A stretch of 42,105 nt of DNA from a virus. The position numbers were made by a program, and so were the translations under genes. Below the pieces are notes generated by a model that saw nothing but the letters and a program-made list of their open reading frames with translations, had not been told where the DNA came from and made no database searches. Location of the stretch: positions 1-42,105 of the IMG/VR virus record IMGVR_UViG_3300027749_000204. One strand, written 5' to 3'. Positions 1 to 42,105 of this stretch are shown here, in pieces (positions within the stretch are counted from its first letter, which is position 1; every line of letters starts with the position of its first letter).

Positions 1-651
1 GGTAATGTGAGATTTAATAATCTTACTATTTCTAACATTATTAATGATACTGATTTAAATTTAGTTACTTCTGGAGTAGGAACTTTAAGATTTAATGACT
101 TTCTTAATATAAATCAAAGCGGCCTCATCTCTCATACTGATAACACAGTACTATCATTTTATAACAATGTGCCTGACGGCATTGGACGCGTAACTGGATA
201 TGTAAAGTTTAGCGGATCCAACGGTGTGGTAATTCCGTCAGGAACCACATTACAACGTCCTACTAATCCTGAAATTGGAACGTTTAGATACAACAACACA
301 TTAAACTATGTTGAAGTTTATGCCAATGTATCAAATACCAGTACAATTACACTAGTGGTTACAACAACTGATGCTAGTATAGGTGATAATATTATATACA
401 CAAATGCAACTTCTGGATTTGGTATTGGAGATTTTATAATTTCTCCCGGGGCATTTCCAGAAGGTACAATAGTTTTGGGAATTGTTACAAATGTCAGTAT
501 AACATTCAGTACTACATTAACTGCTAATTTGCCATCGGGCAGTACAGTAACTGTTCAACGCAAATGGATTCCTAGTATCGGAACAAGTCCAGTATTGTCT
601 AACCAAGAAGTTACCGACACAATGGATCTTTGGAGCCTTATACTGGGCTAA
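1..651 (+). CDS. Fibre-type virion structural protein, 5' partial
   Basis: The reading frame is open at the left edge, so the N-terminus lies outside the window; a GTG at position 7 is internal, not a convincing start. The visible part is rich in Thr, Asn, Ser, Ile and Val and predicted all-beta. The segment G-Y-V-K-F-x-G-x-N-G-V-V-I-P followed by RP, G-T-F-R-Y-N-N and V-E-V-Y recurs near the C-terminus of the 352-aa protein encoded next (773-1831). That block is common near the C-terminus of phage fibre and appendage proteins. It also has a short SGVGTLRF-type beta repeat. It is most likely a virion fibre or baseplate appendage subunit and the upstream member of the fibre operon. I cannot assign it to a particular T4 fibre gene. 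Confidence 0.75.
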   Translation, partial: GNVRFNNLTISNIINDTDLNLVTSGVGTLRFNDFLNINQSGLISHTDNTVLSFYNNVPDGIGRVTGYVKFSGSNGVVIPSGTTLQRPTNPEIGTFRYNNTLNYVEVYANVSNTSTITLVVTTTDASIGDNIIYTNATSGFGIGDFIISPGAFPEGTIVLGIVTNVSITFSTTLTANLPSGSTVTVQRKWIPSIGTSPVLSNQEVTDTMDLWSLILG

Positions 652-679
652 AAATCAAAATATAATAAATACTATTACT

Positions 680-702
680 GTAAAAGTTGACCAAACTTTT
701 AC
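680..702 (+). repeat. Hairpin in the leader of the 773 gene
   Basis: A perfect 9-bp inverted repeat (arm GTAAAAGTT, loop GACCA) lies in the 121-nt gap between two fibre genes. An AATAAATA late-promoter-like octamer sits just before it at 664-671. The stem has only two G-C pairs and no following T-run, so it is a poor terminator. It would fall in the roughly 100-nt untranslated leader of the 773 gene if transcription starts after the octamer. Confidence 0.4.
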
Positions 703-772
703 GATATTCAACTGTGGTAAACCCGCAATGCAAGGTGGTTAACCGTGAAACTCGGGGTACAAAGGAGCGTAA

Positions 773-1831
773 ATGGCTGTTGGTCGAATCTCAGGTCCGC
801 TCTTAAAGGATAATTTACTTCGTAACGGAGTAAACCTGGCCTTTGAGACGAACTTACTTTATTTAGATGTTAACAGCCGCCAGGTGGGTATCAAAACCGC
901 ATCTCCTCAGTACCCATTAGATGTCAACGGAACTACACGTAGTACTAATCTTGAAGTAACTACACAATCTAAACTAGCTACATTTACTGTTACTAATAAT
1001 TTAATTAGTAGTTCAGAAGGCTCGATATATATTGAACCAACTGGACTTAATGCAGTGGTTTATCAATCTCGAATGTTAATTGGTACACAGTTATCAATTG
1101 ATGGAAATACAATTGCCACGCTTGGCACTAACACTAATTTAGAAATATCAACATCAGGATCTGGACAAGTAAACATTAATTCCAATGTTAATGTTTATGG
1201 AAATCTTCATGCTACTGGAACTATAACTGCTGACGGCAATATTGTAATTGGCGATCAAAGTACTGATACTGTAACATTCACAGGTGAAGTTAGTAGTGAT
1301 ATTATACCTAGTCAACACAATCAATTTAATCTTGGATCGCCAGGTCTTAAATGGGCAACTGTATATTCAAACACTGCCACAATTGGTACTATAACAGCAA
1401 CTGATTTAACAGTAACTGACTTTAAAACTGCTGGGTTGGATGTTAGCGGCAGCAGTATAACCACACGGAATATTAATGACAATATTAATTTAGTTACTAC
1501 TGGATCAGGCGGTGTGGTTGTTGGAAATTTAAAATTAGCTAATAATACCATAACCAATACTTCGGCAGGCGGTGTAACACAATTTGTTGAAACAGGTACC
1601 GGCTATGTGAAATTTGCAGGAACTAACGGCGTAGTAATTCCTGTTGGAACCGTGTCTGGAAGACCAACTGCATTTTATGCTGAACAAGGAATGATACGTT
1701 ATAATAACGAATTAAATTTAGTTGAAATGTGGACTGGCTCGTCTTGGTTTAGCGTTGCAGGAAGCTCTGCAGGCGTGACTGCTGATGTGGCCAACGACAT
1801 TGGTATTGCACAGACAATAATTTTTGGATAA
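773..1831 (+). CDS. Fibre-type virion structural protein (GRISGPLLK family)
   Basis: 352 aa. The N-terminus (VGRISGPLLKDNLLRNGVNL, then LLYLDVN and VGIKTASPQYPLDVNG) is a block I recognise from marine T4-like phage structural proteins and resembles the shaft start of fibre proteins. Low-complexity beta segments with INLVTTGSGGVVVGNL-type repeats fill the middle. The C-terminus (VKFAGTNGVVIP, then GMIRYNNELNLVEMWTGSSW) matches the end of the preceding partial gene, so the two are paralogues or share a terminal domain. The start is supported by a GGAG at 764-767, five bases before ATG. It lies five bases upstream of the next gene in an apparent fibre operon. The exact virion location is unknown. 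Confidence 0.8.
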   Translation: MAVGRISGPLLKDNLLRNGVNLAFETNLLYLDVNSRQVGIKTASPQYPLDVNGTTRSTNLEVTTQSKLATFTVTNNLISSSEGSIYIEPTGLNAVVYQSRMLIGTQLSIDGNTIATLGTNTNLEISTSGSGQVNINSNVNVYGNLHATGTITADGNIVIGDQSTDTVTFTGEVSSDIIPSQHNQFNLGSPGLKWATVYSNTATIGTITATDLTVTDFKTAGLDVSGSSITTRNINDNINLVTTGSGGVVVGNLKLANNTITNTSAGGVTQFVETGTGYVKFAGTNGVVIPVGTVSGRPTAFYAEQGMIRYNNELNLVEMWTGSSWFSVAGSSAGVTADVANDIGIAQTIIFG

Positions 1832-1836
1832 GAATC

Positions 1837-2166
1837 ATGACCACCTATTTTAGAACAAAAGTAAACAAGGATATAGGAACAAGCCCAGTAGTGTTGTTAA
1901 GCACCTCTGCTTCAAATATTTTTACACTTATTGGATTGAGTTTAGCAAACACAGCAGACGAAGATGTAATTGTGGATGTTACAATCACTGATGCAACAAC
2001 TACTACAGGATTCTATATAAAACAATTAATAATTCCGCCCTACACCAGTGCCAAACTGGTACAACAAGGCGAAAAAATAATATTAGGCAATAGTTGTAGT
2101 ATTAGTGTAGTAAGCGACACCGCAGCCAGCATAGATTCAATTGCTAGCTACGCAGAAATAGCATAA
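1837..2166 (+). CDS. Small beta-sandwich virion protein
   Basis: 109 aa, predicted all beta. It starts five bases after the previous stop without an obvious Shine-Dalgarno, so it is probably translationally coupled. It shares its layout with the 110-aa protein at 15389-15721: a GT-S/T-P/Q-x-V start, a central 'V.V.V.D/N.T' strand, then 'IPPYTSAKLVQQGEKIILG' here and 'IPANSVLERTGLVLSAGQLL' there, and a C-terminal 'SIDSIASYAEIA' against 'GVNAVAYGIETS'. The two genes flank the pair of giant fibres. Such small proteins in T4-like marine phages are usually annotated only as virion structural proteins. A role in decorating or capping a fibre is inference. Confidence 0.65.
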   Translation: MTTYFRTKVNKDIGTSPVVLLSTSASNIFTLIGLSLANTADEDVIVDVTITDATTTTGFYIKQLIIPPYTSAKLVQQGEKIILGNSCSISVVSDTAASIDSIASYAEIA

Positions 2167-2175
2167 GGAGCAATC

Positions 2176-2544
2176 ATGTCTTCAAGCAATTACTTTTTTG
2201 GAAGAACAAAAGAAGAACAAATTGGAACAAGTCCGCAATATTTTTACGGGCTACGCAGGAACGATGACGGTGAACTATTTTTATCCAGAGTCAATCAATT
2301 AAGCCGAACTGATTCATTACAAGTTAACAACGACGGCGATGTTGCAAATAACTACGAAAATTTTGAAATAGGCACTGATTTTTATGAAAACAGAGATGTG
2401 TATCATAATATTGTTTTTAGCAATTTGATCTATGAACAATATCGCTGGGACGATCGTAGCATGTATTATTATGTCAACGCATCTGGTGATTTGACCGCCC
2501 GAATAAATACAAAGTATAGTTATCCAACAGGGATTTCAACTTAA
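2176..2544 (+). CDS. Small virion structural protein, YRWDDR-type
   Basis: 122 aa, preceded by an AAGGAG at 2165-2170 with a short spacer, nine bases after the preceding stop. It is rich in Tyr, Asn and Asp and predicted beta. The C-terminal half, YEQYRWDDRSMYYYVNASGD then LTARI and YSYP, resembles small conserved proteins encoded beside fibre genes in marine T4-like phages. It has no signal peptide, membrane segment or catalytic motif. The position between small structural genes and the giant fibre implies a virion component or assembly factor. I do not recognise a more specific function. Confidence 0.65.
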   Translation: MSSSNYFFGRTKEEQIGTSPQYFYGLRRNDDGELFLSRVNQLSRTDSLQVNNDGDVANNYENFEIGTDFYENRDVYHNIVFSNLIYEQYRWDDRSMYYYVNASGDLTARINTKYSYPTGIST

Positions 2545-2565
2545 AAATAATATAAAGAGCAGACT

Positions 2566-5500
2566 ATGGCCGATTTTAAAATAGCAAGAATTAGATATAC
2601 CTGGAAAGGTGCTTGGGTTGGCACGACTTCTTATGTTAAAGACGATGTTGCCAACTACGGCGGCAAAACATATGTCTGTATGGTTACACATACTTCGTCT
2701 TCAACTTTTCTACCAGACTTAACAGCAACAACTCCAAATTGGAGATTGATGTTTGATGGGTACACTTGGAGAAGCACGTGGGCTATCAGTACACTTTATA
2801 ATCCTGGCGATATGGTACGCTATAATGGTATAGTTTATCGTTGCTTAACGAGCCACACCAGTAACGCATTAATACAAAATCAAATATCAACAGTTCCTGT
2901 TGTAGGTCTTGATAACGTTACAGGACTTGAAGCAGATCAAGCCAAATGGGAAATTGTTGCTAAAACACATGCTTGGCAAAATACATGGTCAATCAACACT
3001 CGATATAAAGTAGGGGATATTGTCAAGTACGGTGCTATAGTTTATAAATGTAATACTGCACATAACAGTGCGGCCTCAACAAGCTCGGGTTTAGAAGCAC
3101 ATTCGTCTTATTGGGATGTAGTGTTACAGCAATCAGAATACAAAACTGATTGGACTGCTAGTTATCGATATAAAGTAGGGGATATTGTCAAGTGGGGTGG
3201 TACACTTTGGAAATGTAATACACAACATACGTCTAATACATTTGCAATTGACTTAGGTAACTGGGCAGTATATCTAGATGGATTACAGTACGAATCAAAC
3301 ACATGGGTCAATAGTACTATCTATCAAGAAGGCGATGTTGTTGGATATGGAGGTTACAAGTATCGTGCAATTCAGAATAATGTGGGCCAAAATCCAGTTA
3401 TTGCCACTGCATATTGGAGTACTGTAACACAAAATTACAACTTTCGTGGCGACTGGGCCGCAACATATTTGTTACAACCCGTAAATTATCTAGTTGGTGA
3501 TGTAATTAGATTTAATGGATATTTGTATACAGCTATATTAGATAACACAAACGTAAAACCTCCTAACGGTACATATTGGCAACAACTTAATTTAGGACAT
3601 GCGTGGCGTGGCGTTTGGCAACAGGATACATTTTTAGCACCTGTTGAATACCGTCTTGGAGATTTGGTAACATTTGGTTCGCATACATACAATTGTATTT
3701 TAACTCATGTTGCTGACAGTACACTTAAAAGACCAAATCAAGGATCTGGTGCTGTATTCACCGTGGTCAAAGACGGCACTACAGCATATGCAAGTGTTAC
3801 AGTAACAACTGCTGGTACTGGATACTATGTAGGACAGCAAATTGTAATTTTAGGAAGTAGTTTAGGAGGAGCAACTCCGACTAATGATATTACACTCACT
3901 GTGTATACTATAAATGTTAGTAAAGGAATTACTGCTGTAACTTTTTCAGGAACTGCAACCGGTGGTGCTGGCAGCACAACTGGATTAACTGACCCGCTGA
4001 TAGCACAGAATTATTGGGAAAATTATGTGTTGGGTAATCCTAACAATGTAATGACTACACCTGGTGATACAGTTTGGTATAATAATAGTGCAACTGCAAG
4101 ATTGCCTGCGGGAACTGATGGACAAGTATTGAGAGTATCGGGCACAAATATTCAGTGGACTACATTTGGAGCAATATTCCCCAAAGTATATTATGTGGCA
4201 ACATACGGAACTGATCTCGCTGGATATGGTTTAACATTGGATAAACCTTATCGAACAGTCAAATATGCATGCGATAACGTGCCCTCAAATTCAACTATTT
4301 TTATTAAAACTGGAATTTATTCAGAACAACTTCCTATCACTATTCCTGCTGACGTGGCATTAGTGGGCGATGAATTACGCGGAACAGTTATTCAACCAGC
4401 CAGCGGCTACACTGGCAGCAACATGTTTTATGTTAGAAACGGAACTGGTATTAGAAACATGACCTTACAAGGCTTAACTGGTACGCTGGGCCCATTTAAC
4501 AGTTATCTAACCAAACGACCTAGTGGCGGGGCTTATGTTAGTTTAGATCCACTTGGAGCTACCAATCCTGCTGCTCAAATTACCAGCAAAAGTCCCTATG
4601 TACAAAATGTAACTGCACTTGGAACTGGTTGCGTTGGACTTAAGATTGACGGTGACCTTCATGGCGGCGGAAACAAATCCATTGTGGCCAACGACTTTAC
4701 AATGGTCATAAGTGATGGTATTGGAGCATGGGTAACTAACAAAGCTCGTTCTGAGTTGGTTAGTGTCTTTACATATTATAATCATATTGGATATTTGTGC
4801 GAAAACGGCGGAAAAATTCGTGCTACAGACGGAAATAACTCATACGGTGATTACGGTTCAGTGTCTGAAGGTACTGCGGCAGATGAAATTCCAATTACAG
4901 GCACTGTAAATAACATTGCTACTCCAGCAACAATTGGATTTGTATTTTGCGATGGACAAAATGTATTAGGATTTGAGTACGATAATGCTGGAAAAAATTA
5001 CAATAGTAGCACTACATTTAGTATTACTGGTACAGGCTTGGGTGCAACTGTAAGTTCAGCTGTAGTTAGAAACGGCGGCGTCATGGAAATACGATTAGTT
5101 GACCCGGGTACTGGAAATAGTGCAGGCGGCAGCGGTTATTTAAATGTAGTGAATAATGCACAAGTTGGGTATGCTTCAAATGGCACCATTTATTTGGCAC
5201 AAAGTGATTCTAATGCATCTGTTAATTATGTTGGATTACGAATTGTTATTATAGCAGGCAAAGGTGCAGGACAATATGGTTATATTCAAGCATACAATGC
5301 AACAACTAAGATGGCAACAATTTACACAGAAAGCACACAAGTTTCTGGATGGGATCATGTGGTTACTGGAACAGCCGCTGTTGATTTAGATACCACTACC
5401 CAATACAGTATTGAGCCTCGCGTTACATTTTCTACACCTACATCTGGTACTTTAGCAAGAGCCCGTGCAGTAGTTGTTTCAGGAAGAATTTCTAAATTTA

Positions 5501-6543
5501 GAATTATGGATCCAGGATCAGGTTATGCATCAGCACCTACAATTGTAATAACTGATCCTAATCGAGGCGATCCAGTATCTTATGTTGTTCGAATAGGTAA
5601 CGGTGTATTATCAACTCCTAATTTTTCAAGCCGCGGAACTAATTATCTAACAGCATCTGCTACCATATTAACAGGTACTGGATATGCAGATGCATATCAA
5701 TACGGATCTTACTTGTATGTTAATAATTTAACAAATATTCCTGGCCCTGGTGCAAATATTACTATAAGTGGCAATCCAACAAATGCAACCAACTACCGGT
5801 TAGTATCAATTGATAATATATCAGGAGCTGGCCCTTATGCCGCTCGGATACAATTGAATCCAACATTAGATTTGGCATATGCACCTGACCAGGGCAATGG
5901 TTTGGTATTTAGAGTAAACTATAGTCAAGTTCGTTTGACTGGACACGACTTTTTGGAAATAGGTACTGGAAATTTTGCAACCACCAATTACCCTAATCAA
6001 GATATAACCACAATTAAATCTGGACACCTTGCAGCTGAATTTGGAGGCGGCCGCGTATTTTACACTGCTACAGACCAAGACGGCAACTTCAGAGTTGGAA
6101 CATTATTCAAAGTTGAACAAAGCACCGGAATTGCAACATTGAATGCTAGCTTCTTTAATTTGTCTGGCCTAACACAGATAAGTCTTGGTGCCATTGTGTT
6201 GGGTGGTACCAGTGCAACTATTACAGAAATATCAACAGATGCAACATTACCTGCTAACTCAGATGGAGTAATTGTTACTCAACGTGCAATCAAATCGTAT
6301 ATTGCATCTAGAATTGGTGGTGGCGGAGCTAATTTGTCAGTCAATGCAATAACAGCAGGTTTTATTAGTATTAGTAACAGCACAACTGGTGGTGTAGTAA
6401 ATCAGAACATACAAAATACACAAGGTTTTGATCCAGTGACAGGTGCCGCATATGCAATTGGATTTAAAAGCAAAGTATTATTCACAGGCGGTGTCGACGG
6501 ACACATGTTAGCAAGCTCGTATTTTATAGCGAGTATGCGTTAA
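2566..6543 (+). CDS. Giant tail-fibre/appendage protein with CBM-like repeats and beta-helix
   Basis: 1325 aa. Residues about 8-385 hold seven copies of a 35-45 residue repeat, W..xW...Y..GD.V.Y.G..Y.C...H, very like the chitin-binding type-3 (CBM5/12) fold. A phage-fibre linker (TDGQVLRVSGTNIQW) follows. Then comes a right-handed beta-helix of pectate-lyase type, beginning near residue 543 (YYVATYGTD, LDKPYRTVK, VGDELRGTVI). The last about 230 residues are the domain typical of marine T4-like structural proteins (VRLTGHDFLEIGTGN, GGGRVFYTATDQDGNFRVG, SDGVIVTQRAIKSYI). The 2929-aa downstream protein has the same order of domains. Likely role: surface-glycan binding, possibly with degradation, by a baseplate-attached appendage. 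No catalytic residues of a depolymerase could be assigned. Confidence 0.85.
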   Translation: MADFKIARIRYTWKGAWVGTTSYVKDDVANYGGKTYVCMVTHTSSSTFLPDLTATTPNWRLMFDGYTWRSTWAISTLYNPGDMVRYNGIVYRCLTSHTSNALIQNQISTVPVVGLDNVTGLEADQAKWEIVAKTHAWQNTWSINTRYKVGDIVKYGAIVYKCNTAHNSAASTSSGLEAHSSYWDVVLQQSEYKTDWTASYRYKVGDIVKWGGTLWKCNTQHTSNTFAIDLGNWAVYLDGLQYESNTWVNSTIYQEGDVVGYGGYKYRAIQNNVGQNPVIATAYWSTVTQNYNFRGDWAATYLLQPVNYLVGDVIRFNGYLYTAILDNTNVKPPNGTYWQQLNLGHAWRGVWQQDTFLAPVEYRLGDLVTFGSHTYNCILTHVADSTLKRPNQGSGAVFTVVKDGTTAYASVTVTTAGTGYYVGQQIVILGSSLGGATPTNDITLTVYTINVSKGITAVTFSGTATGGAGSTTGLTDPLIAQNYWENYVLGNPNNVMTTPGDTVWYNNSATARLPAGTDGQVLRVSGTNIQWTTFGAIFPKVYYVATYGTDLAGYGLTLDKPYRTVKYACDNVPSNSTIFIKTGIYSEQLPITIPADVALVGDELRGTVIQPASGYTGSNMFYVRNGTGIRNMTLQGLTGTLGPFNSYLTKRPSGGAYVSLDPLGATNPAAQITSKSPYVQNVTALGTGCVGLKIDGDLHGGGNKSIVANDFTMVISDGIGAWVTNKARSELVSVFTYYNHIGYLCENGGKIRATDGNNSYGDYGSVSEGTAADEIPITGTVNNIATPATIGFVFCDGQNVLGFEYDNAGKNYNSSTTFSITGTGLGATVSSAVVRNGGVMEIRLVDPGTGNSAGGSGYLNVVNNAQVGYASNGTIYLAQSDSNASVNYVGLRIVIIAGKGAGQYGYIQAYNATTKMATIYTESTQVSGWDHVVTGTAAVDLDTTTQYSIEPRVTFSTPTSGTLARARAVVVSGRISKFRIMDPGSGYASAPTIVITDPNRGDPVSYVVRIGNGVLSTPNFSSRGTNYLTASATILTGTGYADAYQYGSYLYVNNLTNIPGPGANITISGNPTNATNYRLVSIDNISGAGPYAARIQLNPTLDLAYAPDQGNGLVFRVNYSQVRLTGHDFLEIGTGNFATTNYPNQDITTIKSGHLAAEFGGGRVFYTATDQDGNFRVGTLFKVEQSTGIATLNASFFNLSGLTQISLGAIVLGGTSATITEISTDATLPANSDGVIVTQRAIKSYIASRIGGGGANLSVNAITAGFISISNSTTGGVVNQNIQNTQGFDPVTGAAYAIGFKSKVLFTGGVDGHMLASSYFIASMR
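3001..3027 (+). repeat. 27-nt exact repeat, copy 1
   Basis: This 27-nt tract, encoding RYKVGDIVK in one CBM-like repeat, is repeated base for base at 3166-3192 in the next repeat unit. The two units differ elsewhere, so the identity points to recent duplication or gene conversion rather than coding constraint alone. Confidence 0.9.
3166..3192 (+). repeat. 27-nt exact repeat, copy 2
   Basis: Second copy of the tract at 3001-3027, 165 bases (55 codons) downstream and in the same frame, inside the fourth CBM-like unit of the 1325-aa fibre protein. Confidence 0.9.
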
Positions 6544-6551
6544 TAACAATT

Positions 6552-6559
6552 GATAAATA
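6552..6559 (+). promoter_or_regulatory. Late-promoter-like octamer GATAAATA
   Basis: One mismatch from the T4 late consensus TATAAATA. It ends 26 bases before the ATG of the 2929-aa fibre gene, a spacing like that of the better matches at 24421 and 38675. A GGAG at 6576-6579 lies between it and the ATG. Confidence 0.5.
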
Positions 6560-6585
6560 TTATAAAGTTAATTTTGGAGTAGAAA

Positions 6586-9500
6586 ATGGCAGAATTTAAA
6601 CTAGGTAGAATTAGATTTGTATGGAAAAATACATGGGTCGCCGGCGGCACTACCTACATCAAGGATGACGTAGTAAGATACGGCAGTAAAACTTATGTTT
6701 GTATATTAGGACATACTTCTACTTCTAATTTTTATACAGATTTAACATCAAATTGGCAACTGGCCGCAGACGGTCAAGCCTGGTTAGGAACGTGGGTAAC
6801 AGGCGGAACTTATTATAAAGTAGGTGATACTGTTACATGGGGCGGTCAAGTTTATATTTGTAAAACAGGTCATGCTAGCCAAACATATCTTGAAGATGAT
6901 CAAGCCAAGTGGGAATTATTTGCCAGTGCATTCAACTGGTTAGGTACCTGGGCAATTAGCACATATTACAAAGTTGGCGACATTGTCAAGTACGGTGCAA
7001 CAGTTTATCGTTGCAAAACCAGTCACACCAGCAATTCATCTGCAACAACATTAGGCGGCGGATTAGAAGCTGATCAAACCAAGTGGGACATTGTTAATCA
7101 AAGTTTTGATTACAAAGGAACTTGGGCTGCCAGCGGAACACGTTACAAACTTAACGATGTTGTTAAAGAAGGTGCGGGACTTTGGATTTGTATAGGCGTT
7201 AACGTATCCGCTGCCACTTGGGCCGCTGATAGTGCTTACTGGGCCCGCTTTGTTGAAGGTTTAGAATTCATGAGTACGTACAGCACTTCTGTAGCGTATT
7301 TTCCAGGAGACGTTGTAACATACGGCGGATACAGCTATGTGTCAGCAACTAACAATACAAATCGTATTCCAACAGCTTATACTGGATCAGACTGGAATAT
7401 TTTAAGTACTGGATTTAATTTCCGAGGCGATTTTTCAACAGGTACTGCATACAAAGTAGGCGATGTTGCGAGACTAAATGGATACACATACCTAGCAATA
7501 CTTGACGGGACAAATCATCAGCCACCAAACTTAACATATTGGGAGCAGTTAAATCCAGGGTACAAGTGGATGGGTACATGGACAACTGCCAATTATGTTC
7601 TTGGAGACAGTGTTCGTTACAACAACAGTTCGTATGTTTGTATATTGGCACATACCGGTGCAACTGGTAATCGTCCTGACAATGATACATTGGCCACTTA
7701 CTGGAATCAACTGGCAGGTGGTGTTGAAACTTCAGTACTAACTACGCAAGGTGATTTGGTATATTATGGTGGTGCAGGCCCAGCAAGATTGCCAATTGGT
7801 ACTGACGGCCAAGTACTAACAGTAAGCGGGACCAATTTGGTATGGAACACATTTGGTGATATCGCCAATATTTATTATGTTGCCACTACAGGAACTGATG
7901 TAACCACCAACGGTCAAGGCACTACTTTAGACAAACCTTTTAGAACAATTAAATTTGCATGTGATACAGTGGCAGCAGGCACAACTTATCCAATTGCCAA
8001 CACTAGATTAGTTGCCAATACTAATTTTTTAACACGCGAAGTAGCTCAATTTATTGTTTATAATAAAGCCAACAGTGTTTCTCCATATCTTCCAGGTTCA
8101 GTTATTGACATAACAAAAACTATTCGCGATTCAAAGTTGATATTAGATGCTATCAGCCAAGATTTGATACGTTCTAGCAACGCCAATACTGTGGCTGTGG
8201 CACAATCATATTTTGCAACACCGACGACTTTTTACAATGCCGCAGTCACTTCAGACATGCCATTCTTTCTTCCGGCGTTAACATATTTAAAAACATTGGT
8301 TACAAATGCTATTAATAAAACAACACCAGCAAACAATTATCAAACATTAACTAGCTTTAGCCCAGTTGTGACTCAAGTAACTTCGGGCGGAACTGCTGAA
8401 GTTGGATCATTAACTGCTCTTAATAACTTGCTTGACATTGTTATCAATGCACTTACAGCTTCCAGTACAGCTGGTATTCCTTTGCCAACAACTGGTCAAA
8501 CAAGCACAATTTTTGTTAAGACAGGTACATTCAGTGAAATCCTTCCAATCAGTGTTCCAGAAAATACTGCAATCGTTGGTGATGAATTACGCGGAACTAT
8601 TATCCAACCAACAACTGGTTATACTACTAGCAACATGTTCTACATGCGTAATGGAACGGGTTTACGTAACTGTACACTACAAGGGTTGAACGGTACTCTT
8701 GGCACTGCCAACAGTTATGGCACACAGCGTCCAACAGCGGGTGCTTATGTTAGTTTGGATCCAGGTGCAGGACCTGATGATCCTAGTGTATGGATCTACA
8801 AACGTAGTCCGTATATACAAAACGTAACAACATTTGGCACTGGTGCAACTGGTTTAAAAGTTGACGGATCATTACACAATGGCGGAAACAGAAGTATTGT
8901 TGCTAACGATTTCACACAAGTTATTAATGACGGTATTGGTGCATGGGTAACAAATAATGCACGCTCAGAATTAGTATCAGTTTTCTCTTACTATGCACAT
9001 ATTGGTTATCTAAGCGAGAACGGTGGCAAAATACGTGCCACAAACGGAAATAACTCCTATGGAAAATATGGATCTGTTTCTGAATATGTGGATACTACAG
9101 AAACAGCAATCACAGCCAAAGTTAATAACCGTGCGTCACAAGCTCAAGTTGCCTACACGTTCACAAACGCCAGCTCCATATATAGATTAGAATATAGTAA
9201 CGCAGGTAATGCATATCCAAACACTGGAACTACTTTTGCATTCAGTAGTGCCAACGGAATCAATGCTGCCGCAGTTGGAGACGAAGTTAGAGACAATGCA
9301 GTATTTGAAAACAGAATGTTGACCACTGGTGCAGGATATGTAACTATTACAAATGTTGCACAAAGCGGAAGCACAACAGGAATAACAATTGCGGCATCAG
9401 ACGTGGCAGTAAGTGGAGCATATCTAGGAATGCGTGTTATTATTGCATCTGGATTAGGCGTCGGCCAGCAAGGATACTTTGTGTACTATAGTCAAGGTAC

Positions 9501-12500
9501 AAAAATTGGTGTTGTTGCAAAAGAAAGTTTTACAGCAATTACTGCAACTCAAGTGATTGCTTCAGGTGCTAAGATTGTAGTTCCAAGCACAACTTCTTTC
9601 TATGTTGGTATGCCTCTTGCATTTACCGGAACCACAATTGGCGGTTTTTCATCAGCGGGTGTTGTGTATTATGTTCAAGCAATTGTGTCAAGCACACAAA
9701 TTGCTATTACTGCAAGCCCAGGCGGCCTAGTAATTGCAAGCGGCCTATCTGATGCAACTGCTAGCACTATGATTATCAATGCGGCTGGTTGGGACCACAT
9801 AGTCGTTGGAACAGCCATTCAATCAGTATTGGATTCCACAACAACTTATGTTATTGAACCAAGAGTTACATTCACTGCACCAGCATATGCAACAACAGCA
9901 CGTACCGTACCAACAGGCACATGGAGTTCAACTACATTTGCAAACGGACGTTTTGTTGCAGTTGCAAACTCAGCAGGTGTATCTGCTTACAGTGTAGATG
10001 GTATCAACTGGACAGCAATGACAGGACTTTCTAGCTCTGCGTTCAACAGTGTGACGGCCGGTGCAATTAGTACAACCACTTACTTTGTAACAGTGGCCAG
10101 CGGAACCAGTTCTACCGTAGCATACTACAGCACAAACGGCACAAGCTGGACTGTTATGACAAGCCTGCAAGCTGCAAATTGGTCAGCTGTAGCGTATGGT
10201 AACAGCAGATTTATTGCTATATCAAACGGAACAGCCAGTTCATATAGCATAAATGGAACAAGCTGGAATGCAGGCGGATCTCTTGTTAGCAACCCATGGA
10301 CTGGTATTGCGTACGGCACAGGCCCAGGGTTATTTGTAGCAATTGCTGGCGGAACATCATTATCAACCGCAGCCGCATACAGTGTGGATGGAGTGTCTTG
10401 GACAGCAAGTACACTTCCACAAAGTGCATACTGGACAAGTATTTCTTGGGGTAACGGAAGATTTGTTGCAGTGGCACAAGGTGGTCAACAAACTGCATAC
10501 AGTACTGACGGTATTAATTGGACTACTCCCACAACATTATTACCAGCAATCTATGCTTGGAAAAATGTTGCATACGGTCAAGGCACATTCCTTGCTACTG
10601 CAAGTACATTAACTCCTACTATTACTGCGGCATATGCCAACAGTAATCAAATTCAGTTGAGTAGTTCAGCAGGTATGGCAACTGGTCAAACTTGGATTCC
10701 TACAGCCGTAACACAGAGCACAACTGCCACTGCGGCTGTTAGCACATTTGCAAGTCTCAGTAATACTTCAGTTACTGGAATTGCTGGTGCTTTAAATGTT
10801 CTTTCTCCAGGTATGGTTAATCAAGGTACTATTACAACTGGTATGATTATTGGTGGAAACGGTAGTGGAAACAACGTAGCATCTGCACAAAATATTGCAA
10901 TTACTGGTGCAAGTAATACCTCTGGAACAGTAACATTAACATTTAATGCACAAACTGAAGCATTAAGTGGAGTTACTACTACTGGTACAGCTGGACAATT
11001 TGCTTGCACAGCAACAACTGCACCGTTGATTGCAGGTCAAACAATGACACTTAGCGGCACATTGGGTGGTGTTACAATTACTGGTTATAGTACTCCAACC
11101 ACTTACTTTATTTTACAGACTAACGGGTCAACAACATTCCAGTTAGGAGGCGGAACCGCTGCCGCTGGACAAACATTTACCACTACAGGTACTACTACTT
11201 TAGGTATGGCATCTACTACTGGTTTAATAGCCGGACAACGTGTGTATTTTACTGGTGCAAACTTGGCAAGTGTTGGACTTATTCCAAATGTAACTTATTA
11301 TGTACTATCAGTAATTGCTAGCACTTCTATTACACTGAGTACTACAGCCAACGGACTTGCTGTTACTTTCTTAACAGGCACTGCCGCAACCAGCGTATAC
11401 GTATATGAAATTGGTGTTGGTGTTGTAACTACAGCAGGTACTCCAACTGGATTAAGTTACACATATTACAAAGCAATTCCGTTTGCACTTGGACAAAGTA
11501 TTTCGGTACAAGGTGTAACTCCAATCACTTATAACGGAAACTATAATGTTACTGGTTTGCCAACAACAACTAGTGTGCAGATGACTAATGCGGCCACTAC
11601 ACTACAAACATTAACAGGTGTGGTAATTACGGGTACAGGCGGCACATTTAGTTGTACATCTGCAACGTTGCAAATTGGACAACGTCTTGTTATTAGCGGA
11701 ACTTATGGCGGTGCAGGTTCAATTAGTGGATATACTGATCCAACTACATACTATATCATAGCTACTAACGGTACAACAACATTTACATTGTCTACATCGT
11801 TTGGCGGAACTGCTATAACAACCACAGCAGGTACTCCGACTGGATTAACTTACACATTAACCAGCACGTTTGTTGGTGCAGGTGTAGTGTATTCTAATCA
11901 ACTATATGTTACTGGATCAACTTCTTTTACATCAACTGCATCAAGTGCTAGTTCTACATCACTAACAATTGGCGGCACTGTAACTGGAACTGTTGCAATT
12001 GGTCAGGCACTTACTGGAAATACATTCAGTAATACATATGCTCAAGTAATGCCAGGTAATGCAGGAACATCTAATTTGAGTCTTGCAGGTATTACAGCTG
12101 GAACTCCAGCGGCTGGCATGTATATTGGTGGCCCGAACATTCCAACAACAACTTCAATTAGTGCAGTGAATTCAAGTACATTCTTTGCTGCCATTGCAAC
12201 AGGTACAGCAGTGACATTTACTGGTAGTATTGCACCAAATACTGCATTGAATGGATCGGCTGCTCTTGGCGGAACATTGTCAGTATCCACTGTCCCAAGC
12301 GGCAGTGGTATTGTGGTAGGTTATGTATTGAGTGGAACAGGTGTAGTGGGCGGAACTTATGTTGCAGCCAACTTGACAGGCACTGCTACAAGTAATCCAA
12401 GTACATGGACTGTGAACATTAGCCAAACAGTTGCAAGTACAACTATTACAGCTACGCCTGTAGTACTAAACGTATCAGGTGTTGGTGTTGGAACAGTTGT

Positions 12501-15375
12501 TCCTGGATCGGTTCTTTCCTGGACTGGTGGATTTGTTGCACAGAATTTAGCAATTACTAGCATTGTGGGCGATACTACACAAGCCACTGTGACGTTTACC
12601 TCGCCACAAAGTACTGCACCGTTTGCTGTTGGACAAGCAATTACCATAACAGGTAATAGTCAAGCAGTTTACAACGGAACATTCAACGTGCAAGCGTGTA
12701 CAACAACATTTGTTAGATTTGTTACAACATCTGGATTAACTGGAACAGGCGGAAACGTGGCTGCTCCGGGAACATTTGTTACTGCAAACTTTAGTGGAAC
12801 TGGCGGTGCAGGAACTTATTATGTAAGTCCAGCACCAACAGCTTCAGTTGCCGGTGGTACAAGTTTTAGCGGAACAGCATATACATTAACTTCACCAACT
12901 CTTAGTTCTGTAGTAGCAGTAGGAACAGGCGGCCAATTCACATGTGCTGCCACTACATTAGCAGTTGGACAAACCGTTGGAATTACAGGAACACTGGGTG
13001 GTATAACTCTTACAGGCTATGCAACTGGTGCAGTGTATTATATCATTGCCACTAACGGTACAACAACATTTACATTGTCAACAACTTCAAACGGTGTTGG
13101 TGTTGTAACTACAACAGGTACGCCAACTGGTTTAACTTATAACTTGAATAGTGTTTCTTACCAAAACAGTTCAATTGTTGGAAATAACTTGATTGGTTAT
13201 ATCACAGCATTTGGATCAGGCACCGGCGGTGCAGGAACATATACAATAAGTACACCTATCAGTTCTACCGGTACTATTGCAATTAGTGGTTTAAGCTACA
13301 CATTAAGCGGTACACAAACTACCACAGCAACACAAATTACTGGTACTAATAATTTGTTAACTGTGACAAGCTCAGCTGGTATGGCAGTGGGAGAATCAAT
13401 TGCATTTACTGGCACTAGCTTCAGCGGTATTGCTCCAAGTACACAAACATTGGCAAGCGTTACTACAACAGGTATTGCTGGACAGTTTGCATGTACAGCG
13501 GCAGTTCTTGTAATTGGACAAAAAGTAACTATTACAGGTACACTGGGTGGTGTGACTATTACAGGTTACACAACTGGCACTGTGTATTATATCATTGGAA
13601 CAAACGGAACAACTGCATTCACACTATCAACTACCAAAGACGGTGCGGGTGTGGTAACTACAGCAGGTACCCCAACTGGAATAACACTAGTTGTTGACGG
13701 TACTTACTATATTACAGAAGTTCCAAGTGCAACTGCAATTGGTGTAAGCACTAGTTTTGGTGGTGCTAACCAAGCAGTAACTAATGGTGCAACTGGATCA
13801 CTATCTGCAACAGCTGGTTCATACCTAGGCGGGTTGACCAGTGCGTCAACGTACTATGTTGCTACTATTAATAGTGCTACTAATCAGATCACAGTCAGCA
13901 CAAGTTCAACTTTGAGCCCAATCTTTGCTGTAACTGGCAACAGTGGCGGTGCATGGACCAGTGCAACTGGATTAGGTGCAGCCGCAAGTAGTCCAGACGG
14001 TATCAACTGGACCAGCAGAGCTATTACTAACAGTGCATGGAATGCATTAACATTTGGTAATACTAATACTAGTTTTACTGGAAGTATTTCAGGAACAACT
14101 TTAACTGTCACAAGTACTCCTACAGGTAGCGGTATTGTATCCGGTGCAGTACTAAACGGTATTGGAATTATTGCAGGTACGACTATCACAGGTAACTTGA
14201 CAGGATCGCAATTCAGTTCAAGTAGTACTTGGACTGTGGGAACTAATCATGCTACTGGAACAGGTAGTATTACTATTACATCTGGTGCTCCTATATGGGC
14301 AGTGATTGCAACGGGCGGAACCAGTGCATTGAGTATTCCAAACTTTACACAAGCACAAGCCCGTGCAGTTGTGGCATCAGGACAGTTGGCAAGTTTTAGA
14401 ATCTATGAACCAGGTTCAGGTTATACAACTCCTCCAACAATCACGCTTGGAGATCCAAATGCCACATCAGCCGCAACTTACACTGTGAGAACCGGAATTG
14501 GTGCATTGGGTAATCCAACATTTAGTAATCGCGGCACTGGATATACAACTGCTACAACTCTTGTGACAGGCACTGGTTATTCTGACACTTATCAAAACAG
14601 TCAGTACATGGTTGTTAATAATATGTCAGCTGTTCCAACCGCAGGATCAAACGTATTGTTTGCAGGAAATACCACTTACTATAAACTTGTTGTTGTGAGT
14701 AGTTTAACAGGTTCTGCAGGTAACTATAGTTGTGTATTGCAAATTAGTCCTAACATGTCAATACCGCTTGCACCAGTACACGGCGTGGCAATTGAAATGC
14801 GTATACAGTACAGTCAAGTTCGTTTGACTGGACATGATTTCTTGAGTATCGGTACTGGAAATATTGCGGCCACTAACTATCCAAATATTACTAATCCGGC
14901 CATTCCGGCAAATATGACGGTGGAGAATGGCGGAGGACGAGTATTCTACACAAGTACTGACCAAGATGGTAACTTCAACGTGGGTGGATTGTTTACTGTA
15001 CAACAAAGTACTGGTATTGCCACATTGAATGCCAATGCGTTTAACTTGAGCGGTTTACAAACACTACAATTGGGTGCAGTTAGCTTAGGAAGCTCAAATA
15101 CCAGTATCAATGCGTTCTCAACAGACGGCACATTTACAGCCAATAGTGATAGTATTGTGCCAACTCAACGTGCCATTAGAACTTACATTGCTAGCCAAAT
15201 TGGCGGCGGATCAAGTACAGTTAATGTAAATACGCTAGTAGCAGGAACTATTCAAATTACTGGAAGTACTATAACTAATACTGCCGGTACTCAGATAAAT
15301 ATAAAGAGTAAAGCTAACTTCACACAGGGAATAGATGGTAGTCCCTTAGCATTAAACTACTTCTTACTAAGATAA
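6586..15375 (+). CDS. Giant (2929 aa) modular tail-fibre/appendage protein
   Basis: A paralogue of the 1325-aa protein just upstream. It has seven CBM5/12-like repeats (about residues 8-375), a GDLVYYGGAGPARLPIGTDG linker, a beta-helix from about residue 430, and the same C-terminal domain (TGHDFLSIGTGN, GGGRVFYTSTDQDGNFNVG, PTQRAIRTYI). Three insertions explain its extra length. A mostly helical segment of about 175 residues (about 465-640) splits the first beta-helix turns. A run of Asp-box-like repeats (S.DG..W......W..V.YG.GRFVAV, about 1106-1340 and 2464-2490) follows the helix. More than 1100 residues of Thr/Gly/Ala/Ser-rich beta modules (about 1341-2464), with a second small block near 2493-2567, interrupt those Asp-box repeats. 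Start supported by GGAG at 6576. It is probably a long adhesin-like appendage; the receptor is unknown. Confidence 0.85.
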   Translation: MAEFKLGRIRFVWKNTWVAGGTTYIKDDVVRYGSKTYVCILGHTSTSNFYTDLTSNWQLAADGQAWLGTWVTGGTYYKVGDTVTWGGQVYICKTGHASQTYLEDDQAKWELFASAFNWLGTWAISTYYKVGDIVKYGATVYRCKTSHTSNSSATTLGGGLEADQTKWDIVNQSFDYKGTWAASGTRYKLNDVVKEGAGLWICIGVNVSAATWAADSAYWARFVEGLEFMSTYSTSVAYFPGDVVTYGGYSYVSATNNTNRIPTAYTGSDWNILSTGFNFRGDFSTGTAYKVGDVARLNGYTYLAILDGTNHQPPNLTYWEQLNPGYKWMGTWTTANYVLGDSVRYNNSSYVCILAHTGATGNRPDNDTLATYWNQLAGGVETSVLTTQGDLVYYGGAGPARLPIGTDGQVLTVSGTNLVWNTFGDIANIYYVATTGTDVTTNGQGTTLDKPFRTIKFACDTVAAGTTYPIANTRLVANTNFLTREVAQFIVYNKANSVSPYLPGSVIDITKTIRDSKLILDAISQDLIRSSNANTVAVAQSYFATPTTFYNAAVTSDMPFFLPALTYLKTLVTNAINKTTPANNYQTLTSFSPVVTQVTSGGTAEVGSLTALNNLLDIVINALTASSTAGIPLPTTGQTSTIFVKTGTFSEILPISVPENTAIVGDELRGTIIQPTTGYTTSNMFYMRNGTGLRNCTLQGLNGTLGTANSYGTQRPTAGAYVSLDPGAGPDDPSVWIYKRSPYIQNVTTFGTGATGLKVDGSLHNGGNRSIVANDFTQVINDGIGAWVTNNARSELVSVFSYYAHIGYLSENGGKIRATNGNNSYGKYGSVSEYVDTTETAITAKVNNRASQAQVAYTFTNASSIYRLEYSNAGNAYPNTGTTFAFSSANGINAAAVGDEVRDNAVFENRMLTTGAGYVTITNVAQSGSTTGITIAASDVAVSGAYLGMRVIIASGLGVGQQGYFVYYSQGTKIGVVAKESFTAITATQVIASGAKIVVPSTTSFYVGMPLAFTGTTIGGFSSAGVVYYVQAIVSSTQIAITASPGGLVIASGLSDATASTMIINAAGWDHIVVGTAIQSVLDSTTTYVIEPRVTFTAPAYATTARTVPTGTWSSTTFANGRFVAVANSAGVSAYSVDGINWTAMTGLSSSAFNSVTAGAISTTTYFVTVASGTSSTVAYYSTNGTSWTVMTSLQAANWSAVAYGNSRFIAISNGTASSYSINGTSWNAGGSLVSNPWTGIAYGTGPGLFVAIAGGTSLSTAAAYSVDGVSWTASTLPQSAYWTSISWGNGRFVAVAQGGQQTAYSTDGINWTTPTTLLPAIYAWKNVAYGQGTFLATASTLTPTITAAYANSNQIQLSSSAGMATGQTWIPTAVTQSTTATAAVSTFASLSNTSVTGIAGALNVLSPGMVNQGTITTGMIIGGNGSGNNVASAQNIAITGASNTSGTVTLTFNAQTEALSGVTTTGTAGQFACTATTAPLIAGQTMTLSGTLGGVTITGYSTPTTYFILQTNGSTTFQLGGGTAAAGQTFTTTGTTTLGMASTTGLIAGQRVYFTGANLASVGLIPNVTYYVLSVIASTSITLSTTANGLAVTFLTGTAATSVYVYEIGVGVVTTAGTPTGLSYTYYKAIPFALGQSISVQGVTPITYNGNYNVTGLPTTTSVQMTNAATTLQTLTGVVITGTGGTFSCTSATLQIGQRLVISGTYGGAGSISGYTDPTTYYIIATNGTTTFTLSTSFGGTAITTTAGTPTGLTYTLTSTFVGAGVVYSNQLYVTGSTSFTSTASSASSTSLTIGGTVTGTVAIGQALTGNTFSNTYAQVMPGNAGTSNLSLAGITAGTPAAGMYIGGPNIPTTTSISAVNSSTFFAAIATGTAVTFTGSIAPNTALNGSAALGGTLSVSTVPSGSGIVVGYVLSGTGVVGGTYVAANLTGTATSNPSTWTVNISQTVASTTITATPVVLNVSGVGVGTVVPGSVLSWTGGFVAQNLAITSIVGDTTQATVTFTSPQSTAPFAVGQAITITGNSQAVYNGTFNVQACTTTFVRFVTTSGLTGTGGNVAAPGTFVTANFSGTGGAGTYYVSPAPTASVAGGTSFSGTAYTLTSPTLSSVVAVGTGGQFTCAATTLAVGQTVGITGTLGGITLTGYATGAVYYIIATNGTTTFTLSTTSNGVGVVTTTGTPTGLTYNLNSVSYQNSSIVGNNLIGYITAFGSGTGGAGTYTISTPISSTGTIAISGLSYTLSGTQTTTATQITGTNNLLTVTSSAGMAVGESIAFTGTSFSGIAPSTQTLASVTTTGIAGQFACTAAVLVIGQKVTITGTLGGVTITGYTTGTVYYIIGTNGTTAFTLSTTKDGAGVVTTAGTPTGITLVVDGTYYITEVPSATAIGVSTSFGGANQAVTNGATGSLSATAGSYLGGLTSASTYYVATINSATNQITVSTSSTLSPIFAVTGNSGGAWTSATGLGAAASSPDGINWTSRAITNSAWNALTFGNTNTSFTGSISGTTLTVTSTPTGSGIVSGAVLNGIGIIAGTTITGNLTGSQFSSSSTWTVGTNHATGTGSITITSGAPIWAVIATGGTSALSIPNFTQAQARAVVASGQLASFRIYEPGSGYTTPPTITLGDPNATSAATYTVRTGIGALGNPTFSNRGTGYTTATTLVTGTGYSDTYQNSQYMVVNNMSAVPTAGSNVLFAGNTTYYKLVVVSSLTGSAGNYSCVLQISPNMSIPLAPVHGVAIEMRIQYSQVRLTGHDFLSIGTGNIAATNYPNITNPAIPANMTVENGGGRVFYTSTDQDGNFNVGGLFTVQQSTGIATLNANAFNLSGLQTLQLGAVSLGSSNTSINAFSTDGTFTANSDSIVPTQRAIRTYIASQIGGGSSTVNVNTLVAGTIQITGSTITNTAGTQINIKSKANFTQGIDGSPLALNYFLLR
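10606..13978 (+). repeat. Array of Thr/Gly-rich beta modules inside the giant fibre
   Basis: The insert carries an approximately 85-residue module (GQF.CTA..L..GQ...ITGTLGG, then TGY.TGTVYYII.TNG, then TFTLST and TTAGTPTGLTYTL) at about 10963-11160 (partial), 11611-11862, 12901-13150 and 13449-13700. Between copies are other recurrent pieces such as PFA.GQ.I...G....YNG.FNV and GSGTGGAGTYTIS. A second module type (SGSGIVVG.VLSGTGV..GT, then STWTV) at about 12220-12460 recurs at about 14068-14283, outside this array. The boundaries were read by eye. Confidence 0.75.
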
Positions 15376-15388
15376 ACGGAGATTTAAC

Positions 15389-15721
15389 ATGCCAGCAGCA
15401 ACAGGAAGATTAGGAACAGCAGATTTAGCAGGTACAATTGGTACCACGCAAACTGTGTACACTTGCCCAACAGGGTATTTTGCAGTAGTTAACGTTTCAG
15501 TAGTTAATAGAACTGCATCACCGGTAACAGCAAGAGTAGCAATTGCTACTTCGGCTAGTCCAGGTTTAGCAGAATGGATTGAATATGGAATAACTATTCC
15601 AGCTAATTCTGTGCTAGAACGAACTGGTTTGGTATTATCTGCGGGACAATTGTTAGCAGTATCTTCAAGTACTACCGGAGTTAATGCAGTGGCATACGGA
15701 ATTGAAACTAGCACAACATAA
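15389..15721 (+). CDS. Small beta-sandwich virion protein, paralogue of the 1837 product
   Basis: 110 aa. ATG is preceded by GGAG at 15379-15382, and the gene starts 13 bases after the giant fibre stop. The sequence is predicted all beta (TVYTCPTGYFAVVNVSVVNR, then TARVAIATS, IPANSVLERTGLVLSAGQLL, AVAYGIETS). The overall pattern, 'coat-like sandwich with IPANS...L.aGq.l', matches many small phage structural proteins and parallels the 109-aa protein at 1837-2166. It lies between the giant fibre and the Cys-rich pair and is probably co-transcribed with both. A role as fibre cap, collar or decoration is conceivable but not shown. Confidence 0.65.
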   Translation: MPAATGRLGTADLAGTIGTTQTVYTCPTGYFAVVNVSVVNRTASPVTARVAIATSASPGLAEWIEYGITIPANSVLERTGLVLSAGQLLAVSSSTTGVNAVAYGIETSTT

Positions 15722-15732
15722 GGAGTGATACA

Positions 15733-17322
15733 ATGGGACGTTTTGTACCAATTACAATAACAACAAGTATTGCTGAAAAAACAGCTCCCGTAGTTCCGGG
15801 TGCAAAAGTTTCTTATAACGGTAAACAATGTTGGCAATATAAAGTAGTATACGATAGACCAGGCACGTACACATTTACGGTGCCTACTGGTGCTATCTGT
15901 GCAAGAACAGTGATTGTTGGCGGTGGCGGCAAACCCAAGTGCGGAAGTGTAAACTTTGACGGCACAGTATGTAACAGTGCGGCAGGTGCAGGCGGTGCAT
16001 ATAGCGACAAGTGTCATGCAGTCACAGCTGGCAGCACTGCATTTACTATAGTGGTAGGTCGACAAGAACAAGATAGTACCGTGGCTTGCAACAGCGTAGC
16101 AGTGCATACAGCAGGTGGTGCTGCCGGAATGACTCCAGGAGCAGCTTCAGGAGGCGACTGGAACAGTCGTGGCGGATGTTCAGGGTGGACTTGTAACTAT
16201 TGCGGCGGATCATACAGTCACTATTGCGGTAGTTGTAAGTGTTTTGTTGCTGGGTCAGTTTGTGGATATTGCTATGTGATGCAATTTACTGAAGGCCAAG
16301 TTGGTTCTACTGCTTGTTGTAACATGATATTGGCAGGTGGAGCAAGTGCTGGATCTCCAAGAAACTTGTGCGGTGGTTGCTCCAGCATACTATGCGGAAA
16401 CTGTTTTAGTGGTGTAGCCGGCGGAGGCGGAGGCCTGGGTTCATCTTGCGTAACCAATGTTTGGTCATATCCTTGCTGTAGTTGTATTTGTTTTGCTCCA
16501 GCAAGCCCACAAGTTGGACGTTGGTGTATTGATTACCCAACATCAGTACAGGGCGGATATGGTAGTATCAAGTCAGATAGTCAGCAATGCAAAAGCACTG
16601 CTTATCAATGTATATATGGAATCTGGAAAGCTGGCGACGGCGGCCCTGGAGGCCCTGATACCAACGCGGGCGAAGCTTGGAAGGTAGAGTGGGGTTATTC
16701 AGGCTTGTGTGCGTACCCGTTTGGAGTTCAATGTTGGAATGAACAACAATGGACATGTACTGAACAAGCACCGTGTCGTGTGGACTGGTGGGATATTGCA
16801 GACATATGCGGTACTGGCAGTCCTGGTACTGGCATGTGGAGATCGATGACCGGTTGTTACGGCTCTGGTATGATTGGCCCACGTCCAAAAAATTCAGGCG
16901 AAGGTGCTGGCACAGGCGGCATTATGACATTCTGTTGCAATCCAAACCAATTTGGTAATATGTTGAGCGGTGGCAACCCCACAGACAATGTAAATTGGTT
17001 AAAACTATGTAGCTTAGGATTAACGGGGCAGTGCGATCAAGCATGGCTAATGCCAGACTCGTTATTTCCTATGTTTGTTACTTGTGCTGGAACATTGGGA
17101 GGATCAGGAGGTGTTGGTTGGTGTACCTATACTAGCAAAGCTGGCAAAGGCGGCGGCGGTGGCCAAGCAAAATGCCAATTTTTATGTATTTGCTGGGGCG
17201 GAGCATTCGATTGTTGTAACCAAGTGGCTTCAACACCATTGGCATTCCCTCCTTGCTTGTTAGATCAAATGCTCAGCAATGCCGGCACAGGTATGGCAAT
17301 TATATATTATAGGGAAGCATAA
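15733..17322 (+). CDS. Cysteine- and glycine-rich virion-associated protein (copy 1)
   Basis: 529 aa with about 46 cysteines (near 9 percent) and long Gly runs. The N-terminal part has the phage glycine-rich fold signature (GTYTFTVPTGAIC, then VIVGGGG, GAGGAYS, TIVVGRQEQDS, TPGAASGGDWNS). The C-terminal part has CAGTLGGSGG, KAGKGGGGG and GTGMAIIYYREA. Cysteines come as single residues, CC pairs and CxC/CxxC groups, without the regular spacing of one known zinc finger. There is no signal peptide or membrane segment. AAGGAG at 15720-15725 supports the start. It starts 11 bases after the preceding gene and is followed by a paralogue two bases downstream. Probably an extracellular part of the virion where disulfides or metal could stabilise a Gly-rich sheet; function unrecognised. 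Confidence 0.75.
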   Translation: MGRFVPITITTSIAEKTAPVVPGAKVSYNGKQCWQYKVVYDRPGTYTFTVPTGAICARTVIVGGGGKPKCGSVNFDGTVCNSAAGAGGAYSDKCHAVTAGSTAFTIVVGRQEQDSTVACNSVAVHTAGGAAGMTPGAASGGDWNSRGGCSGWTCNYCGGSYSHYCGSCKCFVAGSVCGYCYVMQFTEGQVGSTACCNMILAGGASAGSPRNLCGGCSSILCGNCFSGVAGGGGGLGSSCVTNVWSYPCCSCICFAPASPQVGRWCIDYPTSVQGGYGSIKSDSQQCKSTAYQCIYGIWKAGDGGPGGPDTNAGEAWKVEWGYSGLCAYPFGVQCWNEQQWTCTEQAPCRVDWWDIADICGTGSPGTGMWRSMTGCYGSGMIGPRPKNSGEGAGTGGIMTFCCNPNQFGNMLSGGNPTDNVNWLKLCSLGLTGQCDQAWLMPDSLFPMFVTCAGTLGGSGGVGWCTYTSKAGKGGGGGQAKCQFLCICWGGAFDCCNQVASTPLAFPPCLLDQMLSNAGTGMAIIYYREA

Positions 17323-17324
17323 AA

Positions 17325-18956
17325 ATGGGACGTTATATAAGTACAGGTACAGCATCAACTGCTACTGGAACAACTGTTACAATTCTTAATTCAACCTGTT
17401 ATCAAGTTACTAAACACAAGTATTCGTACGATCCAACAAGTTGCTGGGCAAATCGAGTTATAATAGATACACCTGGATCGTATACATTCACAGTACCGGC
17501 CGGCGCAACTTGTATACGTACCATTGCAGTTGGCGGTGGCGGAAAAGTCAAAGGTTGCAGTCCAGTATGTTGCGGTATGGCGGGTGCTGGTGGCGGCTAC
17601 GTGGAGCGTGTGGACACTGTGGCTTCGGGTTGTACTATCACTATAGTGGTAGGAAGACAAGAAGCAGATACCACCATCTCGTATACAAATAGTAGTGCTG
17701 TTTCTAGAACACTCACAGGTGGCGGTGCTGCCGCATGTACTCCAGGAGCAGCTTCGGGCGGTGATTGGAACAGCACAGGCGGTGCCGCTGGTTATAATTT
17801 CAGTGACGGCTACCAATGCGGAAAATGCGTTTATGTAACAGCTATGGCGGCTTGTTGCGGATATTGTTTGGTATATTCAGGCATTTCTGGCCGCCAACAA
17901 GATTCAAACACTGCGGATACTGCATATTGTGCTCCAAGTCACCCAGGTGGCGGCAGTGCTGGTTCGTGGATTTGGTCAACAGGCGGTGCAGGACAATGCA
18001 CACGTCAGCAAATGTCAGTGTGCCAAGGCGACGGCTATGCAGTAAAAGCCGCTGGCGGCGGCGGCATAGGTTATATTAGTCGCAATGTGCTTGGCGGTGC
18101 AAATTGTACTTGTATCTGCACCAAAAATCAATGCGGCGTTGGTTTTCCATTCCGTAAAACTTGTTATCCAGTTGGAACCGGCGGCGGAGGCGGAACAAAG
18201 TGGGTTTGCCAAACTTGTTACGAGTATTGGACTATTGACGGATTCTGTCAAGATGGTACATGGCGAATGGGCGAAGGCGGCTGGGGCGGGAAAAATAACG
18301 ATGAAGGCCGTAGCGAAATGATGTGGTATTTCTGTTCGGACACTGCCTGTATGGGTAGAAGTTTTTGGCACAAACAAGGCCCGTCACCTAAAACTTATCC
18401 GTGGCATGACATACATGAAATGGCCGGTTCAGGCAGTGCTGGTACAGGATTCCACGCAGTTTGTTATCAATCAGACGAAGGCAGCATGTGGAATCAAGGC
18501 CATCGTGTAAATCCATATAATTGTGTTAATGCAGGCGAAGGTGCAGGAACTGGAGGTGTAGCATATAATTGTTGCGAAATGAACTCTATGGGCATGTGCT
18601 GTTGCGTGGGCGGGGCAGATGCATACGTAGGCATCAACATGCTACTAGTGTGTTGTTTAGGCATCACTAACAGGGTATGTTGTGCAGATAAAATGTATGA
18701 TCAGTTGTTTCCGTTCGTTACTCACTGTGCAGGAACACTGGGCGGATCAGGCGGCGTTAGTACTTGTAATTTAGCATCACGTGCAGGTAAAGGCGGCGGT
18801 GCAGGTGTACCAAGAAATTATCTGCTGTGTGTATGCTATGGCGGCACATACGATCTATGTAATGGTTCAGGGCCTGCATTAGCATTCCCCCCAAGCGAAT
18901 TAGACTGGCGTGCAAGTATGGCAGGTACTGGCATGGCAATCATATATTGGAAATAA
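17325..18956 (+). CDS. Cysteine- and glycine-rich virion-associated protein (copy 2)
   Basis: 543 aa with about 42 cysteines, a clear paralogue of the 529-aa protein encoded two bases upstream. Shared landmarks in order are MGR at the N-terminus, G(T/S)YTFTVP.GA.C, VGGGGK, GAGG.Y, IVVGRQE.D, TPGAASGGDWNS, EGAGTGG, CAGTLGGSGGV and GTGMAIIY at the C-terminus. Between the landmarks the two diverge strongly, although both keep a high Cys content and many Trp and Tyr residues. It has CC and CCC clusters (for example MGMCCCVGG). Its own Shine-Dalgarno is the AGGGAAG overlapping the end of the upstream gene, so translation is probably coupled. Possible products are two subunits of a heteromeric tip or two alternative receptor-binding proteins; neither is established. 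Confidence 0.75.
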   Translation: MGRYISTGTASTATGTTVTILNSTCYQVTKHKYSYDPTSCWANRVIIDTPGSYTFTVPAGATCIRTIAVGGGGKVKGCSPVCCGMAGAGGGYVERVDTVASGCTITIVVGRQEADTTISYTNSSAVSRTLTGGGAAACTPGAASGGDWNSTGGAAGYNFSDGYQCGKCVYVTAMAACCGYCLVYSGISGRQQDSNTADTAYCAPSHPGGGSAGSWIWSTGGAGQCTRQQMSVCQGDGYAVKAAGGGGIGYISRNVLGGANCTCICTKNQCGVGFPFRKTCYPVGTGGGGGTKWVCQTCYEYWTIDGFCQDGTWRMGEGGWGGKNNDEGRSEMMWYFCSDTACMGRSFWHKQGPSPKTYPWHDIHEMAGSGSAGTGFHAVCYQSDEGSMWNQGHRVNPYNCVNAGEGAGTGGVAYNCCEMNSMGMCCCVGGADAYVGINMLLVCCLGITNRVCCADKMYDQLFPFVTHCAGTLGGSGGVSTCNLASRAGKGGGAGVPRNYLLCVCYGGTYDLCNGSGPALAFPPSELDWRASMAGTGMAIIYWK

Positions 18957-18969
18957 TTAGGAGAATTAA

Positions 18970-19509
18970 ATGAGTCACGGTAAAATTTGGGCAAAAATAG
19001 TAGATAACGAAATCATGCAGATACATGATGAAGATCCATCGGGTCTTTGGCATCCAGATGCACTAGAATTGTGGCAGGAAGTTCCTGAACATGTTCATGT
19101 GGGTTGGAAGTTTAAAAATGAAGAGTGGATTAGTGGCGGCCAGTGGCTAGATGAACACATAGCGGCAAACCCACCGCCTCCTCCCGGCCCGCCTTGTGGT
19201 CGTATTGATTACACAATTGGTGTTAATAATGAAACGTATAAAGCCACTGTATTGTTTGATATTCAGGTAGGCGGAATATGGACTGAGTTCTATGTTGACA
19301 TCGACGGCAAACGATATGAAAATTTAACTGAAAATGAGTATGTTGACCTTGAGTTAGTGTTTGATCAAGGTGATACACCCCGTCAAGTTCCTGTTATAAT
19401 CACAACAATTGGCCCAGGTGGTACACATGTTGAAGATTTAACGGATGTTGAAATTGAAAGACAACTTATCATTCCAGAAAAGTTTATTCCATTCTTTGCA
19501 AGAAAATAA
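18970..19509 (+). CDS. Tail-fibre-associated protein with Pro hinge
   Basis: 179 aa. The start is supported by AGGAG at 18959-18963. Residues about 1-60 (KIWAKIVDNEIMQIH, then GLWHPDALELWQEVPEHVHV, then GWKF) match the short N-terminal module found in many phage tail-fibre and fibre-assembly proteins. A proline stretch (NPPPPPGPPCG, about residues 72-82) separates it from an acidic, beta-rich C-terminal part (FDIQVGGIWTEFYVDIDGKR). It is the last gene of the fibre operon and is directly followed by a strong terminator. It could be a fibre-assembly chaperone or a small fibre subunit; the sequence does not decide. Confidence 0.65.
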   Translation: MSHGKIWAKIVDNEIMQIHDEDPSGLWHPDALELWQEVPEHVHVGWKFKNEEWISGGQWLDEHIAANPPPPPGPPCGRIDYTIGVNNETYKATVLFDIQVGGIWTEFYVDIDGKRYENLTENEYVDLELVFDQGDTPRQVPVIITTIGPGGTHVEDLTDVEIERQLIIPEKFIPFFARK

Positions 19510-19522
19510 TTTGCACATGATT

Positions 19523-19550
19523 CAAAAAAGGGCATCAATGCCCTTTTTTG
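19523..19550 (+). terminator. Strong intrinsic terminator ending the fibre operon
   Basis: A near-perfect hairpin with GGGCAT / ATGCCC arms flanked by six A on the left and six T on the right, starting 13 bases after the stop of the 18970 gene. The A-run/T-run symmetry means it could also act on the minus strand. It separates the fibre block from the enzyme island. Confidence 0.9.
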
Positions 19551-19583
19551 ATGACTAAATTTTTTTACCAGTATGTCAGATTA

Positions 19584-19591
19584 TTTAAATA
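19584..19591 (+). promoter_or_regulatory. Possible late-promoter octamer TTTAAATA
   Basis: One mismatch from TATAAATA, in the 134-base gap after the terminator and 52 bases before the ATG of the first SGNH gene. Some promoter is needed here because the terminator isolates this gene. The match is weak in AT-rich DNA. Confidence 0.35.
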
Positions 19592-19643
19592 TAGAATGGA
19601 ATTATTAATCGATACACACTATTAATATTTGTCTCAATAAATT

Positions 19644-20435
19644 ATGAACGTAACTGAAATTATACTAGAACACACAGCCAATGAATTTATCACAGAAATT
19701 GCAATAGACAGCAAAGAATTTTGTCTAGATAAATCTCATTTTTTTAATTATCCAAAACAAATTGTTTATCATTTCAATCAGCTGGGATATCGTGATCAAG
19801 AATGGCATGGTGACATATCTAATGGTATATGGTGTGTCGGAGATAGTTTTACAGTAGGGCTTGGCCAGCCTTTTGAAGAAATTTGGCCGCAATTAGTTCA
19901 GAAAAAACTAGGACAAAAAACATTTAATATGAGTATGAATGGAGCCAGCAATGATTGGATTGCTAGAAGAATACAATTCATATTGGATAATTTTGAACCA
20001 TCGTTATTACTGGTACAATGGAGTTACACACACCGGCGAGAAAATTCTAATACCATGCTGAGTGACGAGGCCCGAGCTGGCCATTTTAGTAAAGAATTAG
20101 AGATGGAATTAGAATATATAAATCACCTGCCAAAAACAAAACAACTTGACCGCATAACTGTGTTAGATAATCTAGATATTGAAAATTGTTTGCATAATAT
20201 CATGTCGATATCAAATGAACACAACGTAAACATAATACATTCATTTGTTCCAGAATTTTTTAATCCTTTGACTGATCCTCAAGCTTCAATTTATTCAGTC
20301 CTAGAAAAACACAATATTAATTTTTTCCCTGCACAAGAACAACTTGACTTTGCAAGAGATGGGTTTCATTATGACATACTTACAGCAACACACTATGCTG
20401 ATCAATATGTTAGCAAAATAAAAACATTATCTTAG
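19644..20435 (+). CDS. SGNH/GDSL-like hydrolase (copy 1)
   Basis: 263 aa. Three SGNH landmarks are in place: block I GDSFT with Ser68, an Asn-containing block MNGASNDW (about 97-105), and C-terminal D239-G-F-H242 (the DxxH of block V). Members of this fold hydrolyse esters, often acetyl groups on carbohydrates, using a Ser-Asp-His catalytic set. There is no signal peptide or membrane segment, so the enzyme would act in the host cytoplasm or as part of the virion. It has a paralogue at 22371-23129. No Shine-Dalgarno is visible; the start agrees with the paralogue when the N-termini are aligned. Surface-polysaccharide or glycan deacetylation is the best general guess, with the substrate unknown. 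Confidence 0.72.
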   Translation: MNVTEIILEHTANEFITEIAIDSKEFCLDKSHFFNYPKQIVYHFNQLGYRDQEWHGDISNGIWCVGDSFTVGLGQPFEEIWPQLVQKKLGQKTFNMSMNGASNDWIARRIQFILDNFEPSLLLVQWSYTHRRENSNTMLSDEARAGHFSKELEMELEYINHLPKTKQLDRITVLDNLDIENCLHNIMSISNEHNVNIIHSFVPEFFNPLTDPQASIYSVLEKHNINFFPAQEQLDFARDGFHYDILTATHYADQYVSKIKTLS

Positions 20436-20472
20436 TTTTTATCCTATATTTGCCTTATGATAATTTGTAGCC

Positions 20473-20480
20473 TATAAATA
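20473..20480 (+). promoter_or_regulatory. Consensus late promoter TATAAATA, 4 nt before ATG
   Basis: An exact match to the T4 late-promoter consensus in a 49-base intergenic gap. The octamer is separated from the ATG at 20485 by only four bases (TCAT). With the T4 rule (octamer at about -13 to -6) transcription would start at or within one base of the ATG, giving a leaderless message. Confidence 0.65.
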
Positions 20481-20484
20481 TCAT

Positions 20485-21252
20485 ATGAAAAATCTACATG
20501 AACTTCAAGTAGTCTTTGTTAACTATGCTATTGGCAGCGGCGGCTGGTTTTTAGCATCCTTAATACAAAAATGGATAAACCCGTTATTAACTTTGAAAAT
20601 TGACAAGAACGGGTCAGGACACGCAAATACGTATATCTATCACATTAATAGTTTGTATAAAGACTTTATGCACAGTGATATTGGGCTGAGTATAATTAAT
20701 GATTTGAAATATGACACATATTCAGAAAATCAGCGAATTGAGTATTTAAAAGACAGTATTAAAATCAGTAATGTAACTGATAGCATAATGGTAGTATCAT
20801 TACACTGTGCTAACTTAGATATATTTCTTAAAGCATTTCCTTCTGCTAAATTTATCTGTATTAACATCACAACTGATGAAATACTTAGATGTAGATTTAA
20901 CTTTTTATATAAAGCAATGGTAGCAAGGCCTGAACTATTTGAGGGGATGATAAAAACGCATGGCAAGAATTTAGACGAATCACTGACTAAACTCAAACAT
21001 TTAAACAAAGAAAATTTAGATTATTTTGAATGGACTGATGCTGAAATTATTAAATTCATGCCCAAAGAATTTTATAGTTCTGATAAAGTTATGAATGTAC
21101 AATACTCTGATTATATTAACGGTGACGATGCTGTATTTTTAGACTCTATAGCTGAATTTCTAAATTTAAATATTAACCAAGAACAATTTGATGAAGCTGT
21201 GGAAGATCTAGTTACTTACAGATTTAGTCAGCCTCCCTTGCCAATTAGTTGA
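20485..21252 (+). CDS. Sulfotransferase-like protein
   Basis: 255 aa. An N-terminal strand-loop (VVFVNYAIGSGGWFLASLIQ, loop about residues 15-25) resembles the phosphosulfate-binding loop of P-loop sulfotransferases. A following hydrophobic strand (AKFICINITTDEIL) and the C-terminal VQYSDYINGDD then LDSIAEFLNL, FDEAVEDL also suit that family. A clear 3'-phosphate-binding Arg/Ser motif was not found, so the assignment is tentative. The next gene encodes a clearer sulfotransferase-like protein, seven bases downstream. The ATG is directly preceded by a late promoter at 20473-20480 and has no Shine-Dalgarno. A generic NTP-binding or host-takeover protein is the alternative. Confidence 0.45.
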   Translation: MKNLHELQVVFVNYAIGSGGWFLASLIQKWINPLLTLKIDKNGSGHANTYIYHINSLYKDFMHSDIGLSIINDLKYDTYSENQRIEYLKDSIKISNVTDSIMVVSLHCANLDIFLKAFPSAKFICINITTDEILRCRFNFLYKAMVARPELFEGMIKTHGKNLDESLTKLKHLNKENLDYFEWTDAEIIKFMPKEFYSSDKVMNVQYSDYINGDDAVFLDSIAEFLNLNINQEQFDEAVEDLVTYRFSQPPLPIS

Positions 21253-21259
21253 ATTCATT

Positions 21260-22390
21260 ATGAACATAATAGTATTAACTCCTGATAGAGTAGGATCAAC
21301 ATTACTACAAAAGTTTTTAACCATGACTATGCAGAATTATAATTACGGAAAACCAGTAATAAATCTGCATGAAATAACAAATGGACTTGTTTCATATCAT
21401 TCCAAAACATTTGATCAAACTGTTTTAGGAAAACCCAGTAAGGAATTATGGGGCTATCATCAAACATTGGAAGAAGTTGTAACACTGTTATCGTCTGCAG
21501 ACCACTACAAAGTCAGTAGGCTAGCACAATATCATATTTTAAATCGAAAAGATAGTTTACAAGATCAATTGAGTCTATACAAATATATAAACGATAATTT
21601 TTATATCATCAGTGCTCGTCGCGAAAATTTATTTGAACATGCCCTTAGCTGGTGTGTTGTTGCGTTCACAAAACATCTTAATATCTACACACATGAAGAT
21701 AAAATTGATGTTTTTAAAAATCTATATAAAAAACAAATTACCATAGATCAAGAAGTGTTTAAAAATTATCTAGACAAATATTTAATATACTTGAAGTGGG
21801 TAGACGACCATTTCATGATCAATTCAGTATTTAATTACGACACACATACAAAAGATTTAGAAAAATATGTTAACCAGTTGGATATATTTCCAGAAGGACA
21901 GCAAATTAAAACTTGGCAAGAAACATATGGTATCTCTTGGAACACATGGAATAAATGTCATTATACCCTAAGCGATATGAGCGGAATCAGTAGTATTGAT
22001 TATACCGCATCCCAGAAATTACTCAACGCTCCATTAAACACAAATCTTCCAAATAATGCCATGAGTTTGACCGAGATCATTTCTCGCAATAGTATCGGAG
22101 TTGCCCAACAGCAGATGCTGACAACAAACCTTCCAGCATATTATGAAGTGTACAAAACTATAGACCACATGGTTGGTAACGGAACTTTGATAAACGGTAT
22201 GCCAATAAAATTGCAAACTTTAGCAGAAAAAGCAATGCTGATTAAAAATTTTAAAGAGTGTTTAGATACATATAACACATGGAGCAGTAAAAATAAAGCA
22301 GGCTCTCAGTTGTCAATAGAAAATCTTGGAGAAACTGCGTTGGCAGAATTAAAAAACTGGTATGACACAAATGAATTTAGATCAAATTAA
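21260..22390 (+). CDS. Sulfotransferase-family protein
   Basis: 376 aa. The N-terminus MNIIVLTPDRVGSTLLQKFL contains the loop DRVGSTLL (residues 9-16), like the PAPS 5'-phosphosulfate loop. ISARRENLFEHALSW (about 117-131) resembles the 3'-phosphate-binding element (R..N....ALS). I recognise this type from marine T4-like phages, where it is annotated as sulfotransferase or hypothetical. The reaction would be sulfo transfer from PAPS to a hydroxyl, probably on a glycan. The last 20 bases overlap the next gene, so translation is probably coupled. It has no Shine-Dalgarno. The C-terminal 120 residues, predicted helical, match no family I know. Confidence 0.6.
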   Translation: MNIIVLTPDRVGSTLLQKFLTMTMQNYNYGKPVINLHEITNGLVSYHSKTFDQTVLGKPSKELWGYHQTLEEVVTLLSSADHYKVSRLAQYHILNRKDSLQDQLSLYKYINDNFYIISARRENLFEHALSWCVVAFTKHLNIYTHEDKIDVFKNLYKKQITIDQEVFKNYLDKYLIYLKWVDDHFMINSVFNYDTHTKDLEKYVNQLDIFPEGQQIKTWQETYGISWNTWNKCHYTLSDMSGISSIDYTASQKLLNAPLNTNLPNNAMSLTEIISRNSIGVAQQQMLTTNLPAYYEVYKTIDHMVGNGTLINGMPIKLQTLAEKAMLIKNFKECLDTYNTWSSKNKAGSQLSIENLGETALAELKNWYDTNEFRSN

Positions 22391-23129
22391 ACTACAAAAG
22401 ACTGTGGACGAATTTCTCACAGAAGTTGGCATAGACAGTCTAAACTTGTGCAAAGACCCAATACATTTTAAAAATTACTCAAAAATTGTAATTTATAAAT
22501 TCAATCAAATGGGGTATCGAGATGACGAATGGCCTGAAAATATATTGGGTAATATTTGGGCAGTGGGCGATAGTTTCACTGTAGGACTAGGGCAACCTGT
22601 TGAAGAAACGTGGTCTAAAATTGTAGAAAAACAATTAGATAAACGTGTAATTAATGTGGCAATGAACGGTGCAAGCAACAGTTGGATCACAAGAAGAATT
22701 CAATTTATTCTAGATAACTTTAATCCAGCCGCTATACTGGTGCAATGGAGTTATTTGCATCGGAGAGAAAATTCTGACAATACGCTGCCAGATGAAGACA
22801 GGGCACTGCATTTTGACGTAAAATTAATAAAAACAAAAGAAGATGTAACTGTATTAAATCAGATTGATGCACAGCATTTGTTAGATAACATCCATTCGAT
22901 ACAAAATAAAAATAATGTAAAAATAATACATTCTTTCATACCTAAATTTTATAATAATGATGCCAATCTGGCTTTGCCAATATATAAAGAGTTAGAAAAT
23001 AATAATATTAATTTTTTCCCTGAACTAAAGCAAATTGATTTTGCAAGGGATGGGTTTCATTATGACATACTTACAGCAACAAGATATGCTGAATGGTATG
23101 TTAAAAAATACAGTAGTGACCAGTTATAA
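22371..23129 (+). CDS. SGNH/GDSL-like hydrolase (copy 2)
   Basis: 252 aa from the ATG at 22371. An in-frame ATG at 22362 exists, but aligning MNLDQIKLQKTVDEFLTEVG with the paralogue's MNVTEIILEHTANEFITEIA puts both starts and both GDSFT motifs (Ser68) in the same register, so 22371 is preferred. D227-G-F-H230 forms the block V motif and AMNGASNSW is conserved. A 33-base tract around DGFHYDILTAT (23049-23081) is identical to 20358-20390 in copy 1. It overlaps the upstream sulfotransferase-like gene by 20 bases and ends tail-to-tail with the oxygenase gene, overlapping it by six bases. Likely an esterase-type enzyme with unknown substrate. Confidence 0.72.
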   Translation: MNLDQIKLQKTVDEFLTEVGIDSLNLCKDPIHFKNYSKIVIYKFNQMGYRDDEWPENILGNIWAVGDSFTVGLGQPVEETWSKIVEKQLDKRVINVAMNGASNSWITRRIQFILDNFNPAAILVQWSYLHRRENSDNTLPDEDRALHFDVKLIKTKEDVTVLNQIDAQHLLDNIHSIQNKNNVKIIHSFIPKFYNNDANLALPIYKELENNNINFFPELKQIDFARDGFHYDILTATRYAEWYVKKYSSDQL

Positions 23130-23717
23130 TTTGATGCCAGTTGATTTGTAAATCTTATCACGAGTATAGTAAGTGGCAACATTGCCGGAGATACATATCT
23201 CCATATTGATAGCAATCCTGTAATCTAATGAAGAGTGAATCTGAGGCTCGTGATACACATAATTAGGCATAATCAAAAGATCATCTTCATCAGGCATGAA
23301 CAAGATAGGCTCCTGCATTTTATTTTTTGCAATAACTAGCCCTCCTTCTTCTCCTGAAATATCGTGGGGAAGTTTCAAATAATAAATGGCGTTAATTGAC
23401 GATGTTTTTATATGATTATGAAGATTAGTCTTAAAGTTATCTCTATTATAGACATTTGCCCAACACCATGATTTATTTCTGTCTGCAAGCGATAACGGTC
23501 CAAATACAGTATTGACTGTAGACAACAGATATGCATATAGATTTTTAAAGTCACCGTTATTATCAGTCACGTGAAAAGTATATCCTCCGTGATATTTAGA
23601 AATATCATCTTTTTGAGAAAGCACAGTACTAATCATCCGTTGTCTAGTTTTGGAATCTATTGTATATGTAGTCTCTAATATTTCCGGAAACTCAACATTA
23701 TAATAAATGTTAGACAT
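23124..23717 (-). CDS. 2OG-Fe(II) oxygenase-like protein (second gene of pair)
   Basis: 197 aa. The pattern WCWANVYN, LHNHIKTSS (His100, His102), AIYYLKLP, DDLLIMPNYVYHEP (His156) and YRIAINMEI (Arg167) follows the small 2OG-Fe(II) dioxygenases of the phage-common 2OG-FeII_Oxy_5 type: two His ligands near a turn, a distal His and an Arg for the 2-oxoglutarate carboxylate. Such enzymes hydroxylate proteins or small molecules. It overlaps the upstream 207-aa paralogue by eight bases (ATGTCTAA), so the pair is one minus-strand operon. Its stop codon is interlocked with that of the SGNH gene on the other strand. No terminator fits between them. Confidence 0.65.
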   Translation of the reverse strand: MSNIYYNVEFPEILETTYTIDSKTRQRMISTVLSQKDDISKYHGGYTFHVTDNNGDFKNLYAYLLSTVNTVFGPLSLADRNKSWCWANVYNRDNFKTNLHNHIKTSSINAIYYLKLPHDISGEEGGLVIAKNKMQEPILFMPDEDDLLIMPNYVYHEPQIHSSLDYRIAINMEICISGNVATYYTRDKIYKSTGIKL

Positions 23718-24333
23718 GGGTATTAATATTAAAACTTATAACAATTCTATCAGACCCGGATTGATTACGTGCCGACTCGTGTTTTAAATATCCAGGAAAT
23801 ACAATTAGTTTGCCAGGAGTTACTGGAATAGTTATACGTGTATTTCCACGATATCTGACACCGTCTGGCTCGTTGCTCAATGCATATTCTTTAGGATCTG
23901 TTAAAATTAAATCACCGCAATCAACTTCCGCACTGACATAATAAGCACCGCTCCAGTGTGCAGTTCCATGATTATGCGGCGGCACATATGCACCCTGCGG
24001 ATATACATTTGTCCAAGAATTTATAAAATCCCACTTGCCTGTAAAGTCTAACCGACTAAAAAATTCAGAAATAGTTGGCTTAATCAAACTAAACACGCCA
24101 TTGAATTCGGGTAACAATAATAGATTGTTAGCGTTATTAAATGAACTATACCCAGTTGATCCAAAATTGTCTGTCAATATATGATTATTCCACTCGTAGC
24201 TTAATAGTCTTTTATCATCCATGTTTGCAAATAGCTTTTCGATATTTTGAGATAGCTGTGCATTAAGCTCGTGTGTATCAGCTTGTTGAGATTCTAAGAT
24301 TGGTACAGAAAATCCGTTAATTATTTTGTTCAT
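23710..24333 (-). CDS. 2OG-Fe(II) oxygenase family protein
   Basis: 207 aa, the clearer member of the pair. WTNVYPQGAYVPPHNHG (His120, His122), then WSGAYYVSAE and GDLILTDP, then TPGKLIVFPGYLKHESARN (His185) and SDRIVISFN (Arg196) is the classic layout of the 2OG-FeII_Oxy_5 family common in marine T4-like phages. Expected chemistry is 2-oxoglutarate- and O2-dependent hydroxylation; the substrate is unknown. The length is normal for the family. It is divergent from the glycosyltransferase gene at 24458 across 124 bases. No convincing promoter could be read on the minus strand, and only a weak AGAG precedes the ATG. Confidence 0.82.
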   Translation of the reverse strand: MNKIINGFSVPILESQQADTHELNAQLSQNIEKLFANMDDKRLLSYEWNNHILTDNFGSTGYSSFNNANNLLLLPEFNGVFSLIKPTISEFFSRLDFTGKWDFINSWTNVYPQGAYVPPHNHGTAHWSGAYYVSAEVDCGDLILTDPKEYALSNEPDGVRYRGNTRITIPVTPGKLIVFPGYLKHESARNQSGSDRIVISFNINTHV

Positions 24334-24378
24334 ACTCTACTTATCTTATCTAAATACGTACTAATTCAATCATGGCTC

Positions 24379-24408
24379 TTGACTACAAAGCCAATAGTAA
24401 GCTATACT
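24379..24408 (+). promoter_or_regulatory. Sigma-70-like promoter for the GT9-carbamoyltransferase operon
   Basis: TTGACT (24379-24384), 18-base spacer, TATACT (24403-24408), each box five of six to consensus, 49 bases before the ATG at 24458. A short dyad, TAGTA / TACTA at 24395-24409, overlaps the -10 box. Host RNA polymerase could read this operon before late transcription begins. Confidence 0.6.
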
Positions 24409-24420
24409 AAAAAAATAGAT

Positions 24421-24428
24421 TATAAATA
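24421..24428 (+). promoter_or_regulatory. Consensus late promoter TATAAATA
   Basis: An exact T4-type late octamer ending 29 bases before the ATG of the 24458 gene and lying 12 bases after the sigma-70-like -10 box. The operon may be expressed both early and late. Confidence 0.65.
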
Positions 24429-24457
24429 TCTTTAACTGAGTATATTAAAGGGCAATA

Positions 24458-25381
24458 ATGAAAAAAATATTTTTTATCAACGGTGGTGCAGGCAGGGTAC
24501 TTGCTAGCATTCCGGCATTAGAAGAAAGTCACAAACGAGGTGAATTGGGTGGAATCGTTTGCGAAGGAGGCATGGAGTTTTATTTGGGCCATCCTATTCT
24601 GCAAGATTTTGCGTTTGACGTCAATCACAAGGGTATTTTTGAAAATCTAATTAAAGATAACTTGTGTGTTAGTCCTGAACCGTACAGGGATCATGAATAT
24701 TATAATCAGCGTAGTAGCTTACAACAAAGTTTTTGGTGGGAAATTTTAGGTGAAAGAACTACAGTGAATATTAAACCCACTGTTGTATTAAACAAGTCCG
24801 AAGAAATGTCAGCAATGGAAATTCTCGGACAAGTACGTCAACAACATCAAAAAGAAAAAACTATTGTTATTCAACCATTTGGTCGAAGTAGCAATCTTGG
24901 CGGTAGTATAGTATATGATCAAAGTAGTAGAAGTTTAGAGCAATCGACTTTTATGGAACTAGTAGCAGAATTATCTAAAGATTACAATATCATGTACATG
25001 GGAGAACACAAATTAAATGTAGTTAATCTTCCAATCTTCCAGCCCGATAATAATATGCCATTACGAATTTGGGCCGCAATTATTGAGGCAGCAGATTATT
25101 TTATTGGATGTGATAGTGTGGGACAGCATCTTGCTTATGCATTTAACAAACCTGGTACAATTGTGTGTGGAAGTACATTTCCTGTAAACATCACATACCC
25201 TGAACACTTTAATATTGTGGAAAAGAAGGATGCAGTACGACATTATAGTCCAATTAGAATTGCAGGATTTGCTGCCGAAGAAGCAGATAGACTTAACGAC
25301 ACAATTATGGATTTTAGTAAAGATGAACTTAAAAGTATAATTGCAGGTATTAAAGCACATATTTCAAAAACAACAAAATAA
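24458..25381 (+). CDS. GT9-like (heptosyltransferase-type) glycosyltransferase
   Basis: 307 aa. The N-terminal FFINGGAGRVLASIPALEE resembles the first strand and Gly loop of GT-B family 9 enzymes. The C-terminal half has the hallmark donor-site stretch: IWAAIIEAADYFIGCDSVGQ, then HLAYAFNKPGTIVCGST (Asp219, Ser220, His224). TIVIQPFGRSS (about 135-145) matches the start of the second Rossmann domain. These enzymes move a nucleotide-activated sugar onto LPS-type or other glycans in the cytoplasm. An AAAGGG at 24447-24452 precedes the ATG. It lies 11 bases upstream of the carbamoyltransferase, and the two form an operon with dual promoters. Acceptor and donor are unknown. Confidence 0.68.
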   Translation: MKKIFFINGGAGRVLASIPALEESHKRGELGGIVCEGGMEFYLGHPILQDFAFDVNHKGIFENLIKDNLCVSPEPYRDHEYYNQRSSLQQSFWWEILGERTTVNIKPTVVLNKSEEMSAMEILGQVRQQHQKEKTIVIQPFGRSSNLGGSIVYDQSSRSLEQSTFMELVAELSKDYNIMYMGEHKLNVVNLPIFQPDNNMPLRIWAAIIEAADYFIGCDSVGQHLAYAFNKPGTIVCGSTFPVNITYPEHFNIVEKKDAVRHYSPIRIAGFAAEEADRLNDTIMDFSKDELKSIIAGIKAHISKTTK

Positions 25382-25392
25382 GGAATTAACAC

Positions 25393-27105
25393 ATGTGGTT
25401 ATTAGGAATTAATGTAGGACATAACGGTGCGGCTGCACTGTATAAAGACAGCGAATTAATTTTTTATATTGAAGAAGATCGGTTGAGCCGAATGAAGTAC
25501 GACGGCAATCCGTTTTTAGGTATTGAAAAAGCATTTGAATATACAGATCACATTGATTTTGTTATTTTATGCGGAACACGAAACGCATTTGGCCAAGTGC
25601 CGTGGACTGGCGAAGATGCATATACCTGTTTAGTGCGTAAGAAACAGCCAGGACATCATGTAGAAACTATTAAGTTGGGCGACGATCACCATATGACACA
25701 TGCTGTTACTGCATTTTATAACAGCGGATTTGATGATGCGGCCGCCATTGTGATTGACGGTGCAGGTAGTGGAATTAATATTCCAGACTTAAAAGACATT
25801 TGGCTAGAGACATGGGAAGTAGAATCTATTTGGAGTATGGGATATCCTGCAGAAATTAAACGACATCTAGTTAATTACGGTACAAATCTTGTTGATAGTT
25901 TTGAATTACTTGATGACGATTGCCATATCGAAGTATCAGATGGTCACGGCATTACCAAAAGTTACGAAGCTGTAACGCAATACTTGGGATTCCATGCCAT
26001 TGAAGCTGGCAAGACCATGGGTATTGCACCTTACGGTAAACCCAATGCTAATATTAAAATTCACGATGGTAGATTTAACAACAGAAGTTTAATCAAGCCA
26101 AAGTTTCCTGCTGGAAATGTTATTAGATGTGATTTAAATCCAGAATTAAAAGAGCATGAAGGTGATGTTGCATGGCATACTGATCCCGATCTCATTGACG
26201 ATTTTAGAAAAGATCTAGCATATGCTGTACAGAAATCAGCAGAAGAACGTGTGATTGCATTAATTAAGAAAACAATTGAATTGACTGGTAAGAAAAAGAT
26301 TGTTATGGCCGGCGGTTTTGTTTTAAATTGTGTGGCTAATTATGAATTCTTAAAAGAATTTCCAGATGTTGAATTTTATCACGAACCAGTAAGCCATGAT
26401 GGTGGTAATGTAATGGGGGTATGCCAACATGTATACCGAACAATTACTAAAGATTCTGTCAAAACACCGTTGACAAGTTTATATCTTGGGCTTGATCACA
26501 GTAAGGAATATGCAACTACAGATTTTAGTGGATTTACCGTTGAAGATACAGATGCTTCCGTTGTAGCAAAACTCATTGCAGATGGCAACATTGTTTGCTT
26601 GTATCAAGGGCGTAGTGAAGCAGGCCCACGTGCGTTGGGAAATCGTTCAATTTTATTTGACCCAACAGTTATTAACGGTAAAGATATTGTTAATGAAGTT
26701 AAACATCGTGAATGGTTTAGGCCGTTTGCAGGATCAGTAATGGCAGAACATGCCAGCGAGTGGTTTGATTTTCGCTCACGCACAGATAGCCCGTTTATGA
26801 TGTATGCTGTAAATGTGTTGGAAGATAAACAAGCATTAATTCCAGCAATTACACACGTGGATGGAACTTGTAGAATTCAAACTGTAACATCGGAACAAAA
26901 TCCGCATTATTACAAACTAATCAGCGAGTTTAACAAACTAAAAGGTGTACCTATTTTATTTAATACCAGTTTTAATCTTGCTGGCGACCCGCTGGTTGAA
27001 ACTGTTAAAGAAGCATTGGCAACACTTGAAAAGTCTGAATTGTGTTATTTGTGGATGCCAGATATTGGAAAACTACTAACAAAGAATAGTTTTAAAGAAG
27101 TATAA
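25393..27105 (+). CDS. NodU/CmcH/TobZ-family carbamoyltransferase
   Basis: 570 aa, full length for the family. The N-terminal ASKHA-like domain has LGINVGHNGAAALYKDSELI, the metal-site DDHHMTHAVTAFYNSG (His99, His100, His103), VIDGAGSG and EAGKTMGIAPYG (about 204-215), then AGGFVLNCVANY. The C-terminal domain has EAGPRALGNRSIL (about 407-419), HVDGTCRIQTV (about 489-499) and PILFNTSFNLAGDPL (about 520-534). It should use carbamoyl phosphate and ATP to make a carbamoyl adenylate and place the group on a hydroxyl. Known acceptors in the family are sugars and antibiotic scaffolds; phage members have been reported to act on 5-hydroxymethylcytosine in DNA. AAGGA at 25381-25385 precedes the ATG. 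A bidirectional terminator follows immediately. Confidence 0.93.
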   Translation: MWLLGINVGHNGAAALYKDSELIFYIEEDRLSRMKYDGNPFLGIEKAFEYTDHIDFVILCGTRNAFGQVPWTGEDAYTCLVRKKQPGHHVETIKLGDDHHMTHAVTAFYNSGFDDAAAIVIDGAGSGINIPDLKDIWLETWEVESIWSMGYPAEIKRHLVNYGTNLVDSFELLDDDCHIEVSDGHGITKSYEAVTQYLGFHAIEAGKTMGIAPYGKPNANIKIHDGRFNNRSLIKPKFPAGNVIRCDLNPELKEHEGDVAWHTDPDLIDDFRKDLAYAVQKSAEERVIALIKKTIELTGKKKIVMAGGFVLNCVANYEFLKEFPDVEFYHEPVSHDGGNVMGVCQHVYRTITKDSVKTPLTSLYLGLDHSKEYATTDFSGFTVEDTDASVVAKLIADGNIVCLYQGRSEAGPRALGNRSILFDPTVINGKDIVNEVKHREWFRPFAGSVMAEHASEWFDFRSRTDSPFMMYAVNVLEDKQALIPAITHVDGTCRIQTVTSEQNPHYYKLISEFNKLKGVPILFNTSFNLAGDPLVETVKEALATLEKSELCYLWMPDIGKLLTKNSFKEV

Positions 27106-27131
27106 AAAAAGGAGCATTAAGCTCCTTTTTT
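27104..27131. terminator. Bidirectional terminator between convergent genes
   Basis: Hairpin GGAGC-ATTAA-GCTCC flanked by seven A and six T. It begins within the stop codon of the carbamoyltransferase and ends one base before the end of the minus-strand HAD-like gene, so it can end transcription from both sides. Confidence 0.88.
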
Positions 27132-27132
27132 A

Positions 27133-27711
27133 TTATATGCTGTTAGCAAATTCTAATAAACTATCAAACTCTGTTACTTTGACTTGATGTGTCAATTCAA
27201 ATGCTTTTGTTTTAGATTCTTTTCCGGGCAATTTAATTAATACTGGAATTGCTTTAACTTTAACTGAAGCTTTTGCATCATTTGCCTCAGCCCCTATATA
27301 ATATGTTCCATCCCATTTGACTGCTCCTTCTGCTTGAGCACGATCAAACATTCCGGTATTTGGCTTTACATACGGGTCATTTTTGTCAATACTGGGAGTA
27401 TAATACGCATTTTTAATCCTTGACCCCAACTGCTCAAACACGTCTTTCATGCCTGATAGTATGTTTTCAAAATCGTGCTGTTCTAAATTCTTAGTCCTTG
27501 CAGGAGGTTGTCCTGCAATTACAACAAAATCATATCCCTTTTGCGTCAGCATCTGAATTGCTTTATCGGCCCCTTCCGTTAGTTCAATTTGATTACCAGG
27601 TGTAAATGGTGTGGAATTATCAATCAAAACACCAAATAATGTCAATCCAATAACCTTGCGATTTGCCTGCATTTTCCAAATATCATTAAAATACTCTGTG
27701 TAACGACCCAT
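27133..27711 (-). CDS. HAD-superfamily GmhB/HisB-like protein, probable pseudo-enzyme
   Basis: 192 aa from the ATG at 27711, chosen over an upstream in-frame ATG at 27741 because AGGAG (complement of 27717-27721) and a promoter fit it. It aligns from end to end with D-glycero-manno-heptose 1,7-bisphosphate and histidinol-phosphate phosphatases: GVLID, LTEGADKAIQMLTQKGYDFV, KNAYYTPSIDK, VKPNTGMFDRA, YYIG. The catalytic residues are missing. The DxD motif is T24-L-F26, the motif II Thr is Ala66 in VVIAGQ, and the GD of motif IV is G140-A141 (Asp145 is kept). Lys116 of motif III remains. A phosphatase role is therefore unlikely; binding, scaffold or regulatory function is inference. Confidence 0.7.
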   Translation of the reverse strand: MGRYTEYFNDIWKMQANRKVIGLTLFGVLIDNSTPFTPGNQIELTEGADKAIQMLTQKGYDFVVIAGQPPARTKNLEQHDFENILSGMKDVFEQLGSRIKNAYYTPSIDKNDPYVKPNTGMFDRAQAEGAVKWDGTYYIGAEANDAKASVKVKAIPVLIKLPGKESKTKAFELTHQVKVTEFDSLLEFANSI

Positions 27712-27731
27712 GATAACTCCTGTAATATAGT

Positions 27732-27760
27732 AATTTAGCATTTCTAGTACAGCTTGTCAA
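27732..27760 (-). promoter_or_regulatory. Sigma-70 promoter for the HAD-like gene
   Basis: On the minus strand: perfect TTGACA (27760-27755), a 17-base spacer, then TAAATT (27737-27732), preceded by TGC that gives an extended -10. The start site would be about 15 bases before the ATG at 27711, with AGGAG between. Confidence 0.68.
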
Positions 27761-27774
27761 TAATCCTGAGTATG

Positions 27775-27782
27775 AATAAATA
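27775..27782 (+). promoter_or_regulatory. Late-promoter-like octamer AATAAATA
   Basis: One mismatch from TATAAATA, ending 20 bases before the ATG at 27803. It would drive the structural operon 27803-30081, which is isolated on its left by a minus-strand gene and a terminator. Confidence 0.5.
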
Positions 27783-27802
27783 CACTGTACCGGCGAGATT
27801 AT

Positions 27803-28840
27803 ATGAACTTTTCTGATTATTTTTTAAAAGGTTTAAGAAACACACTTAAACTTAAAAGCGGCGTTAACTTGTCCTTCAAAGGAACTGAGTTCCAAATACC
27901 CACGGCCACAGTAATTGATACTTGGTTTATTGGAGAATTTTCAACAGCTACATATGAAATTGTTGCAGAATACGGCAAAGATGATGTAGAAAGATTAACA
28001 TTATCTGTGGCAGCAAAAGTTGGACAAGTAAGTTTAATAGAGCAAGGCCGCAGTAATCTTGGTAAAGATTTAGTAAAATTTACAGCAACCGCTGATGCAT
28101 CTAAAATTACAGTTACTGCCATTCCCTACTATCAAGCAGATGACGTAACACCTTTAGTAAATGTTAAACTAACATTAAAGGCAACGTACTCTGAAAGAAT
28201 TATACCAACTGCTATTCCAACTATAGCTGGACAATCTAGTAACACTGGCGGTCAAAAAGGAATTGGTCAAAATTATACAGGTAGTAATTTAGCTGACGGG
28301 TTTTTACTTTTTGACGATAATGGTTTAATCGCCATTAGTAATTTTACTAGAATTACATCACCTTCTCAACCTACGCTAACTGCCAGTTTTATATTGGAAA
28401 ATTTGAATATTAACTCAGTGGGATCTAACATTGGTATCACTACTGATGCAGTTTCTAACACCATAAACTTTAATCTTAATAGCCTAAAAGGACTAACTGT
28501 AACTAATAGTATTTCTGCTACACTGCCGGTGTTATCCACAATCAATAATGTTATCATTGGTGCGAATACTGCTCGTAATGGTAAATTCACCACTGTATCA
28601 AATACTGGTGCAGTGAATCTAATACCATACAATACAAATGTTGTTATATCGCCTACTAGTACTGGTACAATAACTGTAAATCCAACAGTAGCAGGAACAA
28701 TTAATAACACAAACATTGGAGGTACTACTGCTAGAACTGCCAAGTTTTCTGCACTTGATATAACTGGTACTATTTTCAGTAGTAATCAAGTTGTAACACG
28801 TGGTAGCATTATACCGCAAATAATTTCTGGAGTAATTTAA
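27803..28840 (+). CDS. Virion structural protein with NIGG/VIGA beta repeats
   Basis: 345 aa. The N-terminal about 130 residues (FLKGLRNTLKLKSGVN, VIDTWFIGEFSTATYEIVAE, then LVNVKLTLKATYSERIIP) are a beta-rich head domain unlike the rest. The remainder is low-complexity shaft with repeats of the form GTINNTNIGGTTARTAKFSA and NNVIIGANTARNGKFTTV, a well-known element of phage fibre-like proteins. The C-terminal VVTRGSI resembles the VTKGSV and ATKRYVEA ends of the two downstream proteins. The Shine-Dalgarno is weak (GGCGAG). It overlaps the next gene by one base (TAATG). Probably an appendage subunit of the baseplate or whiskers. Confidence 0.75.
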   Translation: MNFSDYFLKGLRNTLKLKSGVNLSFKGTEFQIPTATVIDTWFIGEFSTATYEIVAEYGKDDVERLTLSVAAKVGQVSLIEQGRSNLGKDLVKFTATADASKITVTAIPYYQADDVTPLVNVKLTLKATYSERIIPTAIPTIAGQSSNTGGQKGIGQNYTGSNLADGFLLFDDNGLIAISNFTRITSPSQPTLTASFILENLNINSVGSNIGITTDAVSNTINFNLNSLKGLTVTNSISATLPVLSTINNVIIGANTARNGKFTTVSNTGAVNLIPYNTNVVISPTSTGTITVNPTVAGTINNTNIGGTTARTAKFSALDITGTIFSSNQVVTRGSIIPQIISGVI

Positions 28841-29367
28841 TGGCTAACGGCTATACCTATATCACTGTACCAACACAAACAACTTTGTCGTTGAACGCAA
28901 CATCAAACACGTTAAATATAACTGGATCAAACGGGGTTACAATAACTACAAGTACTGTAACAAACACTCTTGCACTTAGCCTAGCCAGCAATTCTCCTAT
29001 CCCAGATTTGTCCGTTAGCAATTCCTTAACACTTAATCCAAGTACTACCGGAGCACTGGATAATATTGTAATTGGTGCAACTACTCCACGTGCGGCAACA
29101 TTTAATACATTAACTACTACTAGTACTACAACATTGAGTCCAGCCAGTGCCACTGTTACAATCAGTCCTACAGGCACTGGCACTGTGGTAATAAACCCTA
29201 ATTCTACTGGAACTATTGATAATATGAATATTGGAGCAAGTGTTGCTGGCACAGGTAGATTCACATCAGTAACAGTTACTGGTGCACCTGGAAATTCACC
29301 AACCAGTGCAGTTACAAAAGGCAGTGTTGCCGCACTGGTTGCTGCCTACGGAATAGCATTAAGCTAA
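28840..29367 (+). CDS. Virion structural protein, VIGATTPRAATF repeats
   Basis: 175 aa. After a short N-terminus (MANGYTYITVPTQTTLSLNA) it consists almost entirely of beta repeats: GALDNIVIGATTPRAATFNT and GTIDNMNIGASVAGTGRFTS, alternating with SPTGTGTVVINPNS. It ends in AVTKGSVAALVAAYGIALS. The ATG shares its first base with the upstream stop (TAATG), so the two are translationally coupled. The same repeats occur in both neighbouring genes, which suggests origin by duplication and possibly a shared trimer shaft made of three related chains. No catalytic motif is present. Confidence 0.75.
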   Translation: MANGYTYITVPTQTTLSLNATSNTLNITGSNGVTITTSTVTNTLALSLASNSPIPDLSVSNSLTLNPSTTGALDNIVIGATTPRAATFNTLTTTSTTTLSPASATVTISPTGTGTVVINPNSTGTIDNMNIGASVAGTGRFTSVTVTGAPGNSPTSAVTKGSVAALVAAYGIALS

Positions 29368-29376
29368 GGATTAATA

Positions 29377-30081
29377 ATGGGAACAGTAAATCAGTTATTT
29401 AGATCGTCCACAGGGTTCGTTAGTCCTTACTTTGCAGTAGATGGTGCCGGCAACTTGTTAACGCAAACTATCACTGTAACTGGAAACCGCCTTGAACTAA
29501 CAAAAAATTCATATCTTAGCTACAACGGAGCACCACTGTTAACAAGCACAGCATTGGCTTCGAGCGTTACTAGTATTCCAGGAACACTTACTGGGCTGAC
29601 AATTGCCGGCGATATCAATATCACTGGTAATATTAATATTCAAGGAGCAGTTGTCACAGGTGGTCCACAAAGCAATGTCACTGGTGAAATCAACAATGTA
29701 AATATAGGAAATTTAACACCAGGCACAGCAAAGTTCACCGCATTACAAACTAGTGGAAATGTAACCTTTGGTGGCAGTGGCAATATTCTGATCAACACCA
29801 GTGGAAATGTTACCATTAGCCCCACTGGGTCAGTTGCCATCAGTGCCACAACAAGCATATCAATGTCTGCAAGTTCTGCTATCACTATCAGTTCAGGCAC
29901 AACAGGTACTCTTGATAATATTACAATAGGACAAACAACAGCAGCCACCGGAAGATTTACACTGGCTAGATTAACTGCTAATGATGAATTGTTTGGCAAC
30001 GATGTTACACAAGCGGCTACAAAACGATACGTGGAAGCCGCACTTATCATGGGATATTTTGCTGGTGTCAGTGCAAGATAA
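29377..30081 (+). CDS. Virion structural protein with NVNIGNLTPGTAKF repeats
   Basis: 234 aa. AAGGA at 29367-29371 precedes the start, nine bases after the previous stop. The N-terminal MGTVNQLFRSSTGFVSPYFA then VDGAGNLLTQTITVTG leads into fibre repeats (GEINNVNIGNLTPGTAKFTA and GTLDNITIGQTTAATGRFTL) with an alternating Ser/Thr-Ile-Ser stretch between them. It ends in AATKRYVEAALIMGYFAGVS, where KRYVEA resembles the terminal motif of many phage structural proteins. It is the third and last member of the small repeat-protein operon before a new late promoter. The precise location in the virion is unknown. Confidence 0.75.
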   Translation: MGTVNQLFRSSTGFVSPYFAVDGAGNLLTQTITVTGNRLELTKNSYLSYNGAPLLTSTALASSVTSIPGTLTGLTIAGDINITGNINIQGAVVTGGPQSNVTGEINNVNIGNLTPGTAKFTALQTSGNVTFGGSGNILINTSGNVTISPTGSVAISATTSISMSASSAITISSGTTGTLDNITIGQTTAATGRFTLARLTANDELFGNDVTQAATKRYVEAALIMGYFAGVSAR

Positions 30082-30111
30082 CCATATGCAAATACTCAAC
30101 CCATAATTAAG

Positions 30112-30118
30112 CTAAATA
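30112..30118 (+). promoter_or_regulatory. Late-promoter-like CTAAATA
   Basis: Seven-base element matching the late motif variant CTAAATA, ending 26 bases before the ATG at 30145, in a 63-base gap with a good GGAG at 30132-30135. Confidence 0.5.
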
Positions 30119-30144
30119 ACTTATAATATTTGGAGATGTCATAA

Positions 30145-33100
30145 ATGGCCAAAAGTCAGATTAGAAGCTACATGTTTTCCCCCGGTGCCGCTGGCTCAGG
30201 CACTATTAAGATTCCGGGATACATTTCACAAGAACAATTGTTGATTATAACAAATACAACACGTAATGTTATCTTATATAATTTTGCAGATTCAACCAAT
30301 CAAGGAACAACTCTTTTATTCACCCGTACTAACGATGCAGTAGCAACTGGATTTGTAACGGTATTAGATAACAACGAAGGTTACACAACAATTACTTTAC
30401 AAATTAGTACAGTTGGACATTCGTCTTCAGATAGTTTACAAATATTCTACGAAAAAGCAGAACAAACTATTCGTCCGTGGGACATGGGTACAGATGCATT
30501 TGAGCGTATGCGTGTTGCAAGCCCGCAGTCCATGATTGACGCTGACTTTGAGTACGGATTACAGCCAACAAAGTGGCAAGTTATTGACATGATGCGTGGA
30601 TATCCTAGCGTTTATGAAGTTCCGGGTACTGATACTTTAGTATCAAGCGTTACAACAGATGCTTCAACGGGTACAGGTGGTGTTGGTGCAAGTTTGATTA
30701 CAGTCACTACACAAGCAGCCCATGGTTTTACAGTTAACACACCAGTTACAATTAAAGGTTATTTAAATACAGTCACTGGTTTTGCTCGTGCAGAAGGTAC
30801 ATTTGTTATTGGTTCAGTACCAGCGAATCCAAATATTAACGGTAGCCCAACTACATTTACTTACTATGCCAAAGCCAAAGTTGGTACAAACAATGGCGAT
30901 GTATTGAGTTCAACATATACACAGTTACGTAAAGGTGCTTATTATACTGGTGCAAGTATTGGATCTCCAACTTTCACTTATAGCACACTCACTAGCCCAA
31001 ATACAGTTACAGTTACATTTGGTTCCGCACACGGATTGCTACCCGGTGATACAATTACAACAGTAGTTGGTTCAGATAACGGAACCAACAACCATGTACT
31101 AGCACAAGGCCCGTTTTTTGTTGAAACAGTCCCAGGACTTACTAGTCTTACATTTACAGCCCGTGCTACTGGTACAATTACCGGTACAATTACTGGTGTA
31201 GTGTACACTCGACCTGATTGTTTCTATACTCACAGACCATTTGACGGCGGTGTATTGTTAGGTACAGGTAGTCCAAGTCACGGTGCAGTGGCTATTCGTC
31301 AAAGTAAAAAATACATTCGTTACCAATCTGGTAAAGCTGTAAATTATAATACTGGTGCATTGTTTGCACCTAACTACGATGTTAGAGCAGTTTCTGCAAG
31401 CGGCCTTACTCAAGGAAGTGTTATAACAATAACAACTGACGATATTGATCACAGTTGCCAAGTTGGTGCAACTATTATACTAGATGGAGTTGTGACTAGC
31501 GGATACAACGGTACTTATGTTGTAACTAGTGTTGTTGACGAACGCTCACTAACTGTTGCTGCCAATACTACACTAGGAGCCACTACTGCCGCTATCGGTA
31601 GCCCGTGTCTATTGAGTGTTAAAAATTGGTACGGTGCAACAGCACGTGCTGGAACATTTGATGATCAAAACGGAATGTTTTGGCAATTTGACGGCCAGAC
31701 ATTTGCTATCGGACGTAGATCAAGTACTTTTCAACTAGCAGGAACAATTAGTGTTAATATAGATAGCAGTTCTGTATCAGGTACTCAAACTAGATTTACC
31801 AGCCAATTAGTAGTAGGAGATCGTGTAGTTATTCGAGGAATGACTCACATTGTATCCAGTATTTCTAATGATACAACAATCACTGTTACTCCTGACTATC
31901 GAGGTTCTACTAACGTAACCAACGTAAAAATGGTTAAGACTGTTGACTATATTGTTCCTCAAAGCAAATGGAATATTGATAGACTGGACGGAAGTCAAGG
32001 CCCGATGAATCCAAGCGGTTATCTAATTGATCAAACTAAAATGCAGATGATCGGTATGCAATGGACATGGTATGGTGCAGGATTTATTGACTTCATGCTA
32101 CGTGGTCCCGAAGGAAAGTATATTTTCGTACATCGTATTCGTAACAATAACGTGAATAAAGAAGCATACATGCGTTCAGGTAACCAACCTGTTCGTTATG
32201 AAGTCGAAAATGTTGCATCAAGAGGTCAGCTAGCACTAGGAAGTGCAGGTATTGATAGTTTGGTCACTACAATTCCTGTGACAGATTTAAGTTATTTCCC
32301 ATTACCTCCTGCCTCTGCACCAGGAACACTGTATATTGATAACGAGCTTATTACCTATACTGGAAAAAGTGCATCAACTGGTGCAGGAAATCTGACAGGT
32401 TGTGTACGTGCCGCTTCGCTATCCGTTTTTGCGGCTGGTTTGACACGTACATTTACAGCTGGAGCGGCCGCAAGCCATGCAGGCGGCTCTGGTATTATCC
32501 TTGTTGGTCAAACTGCTACTCCGCAAATTAGTCACTGGGGTAGTGCATTTATGTCAGATGGCGGATTTGATCAAGATCGCGGATACATTTTTAACTATTC
32601 TGCACTTAACGTTATCATCAATACTAAAAAGACAACCGCATTTGCTATTCGTTTAGCACCAAGTGTTAGTAATGCTATTATTGGTGATTTAGGTGTGCGT
32701 GAACTTATTAATCGTGCTCAGTTATTACTACAAGGTATTGAAATTACAGCGGGTAACAGTAGTAATCTTAATACAGCTATTGTTATTGAAGCTGTGTTGA
32801 ATCCACAAAACTATCCAACCAACGTGAACAACATTACTTGGAACGGCTTGTCATCTGCTGCCATTCCAACTGGACAGCCAAGTTTTGCACAAGTTGCTTT
32901 GGGTACAAGTGCAACGTTTGACGGTGTTAATTCGTTAGCTACAACAACAAGTGGTGCATCAGTTGGTGCAACAACTATTCCTGTTGCAAGTACATCAGGT
33001 ATTGCAGTTGGCGATGATGTTTATTCAACATCAGTTACTAATGCATTTGCTGGCGGTACAAAAGTTCTTAGCTTTACTACTAACACAAGTATTGTAATTA

Positions 33101-33378
33101 CCAACCCGTTAATTACTGCATTAACCAATACTAACAACGTGACCATTTCACGTAATACGTATGCATTACCAGGAGAACAAATTTTCTCATTCATTAGTTC
33201 ACCTGCTAACAAAGACTCGTTGGATCTAACGCCATTGAAAGAATTAACTAATACACCAATTGGTGGACGTGGTACATTCCCCAATGGTCCAGATGTGTTG
33301 TTTGTTAATGTGTATCTAACACAAGGTAGTCCAATTAACGCTAACTTGGTTCTACGTTGGGGTGAAGCACAGGCTTAA
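30145..33378 (+). CDS. Large conserved virion structural protein (DADFEYGLQPTKW family)
   Basis: 1077 aa. Blocks known from marine T4-like phages occur in order: TIRPWDMGTDAFERMRVASP, MIDADFEYGLQPTKWQ (about 110-150), the second half's FDDQNGMFWQFDGQTFAIGR, LRGPEGKYIFVHRIRNNNVN, SGNQPVRYEVENV, GSAFMSDGGFDQDRGY, and the C-terminal LDLTPLKELTNTPIGGRGTF then NGPDVLFVNVYLTQGSPINA and LRWGEAQA. Between blocks sit beta insert modules (QVGATIILDGVVTSGYNGTY) like those in the giant fibre. Good Shine-Dalgarno, own late promoter, and a terminator 17 bases after the stop, so it is probably a single-gene unit made in quantity. It is a baseplate- or tail-associated protein by family context; no T4 equivalent is assigned. 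Confidence 0.82.
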   Translation: MAKSQIRSYMFSPGAAGSGTIKIPGYISQEQLLIITNTTRNVILYNFADSTNQGTTLLFTRTNDAVATGFVTVLDNNEGYTTITLQISTVGHSSSDSLQIFYEKAEQTIRPWDMGTDAFERMRVASPQSMIDADFEYGLQPTKWQVIDMMRGYPSVYEVPGTDTLVSSVTTDASTGTGGVGASLITVTTQAAHGFTVNTPVTIKGYLNTVTGFARAEGTFVIGSVPANPNINGSPTTFTYYAKAKVGTNNGDVLSSTYTQLRKGAYYTGASIGSPTFTYSTLTSPNTVTVTFGSAHGLLPGDTITTVVGSDNGTNNHVLAQGPFFVETVPGLTSLTFTARATGTITGTITGVVYTRPDCFYTHRPFDGGVLLGTGSPSHGAVAIRQSKKYIRYQSGKAVNYNTGALFAPNYDVRAVSASGLTQGSVITITTDDIDHSCQVGATIILDGVVTSGYNGTYVVTSVVDERSLTVAANTTLGATTAAIGSPCLLSVKNWYGATARAGTFDDQNGMFWQFDGQTFAIGRRSSTFQLAGTISVNIDSSSVSGTQTRFTSQLVVGDRVVIRGMTHIVSSISNDTTITVTPDYRGSTNVTNVKMVKTVDYIVPQSKWNIDRLDGSQGPMNPSGYLIDQTKMQMIGMQWTWYGAGFIDFMLRGPEGKYIFVHRIRNNNVNKEAYMRSGNQPVRYEVENVASRGQLALGSAGIDSLVTTIPVTDLSYFPLPPASAPGTLYIDNELITYTGKSASTGAGNLTGCVRAASLSVFAAGLTRTFTAGAAASHAGGSGIILVGQTATPQISHWGSAFMSDGGFDQDRGYIFNYSALNVIINTKKTTAFAIRLAPSVSNAIIGDLGVRELINRAQLLLQGIEITAGNSSNLNTAIVIEAVLNPQNYPTNVNNITWNGLSSAAIPTGQPSFAQVALGTSATFDGVNSLATTTSGASVGATTIPVASTSGIAVGDDVYSTSVTNAFAGGTKVLSFTTNTSIVITNPLITALTNTNNVTISRNTYALPGEQIFSFISSPANKDSLDLTPLKELTNTPIGGRGTFPNGPDVLFVNVYLTQGSPINANLVLRWGEAQA

Positions 33379-33395
33379 TTCAAACAGTACAGAAC

Positions 33396-33421
33396 AAAAA
33401 GCCGCATTAAGCGGCTTTTTT
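33396..33421. terminator. Bidirectional terminator between convergent units
   Basis: Hairpin GCCGC-ATTAA-GCGGC with an A5 run on the left and T6 on the right. It sits between the end of the large structural gene and the end of the minus-strand Nudix gene. The loop is the same ATTAA as in the terminator at 27104. Confidence 0.9.
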
Positions 33422-33424
33422 GTT

Positions 33425-33874
33425 TTATAAGTTATCTATTAAATCTATTACTGTTTGTATTTTAGTTTGAATGACCCGGTTACGCAGACTTAAATCGAGT
33501 CCTCTGTGTACAGGTTTTGGAAATCTTTGAAGGTCAAACCATCCCCAAGCACTGTGTTCGTCGCTTAATGTAGGAATAAATTCATCTTCAACTACACAAA
33601 AGTATGTGTGAAAATTAAATACACTGTCATTGCTGGTAAACTTCTCCAGTGGTAATGTTTTATTGATATAAGGTGTAGTACCAATTTCTTCTTCAATCTC
33701 ACGCTGAAGACCTTGCCATGGATTTTCGCCAACTAAGTTTGTACCTCCCACTAATCCCCAAGTACCAGTATGTTTACCGTGTGCTTTTTGTAGCAATAAA
33801 AATCTGTGAGTTGATTTAGTACAAAATAATGCACCACTACATATAATTTTTTCTGTTACAGTTCTATCTTCCAT
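33425..33874 (-). CDS. Nudix hydrolase
   Basis: 149 aa. A nearly perfect Nudix box runs from Gly44 to Gly65: G-x5-E50-x7-R58-E-I-E-E-E-I-G, with Thr66 in place of the last hydrophobic residue. HTGTWGLVGGTNL before it is the usual entry strand. The length matches small NTP- or coenzyme-cleaving Nudix enzymes, including the T4 enzyme NudE. The substrate (dNTP, ADP-ribose, Ap4A, NAD or mRNA cap) cannot be read. The start overlaps the end of gp15 by 19 bases, making it the last gene of the minus-strand gp14-gp15-Nudix operon. Its association with tail completion genes looks like co-transcription rather than a shared function. Confidence 0.9.
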   Translation of the reverse strand: MEDRTVTEKIICSGALFCTKSTHRFLLLQKAHGKHTGTWGLVGGTNLVGENPWQGLQREIEEEIGTTPYINKTLPLEKFTSNDSVFNFHTYFCVVEDEFIPTLSDEHSAWGWFDLQRFPKPVHRGLDLSLRNRVIQTKIQTVIDLIDNL

Positions 33875-35367
33875 TGCCCGGCCTTATATTCACCTTCAAA
33901 GCTCTTGACCCAGGAAACTCCGTTCCACAAGTATTGAACTCCAGTGTATATATTAGTTTGCCATACCATAGTGTCGGTTTCTTGAACACTATTAAAAATT
34001 ACCCGCCATGCTGAGCCACTCCATTCAATAATGTCGTTTGCATGTGCCACAAAATCAACATTGGTTGTGCTTTTCCAAGCATCTGCACCGTCTGTGTTAA
34101 TCTCACTGCCAATGTCTTCTATAATTAGATAGCGACGTCCTGCCGCCAATGCACCGTATCTAGAAAGAAATTTTGTGTCGCTAGGCCCAGTAATTAGCGG
34201 ATCCATAATAGCATCAAATGTTCCAGGACTGTTGGCTCTGTAACAACTACTTAAACTATATCCAACATCAGTATCTAGATAACCTTGACTATCTATCCCT
34301 GTGTTGGTAGTAAGTGTATCAGGGTCCCATGATGCATTGAGCAGTGTATTATCCAATGGGTTAACTAATATTGTACCAACTACATCAGACCCGTTGGCCT
34401 GTGTTAAAAATAATCTACTGGAGCCAGCAACATATTGTTGTGGAAATTGAGAAAATACTTCTTCCCAGTTGATTGCGGGCCCTTGTTTAATAGGCAATTC
34501 TAAAAGATTATCTTTAGGTACTGCGTTTTCCTTCTCTGCCATTAATCGAACTTCACCGTTGTAGACTTGTATTCCAAAATTTCCACTAGTAGTTCTTGCT
34601 ATTACAGTTAGCGGAGTTGAAAATGAGGTTGTAGGGCCTGCAAGATCTTGCCCCAGGCCATCTATATAACCACTTGGGCTTGAATTTGAATCTTGATAAA
34701 AACTTGTGATAATTTTAGTAATAACACCAAGGTGTTTAACTTTAGCGGGCGGACTAATCCAAATTGGAGTTACTACTGTTAATGTAGCTATATCAATTGG
34801 AGTATCGTTTCCTACTGGGATAGGTTTACTTCCCCATTTTACATCTGTTAGTTCTAAAGTTGTTAAACTTGTCCAGTCAATATAGTTGTCAGTTGTTTGT
34901 AATTCTAAACTTGGATTGAATAGTACTAATAGTTGTTCCATAATTTGCAGTTTCTGGTCAGTATTAGCGGCCCATATATCCACTTTCATTGTTAGTTTAA
35001 ACGGAGTTGGCATTACTCGTTCAACAGTATAATTACGTCCTTGACTTTGATTGTATGTTTCTTTACCAGTAGTTGGATCTATTTGGGTATCACGTTCTCT
35101 AAAATGCAATTTGCCCACAAAACTAGAATCACTAAGCCTATTACGATCTAAACTTAATTCGGTAACGTACACAGAAATTCTAGGAATGCTGTTCACTTTA
35201 TTTTCACTGTTTTGTCGTATGATACTGGCAACTTGTCTATCAGCATCACCGTACATAACAGGAATACGCACAAGAGTACCATCGCCATACTTGACTACGA
35301 AGTTACTGAATACACGTATTGTTTGTGTAATATATCGTCTTATTTGACCATCGTAGAAAAATTGCAT
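33856..35367 (-). CDS. 15: gp15-like tail completion and sheath stabiliser protein
   Basis: 503 aa. The N-terminus FFYDGQIRRYITQTIRVFSN, then LVRIPVMYGD, IPRISVYVTELSLDRNR, then VERVMPTPFKLTMKVDIWAA and NTDQKLQIMEQLLVLFNPSL parallels T4 gp15 in order and in key words (FRRYATL, FIRVPITYAS, PSPIKMIYELSIFTR, QIVEQILPYF). gp15 caps the tail, stabilises the sheath and joins the head. T4 gp15 is about 270 aa; the extra length is mainly a C-terminal extension with WKSTTNVDFVAHANDIIEWS and a Trp-rich end, which I recall from marine homologues. Its ATG overlaps the gp14 stop as TAATG, indicating coupled translation. Confidence 0.88.
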   Translation of the reverse strand: MQFFYDGQIRRYITQTIRVFSNFVVKYGDGTLVRIPVMYGDADRQVASIIRQNSENKVNSIPRISVYVTELSLDRNRLSDSSFVGKLHFRERDTQIDPTTGKETYNQSQGRNYTVERVMPTPFKLTMKVDIWAANTDQKLQIMEQLLVLFNPSLELQTTDNYIDWTSLTTLELTDVKWGSKPIPVGNDTPIDIATLTVVTPIWISPPAKVKHLGVITKIITSFYQDSNSSPSGYIDGLGQDLAGPTTSFSTPLTVIARTTSGNFGIQVYNGEVRLMAEKENAVPKDNLLELPIKQGPAINWEEVFSQFPQQYVAGSSRLFLTQANGSDVVGTILVNPLDNTLLNASWDPDTLTTNTGIDSQGYLDTDVGYSLSSCYRANSPGTFDAIMDPLITGPSDTKFLSRYGALAAGRRYLIIEDIGSEINTDGADAWKSTTNVDFVAHANDIIEWSGSAWRVIFNSVQETDTMVWQTNIYTGVQYLWNGVSWVKSFEGEYKAGQWKIEL

Positions 35368-36770
35368 TATAAATCTGCCTTTGGTTTAAGTGCTTTAGAA
35401 AGACTTTGTCTTTCTTCTTCACGTACATTGTATAATGTTACTATCCAAGCTCCTGCATACGGAATTGTTTGCTGTACTAAATTTATAACTGGCAATTCTA
35501 TTTGTATAAAATCTCCGTTAACAGAAATTAAATTTGGATAATCTGCAAGTGCATATTCTAATTTAGTAGTCTCAAGTTTTAACACAACATACGGTGCTGT
35601 AACAGTGGATGCTATATTAGTAAGTACAGTTGTATCACCGTCTACTAATTTTACATAATCTGTAGCAACAATATCAGTATACATATAATTGGTATTATTG
35701 ATAAAATTAGTTTTAAATGTACTTCTTTTATCGTTATTGGTCATGTTCATTCGTACTGCATCTTCTACTTTAATCCATCTTGTACTGTCAAATCTAAACA
35801 GTCGATTAGGTAAAAAATCGGTACGCAAAAAGAAATCATTTTGTGCAGGTGCCATGGGAAACTGTATACCAAACCCAAAGTCATATCCGTTGACTGGAAA
35901 ACCATCGCCTACTAGGTATCCAGAATAACCTGTGCGTTCAGGCACACCATTCACTTGACTTGCTCTTATATTCGAAGCCGCATTGATGTCAGTTTCATCC
36001 GCAGTTGTTAATGTTGGTTTACCTGTAGAATCAACAGCAAGTGTATAAAACTGCCTAGTTTCGTAACCACTCTTGGGTGCATCTGCTTCTGCTTGTGCGA
36101 CAACTTGATCGTTGATTTCAAGTTCTTTATTATGAGTACTCAGTAATTCTCGAAGAGTTAATCCGCTTGGGTCGCCATTTGCATCCGTTGCAGGTTTGTT
36201 AAGAATGTCAGCAAACTGCTGGCTGTCTGTTATTTTTTTAAGTTTCAATCTGTATAAATGTGGATACCAGGTCGGACTAAATCCTTCGCTGGCACGGCCA
36301 ACATCTTCAATTACATAATAACGTGGTAGTGCAATATCGTAATCATTTAACGCAAACTGATCCTTCAAATGCGGTAATTCTATTACATCGCCACTAATGG
36401 GCTTTCGGGCAATGTACTTGATAAAATCGTTAATATGCACAGTCATGTAAATTGTATCGTTATCAATAAACAATCCAAACTGACTTAGATTAAAGTCAAT
36501 ATTCTGCACGTTATAGATACCACGGATACGATAAATTTCTTCTTCGTATTTTCTATCACGGTTTTCTAAAAACAACAAATCCTGTATGTTTGCTACATTA
36601 TATGAATCAATTACAGGTTGATCTGCGGTACCGTTAGGGTTTAATCTTGGGCCCATGTATTTGTGCAAGTACACATCCGTTCCGCCAACCTGAAACATCT
36701 CAGAAATTTGGCGATCCATGAATTTATAATCTTGCCCACGTTCGGGTTTATACAGTGATAGTCTTGGCAT
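35367..36770 (-). CDS. 14: gp14-like neck protein
   Basis: 467 aa. Recognised by the order of conserved pieces: MDRQISEMFQVGGTDVYLHK, then YMGPRLN, DLLFLENRDRKYEEEIYRIR, LSQFGLFIDNDTIYMTVHIN, GDVIELPHLKDQFALNDYDI, and YHLYRLKLKKITDSQQFADIL-type strands. These match T4 gp14 (G-x-E-x-YY, F-SNFGMQVQDEVTLSI, GDLIYFPMDNSLFEINWVE). With gp13 it forms the neck that lets the tail attach to the head. It is longer than T4 gp14 (256 aa) through a C-terminal region. The ATG follows a GATAAATA octamer by exactly four bases and has no Shine-Dalgarno. It is the first gene of the minus-strand operon, divergent from gp13. Confidence 0.82.
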   Translation of the reverse strand: MPRLSLYKPERGQDYKFMDRQISEMFQVGGTDVYLHKYMGPRLNPNGTADQPVIDSYNVANIQDLLFLENRDRKYEEEIYRIRGIYNVQNIDFNLSQFGLFIDNDTIYMTVHINDFIKYIARKPISGDVIELPHLKDQFALNDYDIALPRYYVIEDVGRASEGFSPTWYPHLYRLKLKKITDSQQFADILNKPATDANGDPSGLTLRELLSTHNKELEINDQVVAQAEADAPKSGYETRQFYTLAVDSTGKPTLTTADETDINAASNIRASQVNGVPERTGYSGYLVGDGFPVNGYDFGFGIQFPMAPAQNDFFLRTDFLPNRLFRFDSTRWIKVEDAVRMNMTNNDKRSTFKTNFINNTNYMYTDIVATDYVKLVDGDTTVLTNIASTVTAPYVVLKLETTKLEYALADYPNLISVNGDFIQIELPVINLVQQTIPYAGAWIVTLYNVREEERQSLSKALKPKADL

Positions 36771-36774
36771 ATGA

Positions 36775-36782
36775 TATTTATC
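36775..36782 (-). promoter_or_regulatory. Late-promoter-like octamer GATAAATA, 4 nt before gp14 ATG
   Basis: On the minus strand GATAAATA is followed by TCAT and the gp14 ATG. Spacing and flank are identical to the 20473 promoter. A message starting six bases after the octamer would be leaderless. Confidence 0.6.
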
Positions 36783-36786
36783 GCTT

Positions 36787-36794
36787 GATAAATA
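36787..36794 (+). promoter_or_regulatory. Late-promoter-like octamer GATAAATA for gp13
   Basis: The plus-strand partner of the minus octamer at 36775-36782, separated from it by only GCTT. It ends 16 bases before the gp13 ATG, with GGAG at 36800-36803 between. The two elements form one back-to-back inverted repeat. Confidence 0.6.
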
Positions 36795-36810
36795 TACATG
36801 GAGAACTTAT

Positions 36811-37596
36811 ATGGACGATTTACCATCAACAACAGAATCTAATTCATTACTAGAACGAAACAAAGTTTTTGACTATGTTCGGACCATGCTGGGCGACGGC
36901 ATGATTGAAGTAGAACTTGACCCTATTCATTATGAAACTGGACTTGATCGTGCGTTAAATCGCTTCAGACAACGTAGTCCAAATGCAGTGGAAGAAAGTT
37001 ATAGTTTCCTTGAACTGATAATGGATCAAAACGAATATCGATTGCCCGATGAAATCATTAATGTACAAAGTGTATTTCGCAGAGCAATTGGCAGTAGAAG
37101 CGGAATGGGTGCTGGTGGCACATTATTTGAACCATTTAATTTGGCCTATACAAATACCTATCTAATGTCAGGTAGTATGATGGGCGGGCTTGCAACATAC
37201 GAATTATTTGCAGGCTATCAAAAGTTAGTGGGTAAGATGTTTGGATCTTACATTGAATTCAGTTGGAAGCCCACAAGTCATATCTTGAATATTCTACAAC
37301 GTCCGTTTGCACAAGGCGAACAAATTCTAATTAAAAGTCAGAACTATCGTCCAGACTGGGTATTGCTACAAGATATCTATGCCAAGCAATGGCTTAAAGA
37401 TTACACACTGGCAAGTTGTAAAATCATGCTAGGTGAAGCACGCTCTAAGTTTGGCAGTATTGCGGGGCCTGGTAGTGCTATCACACTGAATGGCACAGCA
37501 CTATTGACTGCTGGTACTGCCGAACTTAAAGATCTTGATAAGGAAATGGAAACTTACATAGCCGGTGGCACTGGTTACTCTTTTGTAATTGGCTAA
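36811..37596 (+). CDS. 13: gp13-like neck protein
   Basis: 261 aa. The N-terminal VFDYVRTMLGDGMIEVELDP, then HYETGLDRALNRFRQRSPNA and the YRLPDEIINVQSVFRR stretch (about residues 76-91) are the hallmark of the T4-like gp13 neck family (short helical start, 'Y.LP..I..V..VF'). A later IEFSWKPTSHILNILQRPF then QGEQILIKSQ and IYAKQWLKDYTLASCKIMLG also agree with that family. gp13 builds the neck with gp14 and joins the tail to the portal. The length is close to T4 gp13 (309 aa). GGAG at 36800-36803 supports the start. A sigma-70 promoter for the next gene begins only eight bases after the stop. Confidence 0.8.
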   Translation: MDDLPSTTESNSLLERNKVFDYVRTMLGDGMIEVELDPIHYETGLDRALNRFRQRSPNAVEESYSFLELIMDQNEYRLPDEIINVQSVFRRAIGSRSGMGAGGTLFEPFNLAYTNTYLMSGSMMGGLATYELFAGYQKLVGKMFGSYIEFSWKPTSHILNILQRPFAQGEQILIKSQNYRPDWVLLQDIYAKQWLKDYTLASCKIMLGEARSKFGSIAGPGSAITLNGTALLTAGTAELKDLDKEMETYIAGGTGYSFVIG

Positions 37597-37604
37597 CAAA
37601 CAAG

Positions 37605-37633
37605 TTGACCTTGTAATAAAACTGTTATATAAT
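37605..37633 (+). promoter_or_regulatory. Near-consensus sigma-70 promoter for the dNMP kinase
   Basis: TTGACC (five of six), exactly 17 bases, then a perfect TATAAT at 37628-37633. Transcription would start about 15 bases before the ATG at 37655, with AGGGGG at 37645-37650 as ribosome site. This is the best host-type promoter in the window. Confidence 0.82.
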
Positions 37634-37654
37634 AGAGTTACTTTAGGGGGCTCT

Positions 37655-38350
37655 ATGATTATAGGCGTTTGCGGATTTATTGGTTCTGGCAAAGATACCA
37701 TTGCTGATTACCTTACTAATTTTCACGGATTCCGTCGAGAATCTTTTGCCAACAGTCTCAAAGATGCAGTGGCACAAGTGTTTGGTTGGGATAGAACCAT
37801 GTTAGAAGGCCGAACAAAACAAGCCCGTGAATGGCGTGAACAAGTAGATCCATGGTGGGCACAACGCCTAAATATGCCCGATTTAACTCCACGTTGGGTG
37901 TTACAATACTGGGGTACAGAAGTTTGCCGCAAAGCATTTCACGATGATATTTGGATTGCTTCATTGGAGAACAAACTACGTAATAGCACGGACGATATTG
38001 TTATTTCAGACTGCCGTTTTCCTAATGAAATCAAATCAATCAAAGATGCCGGCGGCATTGTAGTACGTGTTGTTCGCGGTCCAGAACCTGGCTGGTACGA
38101 CGATGCTGTAAATATGAATGCCGGCGATAAAAATATGAGTTATGCTATTAGTAGTGAACGAATTAAACGTCAAAAGATACATGCTAGCGAAACTGCATGG
38201 GTTGGAACTAAATTTGATGCTGTGCTAGACAATAACAAGTCTATTGACGACTTGTTTGCACAGGTCAAAGGTCTGGTGTCAAATCTCCCTGTTTCCACTT
38301 TACACCTTCTCGATGAAGAAGCCTCTGACAGTTTGCACACACAGTCTTAA
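37655..38350 (+). CDS. Deoxynucleoside monophosphate kinase (T4 gp1-like)
   Basis: 231 aa from the ATG at 37655. In-frame codons extend back to 37589, but that would overlap gp13 and the promoter; the AGGGGG four bases before 37655 and the P-loop immediately after it settle the start. MIIGVCGFIGSGKDTIADYL carries the Walker A loop (G8-x-x-G-S-G-K-D). ESFANSLKDAVAQVFGW, WVLQYWGTEVCRKAFHDDIW and ISDCRFPNEIKSIKDAGG, then RVVRG follow the layout of the T4 gene 1 dNMP kinase, which phosphorylates dNMPs (in T4 dTMP, dGMP and hm-dCMP) for phage DNA synthesis. The C-terminal 28 codons overlap an endonuclease gene on the other strand. Confidence 0.87.
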   Translation: MIIGVCGFIGSGKDTIADYLTNFHGFRRESFANSLKDAVAQVFGWDRTMLEGRTKQAREWREQVDPWWAQRLNMPDLTPRWVLQYWGTEVCRKAFHDDIWIASLENKLRNSTDDIVISDCRFPNEIKSIKDAGGIVVRVVRGPEPGWYDDAVNMNAGDKNMSYAISSERIKRQKIHASETAWVGTKFDAVLDNNKSIDDLFAQVKGLVSNLPVSTLHLLDEEASDSLHTQS

Positions 38351-38600
38351 GATTAGTAGGACGGCAGTTATCTAAATTGCCGTCTACATGAAATACAGCA
38401 AACACTTCTGAGTATGGACTTTTAAATCCGCATTTATCACACACTGATTTAATGCGGTATCCTGAGCGATACCATCTAGCAATACCAGCATTAGCTACAC
38501 CTTTCATGCAGACATTGCACATACTGCGATAGTATGTCTGTCCGTTCTTACGATAATTAACTGCGGCTGGCCAATATCCGCATGAACATAATGGTCTCAT
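38265..38600 (-). CDS. HNH-type endonuclease-like zinc protein
   Basis: 111 aa from the ATG at 38600. N-terminal MRPLCSCGYWPAAVNYRKNG, then C28-x2-C31, C54-x2-C57 and C88-x2-C91 give several metal-binding pairs. FHVDGNLDNCRPTNLKTVC then ANCQRLLH has the HNH layout: His71 and Asp73, Asn75, Asn83, the Cys pair and His96. Small proteins of this type are frequent, often as solitary homing-like genes, in T4-like phages. It has no Shine-Dalgarno, and its ATG follows TTTAAATA by four bases. Its last 86 bases are antisense to the end of the dNMP kinase gene. Nicking or double-strand cleavage is expected from the family, with target unknown. Confidence 0.72.
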   Translation of the reverse strand: MRPLCSCGYWPAAVNYRKNGQTYYRSMCNVCMKGVANAGIARWYRSGYRIKSVCDKCGFKSPYSEVFAVFHVDGNLDNCRPTNLKTVCANCQRLLHREGVKWKQGDLTPDL

Positions 38601-38604
38601 ATTG

Positions 38605-38612
38605 TATTTAAA
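38605..38612 (-). promoter_or_regulatory. Possible late octamer TTTAAATA, 4 nt before the HNH ATG
   Basis: On the minus strand TTTAAATA, then CAAT and ATG: the same 4-base spacing as at 20473 and 36775. It has one mismatch from consensus and is less certain than those. Confidence 0.4.
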
Positions 38613-38619
38613 CAAAACC

Positions 38620-38639
38620 AGGCCTTTTAGAGGCCTTTT
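38620..38639 (+). terminator. Possible weak terminator
   Basis: AGGCCT-TTTAG-AGGCCT followed by TTT. The six-base stem with a short U-run lies downstream of the kinase, past the antisense endonuclease gene, and before the sheath promoter. It could end plus-strand kinase transcripts. Confidence 0.45.
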
Positions 38640-38674
38640 CAGTATGGTATATCAGCTTGAAAAACCAAAAAACC

Positions 38675-38682
38675 TATAAATA
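38675..38682 (+). promoter_or_regulatory. Consensus late promoter TATAAATA for the tail sheath
   Basis: Exact match to the T4 late octamer, ending 32 bases before the preferred gp18 ATG at 38715, with GGAG at 38702-38705 in the leader. Strong late expression suits the most abundant tail protein. Confidence 0.75.
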
Positions 38683-38714
38683 CATTAGAACATGTATTCA
38701 TGGAGATAAAACAT

Positions 38715-41700
38715 ATGGCTCAATTAAGTTCACCAGGTGTAAGCGTAACAGTAATAGACGAGAGTTTCTACACTCCAGCTGCCCCAGGCACTGTACCGTT
38801 AATTGTTGTTGCTTCCGCAGAAAATAAACAAAATGGTGCAGGTACTGGTATCGCACCTGGAACGCTGGCAGCTAATGCAGGCAAAATATATTTGCTTACA
38901 AGCCAGAAAGATTTATCGGATACATTTGGTATTCCTAAATTTTACACTGATTCAAACAACAACCCTATCCATGCTGGTGAACAGAATGAATATGGTTTAG
39001 AGGCTGCTTACAGTTTCTTGGGCGTAAGCAATCGTGCTTATGTTGTTCGTGCAGATTTAGATCTTGCCCAACTAACTGGCAAAGCAGACGCACCACACGG
39101 TGAACCAGCTGATGGAACATATTGGTTTGATACAGCAGACACTAAGTTTGGTGTTAATGAGTATAATGCAGACACTGGCATGTGGGACACAACTAATGTA
39201 CGTTATCCAACAGTTATTACGGATGTTAACCAACTATCAGACAATACTGACCCATCCAGCGGCCCAGCAAACTCTGTTGGTGCAAACGGCGAATATGCTT
39301 TAGTAGCAACTACTAATCTTAACAGATTATACTACAAAAAAGTTTTAACAGACACAGCCGCAGGAACATGGGTGCAAGTTGGAACAAATGCTTGGAAAGC
39401 AAGCTGGCCATCGGCAACTGGAACTACATTTAACCCTACATTATTAACAGGGGACGAACTTGTTATTAACGGTTATGTAGTAACTGGTGCAACTAATTTA
39501 ACTACATTAGTTGCTGCCATTGCACATCACGTGTCAGGTGTTACTGCTGCCGCAATTAGCGGATTTTTAAATCTTTATTCAACAGGTGCTAACATTACAA
39601 TCAGTGGTACCGCAGTAACAAAAGTTGGATTGGATTCAACCACTTACCATGCACCAGCATTGCAAATCAGCAAGCACACACAAATTCCAGAATTTGACTC
39701 AAACGGTAATCCAACTGGTTCAATATGGATTAAAACAACCAAGCCTAACAAAGGTGCAGACTATATCGTTAAAAAGTATAGTTCAGCTACCAGTGCATGG
39801 GTAGAGCAAGCAGTTTCTTTATATCCAAACGCGGCCCAAGCCCTTAACGGATTGGATCCATTAACAGGCGGATTAGGTTTAGCAGTTGGCACTGTTTATG
39901 TAAAAACAGATGATTCTGAATATGAATTTTTAGCAGATTCTAAAATCTATGCACGTTCAGGTGTTGGCCCGACTACAGTGACTTCAATTGCAGTTACATC
40001 GGGTCATAATTTTGATTCTGGTACTAATGCATTTTCAATGGACATAACCCGTGCAGGACATAACACTTACTCTAGTATTTTTGTAGAGTTTACAGCAGGG
40101 TCTGATCCTGTGCAAAACGTAAATTCATTGCTAGATCAATTACACTCACAATTAACTGGACTTCCTGTAACTGCTACAAGAACTAATACTAATCAAATTG
40201 TTATTAGTCATACAGAAGGCGGAGATATTAAATTCTATAATGAGTCTAATACCCCAGTAAATGTACTATTTGCAACTGGTACAACTACCAATTACTACAT
40301 TGACCCAGCAGGCAATGCCGTTGGTGTTGCAAGTTTATGGACATCATCTTTTGATATTACATCAAGCGACACTGCACCTGTATCAACTCCAATGGACGGT
40401 ACATTGTGGTATAATACTATGATCGATGAAGTTGATATCATGATACACGACGGCACAAATTGGGCTGGTTATTCTTATGTTTCAGGCAGCAATCCAACAG
40501 GTCCAATTGTTAGTGCATCTAAACCAACACTACAATCAGACGGAACATCGTTAGTTGATGGTGATTTATGGATTAGTACTGCTGATTTAGAAAACTTCCC
40601 GTTAATATCTAAGTTTAACGGTACTACTAAAAAGTGGGTATTACTTGATAATGCAGATCAAACAACACAAAATGGTGTTTTATTTGCAGACGCACGTTGG
40701 AACACAACTGGCATGGGTGCAGATGCAAGCTCTATTATGGACTTGTTAGATAGCAATTTTGTAGATTTTGACGCACCAGATCCAGCATTATATCCACGTG
40801 GTATGTTACTATGGAATTTACGTCGTAGCGGATTTAATGTTAAGAAATATCACGAAACCTATGTTGATGTTCTTGCACGTAATCATCGCTACGAAGACGA
40901 AGTGATGACAGATTACTATCCAGCACGTTGGGTCAGCTATGCCGCTAATCAAATTAACGGTGCAGGATCATTTGGACGTAAAGCTGTACGTGAAGTTGTA
41001 CTTGCCGCATTGAATGCAGAAATTAACGGCAACACTAACTTACGCGATGAAGAGTCACGTATTTTCAACTTGATGGCTTGCCCAGGATATATTGAAACAA
41101 TTACGGCTTTGGTTGGCTTAAACTACGATCGTGGGCAAACTGCATTTGTGGTTGGCGATACACCAGCACGTTTAACACCAGATGCTACAACATTAAGCAA
41201 CTGGGGCAACAACACCGCAAATTCCGCAATAAACGGCGACGACGGATTAATTGCAACAGACGCTTATCTGGGTGTGTTTTATCCATGGGGATACACAACA
41301 GACTTGTTAGGTAATAATATTGTTGTTCCTCCAAGCCACATGATGTTGCGTACAATTGCTCTAAGTGATAATGTTTCTTATCCATGGTTTGCTCCAGCTG
41401 GAACACGTCGTGGTGGTATTACTAATGTTAGCTCAGTGGGTTATGTTGATCCATTGACCGGTGAATTTAATGCAACTGCATTGAATACTGGACAGCGTGA
41501 TACACTGGCAAGCATTCATGTAAATCCAATTACATACATCACAGGCACAGGCTTAGTTAACTACGGACAGTACACACGCCAGTTGAGTGCAAGTGCATTG
41601 GATCGTATTAACGTTGCTCGTTTAGTAATTTACTTACGTAGACAGTTCTCCCAGTTGGCTAAACCATATGTGTTTGAACCAAACGACACTATCACACGTA

Positions 41701-41921
41701 ATGAAATTAAACAAGCCGCAGAAAGCCTATTGCTTGAGTTGGTAGGACAACGTGCATTGTACGACTACTTGGTAGTGTGCGATACTTCAAACAATACACC
41801 TGCAAGAATCGATCGTAGCGAACTATACCTTGATGTCGCGATTGAACCAGTGAAAGCAGTTGAATTCATCTACATTCCACTACGCTTGAAGAACACTGGC
41901 GAAATTAAAGGGTTAGCTTAA
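38715..41921 (+). CDS. 18: Tail sheath protein gp18
   Basis: 1068 aa from the ATG at 38715; an ATG at 38700 is in frame, but GGAG at 38702-38705 and the usual sheath start (SPGVSVTVIDES) favour 38715. The N-terminus continues with TFGIPKFYTD, EYGLEAAYSFLGVSNRAYVV. The C-terminal domain has DTITRNEIKQAAESLLLELV, then VVCDTSNNTPARIDRSELYL and AIEPVKAVEFIYIPL, the signature of contractile sheath monomers. The sheath polymerises round the tube and contracts to inject DNA. T4 gp18 is 659 aa; here a beta-rich central insertion (about residues 125-640) carries DGTYWFDT, DGTLWYNT and DGDLWIST units, probably exposed outer domains. Confidence 0.95.
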   Translation: MAQLSSPGVSVTVIDESFYTPAAPGTVPLIVVASAENKQNGAGTGIAPGTLAANAGKIYLLTSQKDLSDTFGIPKFYTDSNNNPIHAGEQNEYGLEAAYSFLGVSNRAYVVRADLDLAQLTGKADAPHGEPADGTYWFDTADTKFGVNEYNADTGMWDTTNVRYPTVITDVNQLSDNTDPSSGPANSVGANGEYALVATTNLNRLYYKKVLTDTAAGTWVQVGTNAWKASWPSATGTTFNPTLLTGDELVINGYVVTGATNLTTLVAAIAHHVSGVTAAAISGFLNLYSTGANITISGTAVTKVGLDSTTYHAPALQISKHTQIPEFDSNGNPTGSIWIKTTKPNKGADYIVKKYSSATSAWVEQAVSLYPNAAQALNGLDPLTGGLGLAVGTVYVKTDDSEYEFLADSKIYARSGVGPTTVTSIAVTSGHNFDSGTNAFSMDITRAGHNTYSSIFVEFTAGSDPVQNVNSLLDQLHSQLTGLPVTATRTNTNQIVISHTEGGDIKFYNESNTPVNVLFATGTTTNYYIDPAGNAVGVASLWTSSFDITSSDTAPVSTPMDGTLWYNTMIDEVDIMIHDGTNWAGYSYVSGSNPTGPIVSASKPTLQSDGTSLVDGDLWISTADLENFPLISKFNGTTKKWVLLDNADQTTQNGVLFADARWNTTGMGADASSIMDLLDSNFVDFDAPDPALYPRGMLLWNLRRSGFNVKKYHETYVDVLARNHRYEDEVMTDYYPARWVSYAANQINGAGSFGRKAVREVVLAALNAEINGNTNLRDEESRIFNLMACPGYIETITALVGLNYDRGQTAFVVGDTPARLTPDATTLSNWGNNTANSAINGDDGLIATDAYLGVFYPWGYTTDLLGNNIVVPPSHMMLRTIALSDNVSYPWFAPAGTRRGGITNVSSVGYVDPLTGEFNATALNTGQRDTLASIHVNPITYITGTGLVNYGQYTRQLSASALDRINVARLVIYLRRQFSQLAKPYVFEPNDTITRNEIKQAAESLLLELVGQRALYDYLVVCDTSNNTPARIDRSELYLDVAIEPVKAVEFIYIPLRLKNTGEIKGLA

Positions 41922-41941
41922 AACTAATTAGGAGAACATAA

Positions 41942-42105
41942 ATGTCAATTGCATCATTATCAAGATTTACAGTACCGCTAGCAAGTAATCAAAGCTCTGC
42001 TACACAGGGTCTACTAATGCCAAAAATGAAATACCGTTTCCGTGTTTCATTTGAAAACTTTGGTGTCTCAGGTAGTACTGTTGAATTAACAAAACAAGTC
42101 GCTGA
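41942..42105 (+). CDS. 19: Tail tube protein gp19, 3' partial
   Basis: The first 54 codons only; the gene runs off the right edge. MSIASLSRFTVPLASNQSSA, then TQGLLMPKMKYRFRVSFENF and GVSGS.VELTKQV is the N-terminus of the T4-like tail tube protein in marine phages. gp19 stacks into the inner tube through which DNA passes. GGAG at 41931-41934, seven bases before the ATG, and a 20-base gap after gp18 place it in the same transcription unit. Order gp18-gp19 is as in T4. Confidence 0.88.
   Translation, partial: MSIASLSRFTVPLASNQSSATQGLLMPKMKYRFRVSFENFGVSGSTVELTKQVA

Follow-up and report, generated by a model that had tools for sequence, protein, structure and literature searches.

Phage structural proteins are normally poor in cysteine, which raises the question of what more than 40 Cys residues per chain are doing in each of two adjacent proteins, probably involved in host attachment, that are encoded in a 42,105-nt stretch of DNA from a T4-like bacteriophage (IMG/VR record IMGVR_UViG_3300027749_000204; the whole of this stretch is referred to here as the window). 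Copy A (positions 15733 to 17322, plus strand) consists of 529 amino acid residues, 46 of which are Cys (8.7%, alongside 17.6% Gly). Its paralog, copy B (positions 17325 to 18956, plus strand), is ~42% identical to it and contains 42 Cys among 543 residues (7.7%, with 17.9% Gly). A recount reproduced exactly the Cys richness and the positions of this tandem pair given in a preliminary description of the locus. The other 27 open reading frames of the window that were taken as genes encode, when pooled, 65 Cys residues out of 12,509 (0.52%), and the binomial probability of the observed Cys counts at that frequency is ~3e-40 for copy A and ~9e-35 for copy B. In the explanation favored here, which we consider to have a probability of about one half, A and B are receptor-binding tips of a contractile tail that belong to the class of adhesins combining TNF-like and glycine-rich parts, and it is largely disulfides, arising outside the cell, that hold their loops in place.

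Both reading frames are real genes, as indicated by the full-length homologs of copy A (49 to 62% identity) and copy B (45 to 58% identity) and by the dN/dS values of 0.07 to 0.23 in close pairs. The two copies were found in tandem and in the same order in at least 17 further distinct IMG/VR contigs, up to 356 kb in length, typically following a long fiber gene and a short gene space and preceding a small downstream gene. The preliminary description named homologs with few Cys residues as an argument against its view, but nearly all the homologs retain their cysteines, usually 41 to 53 per protein, which supports a conserved role of these residues. In the phylogenetic tree, all A copies are separated from all B copies and the branching is broadly parallel within both groups, so the duplication must be old, and A and B have been inherited together. 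No psbA photosystem gene was detected in the related contigs, so they cannot be called cyanophages on this evidence. In one contig (L017), copy A is intact, while the gene for copy B (positions 5599 to 7223) is broken into two open frames of 393 and 124 aa, suggestive of a frameshift or a misassembly. Another, assigned to an actinobacterial metagenome-assembled genome (L060, positions 1 to 12020), carries the end of copy A and the whole of copy B followed by bacterial-looking genes and is probably chimeric or misbinned.

The N and C termini and ~13 glycine motifs are conserved in both copies and are separated by variable, Cys-bearing loops, which bears out the earlier impression of conserved landmarks with diverged interiors. 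An AlphaFold2 model of a single chain, obtained from a 37-row alignment (pLDDT 77.6, pTM 0.81), has a predicted beta-sandwich formed by the chain ends, with glycine-rich loops inserted into it. Its best PDB match in VIA-align was the fiber of cyanophage Pam3 (7ypx, Z 11.4, rmsd 8.1 Å over 178 residues; 7yfw, Z 10.6, rmsd 4.5 Å over 175), followed by the Bxb1 tail tip (9d93, Z 9.4) and the glycine-rich extracellular domain of ALK/LTK (up to Z 8.8), against Z scores of 3 to 4 for unrelated rows. The S16/T2 gp38 adhesin (6F45) was not among the VIA-align matches listed. Bxb1 is a mycobacteriophage of a different type and ALK and LTK are animal receptors, and no sequence relation of A and B to either was found. 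The adhesin reading has to accommodate the high rmsd of one of the two Pam3 alignments and the fact that Foldseek, taken alone, had no PDB match below E 0.001; a sequence profile search of the PDB had none either. When run against BFVD, Foldseek retrieved mostly phage proteins with glycine-rich domains (best E 4.6e-7). Copy B scores above the cutoff of the Pfam family Gly_rich_2 (PF21722; 27 bits versus 24.3), and copy A alone does not match it; across the alignment, PF21722 is matched by 8 of the 37 members, some others being near the cutoff, and PHROG 863 (“tail fiber assembly”) by 6 of 37.

The closest described protein is Pam3 gp24 (7YPX, 7YFW), a trimer with TNF-like and glycine-rich parts whose six loops terminate in a distal tip that is variable and has been suggested to contact the host (PMC9608196). 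The A and B models resemble it in the TNF-like sandwich, the inserted glycine-rich loops, and the tail-fiber context. However, the modeled gp24 chain has 250 to 280 residues, about half the length of A and B, and six loops, compared with ~13 glycine motifs, 42 to 46 Cys, and two tandem copies here; the paper on it makes no mention of Cys or disulfides. On the basis of the model, A and B are thus best placed closest to the glycine-rich adhesins, as TNF-like sandwiches with inserted glycine-rich loops. The tail or adhesin identity suggested in the preliminary description gains support from the model matches to the Pam3 fiber and the Bxb1 tail tip and from the tail-fiber genes next to the pair; we infer that A and B are located in the virion and bind a receptor.

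Upstream of the pair, a 2,929-aa fiber (positions 6586 to 15375, plus strand), rich in Gly and Thr and similar to the tail fibers of Pelagibacter phage Mosig and of cyanophages, is followed by a gene for a 110-aa protein (15389 to 15721, plus strand), an ortholog of PSSM2_302 (46% identity). The large fiber and the preceding one (positions 2566 to 6543), which contains seven CBM_5_12 stretches, begin alike (MA[DE]FK..RIR). Directly downstream of the pair, in the window as in its relatives, lies a small gene; in the window (18970 to 19509, plus strand) it codes for a 179-aa protein that may act as a chaperone in assembly or as an accessory protein. An Ig/PKD-like fold is seen in residues 73 to 174 of its product, and the N-terminal part resembles Tfa by eye only, with no Tfa match in Pfam, PHROGs, or the PDB and fold comparison. 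Further downstream, orthologs of PSSM2_307 (24458 to 25381, plus strand, 41% identity) and of the Nol-like carbamoyltransferase PSSM2_308 (25393 to 27105, plus strand, 46% identity) serve as synteny markers.

These markers lead to a corresponding locus in cyanophages that have been cultured. The genes of P-SSM2 from the fiber PSSM2_301 through PSSM2_302, 303, 304, 305, 306, and 307 to the carbamoyltransferase PSSM2_308 are arranged as in the window, and PSSM2_304 and PSSM2_306, with 36 Cys each (10.1%), are the two most Cys-rich of the 179 P-SSM2 open reading frames of at least 120 aa. Three Cys-rich proteins are encoded in S-CAM3 (T040910_100 to 102, 24 to 36 Cys) and three in tandem in S-SSM7 (28 to 30 Cys, ~11%), and tandem relatives are also found in S-CAM1 (SXBG_00224 to 226) and, as a triplet, in Sf-FS3; the copies counted in P-SSM2, S-CAM3, and S-SSM7 contain 8 to 11.6% Cys. 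In P-SSM2, S-CAM1, and S-CAM3, the locus is flanked by a long fiber gene and a ~106-aa gene on one side and the carbamoyltransferase gene on the other. Like A and B, these proteins, annotated as hypothetical in the cyanophage records, are tandem, Gly-rich and Cys-rich, and related to Gly_rich_2, but they are shorter (261 to 356 aa versus 529 to 543 aa). Similarity to the window pair spans no more than ~55 columns (E 9e-7 in hhalign, probability 91%), which leaves gene position as the main argument for a common origin of the Cys richness; in the one pair compared by BLASTP, only short motifs were alike. The cyanophage relatives were identified through synteny and PF21722, whereas a tblastn search of INPHARED phages with A and B gave no match at E 1e-3, probably due to filtering of low-complexity glycine-rich sequence and to the divergence of the relatives. 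Gly_rich_2 members from Mosig, Phosso, pEa_SNUABM_47, and P-SSM2 (PSSM2_126) contain only 0.1 to 0.8% Cys. As the Mosig protein, which occupies the corresponding place in that pelagiphage (0.8% Cys), and PSSM2_126 are both Gly-rich and Cys-poor, the Cys richness is a trait of the module and not of the fold.

The cysteines are under strong constraint. Among the first 13 copy A sequences aligned, 20 columns have Cys in all 13. In three close pairs per copy (85 to 93% identity), Cys residues are retained in 97.9% of cases, Gly in 97.1%, and others in 85.8% (Fisher p 3e-11 for Cys versus residues other than Cys and Gly), and each pair has 7 to 18 silent TGT/TGC changes at Cys codons. Together with the low dN/dS, these figures make it unlikely that the Cys richness stems from drift or composition and point to selection on Cys as strong as that on the structural glycines. 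The receptor-driven divergence envisaged in the preliminary description finds no support at the level of the gene, where most of the variation is silent, and the same dN/dS range of 0.07 to 0.23 argues against gene-wide diversifying selection. A reverse transcriptase of the RVT_1 family, a sign of diversity-generating retroelements, was not found in 8 related records, which are mostly fragments. Columns between the glycine motifs have about twice the Cys frequency of the third of columns that is most conserved, and a fringe of Cys columns beside the conserved core is gained and lost singly on the tree.

These observations would fit the favored model of disulfide-fixed tips as follows. In each chain, the two terminal parts would together form the beta-sandwich, and the ~13 glycine-rich motifs between them would carry a loop set larger than that of Pam3 gp24, in a pair that would stem from the old duplication. 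The Cys residues concentrated between these motifs would fix the long loops by disulfides that, we infer, form after lysis, in oxygenated water; a minority of them would remain free or link chains. An odd Cys total, which leaves at least one Cys of the respective chain outside any intrachain pair, occurs in over half of the A and B sequences, and co-changes of Cys columns on the tree (34 repeated ones against a null of 32 ± 8, in a test of low power) do not suggest paired gain and loss; hence, not every Cys is in a fixed intrachain pair. In keeping with the model, no thioredoxin gene (PF00085) was found in 8 related records that are mostly fragments. A search for the sulfhydryl oxidase Evr1_Alr gave no match, and neither did its controls.

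The main competing explanation, which we regard as unlikely, retains the adhesin fold and has the Cys residues mainly bind metal, as Zn or Fe-S; the metal would fold the tips while they are still inside the reducing cytoplasm, or it would sense redox at the cell surface. Strongly conserved Cys clusters, [CV]CGYC, CCxCIC, and LC[IV]C, could represent such sites, and the odd totals and the single-column turnover suit sets of ligands better than strict pairs. However, no Pfam metal-site family was matched in the A/B family, and CxxC is not enriched in the A and B copies (0.9 to 1.3 times, versus 1.5 to 1.9 times for adjacent CC), in keeping with the earlier remark that no single zinc-finger spacing is followed; assignment to a zinc-finger or Fe-S family was rejected on these two grounds. 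Genes for A-type Fe-S carriers (PF01521), two per contig, are present on the longest related contigs, of 356 and 280 kb, which would favor a metal role, yet P-SSM2 and S-CAM3, with equally Cys-rich proteins, have no PF01521 match, so a link between these carriers and the Cys-rich proteins is not general. The loop cysteines could also be neither oxidized nor metal bound and serve mainly as small, weakly hydrophobic residues that help to pack a fold rich in glycine and poor in core. Compatible with such a packing role are the single turnover of the peripheral Cys columns and the Gly content, which is ~16 to 20% in Cys-rich members and 23 to 32% in three Cys-poor ones, with a similar sum of the two residues. 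Nevertheless, Cys-poor relatives manage the same fold, and the retention of Ala, Ser, Val, and Thr in these proteins falls far short of that of Cys, which makes this role rather improbable.

Cysteines that link A to B, the chains of a trimer, or the tip to the fiber or baseplate would account for the odd totals and for the joint inheritance of the two copies, and they would have a parallel in the Agrobacterium phage Milano, where Cys38 of the short tail fiber is disulfide bonded to the baseplate (PMC10811340). Since a few residues would suffice for such links, the 41 to 53 Cys per chain spread across the loops far exceed the need, and we hold inter-chain bonding as the principal role to be quite improbable. 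Milano is also a precedent for many virion disulfides and functional cysteines in a contractile tail, with bonds in the sheath, the baseplate, and the fiber attachment; its structural proteins contain 2.1% Cys, flagged as high against 0.9% in T4 proteins (PMC10811340), compared with 8 to 9% in two probable tip proteins here.

A and B appear to be a variant, rich in Cys and so far undescribed, of phage adhesins with TNF-like and glycine-rich parts: no description of these proteins was found in the open-access literature searched, although an earlier account elsewhere is possible. A conserved locus of probable tail adhesins, with proteins of ~8 to 12% Cys, is shared by uncultured T4-like phages and marine cyanophages of Prochlorococcus and Synechococcus. 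If the cysteines are oxidized or metal loaded in the virion, the way in which some abundant aquatic phages recognize their hosts would hinge on redox or metal chemistry. A more speculative and, in our estimate, improbable extension is that these phages, some with contigs of 280 to 356 kb, have redox- or metal-controlled tips, in which dozens of conserved Cys per chain would hold the tip in a folded or shielded state until, once the phage is released, they become oxidized or loaded with metal; adsorption would then depend on redox conditions in the water or at the host surface. Finally, A and B share the start MGR[FYS][VI] (window positions 15733 and 17325) with small proteins encoded next to the Cys-rich arrays of P-SSM2 and S-CAM3 (L061, positions 13367 to 13642, and L062, positions 12711 to 13037), and this start is possibly a common attachment motif.

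Follow-up and report, generated by a model that had tools for sequence, protein, structure and literature searches.

A Glycosyltransferase–Carbamoyltransferase Gene Pair Associated With Cysteine-Rich Tail Adhesins in Aquatic Phages

Gene Content of the Tail-Fiber Region

The DNA analyzed is the viral record IMGVR_UViG_3300027749_000204 of IMG/VR, positions 1 to 42,105, and "the window" denotes this whole 42,105-nt stretch. Nine ORFs were confirmed across 19644–27741, with the strands and order given by a first-pass annotation, and folding confirmed the terminators that it had placed at 19523 and 27104 (Table 1). As that annotation had held, the genes lie beside fiber genes in the tail-fiber region; the last gene of the upstream fiber operon, encoding a 179-aa protein, keeps the same place in close relatives. 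Ahead of it lie the genes of two paralogous adhesins (40% identity across 244 aa); the model of adhesin 1 (pLDDT 64) resembled only Gly-rich-domain phage proteins, and comparison of the fold with the PDB gave no significant match. Lying outside the island first outlined, these likely substrates at 15733–18956 had been missed in the first pass, as had the ADP-heptose link, and their association with the transferase genes was unforeseen.

Table 1. Genes and terminators of the region.
Feature	Coordinates	Strand	Remarks
Cys-rich, Gly-rich tail adhesin 1, likely substrate	15733..17322	+	529 aa, 46 Cys, 8.7%
Cys-rich, Gly-rich tail adhesin 2, likely substrate	17325..18956	+	543 aa, 42 Cys, 7.7%
179-aa protein, no assigned function	18970..19509	+	Last gene of upstream fiber operon
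Intrinsic terminator hairpin	19523..19549	+	−18 kcal/mol, z −4.5
SGNH/GDSL-type hydrolase or acyltransferase, copy 1	19644..20435	+	GDSF, NGAS, DGFHY
Sulfotransferase-like protein 1 (ST1), weak	20485..21252	+	
Sulfotransferase-like protein 2 (ST2), PAPS-site-like motifs	21260..22390	+	Pairing with SGNH also conserved elsewhere among phages
SGNH-type enzyme, copy 2	22362..23129	+	56% identical to copy 1
2OG-Fe(II) oxygenase-like 1 (OG1), variable cargo	23124..23717	−	26.8 bits vs. 27-bit Pfam cut-off
2OG-Fe(II) oxygenase 2 (OG2), variable cargo	23710..24333	−	Pfam 1e-19, 71 bits; assignment certain
GT9/heptosyltransferase-fold glycosyltransferase (GT9), core gene	24458..25381	+	PHROG 8954; Arg13 at GT9 catalytic Asp position
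NodU-family O-carbamoyltransferase (CARB), core gene	25393..27105	+	11 bp downstream of GT9 gene
Symmetric (bidirectional) terminator between convergent genes	27105..27131	.	−17.6 kcal/mol, z −5.8
GmhB-family HAD protein without DxDGT nucleophile motif (pseudophosphatase)	27133..27741	−	Probable start Met11 (MGRYTEY), 27711

Family and Fold Assignments

The first-pass family calls held to different degrees. CARB was assigned with certainty (Pfam 2e-61, two domains above cut-off at 206.9 and 70.8 bits), with both the GHN and HHxxH motifs present and TobZ, GdmN and others as PDB relatives. OG2 was likewise certain; OG1 stayed just under its cut-off despite the presence of the iron-ligand residues, and the H-x-H...H...R ligand pattern of the oxygenases was invariant in 18 sequences. 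Both SGNH copies were sub-threshold in Pfam with all three motif blocks intact, and their relatives numbered 0 by single-sequence scan and 90 by alignment-based search. The sulfotransferase calls were weak: ST1 was sub-threshold and ST2 without a match in Pfam, the PDB gave nothing useful (ST1 weak, ST2 none), and both PAPS-site-like motifs (PDRVGSTLL and RRENLFEHALSW) occurred in ST2 only.

GT9 scored 14.2 bits against Pfam PF01075 (gathering cut-off 22), and its profile had no PDB match at the sequence level, its identity coming from the fold alone. The AlphaFold2 model (pLDDT 92; cyanophage rows left out of the input alignment) resembled TibC, WaaF and WaaC in Foldseek, the best PDB match being TibC (4rap; E 8e-10, TM 0.62), followed by WaaF/WaaC, and the D-S-x-G-Q-H motif is consistent with this assignment. 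Where WaaC, WaaF and WaaU have Asp13, Arg13 was found in 38/38 aligned sequences, the correspondence being one of motif register; hhalign covered the C-terminal motif region only. GT9 relatives sought in bacterial and archaeal assemblies amounted to six short matches in metagenome-assembled genomes, which were not counted as cellular homologs.

The protein first described as a degenerate HAD has indeed lost the DxDGT nucleophile, reading LTLFGV at that site, and belongs more exactly to the GmhB (heptose-bisphosphatase) family by profile (top PDB match 4pnh, E 5e-22; PRK08942 9e-16, under that model's cut-off). Judged by its residues, the protein of this lineage appears to be no longer a phosphatase and is probably a binding or assembly partner. 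Podovirus-like relatives keep an intact DRDGV, and their contigs carry this GmhB-family gene together with HldC, HldA and HldD homologs beside the GT9–CARB pair. HldC/HldA/HldD-type genes come after the pair in S-CAM1 and S-CAM3, and are encoded away from it in the 280-kb and 356-kb relatives. In the relatives, NCBIfam E-values were 1.5e-43 for HldA, 2e-37 for HldC, 3e-66 for HldD and 8e-39 for GmhB, with all HldA, HldC and HldD homologs under the equivalog cut-offs. Within the 42-kb window no HldA, HldC or HldD was found, and a search for GmhA gave no convincing candidate.

Modular Organization of the Nine Genes

CARB directly followed GT9 in 79/86 related loci, with a gap of −41 to +41 bp, and the pair occurs in T4-like, jumbo, podovirus-like and cultured cyanophages; GT9 and CARB are a core operon common to very different aquatic phages. 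The ST2–SGNH pair, retained in 62/73 loci, is independent of it. Co-occurrence of the kind that the first-pass annotation had proposed to look for in related phages was thus found for these two pairs, far above chance, while the complete nine-gene set was seen in the window only. The annotation had also envisaged a single route of hydroxylation, glycosylation, sulfation, carbamoylation and deacylation; such a nine-step pathway was rejected because the modules were found separately, and at least three of them, each recombining independently, can be told apart among the nine genes. The doubling of families that it had pointed out was, for SGNH, a local duplication confined to the window.

Independent cargo or stuffer DNA without joint function, the latter raised as an option for related genes in a cyanophage comparison (PMC3037559), would suit the poor conservation of the nine-gene set as a whole and the gene content between adhesins and GT9, which differs from locus to locus, but does not suit the overlapping or nearly overlapping ends of GT9 and CARB across very different phages or the retention of ST2–SGNH. 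We consider this explanation very improbable; it is strongly disfavored for both pairs, although it could still apply to the oxygenases. The sulfotransferase–SGNH and 2OG oxygenase genes are best explained as interchangeable add-on modules.

Association of GT9–CARB With Cys-Rich Tail Proteins

In most loci with enough DNA, ORFs with 5–13% Cys lay immediately 5′ of GT9, against a background of 0.87%, and a Cys-rich ORF was present in 17/17 podovirus-like loci. When whole contigs and genomes were compared (ORFs of at least 200 aa with at least 4.5% Cys), a Cys-rich tail protein was found in 18/20 with GT9 and CARB and in 0/24 others (Fisher 2e-10, on phylogenetically non-independent genomes; the latter count leaves out one antisense artefact). 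Contigs G023 and G024 carried GT9 and CARB without any such ORF. The 5.8% Cys ORF of Syn9 was discarded as antisense to the capsid gene gp23, two Syn9 ORFs distant from fiber genes (4.6–4.7% Cys, 218–236 aa) were left out of the count, and small Cys-rich ORFs near gp15 (108–137 aa), a separate protein, were dropped by length. Among loci retrieved via ST2 or SGNH, a Cys-rich ORF accompanied GT9 in 25/25 and was present in 3/116 lacking GT9, and the median Cys content of Gly-rich tail proteins was 7.7% with and 0.5% without GT9.

The Cys-rich proteins formed 41 sequence clusters, so that a single inherited fiber gene does not account for the association; joint exchange of a fiber cassette could be reflected in it. 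Distant GT9s of Vibrio and Aeromonas phages (26–28% identity) likewise adjoin tail proteins with Cys-dense stretches. In adhesin orthologs, Cys was kept at 0.65–0.68 vs. an average identity of 0.48, and no sequon was found around Cys in the Cys-rich proteins. Within the literature covered, searches on cysteine-rich cyanophage fibers and on phages combining a heptosyltransferase with a carbamoyltransferase gave nothing relevant.

Proposed Glycosylation of the Adhesins

Our favored reading, with a probability of about 0.55, is that the phage adds carbamoylated heptose to Cys-rich adhesins of its own. The GT9–CARB unit probably attaches a carbamoylated sugar to Cys-rich tail tips, and the fiber-residue modification suggested in the first pass is the most likely role of the core pair. 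GT9 would take a heptose-type sugar from ADP-heptose, the donor to which the GmhB-family HAD and the HldC/HldA/HldD homologs of relatives point, supplied by the host or by the HldA/HldC/HldD/GmhB homologs of related phages. In the infected cell the sugar would be placed on the phage's own adhesins and then O-carbamoylated by the neighboring NodU/WapO-type enzyme, leaving them coated with a small non-host carbamoylated sugar that may alter receptor contact, stability or recognition.

The acceptor is possibly the cysteine thiol, which would account both for adhesin Cys content tracking GT9 and for the loss of the catalytic Asp, and S-linkage to Cys is plausible. The fuller version, in which dozens of Cys per adhesin are S-glycosylated with carbamoylated heptose by a GT9-fold enzyme whose general-base Asp is dispensable because the acceptor is a thiol, is put forward tentatively, as a possibility short of an even chance. 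Alternatively, GT9 and CARB might modify the adhesins on Ser or Thr, the residues that TibC targets in autotransporters, or on another residue, with Cys serving separately in disulfide cross-linking or metal binding and everything traveling as one fiber cassette. TibC, the enzyme closest in fold, transfers heptose to adhesin proteins (PMC4358343), Ser and Thr make up ~8% each of the Cys-rich proteins, and the enrichment of CC and CxC pairs would fit a separate Cys role; however, even Cys counts, expected under strict intrachain pairing, showed no excess (61/118), which disfavors strict disulfide pairing within one chain, and the dependence of Cys on GT9 extends across unrelated fiber families, with Arg at the catalytic Asp position by motif register. 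We regard modification of other residues as unlikely.

Another target might be the host surface, the LPS core heptose or capsule being altered during infection, e.g., to block superinfection; a shared receptor against which both evolve would then explain why the genes adjoin fibers. Bacterial WaaC/WaaF and WapO do target LPS-core heptose, and the adjoining genes were called 'LPS' genes in the 2010 cyanophage comparison (PMC3037559), but this would leave unexplained the strict co-variation with fiber Cys and the close coupling to fiber genes. The LPS of marine Synechococcus is reputedly without heptose. We hold this alternative to be quite improbable. Some phage DNA-modification pathways include carbamoyltransferases and glycosyltransferases, so a modified base might be glycosylated and carbamoylated; the genes nevertheless sit in the late tail-fiber region with no base-modifying enzyme next door, the fold fits protein/LPS heptosyltransferases and the tie is to fiber cysteines, making DNA hypermodification barely credible.

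Comparison With Known Systems

The bacterial autotransporter heptosyltransferases (BAHTs), such as TibC, use ADP-heptose to decorate adhesins inside the cell and are encoded adjacent to their substrate gene (PMC4358343). The phage unit shares the heptosyltransferase GT-B fold and likewise lies beside adhesins. However, phage GT9 is shorter (307 aa), its GT core starting from the N-terminus without the N-terminal beta-barrel domain; it lacks the four-cysteine iron finger, as the phage proteins have 1–6 Cys each and Cys218 alone is invariant; and Arg13 stands, by motif register, for the catalytic Asp (TibC Asp110, WaaC Asp13). It is also paired with a carbamoyltransferase, and its partner is Cys-rich and not a repeat autotransporter. 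Heptose carbamoylation has a precedent in WapO (PA5005) of Pseudomonas (PMC8005017), which, likened here by description, is a NodU-type enzyme that carbamoylates heptose in a system with the GT9 heptosyltransferases WaaC/WaaF, but acts on the bacterial LPS core, whereas phage CARB is tied to tail genes.

In P-SSM2, S-SM2 and S-SSM7, the 'LPS' cluster T4-GC 304/305/307/308 comprises HldC/HldA/cupin/epimerase genes, lying directly 3′ of GT9 (GC302) and CARB (GC303) in P-SSM2 and further 3′ in S-SSM7. The passages of PMC3037559 that treat this cluster left open whether it is 'functional or stuffer DNA' and, unlike the present analysis, did not link GC302/303 or Cys-rich fibers to it. The heptose and carbamoyltransferase genes of aquatic phages, whose purpose has been open since at least 2010, are here tied to a specific likely substrate, the Cys-rich tail tips, present in the cultured phages S-CAM1, S-CAM3, P-SSM2 and S-SSM7. 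For mycobacteriophages, phage-encoded glycosyltransferases acting on the phage's own virion proteins were described (Freeman et al., 2023, as cited in PMC10877033); their targets are capsids and tail tubes, whereas Cys-rich adhesins, an ADP-heptose donor and carbamoylation are proposed here.

If our reading is true, the receptor-binding proteins of many aquatic phages would be hidden glycoproteins, which would affect phage display and the prediction of host range and of structure, and a cysteine-modifying glycosyltransferase family of use in protein engineering might come to light. S-glycosylation, if true, would represent a novel type of protein glycosylation and add a class to the chemistry of virion coats, spanning T4-like, podovirus-like, cyano-, Vibrio and Aeromonas phages. 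SunS and its relatives are glycocin S-glycosyltransferases that modify cysteines of small bacteriocins; they are like the proposed enzyme in chemistry only, differing in enzyme family and substrates.

Gene content of the island and its conserved pairs

The record, of T4-like myovirus type, comprises 42,105 bases, and its relatives reach sizes of up to 280–372 kb. All nine ORFs called in the first-pass annotation were found to be real in the window DNA, and both terminators proved to fold, the one at 19523 with a z-score of −4.5 and the one at 27105 with −5.8. The family calls hold up broadly, with differing support: the carbamoyltransferase call and that of one 2OG oxygenase are certain; the others fall below threshold, and motif, profile or fold served to judge them.

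Features of the window outside the island
Feature	Position	Remark
Cys-rich adhesin	15733-17322	46 Cys
Cys-rich adhesin	17325-18956	42 Cys
Fibre genes	up to 19.5 kb	
Virion structural genes	from 30 kb onward	
Tail sheath stabiliser	33.9 kb	g15 type
Head-tail adaptor, dNMP kinase, tail sheath	end of window	tail sheath unusually long (1073 aa)

For the gene of the heptosyltransferase-fold glycosyltransferase (GT9), 79 loci with a relative were fetched and their neighbouring genes annotated; L-numbers below denote loci. Across these neighbours the nine genes, previously proposed as one pathway, were not inherited as a set; the co-occurrence expected in related phages held only for two pairs. The NodU-family carbamoyltransferase gene (CARB) lies immediately 3′ of GT9, at a spacing of −41 to +41 bp, in 79 of the 86 loci whose downstream DNA was long enough, the IMG/VR contigs being mutually related fragments and these counts, like those that follow, not independent. 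Close relatives and more distant T4-like contigs share the GT9-CARB pair. It is also present in podovirus-like contigs, flanked there by tail-fibre genes and later virion genes, and in the cultured cyanophages P-SSM2, S-SSM7, S-CAM1 and S-CAM3. GT9 relatives in archaeal and bacterial MAG contigs (L093-L098) are probably from viral contigs binned into MAGs.

The second pair, sulfotransferase-like gene 2 (ST2) with SGNH (window 19644-23129; L453-L611), is an independent pair conserved in many phages, in convergent, divergent or co-directional arrangement and usually without GT9: SGNH was present in 62 of 73 ST2 loci and GT9 in only 12. The 2OG oxygenases are variably present, and the doubled SGNH, with copies 56% identical, was seen only in the window. 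The S-SSM7 protein SSSM7_124 (L082 16607-17161, 'denV') is annotated as DNA endonuclease V, possibly wrongly: it resembles a 2OG-Fe(II) oxygenase. Homologues of it recur in these islands, and the window oxygenase is likewise matched by PHROG 274 (7e-6).

ADP-heptose genes and the HAD protein

The protein described as a degenerate HAD belongs to the GmhB family, as a profile of 25 homologues matched D,D-heptose 1,7-bisphosphate phosphatase (5e-22). In podovirus-like relatives it keeps the DRDGV, KPN and GD motifs and neighbours HldC, HldA, cupin and HldD genes; NCBIfam matches of this gene group were heptose-7-phosphate kinase (1.5e-43), heptose-1-phosphate adenylyltransferase (2e-37), ADP-heptose epimerase (3e-66) and GmhB (8e-39), all under the strict equivalog cut-offs. 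The 280-kb and 356-kb relatives carry the kinase, adenylyltransferase, cupin and epimerase genes at other sites, HldC/HldA/HldD-type genes follow the GT9-CARB pair in S-CAM1 and S-CAM3, and none of HldA, HldC and HldD was found within the 42-kb window.

In the window lineage the nucleophile motif is lost, and judged by its sequence the protein is a conserved pseudophosphatase. In the window and most close relatives the gene still follows CARB closely, in convergent orientation; in L002 and L010 an insertion lies between the two. The alignment over window 27133-27741 revealed a GmhB homologue devoid of catalytic aspartates throughout the lineage, with near-constant synteny in close relatives.

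The cyanophage 'phosphoheptose isomerase' (L081 16030-16374, PSSM2_311; L082 20702-21037) has a DIDGTI motif of HAD type; rather than GmhA, it is probably a small phosphatase of the HAD family. The GmhB-like HAD protein (window 27711) and several Cys-rich adhesins (15733, 17325; contigs G006, G009 and G012) begin alike, with M-x-R-[YF] at the N-terminus, a start that is rare elsewhere in those genomes and is possibly a docking or assembly tag.

Fold and catalytic site of GT9

TibC is an ADP-heptose:adhesin heptosyltransferase. A sequence search of the GT9 protein against PDB detected no relative; its AlphaFold2 model (pLDDT 92) matched TibC best (E 8e-10), followed by WaaF, another GT9 protein and WaaC. 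Arg occupies position 13 in all 38 aligned phage GT9 sequences in the register GxR...PAL, which reads G12-D13...P19-A20-L21 in WaaC and likewise G-D in WaaF and WaaU; Arg13 and Asp13 are matched by motif register, the hhalign alignment being confined to the nucleotide-sugar motif at the C-terminus. The catalytic base is Asp13 in WaaC and Asp110 in TibC (PMC4358343). Unlike the TibC family, phage GT9 has no iron finger, catalytic Asp or N-terminal beta-barrel domain.

Another GT9 residue could act as the base. A thiol acceptor requires no strong base, so the Asp loss together with Cys-rich partners would fit a thiol acceptor, and cysteine could be the sugar acceptor; S-heptosylation would, if demonstrated, be new as a category.

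Cys-rich tail proteins accompany GT9

When the DNA preceding GT9 was scanned for unusual composition, a link absent from the first-pass annotation came out: one to three proteins with 5–13% Cys, vs. a background of 0.87%, in most loci with enough upstream DNA, often 60–100 bp from GT9. The Cys-rich thresholds were set after the data had been seen, and the same or similar ones were used in four controls. Among podovirus-like loci fetched via an unrelated tail gene, a Cys-rich protein was present in 17/17 GT9+ loci and, among GT9− loci, many of them short, in one short contig only. In whole contigs and genomes it was present in 18/20 GT9+CARB+ (including four cyanophages and G044, whose Cys-rich ORF runs off the contig), 0/2 GT9+CARB− and 0/22 GT9− (one Syn9 antisense artefact removed, and two further Syn9 ORFs of 4.6–4.7% Cys, just over the line of 4.5% and far from fibre genes, not counted; Fisher 2e-10, uncorrected for relatedness). 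Loci fetched via sulfotransferase or SGNH queries gave 25/25 GT9+ and 3/116 GT9−. In the fourth control, the median Cys content of Gly-rich tail proteins was 0.5% (maximum 2.5) in GT9− (n = 33) vs. 7.7% in GT9+ (n = 39).

Because the Cys-rich proteins span 41 sequence clusters, the association is not just that of one inherited fibre gene. Vibrio and Aeromonas phage GT9 relatives (26–28% identity, without CARB) adjoin tail proteins with Cys-dense stretches, and in both GT9+CARB− jumbo contigs one tail protein is mildly dense in Cys (peak 6.7%). Among adhesin orthologues, Cys retention was 0.65–0.68 vs. 0.48 for the average residue, second only to glycine, and the Cys number is near constant (mostly 41–53) as positions turn over. 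Only 61 of 118 proteins had an even number of Cys, which does not point to obligatory pairing within the chain. No sequon was found among the Cys-rich proteins, and the quality of the adhesin model was modest (pLDDT 64).

A small conserved protein (108–137 aa, 7–9% Cys), probably metal-binding, lies ~3–4 kb on the head side of gp15 (L179, L183, L199, L241 and others), unrelated to GT9 presence.

A probable glycosylation scheme

NodU-type carbamoylation of heptose is known from WapO of Pseudomonas (PMC8005017), and virion glycosylation from mycobacteriophages (Freeman et al. 2023, as cited in PMC10877033). The cyanophage heptose genes were termed 'LPS' genes of unknown purpose in a 2010 study (PMC3037559), and in the literature searched no link was found that joins these genes to the GT9-CARB pair and to Cys-rich adhesins.

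In the following probable scheme the gene linkages and the family and fold assignments are observed, and donor, acceptor and effect are inferred. ADP-heptose in the infected cell would come from the host or be supplemented by HldA/HldC/HldD/GmhB homologues of the phage; heptose would be transferred by the GT9-type enzyme onto many sites of newly made tail adhesins, and the carbamoyltransferase would then cap the added sugar, the pair working like TibC plus WapO. Tail assembly would then incorporate the coated adhesins. The GmhB-like pseudophosphatase may bind the sugar or partner proteins, and extra modules may supply further decorations in some phages.

Tryptophan-halogenase-like genes were observed in the same island in the relatives L011, L012, L013 and L030 and in S-SSM7 (L082 17158-18645), possibly for further adhesin modification.
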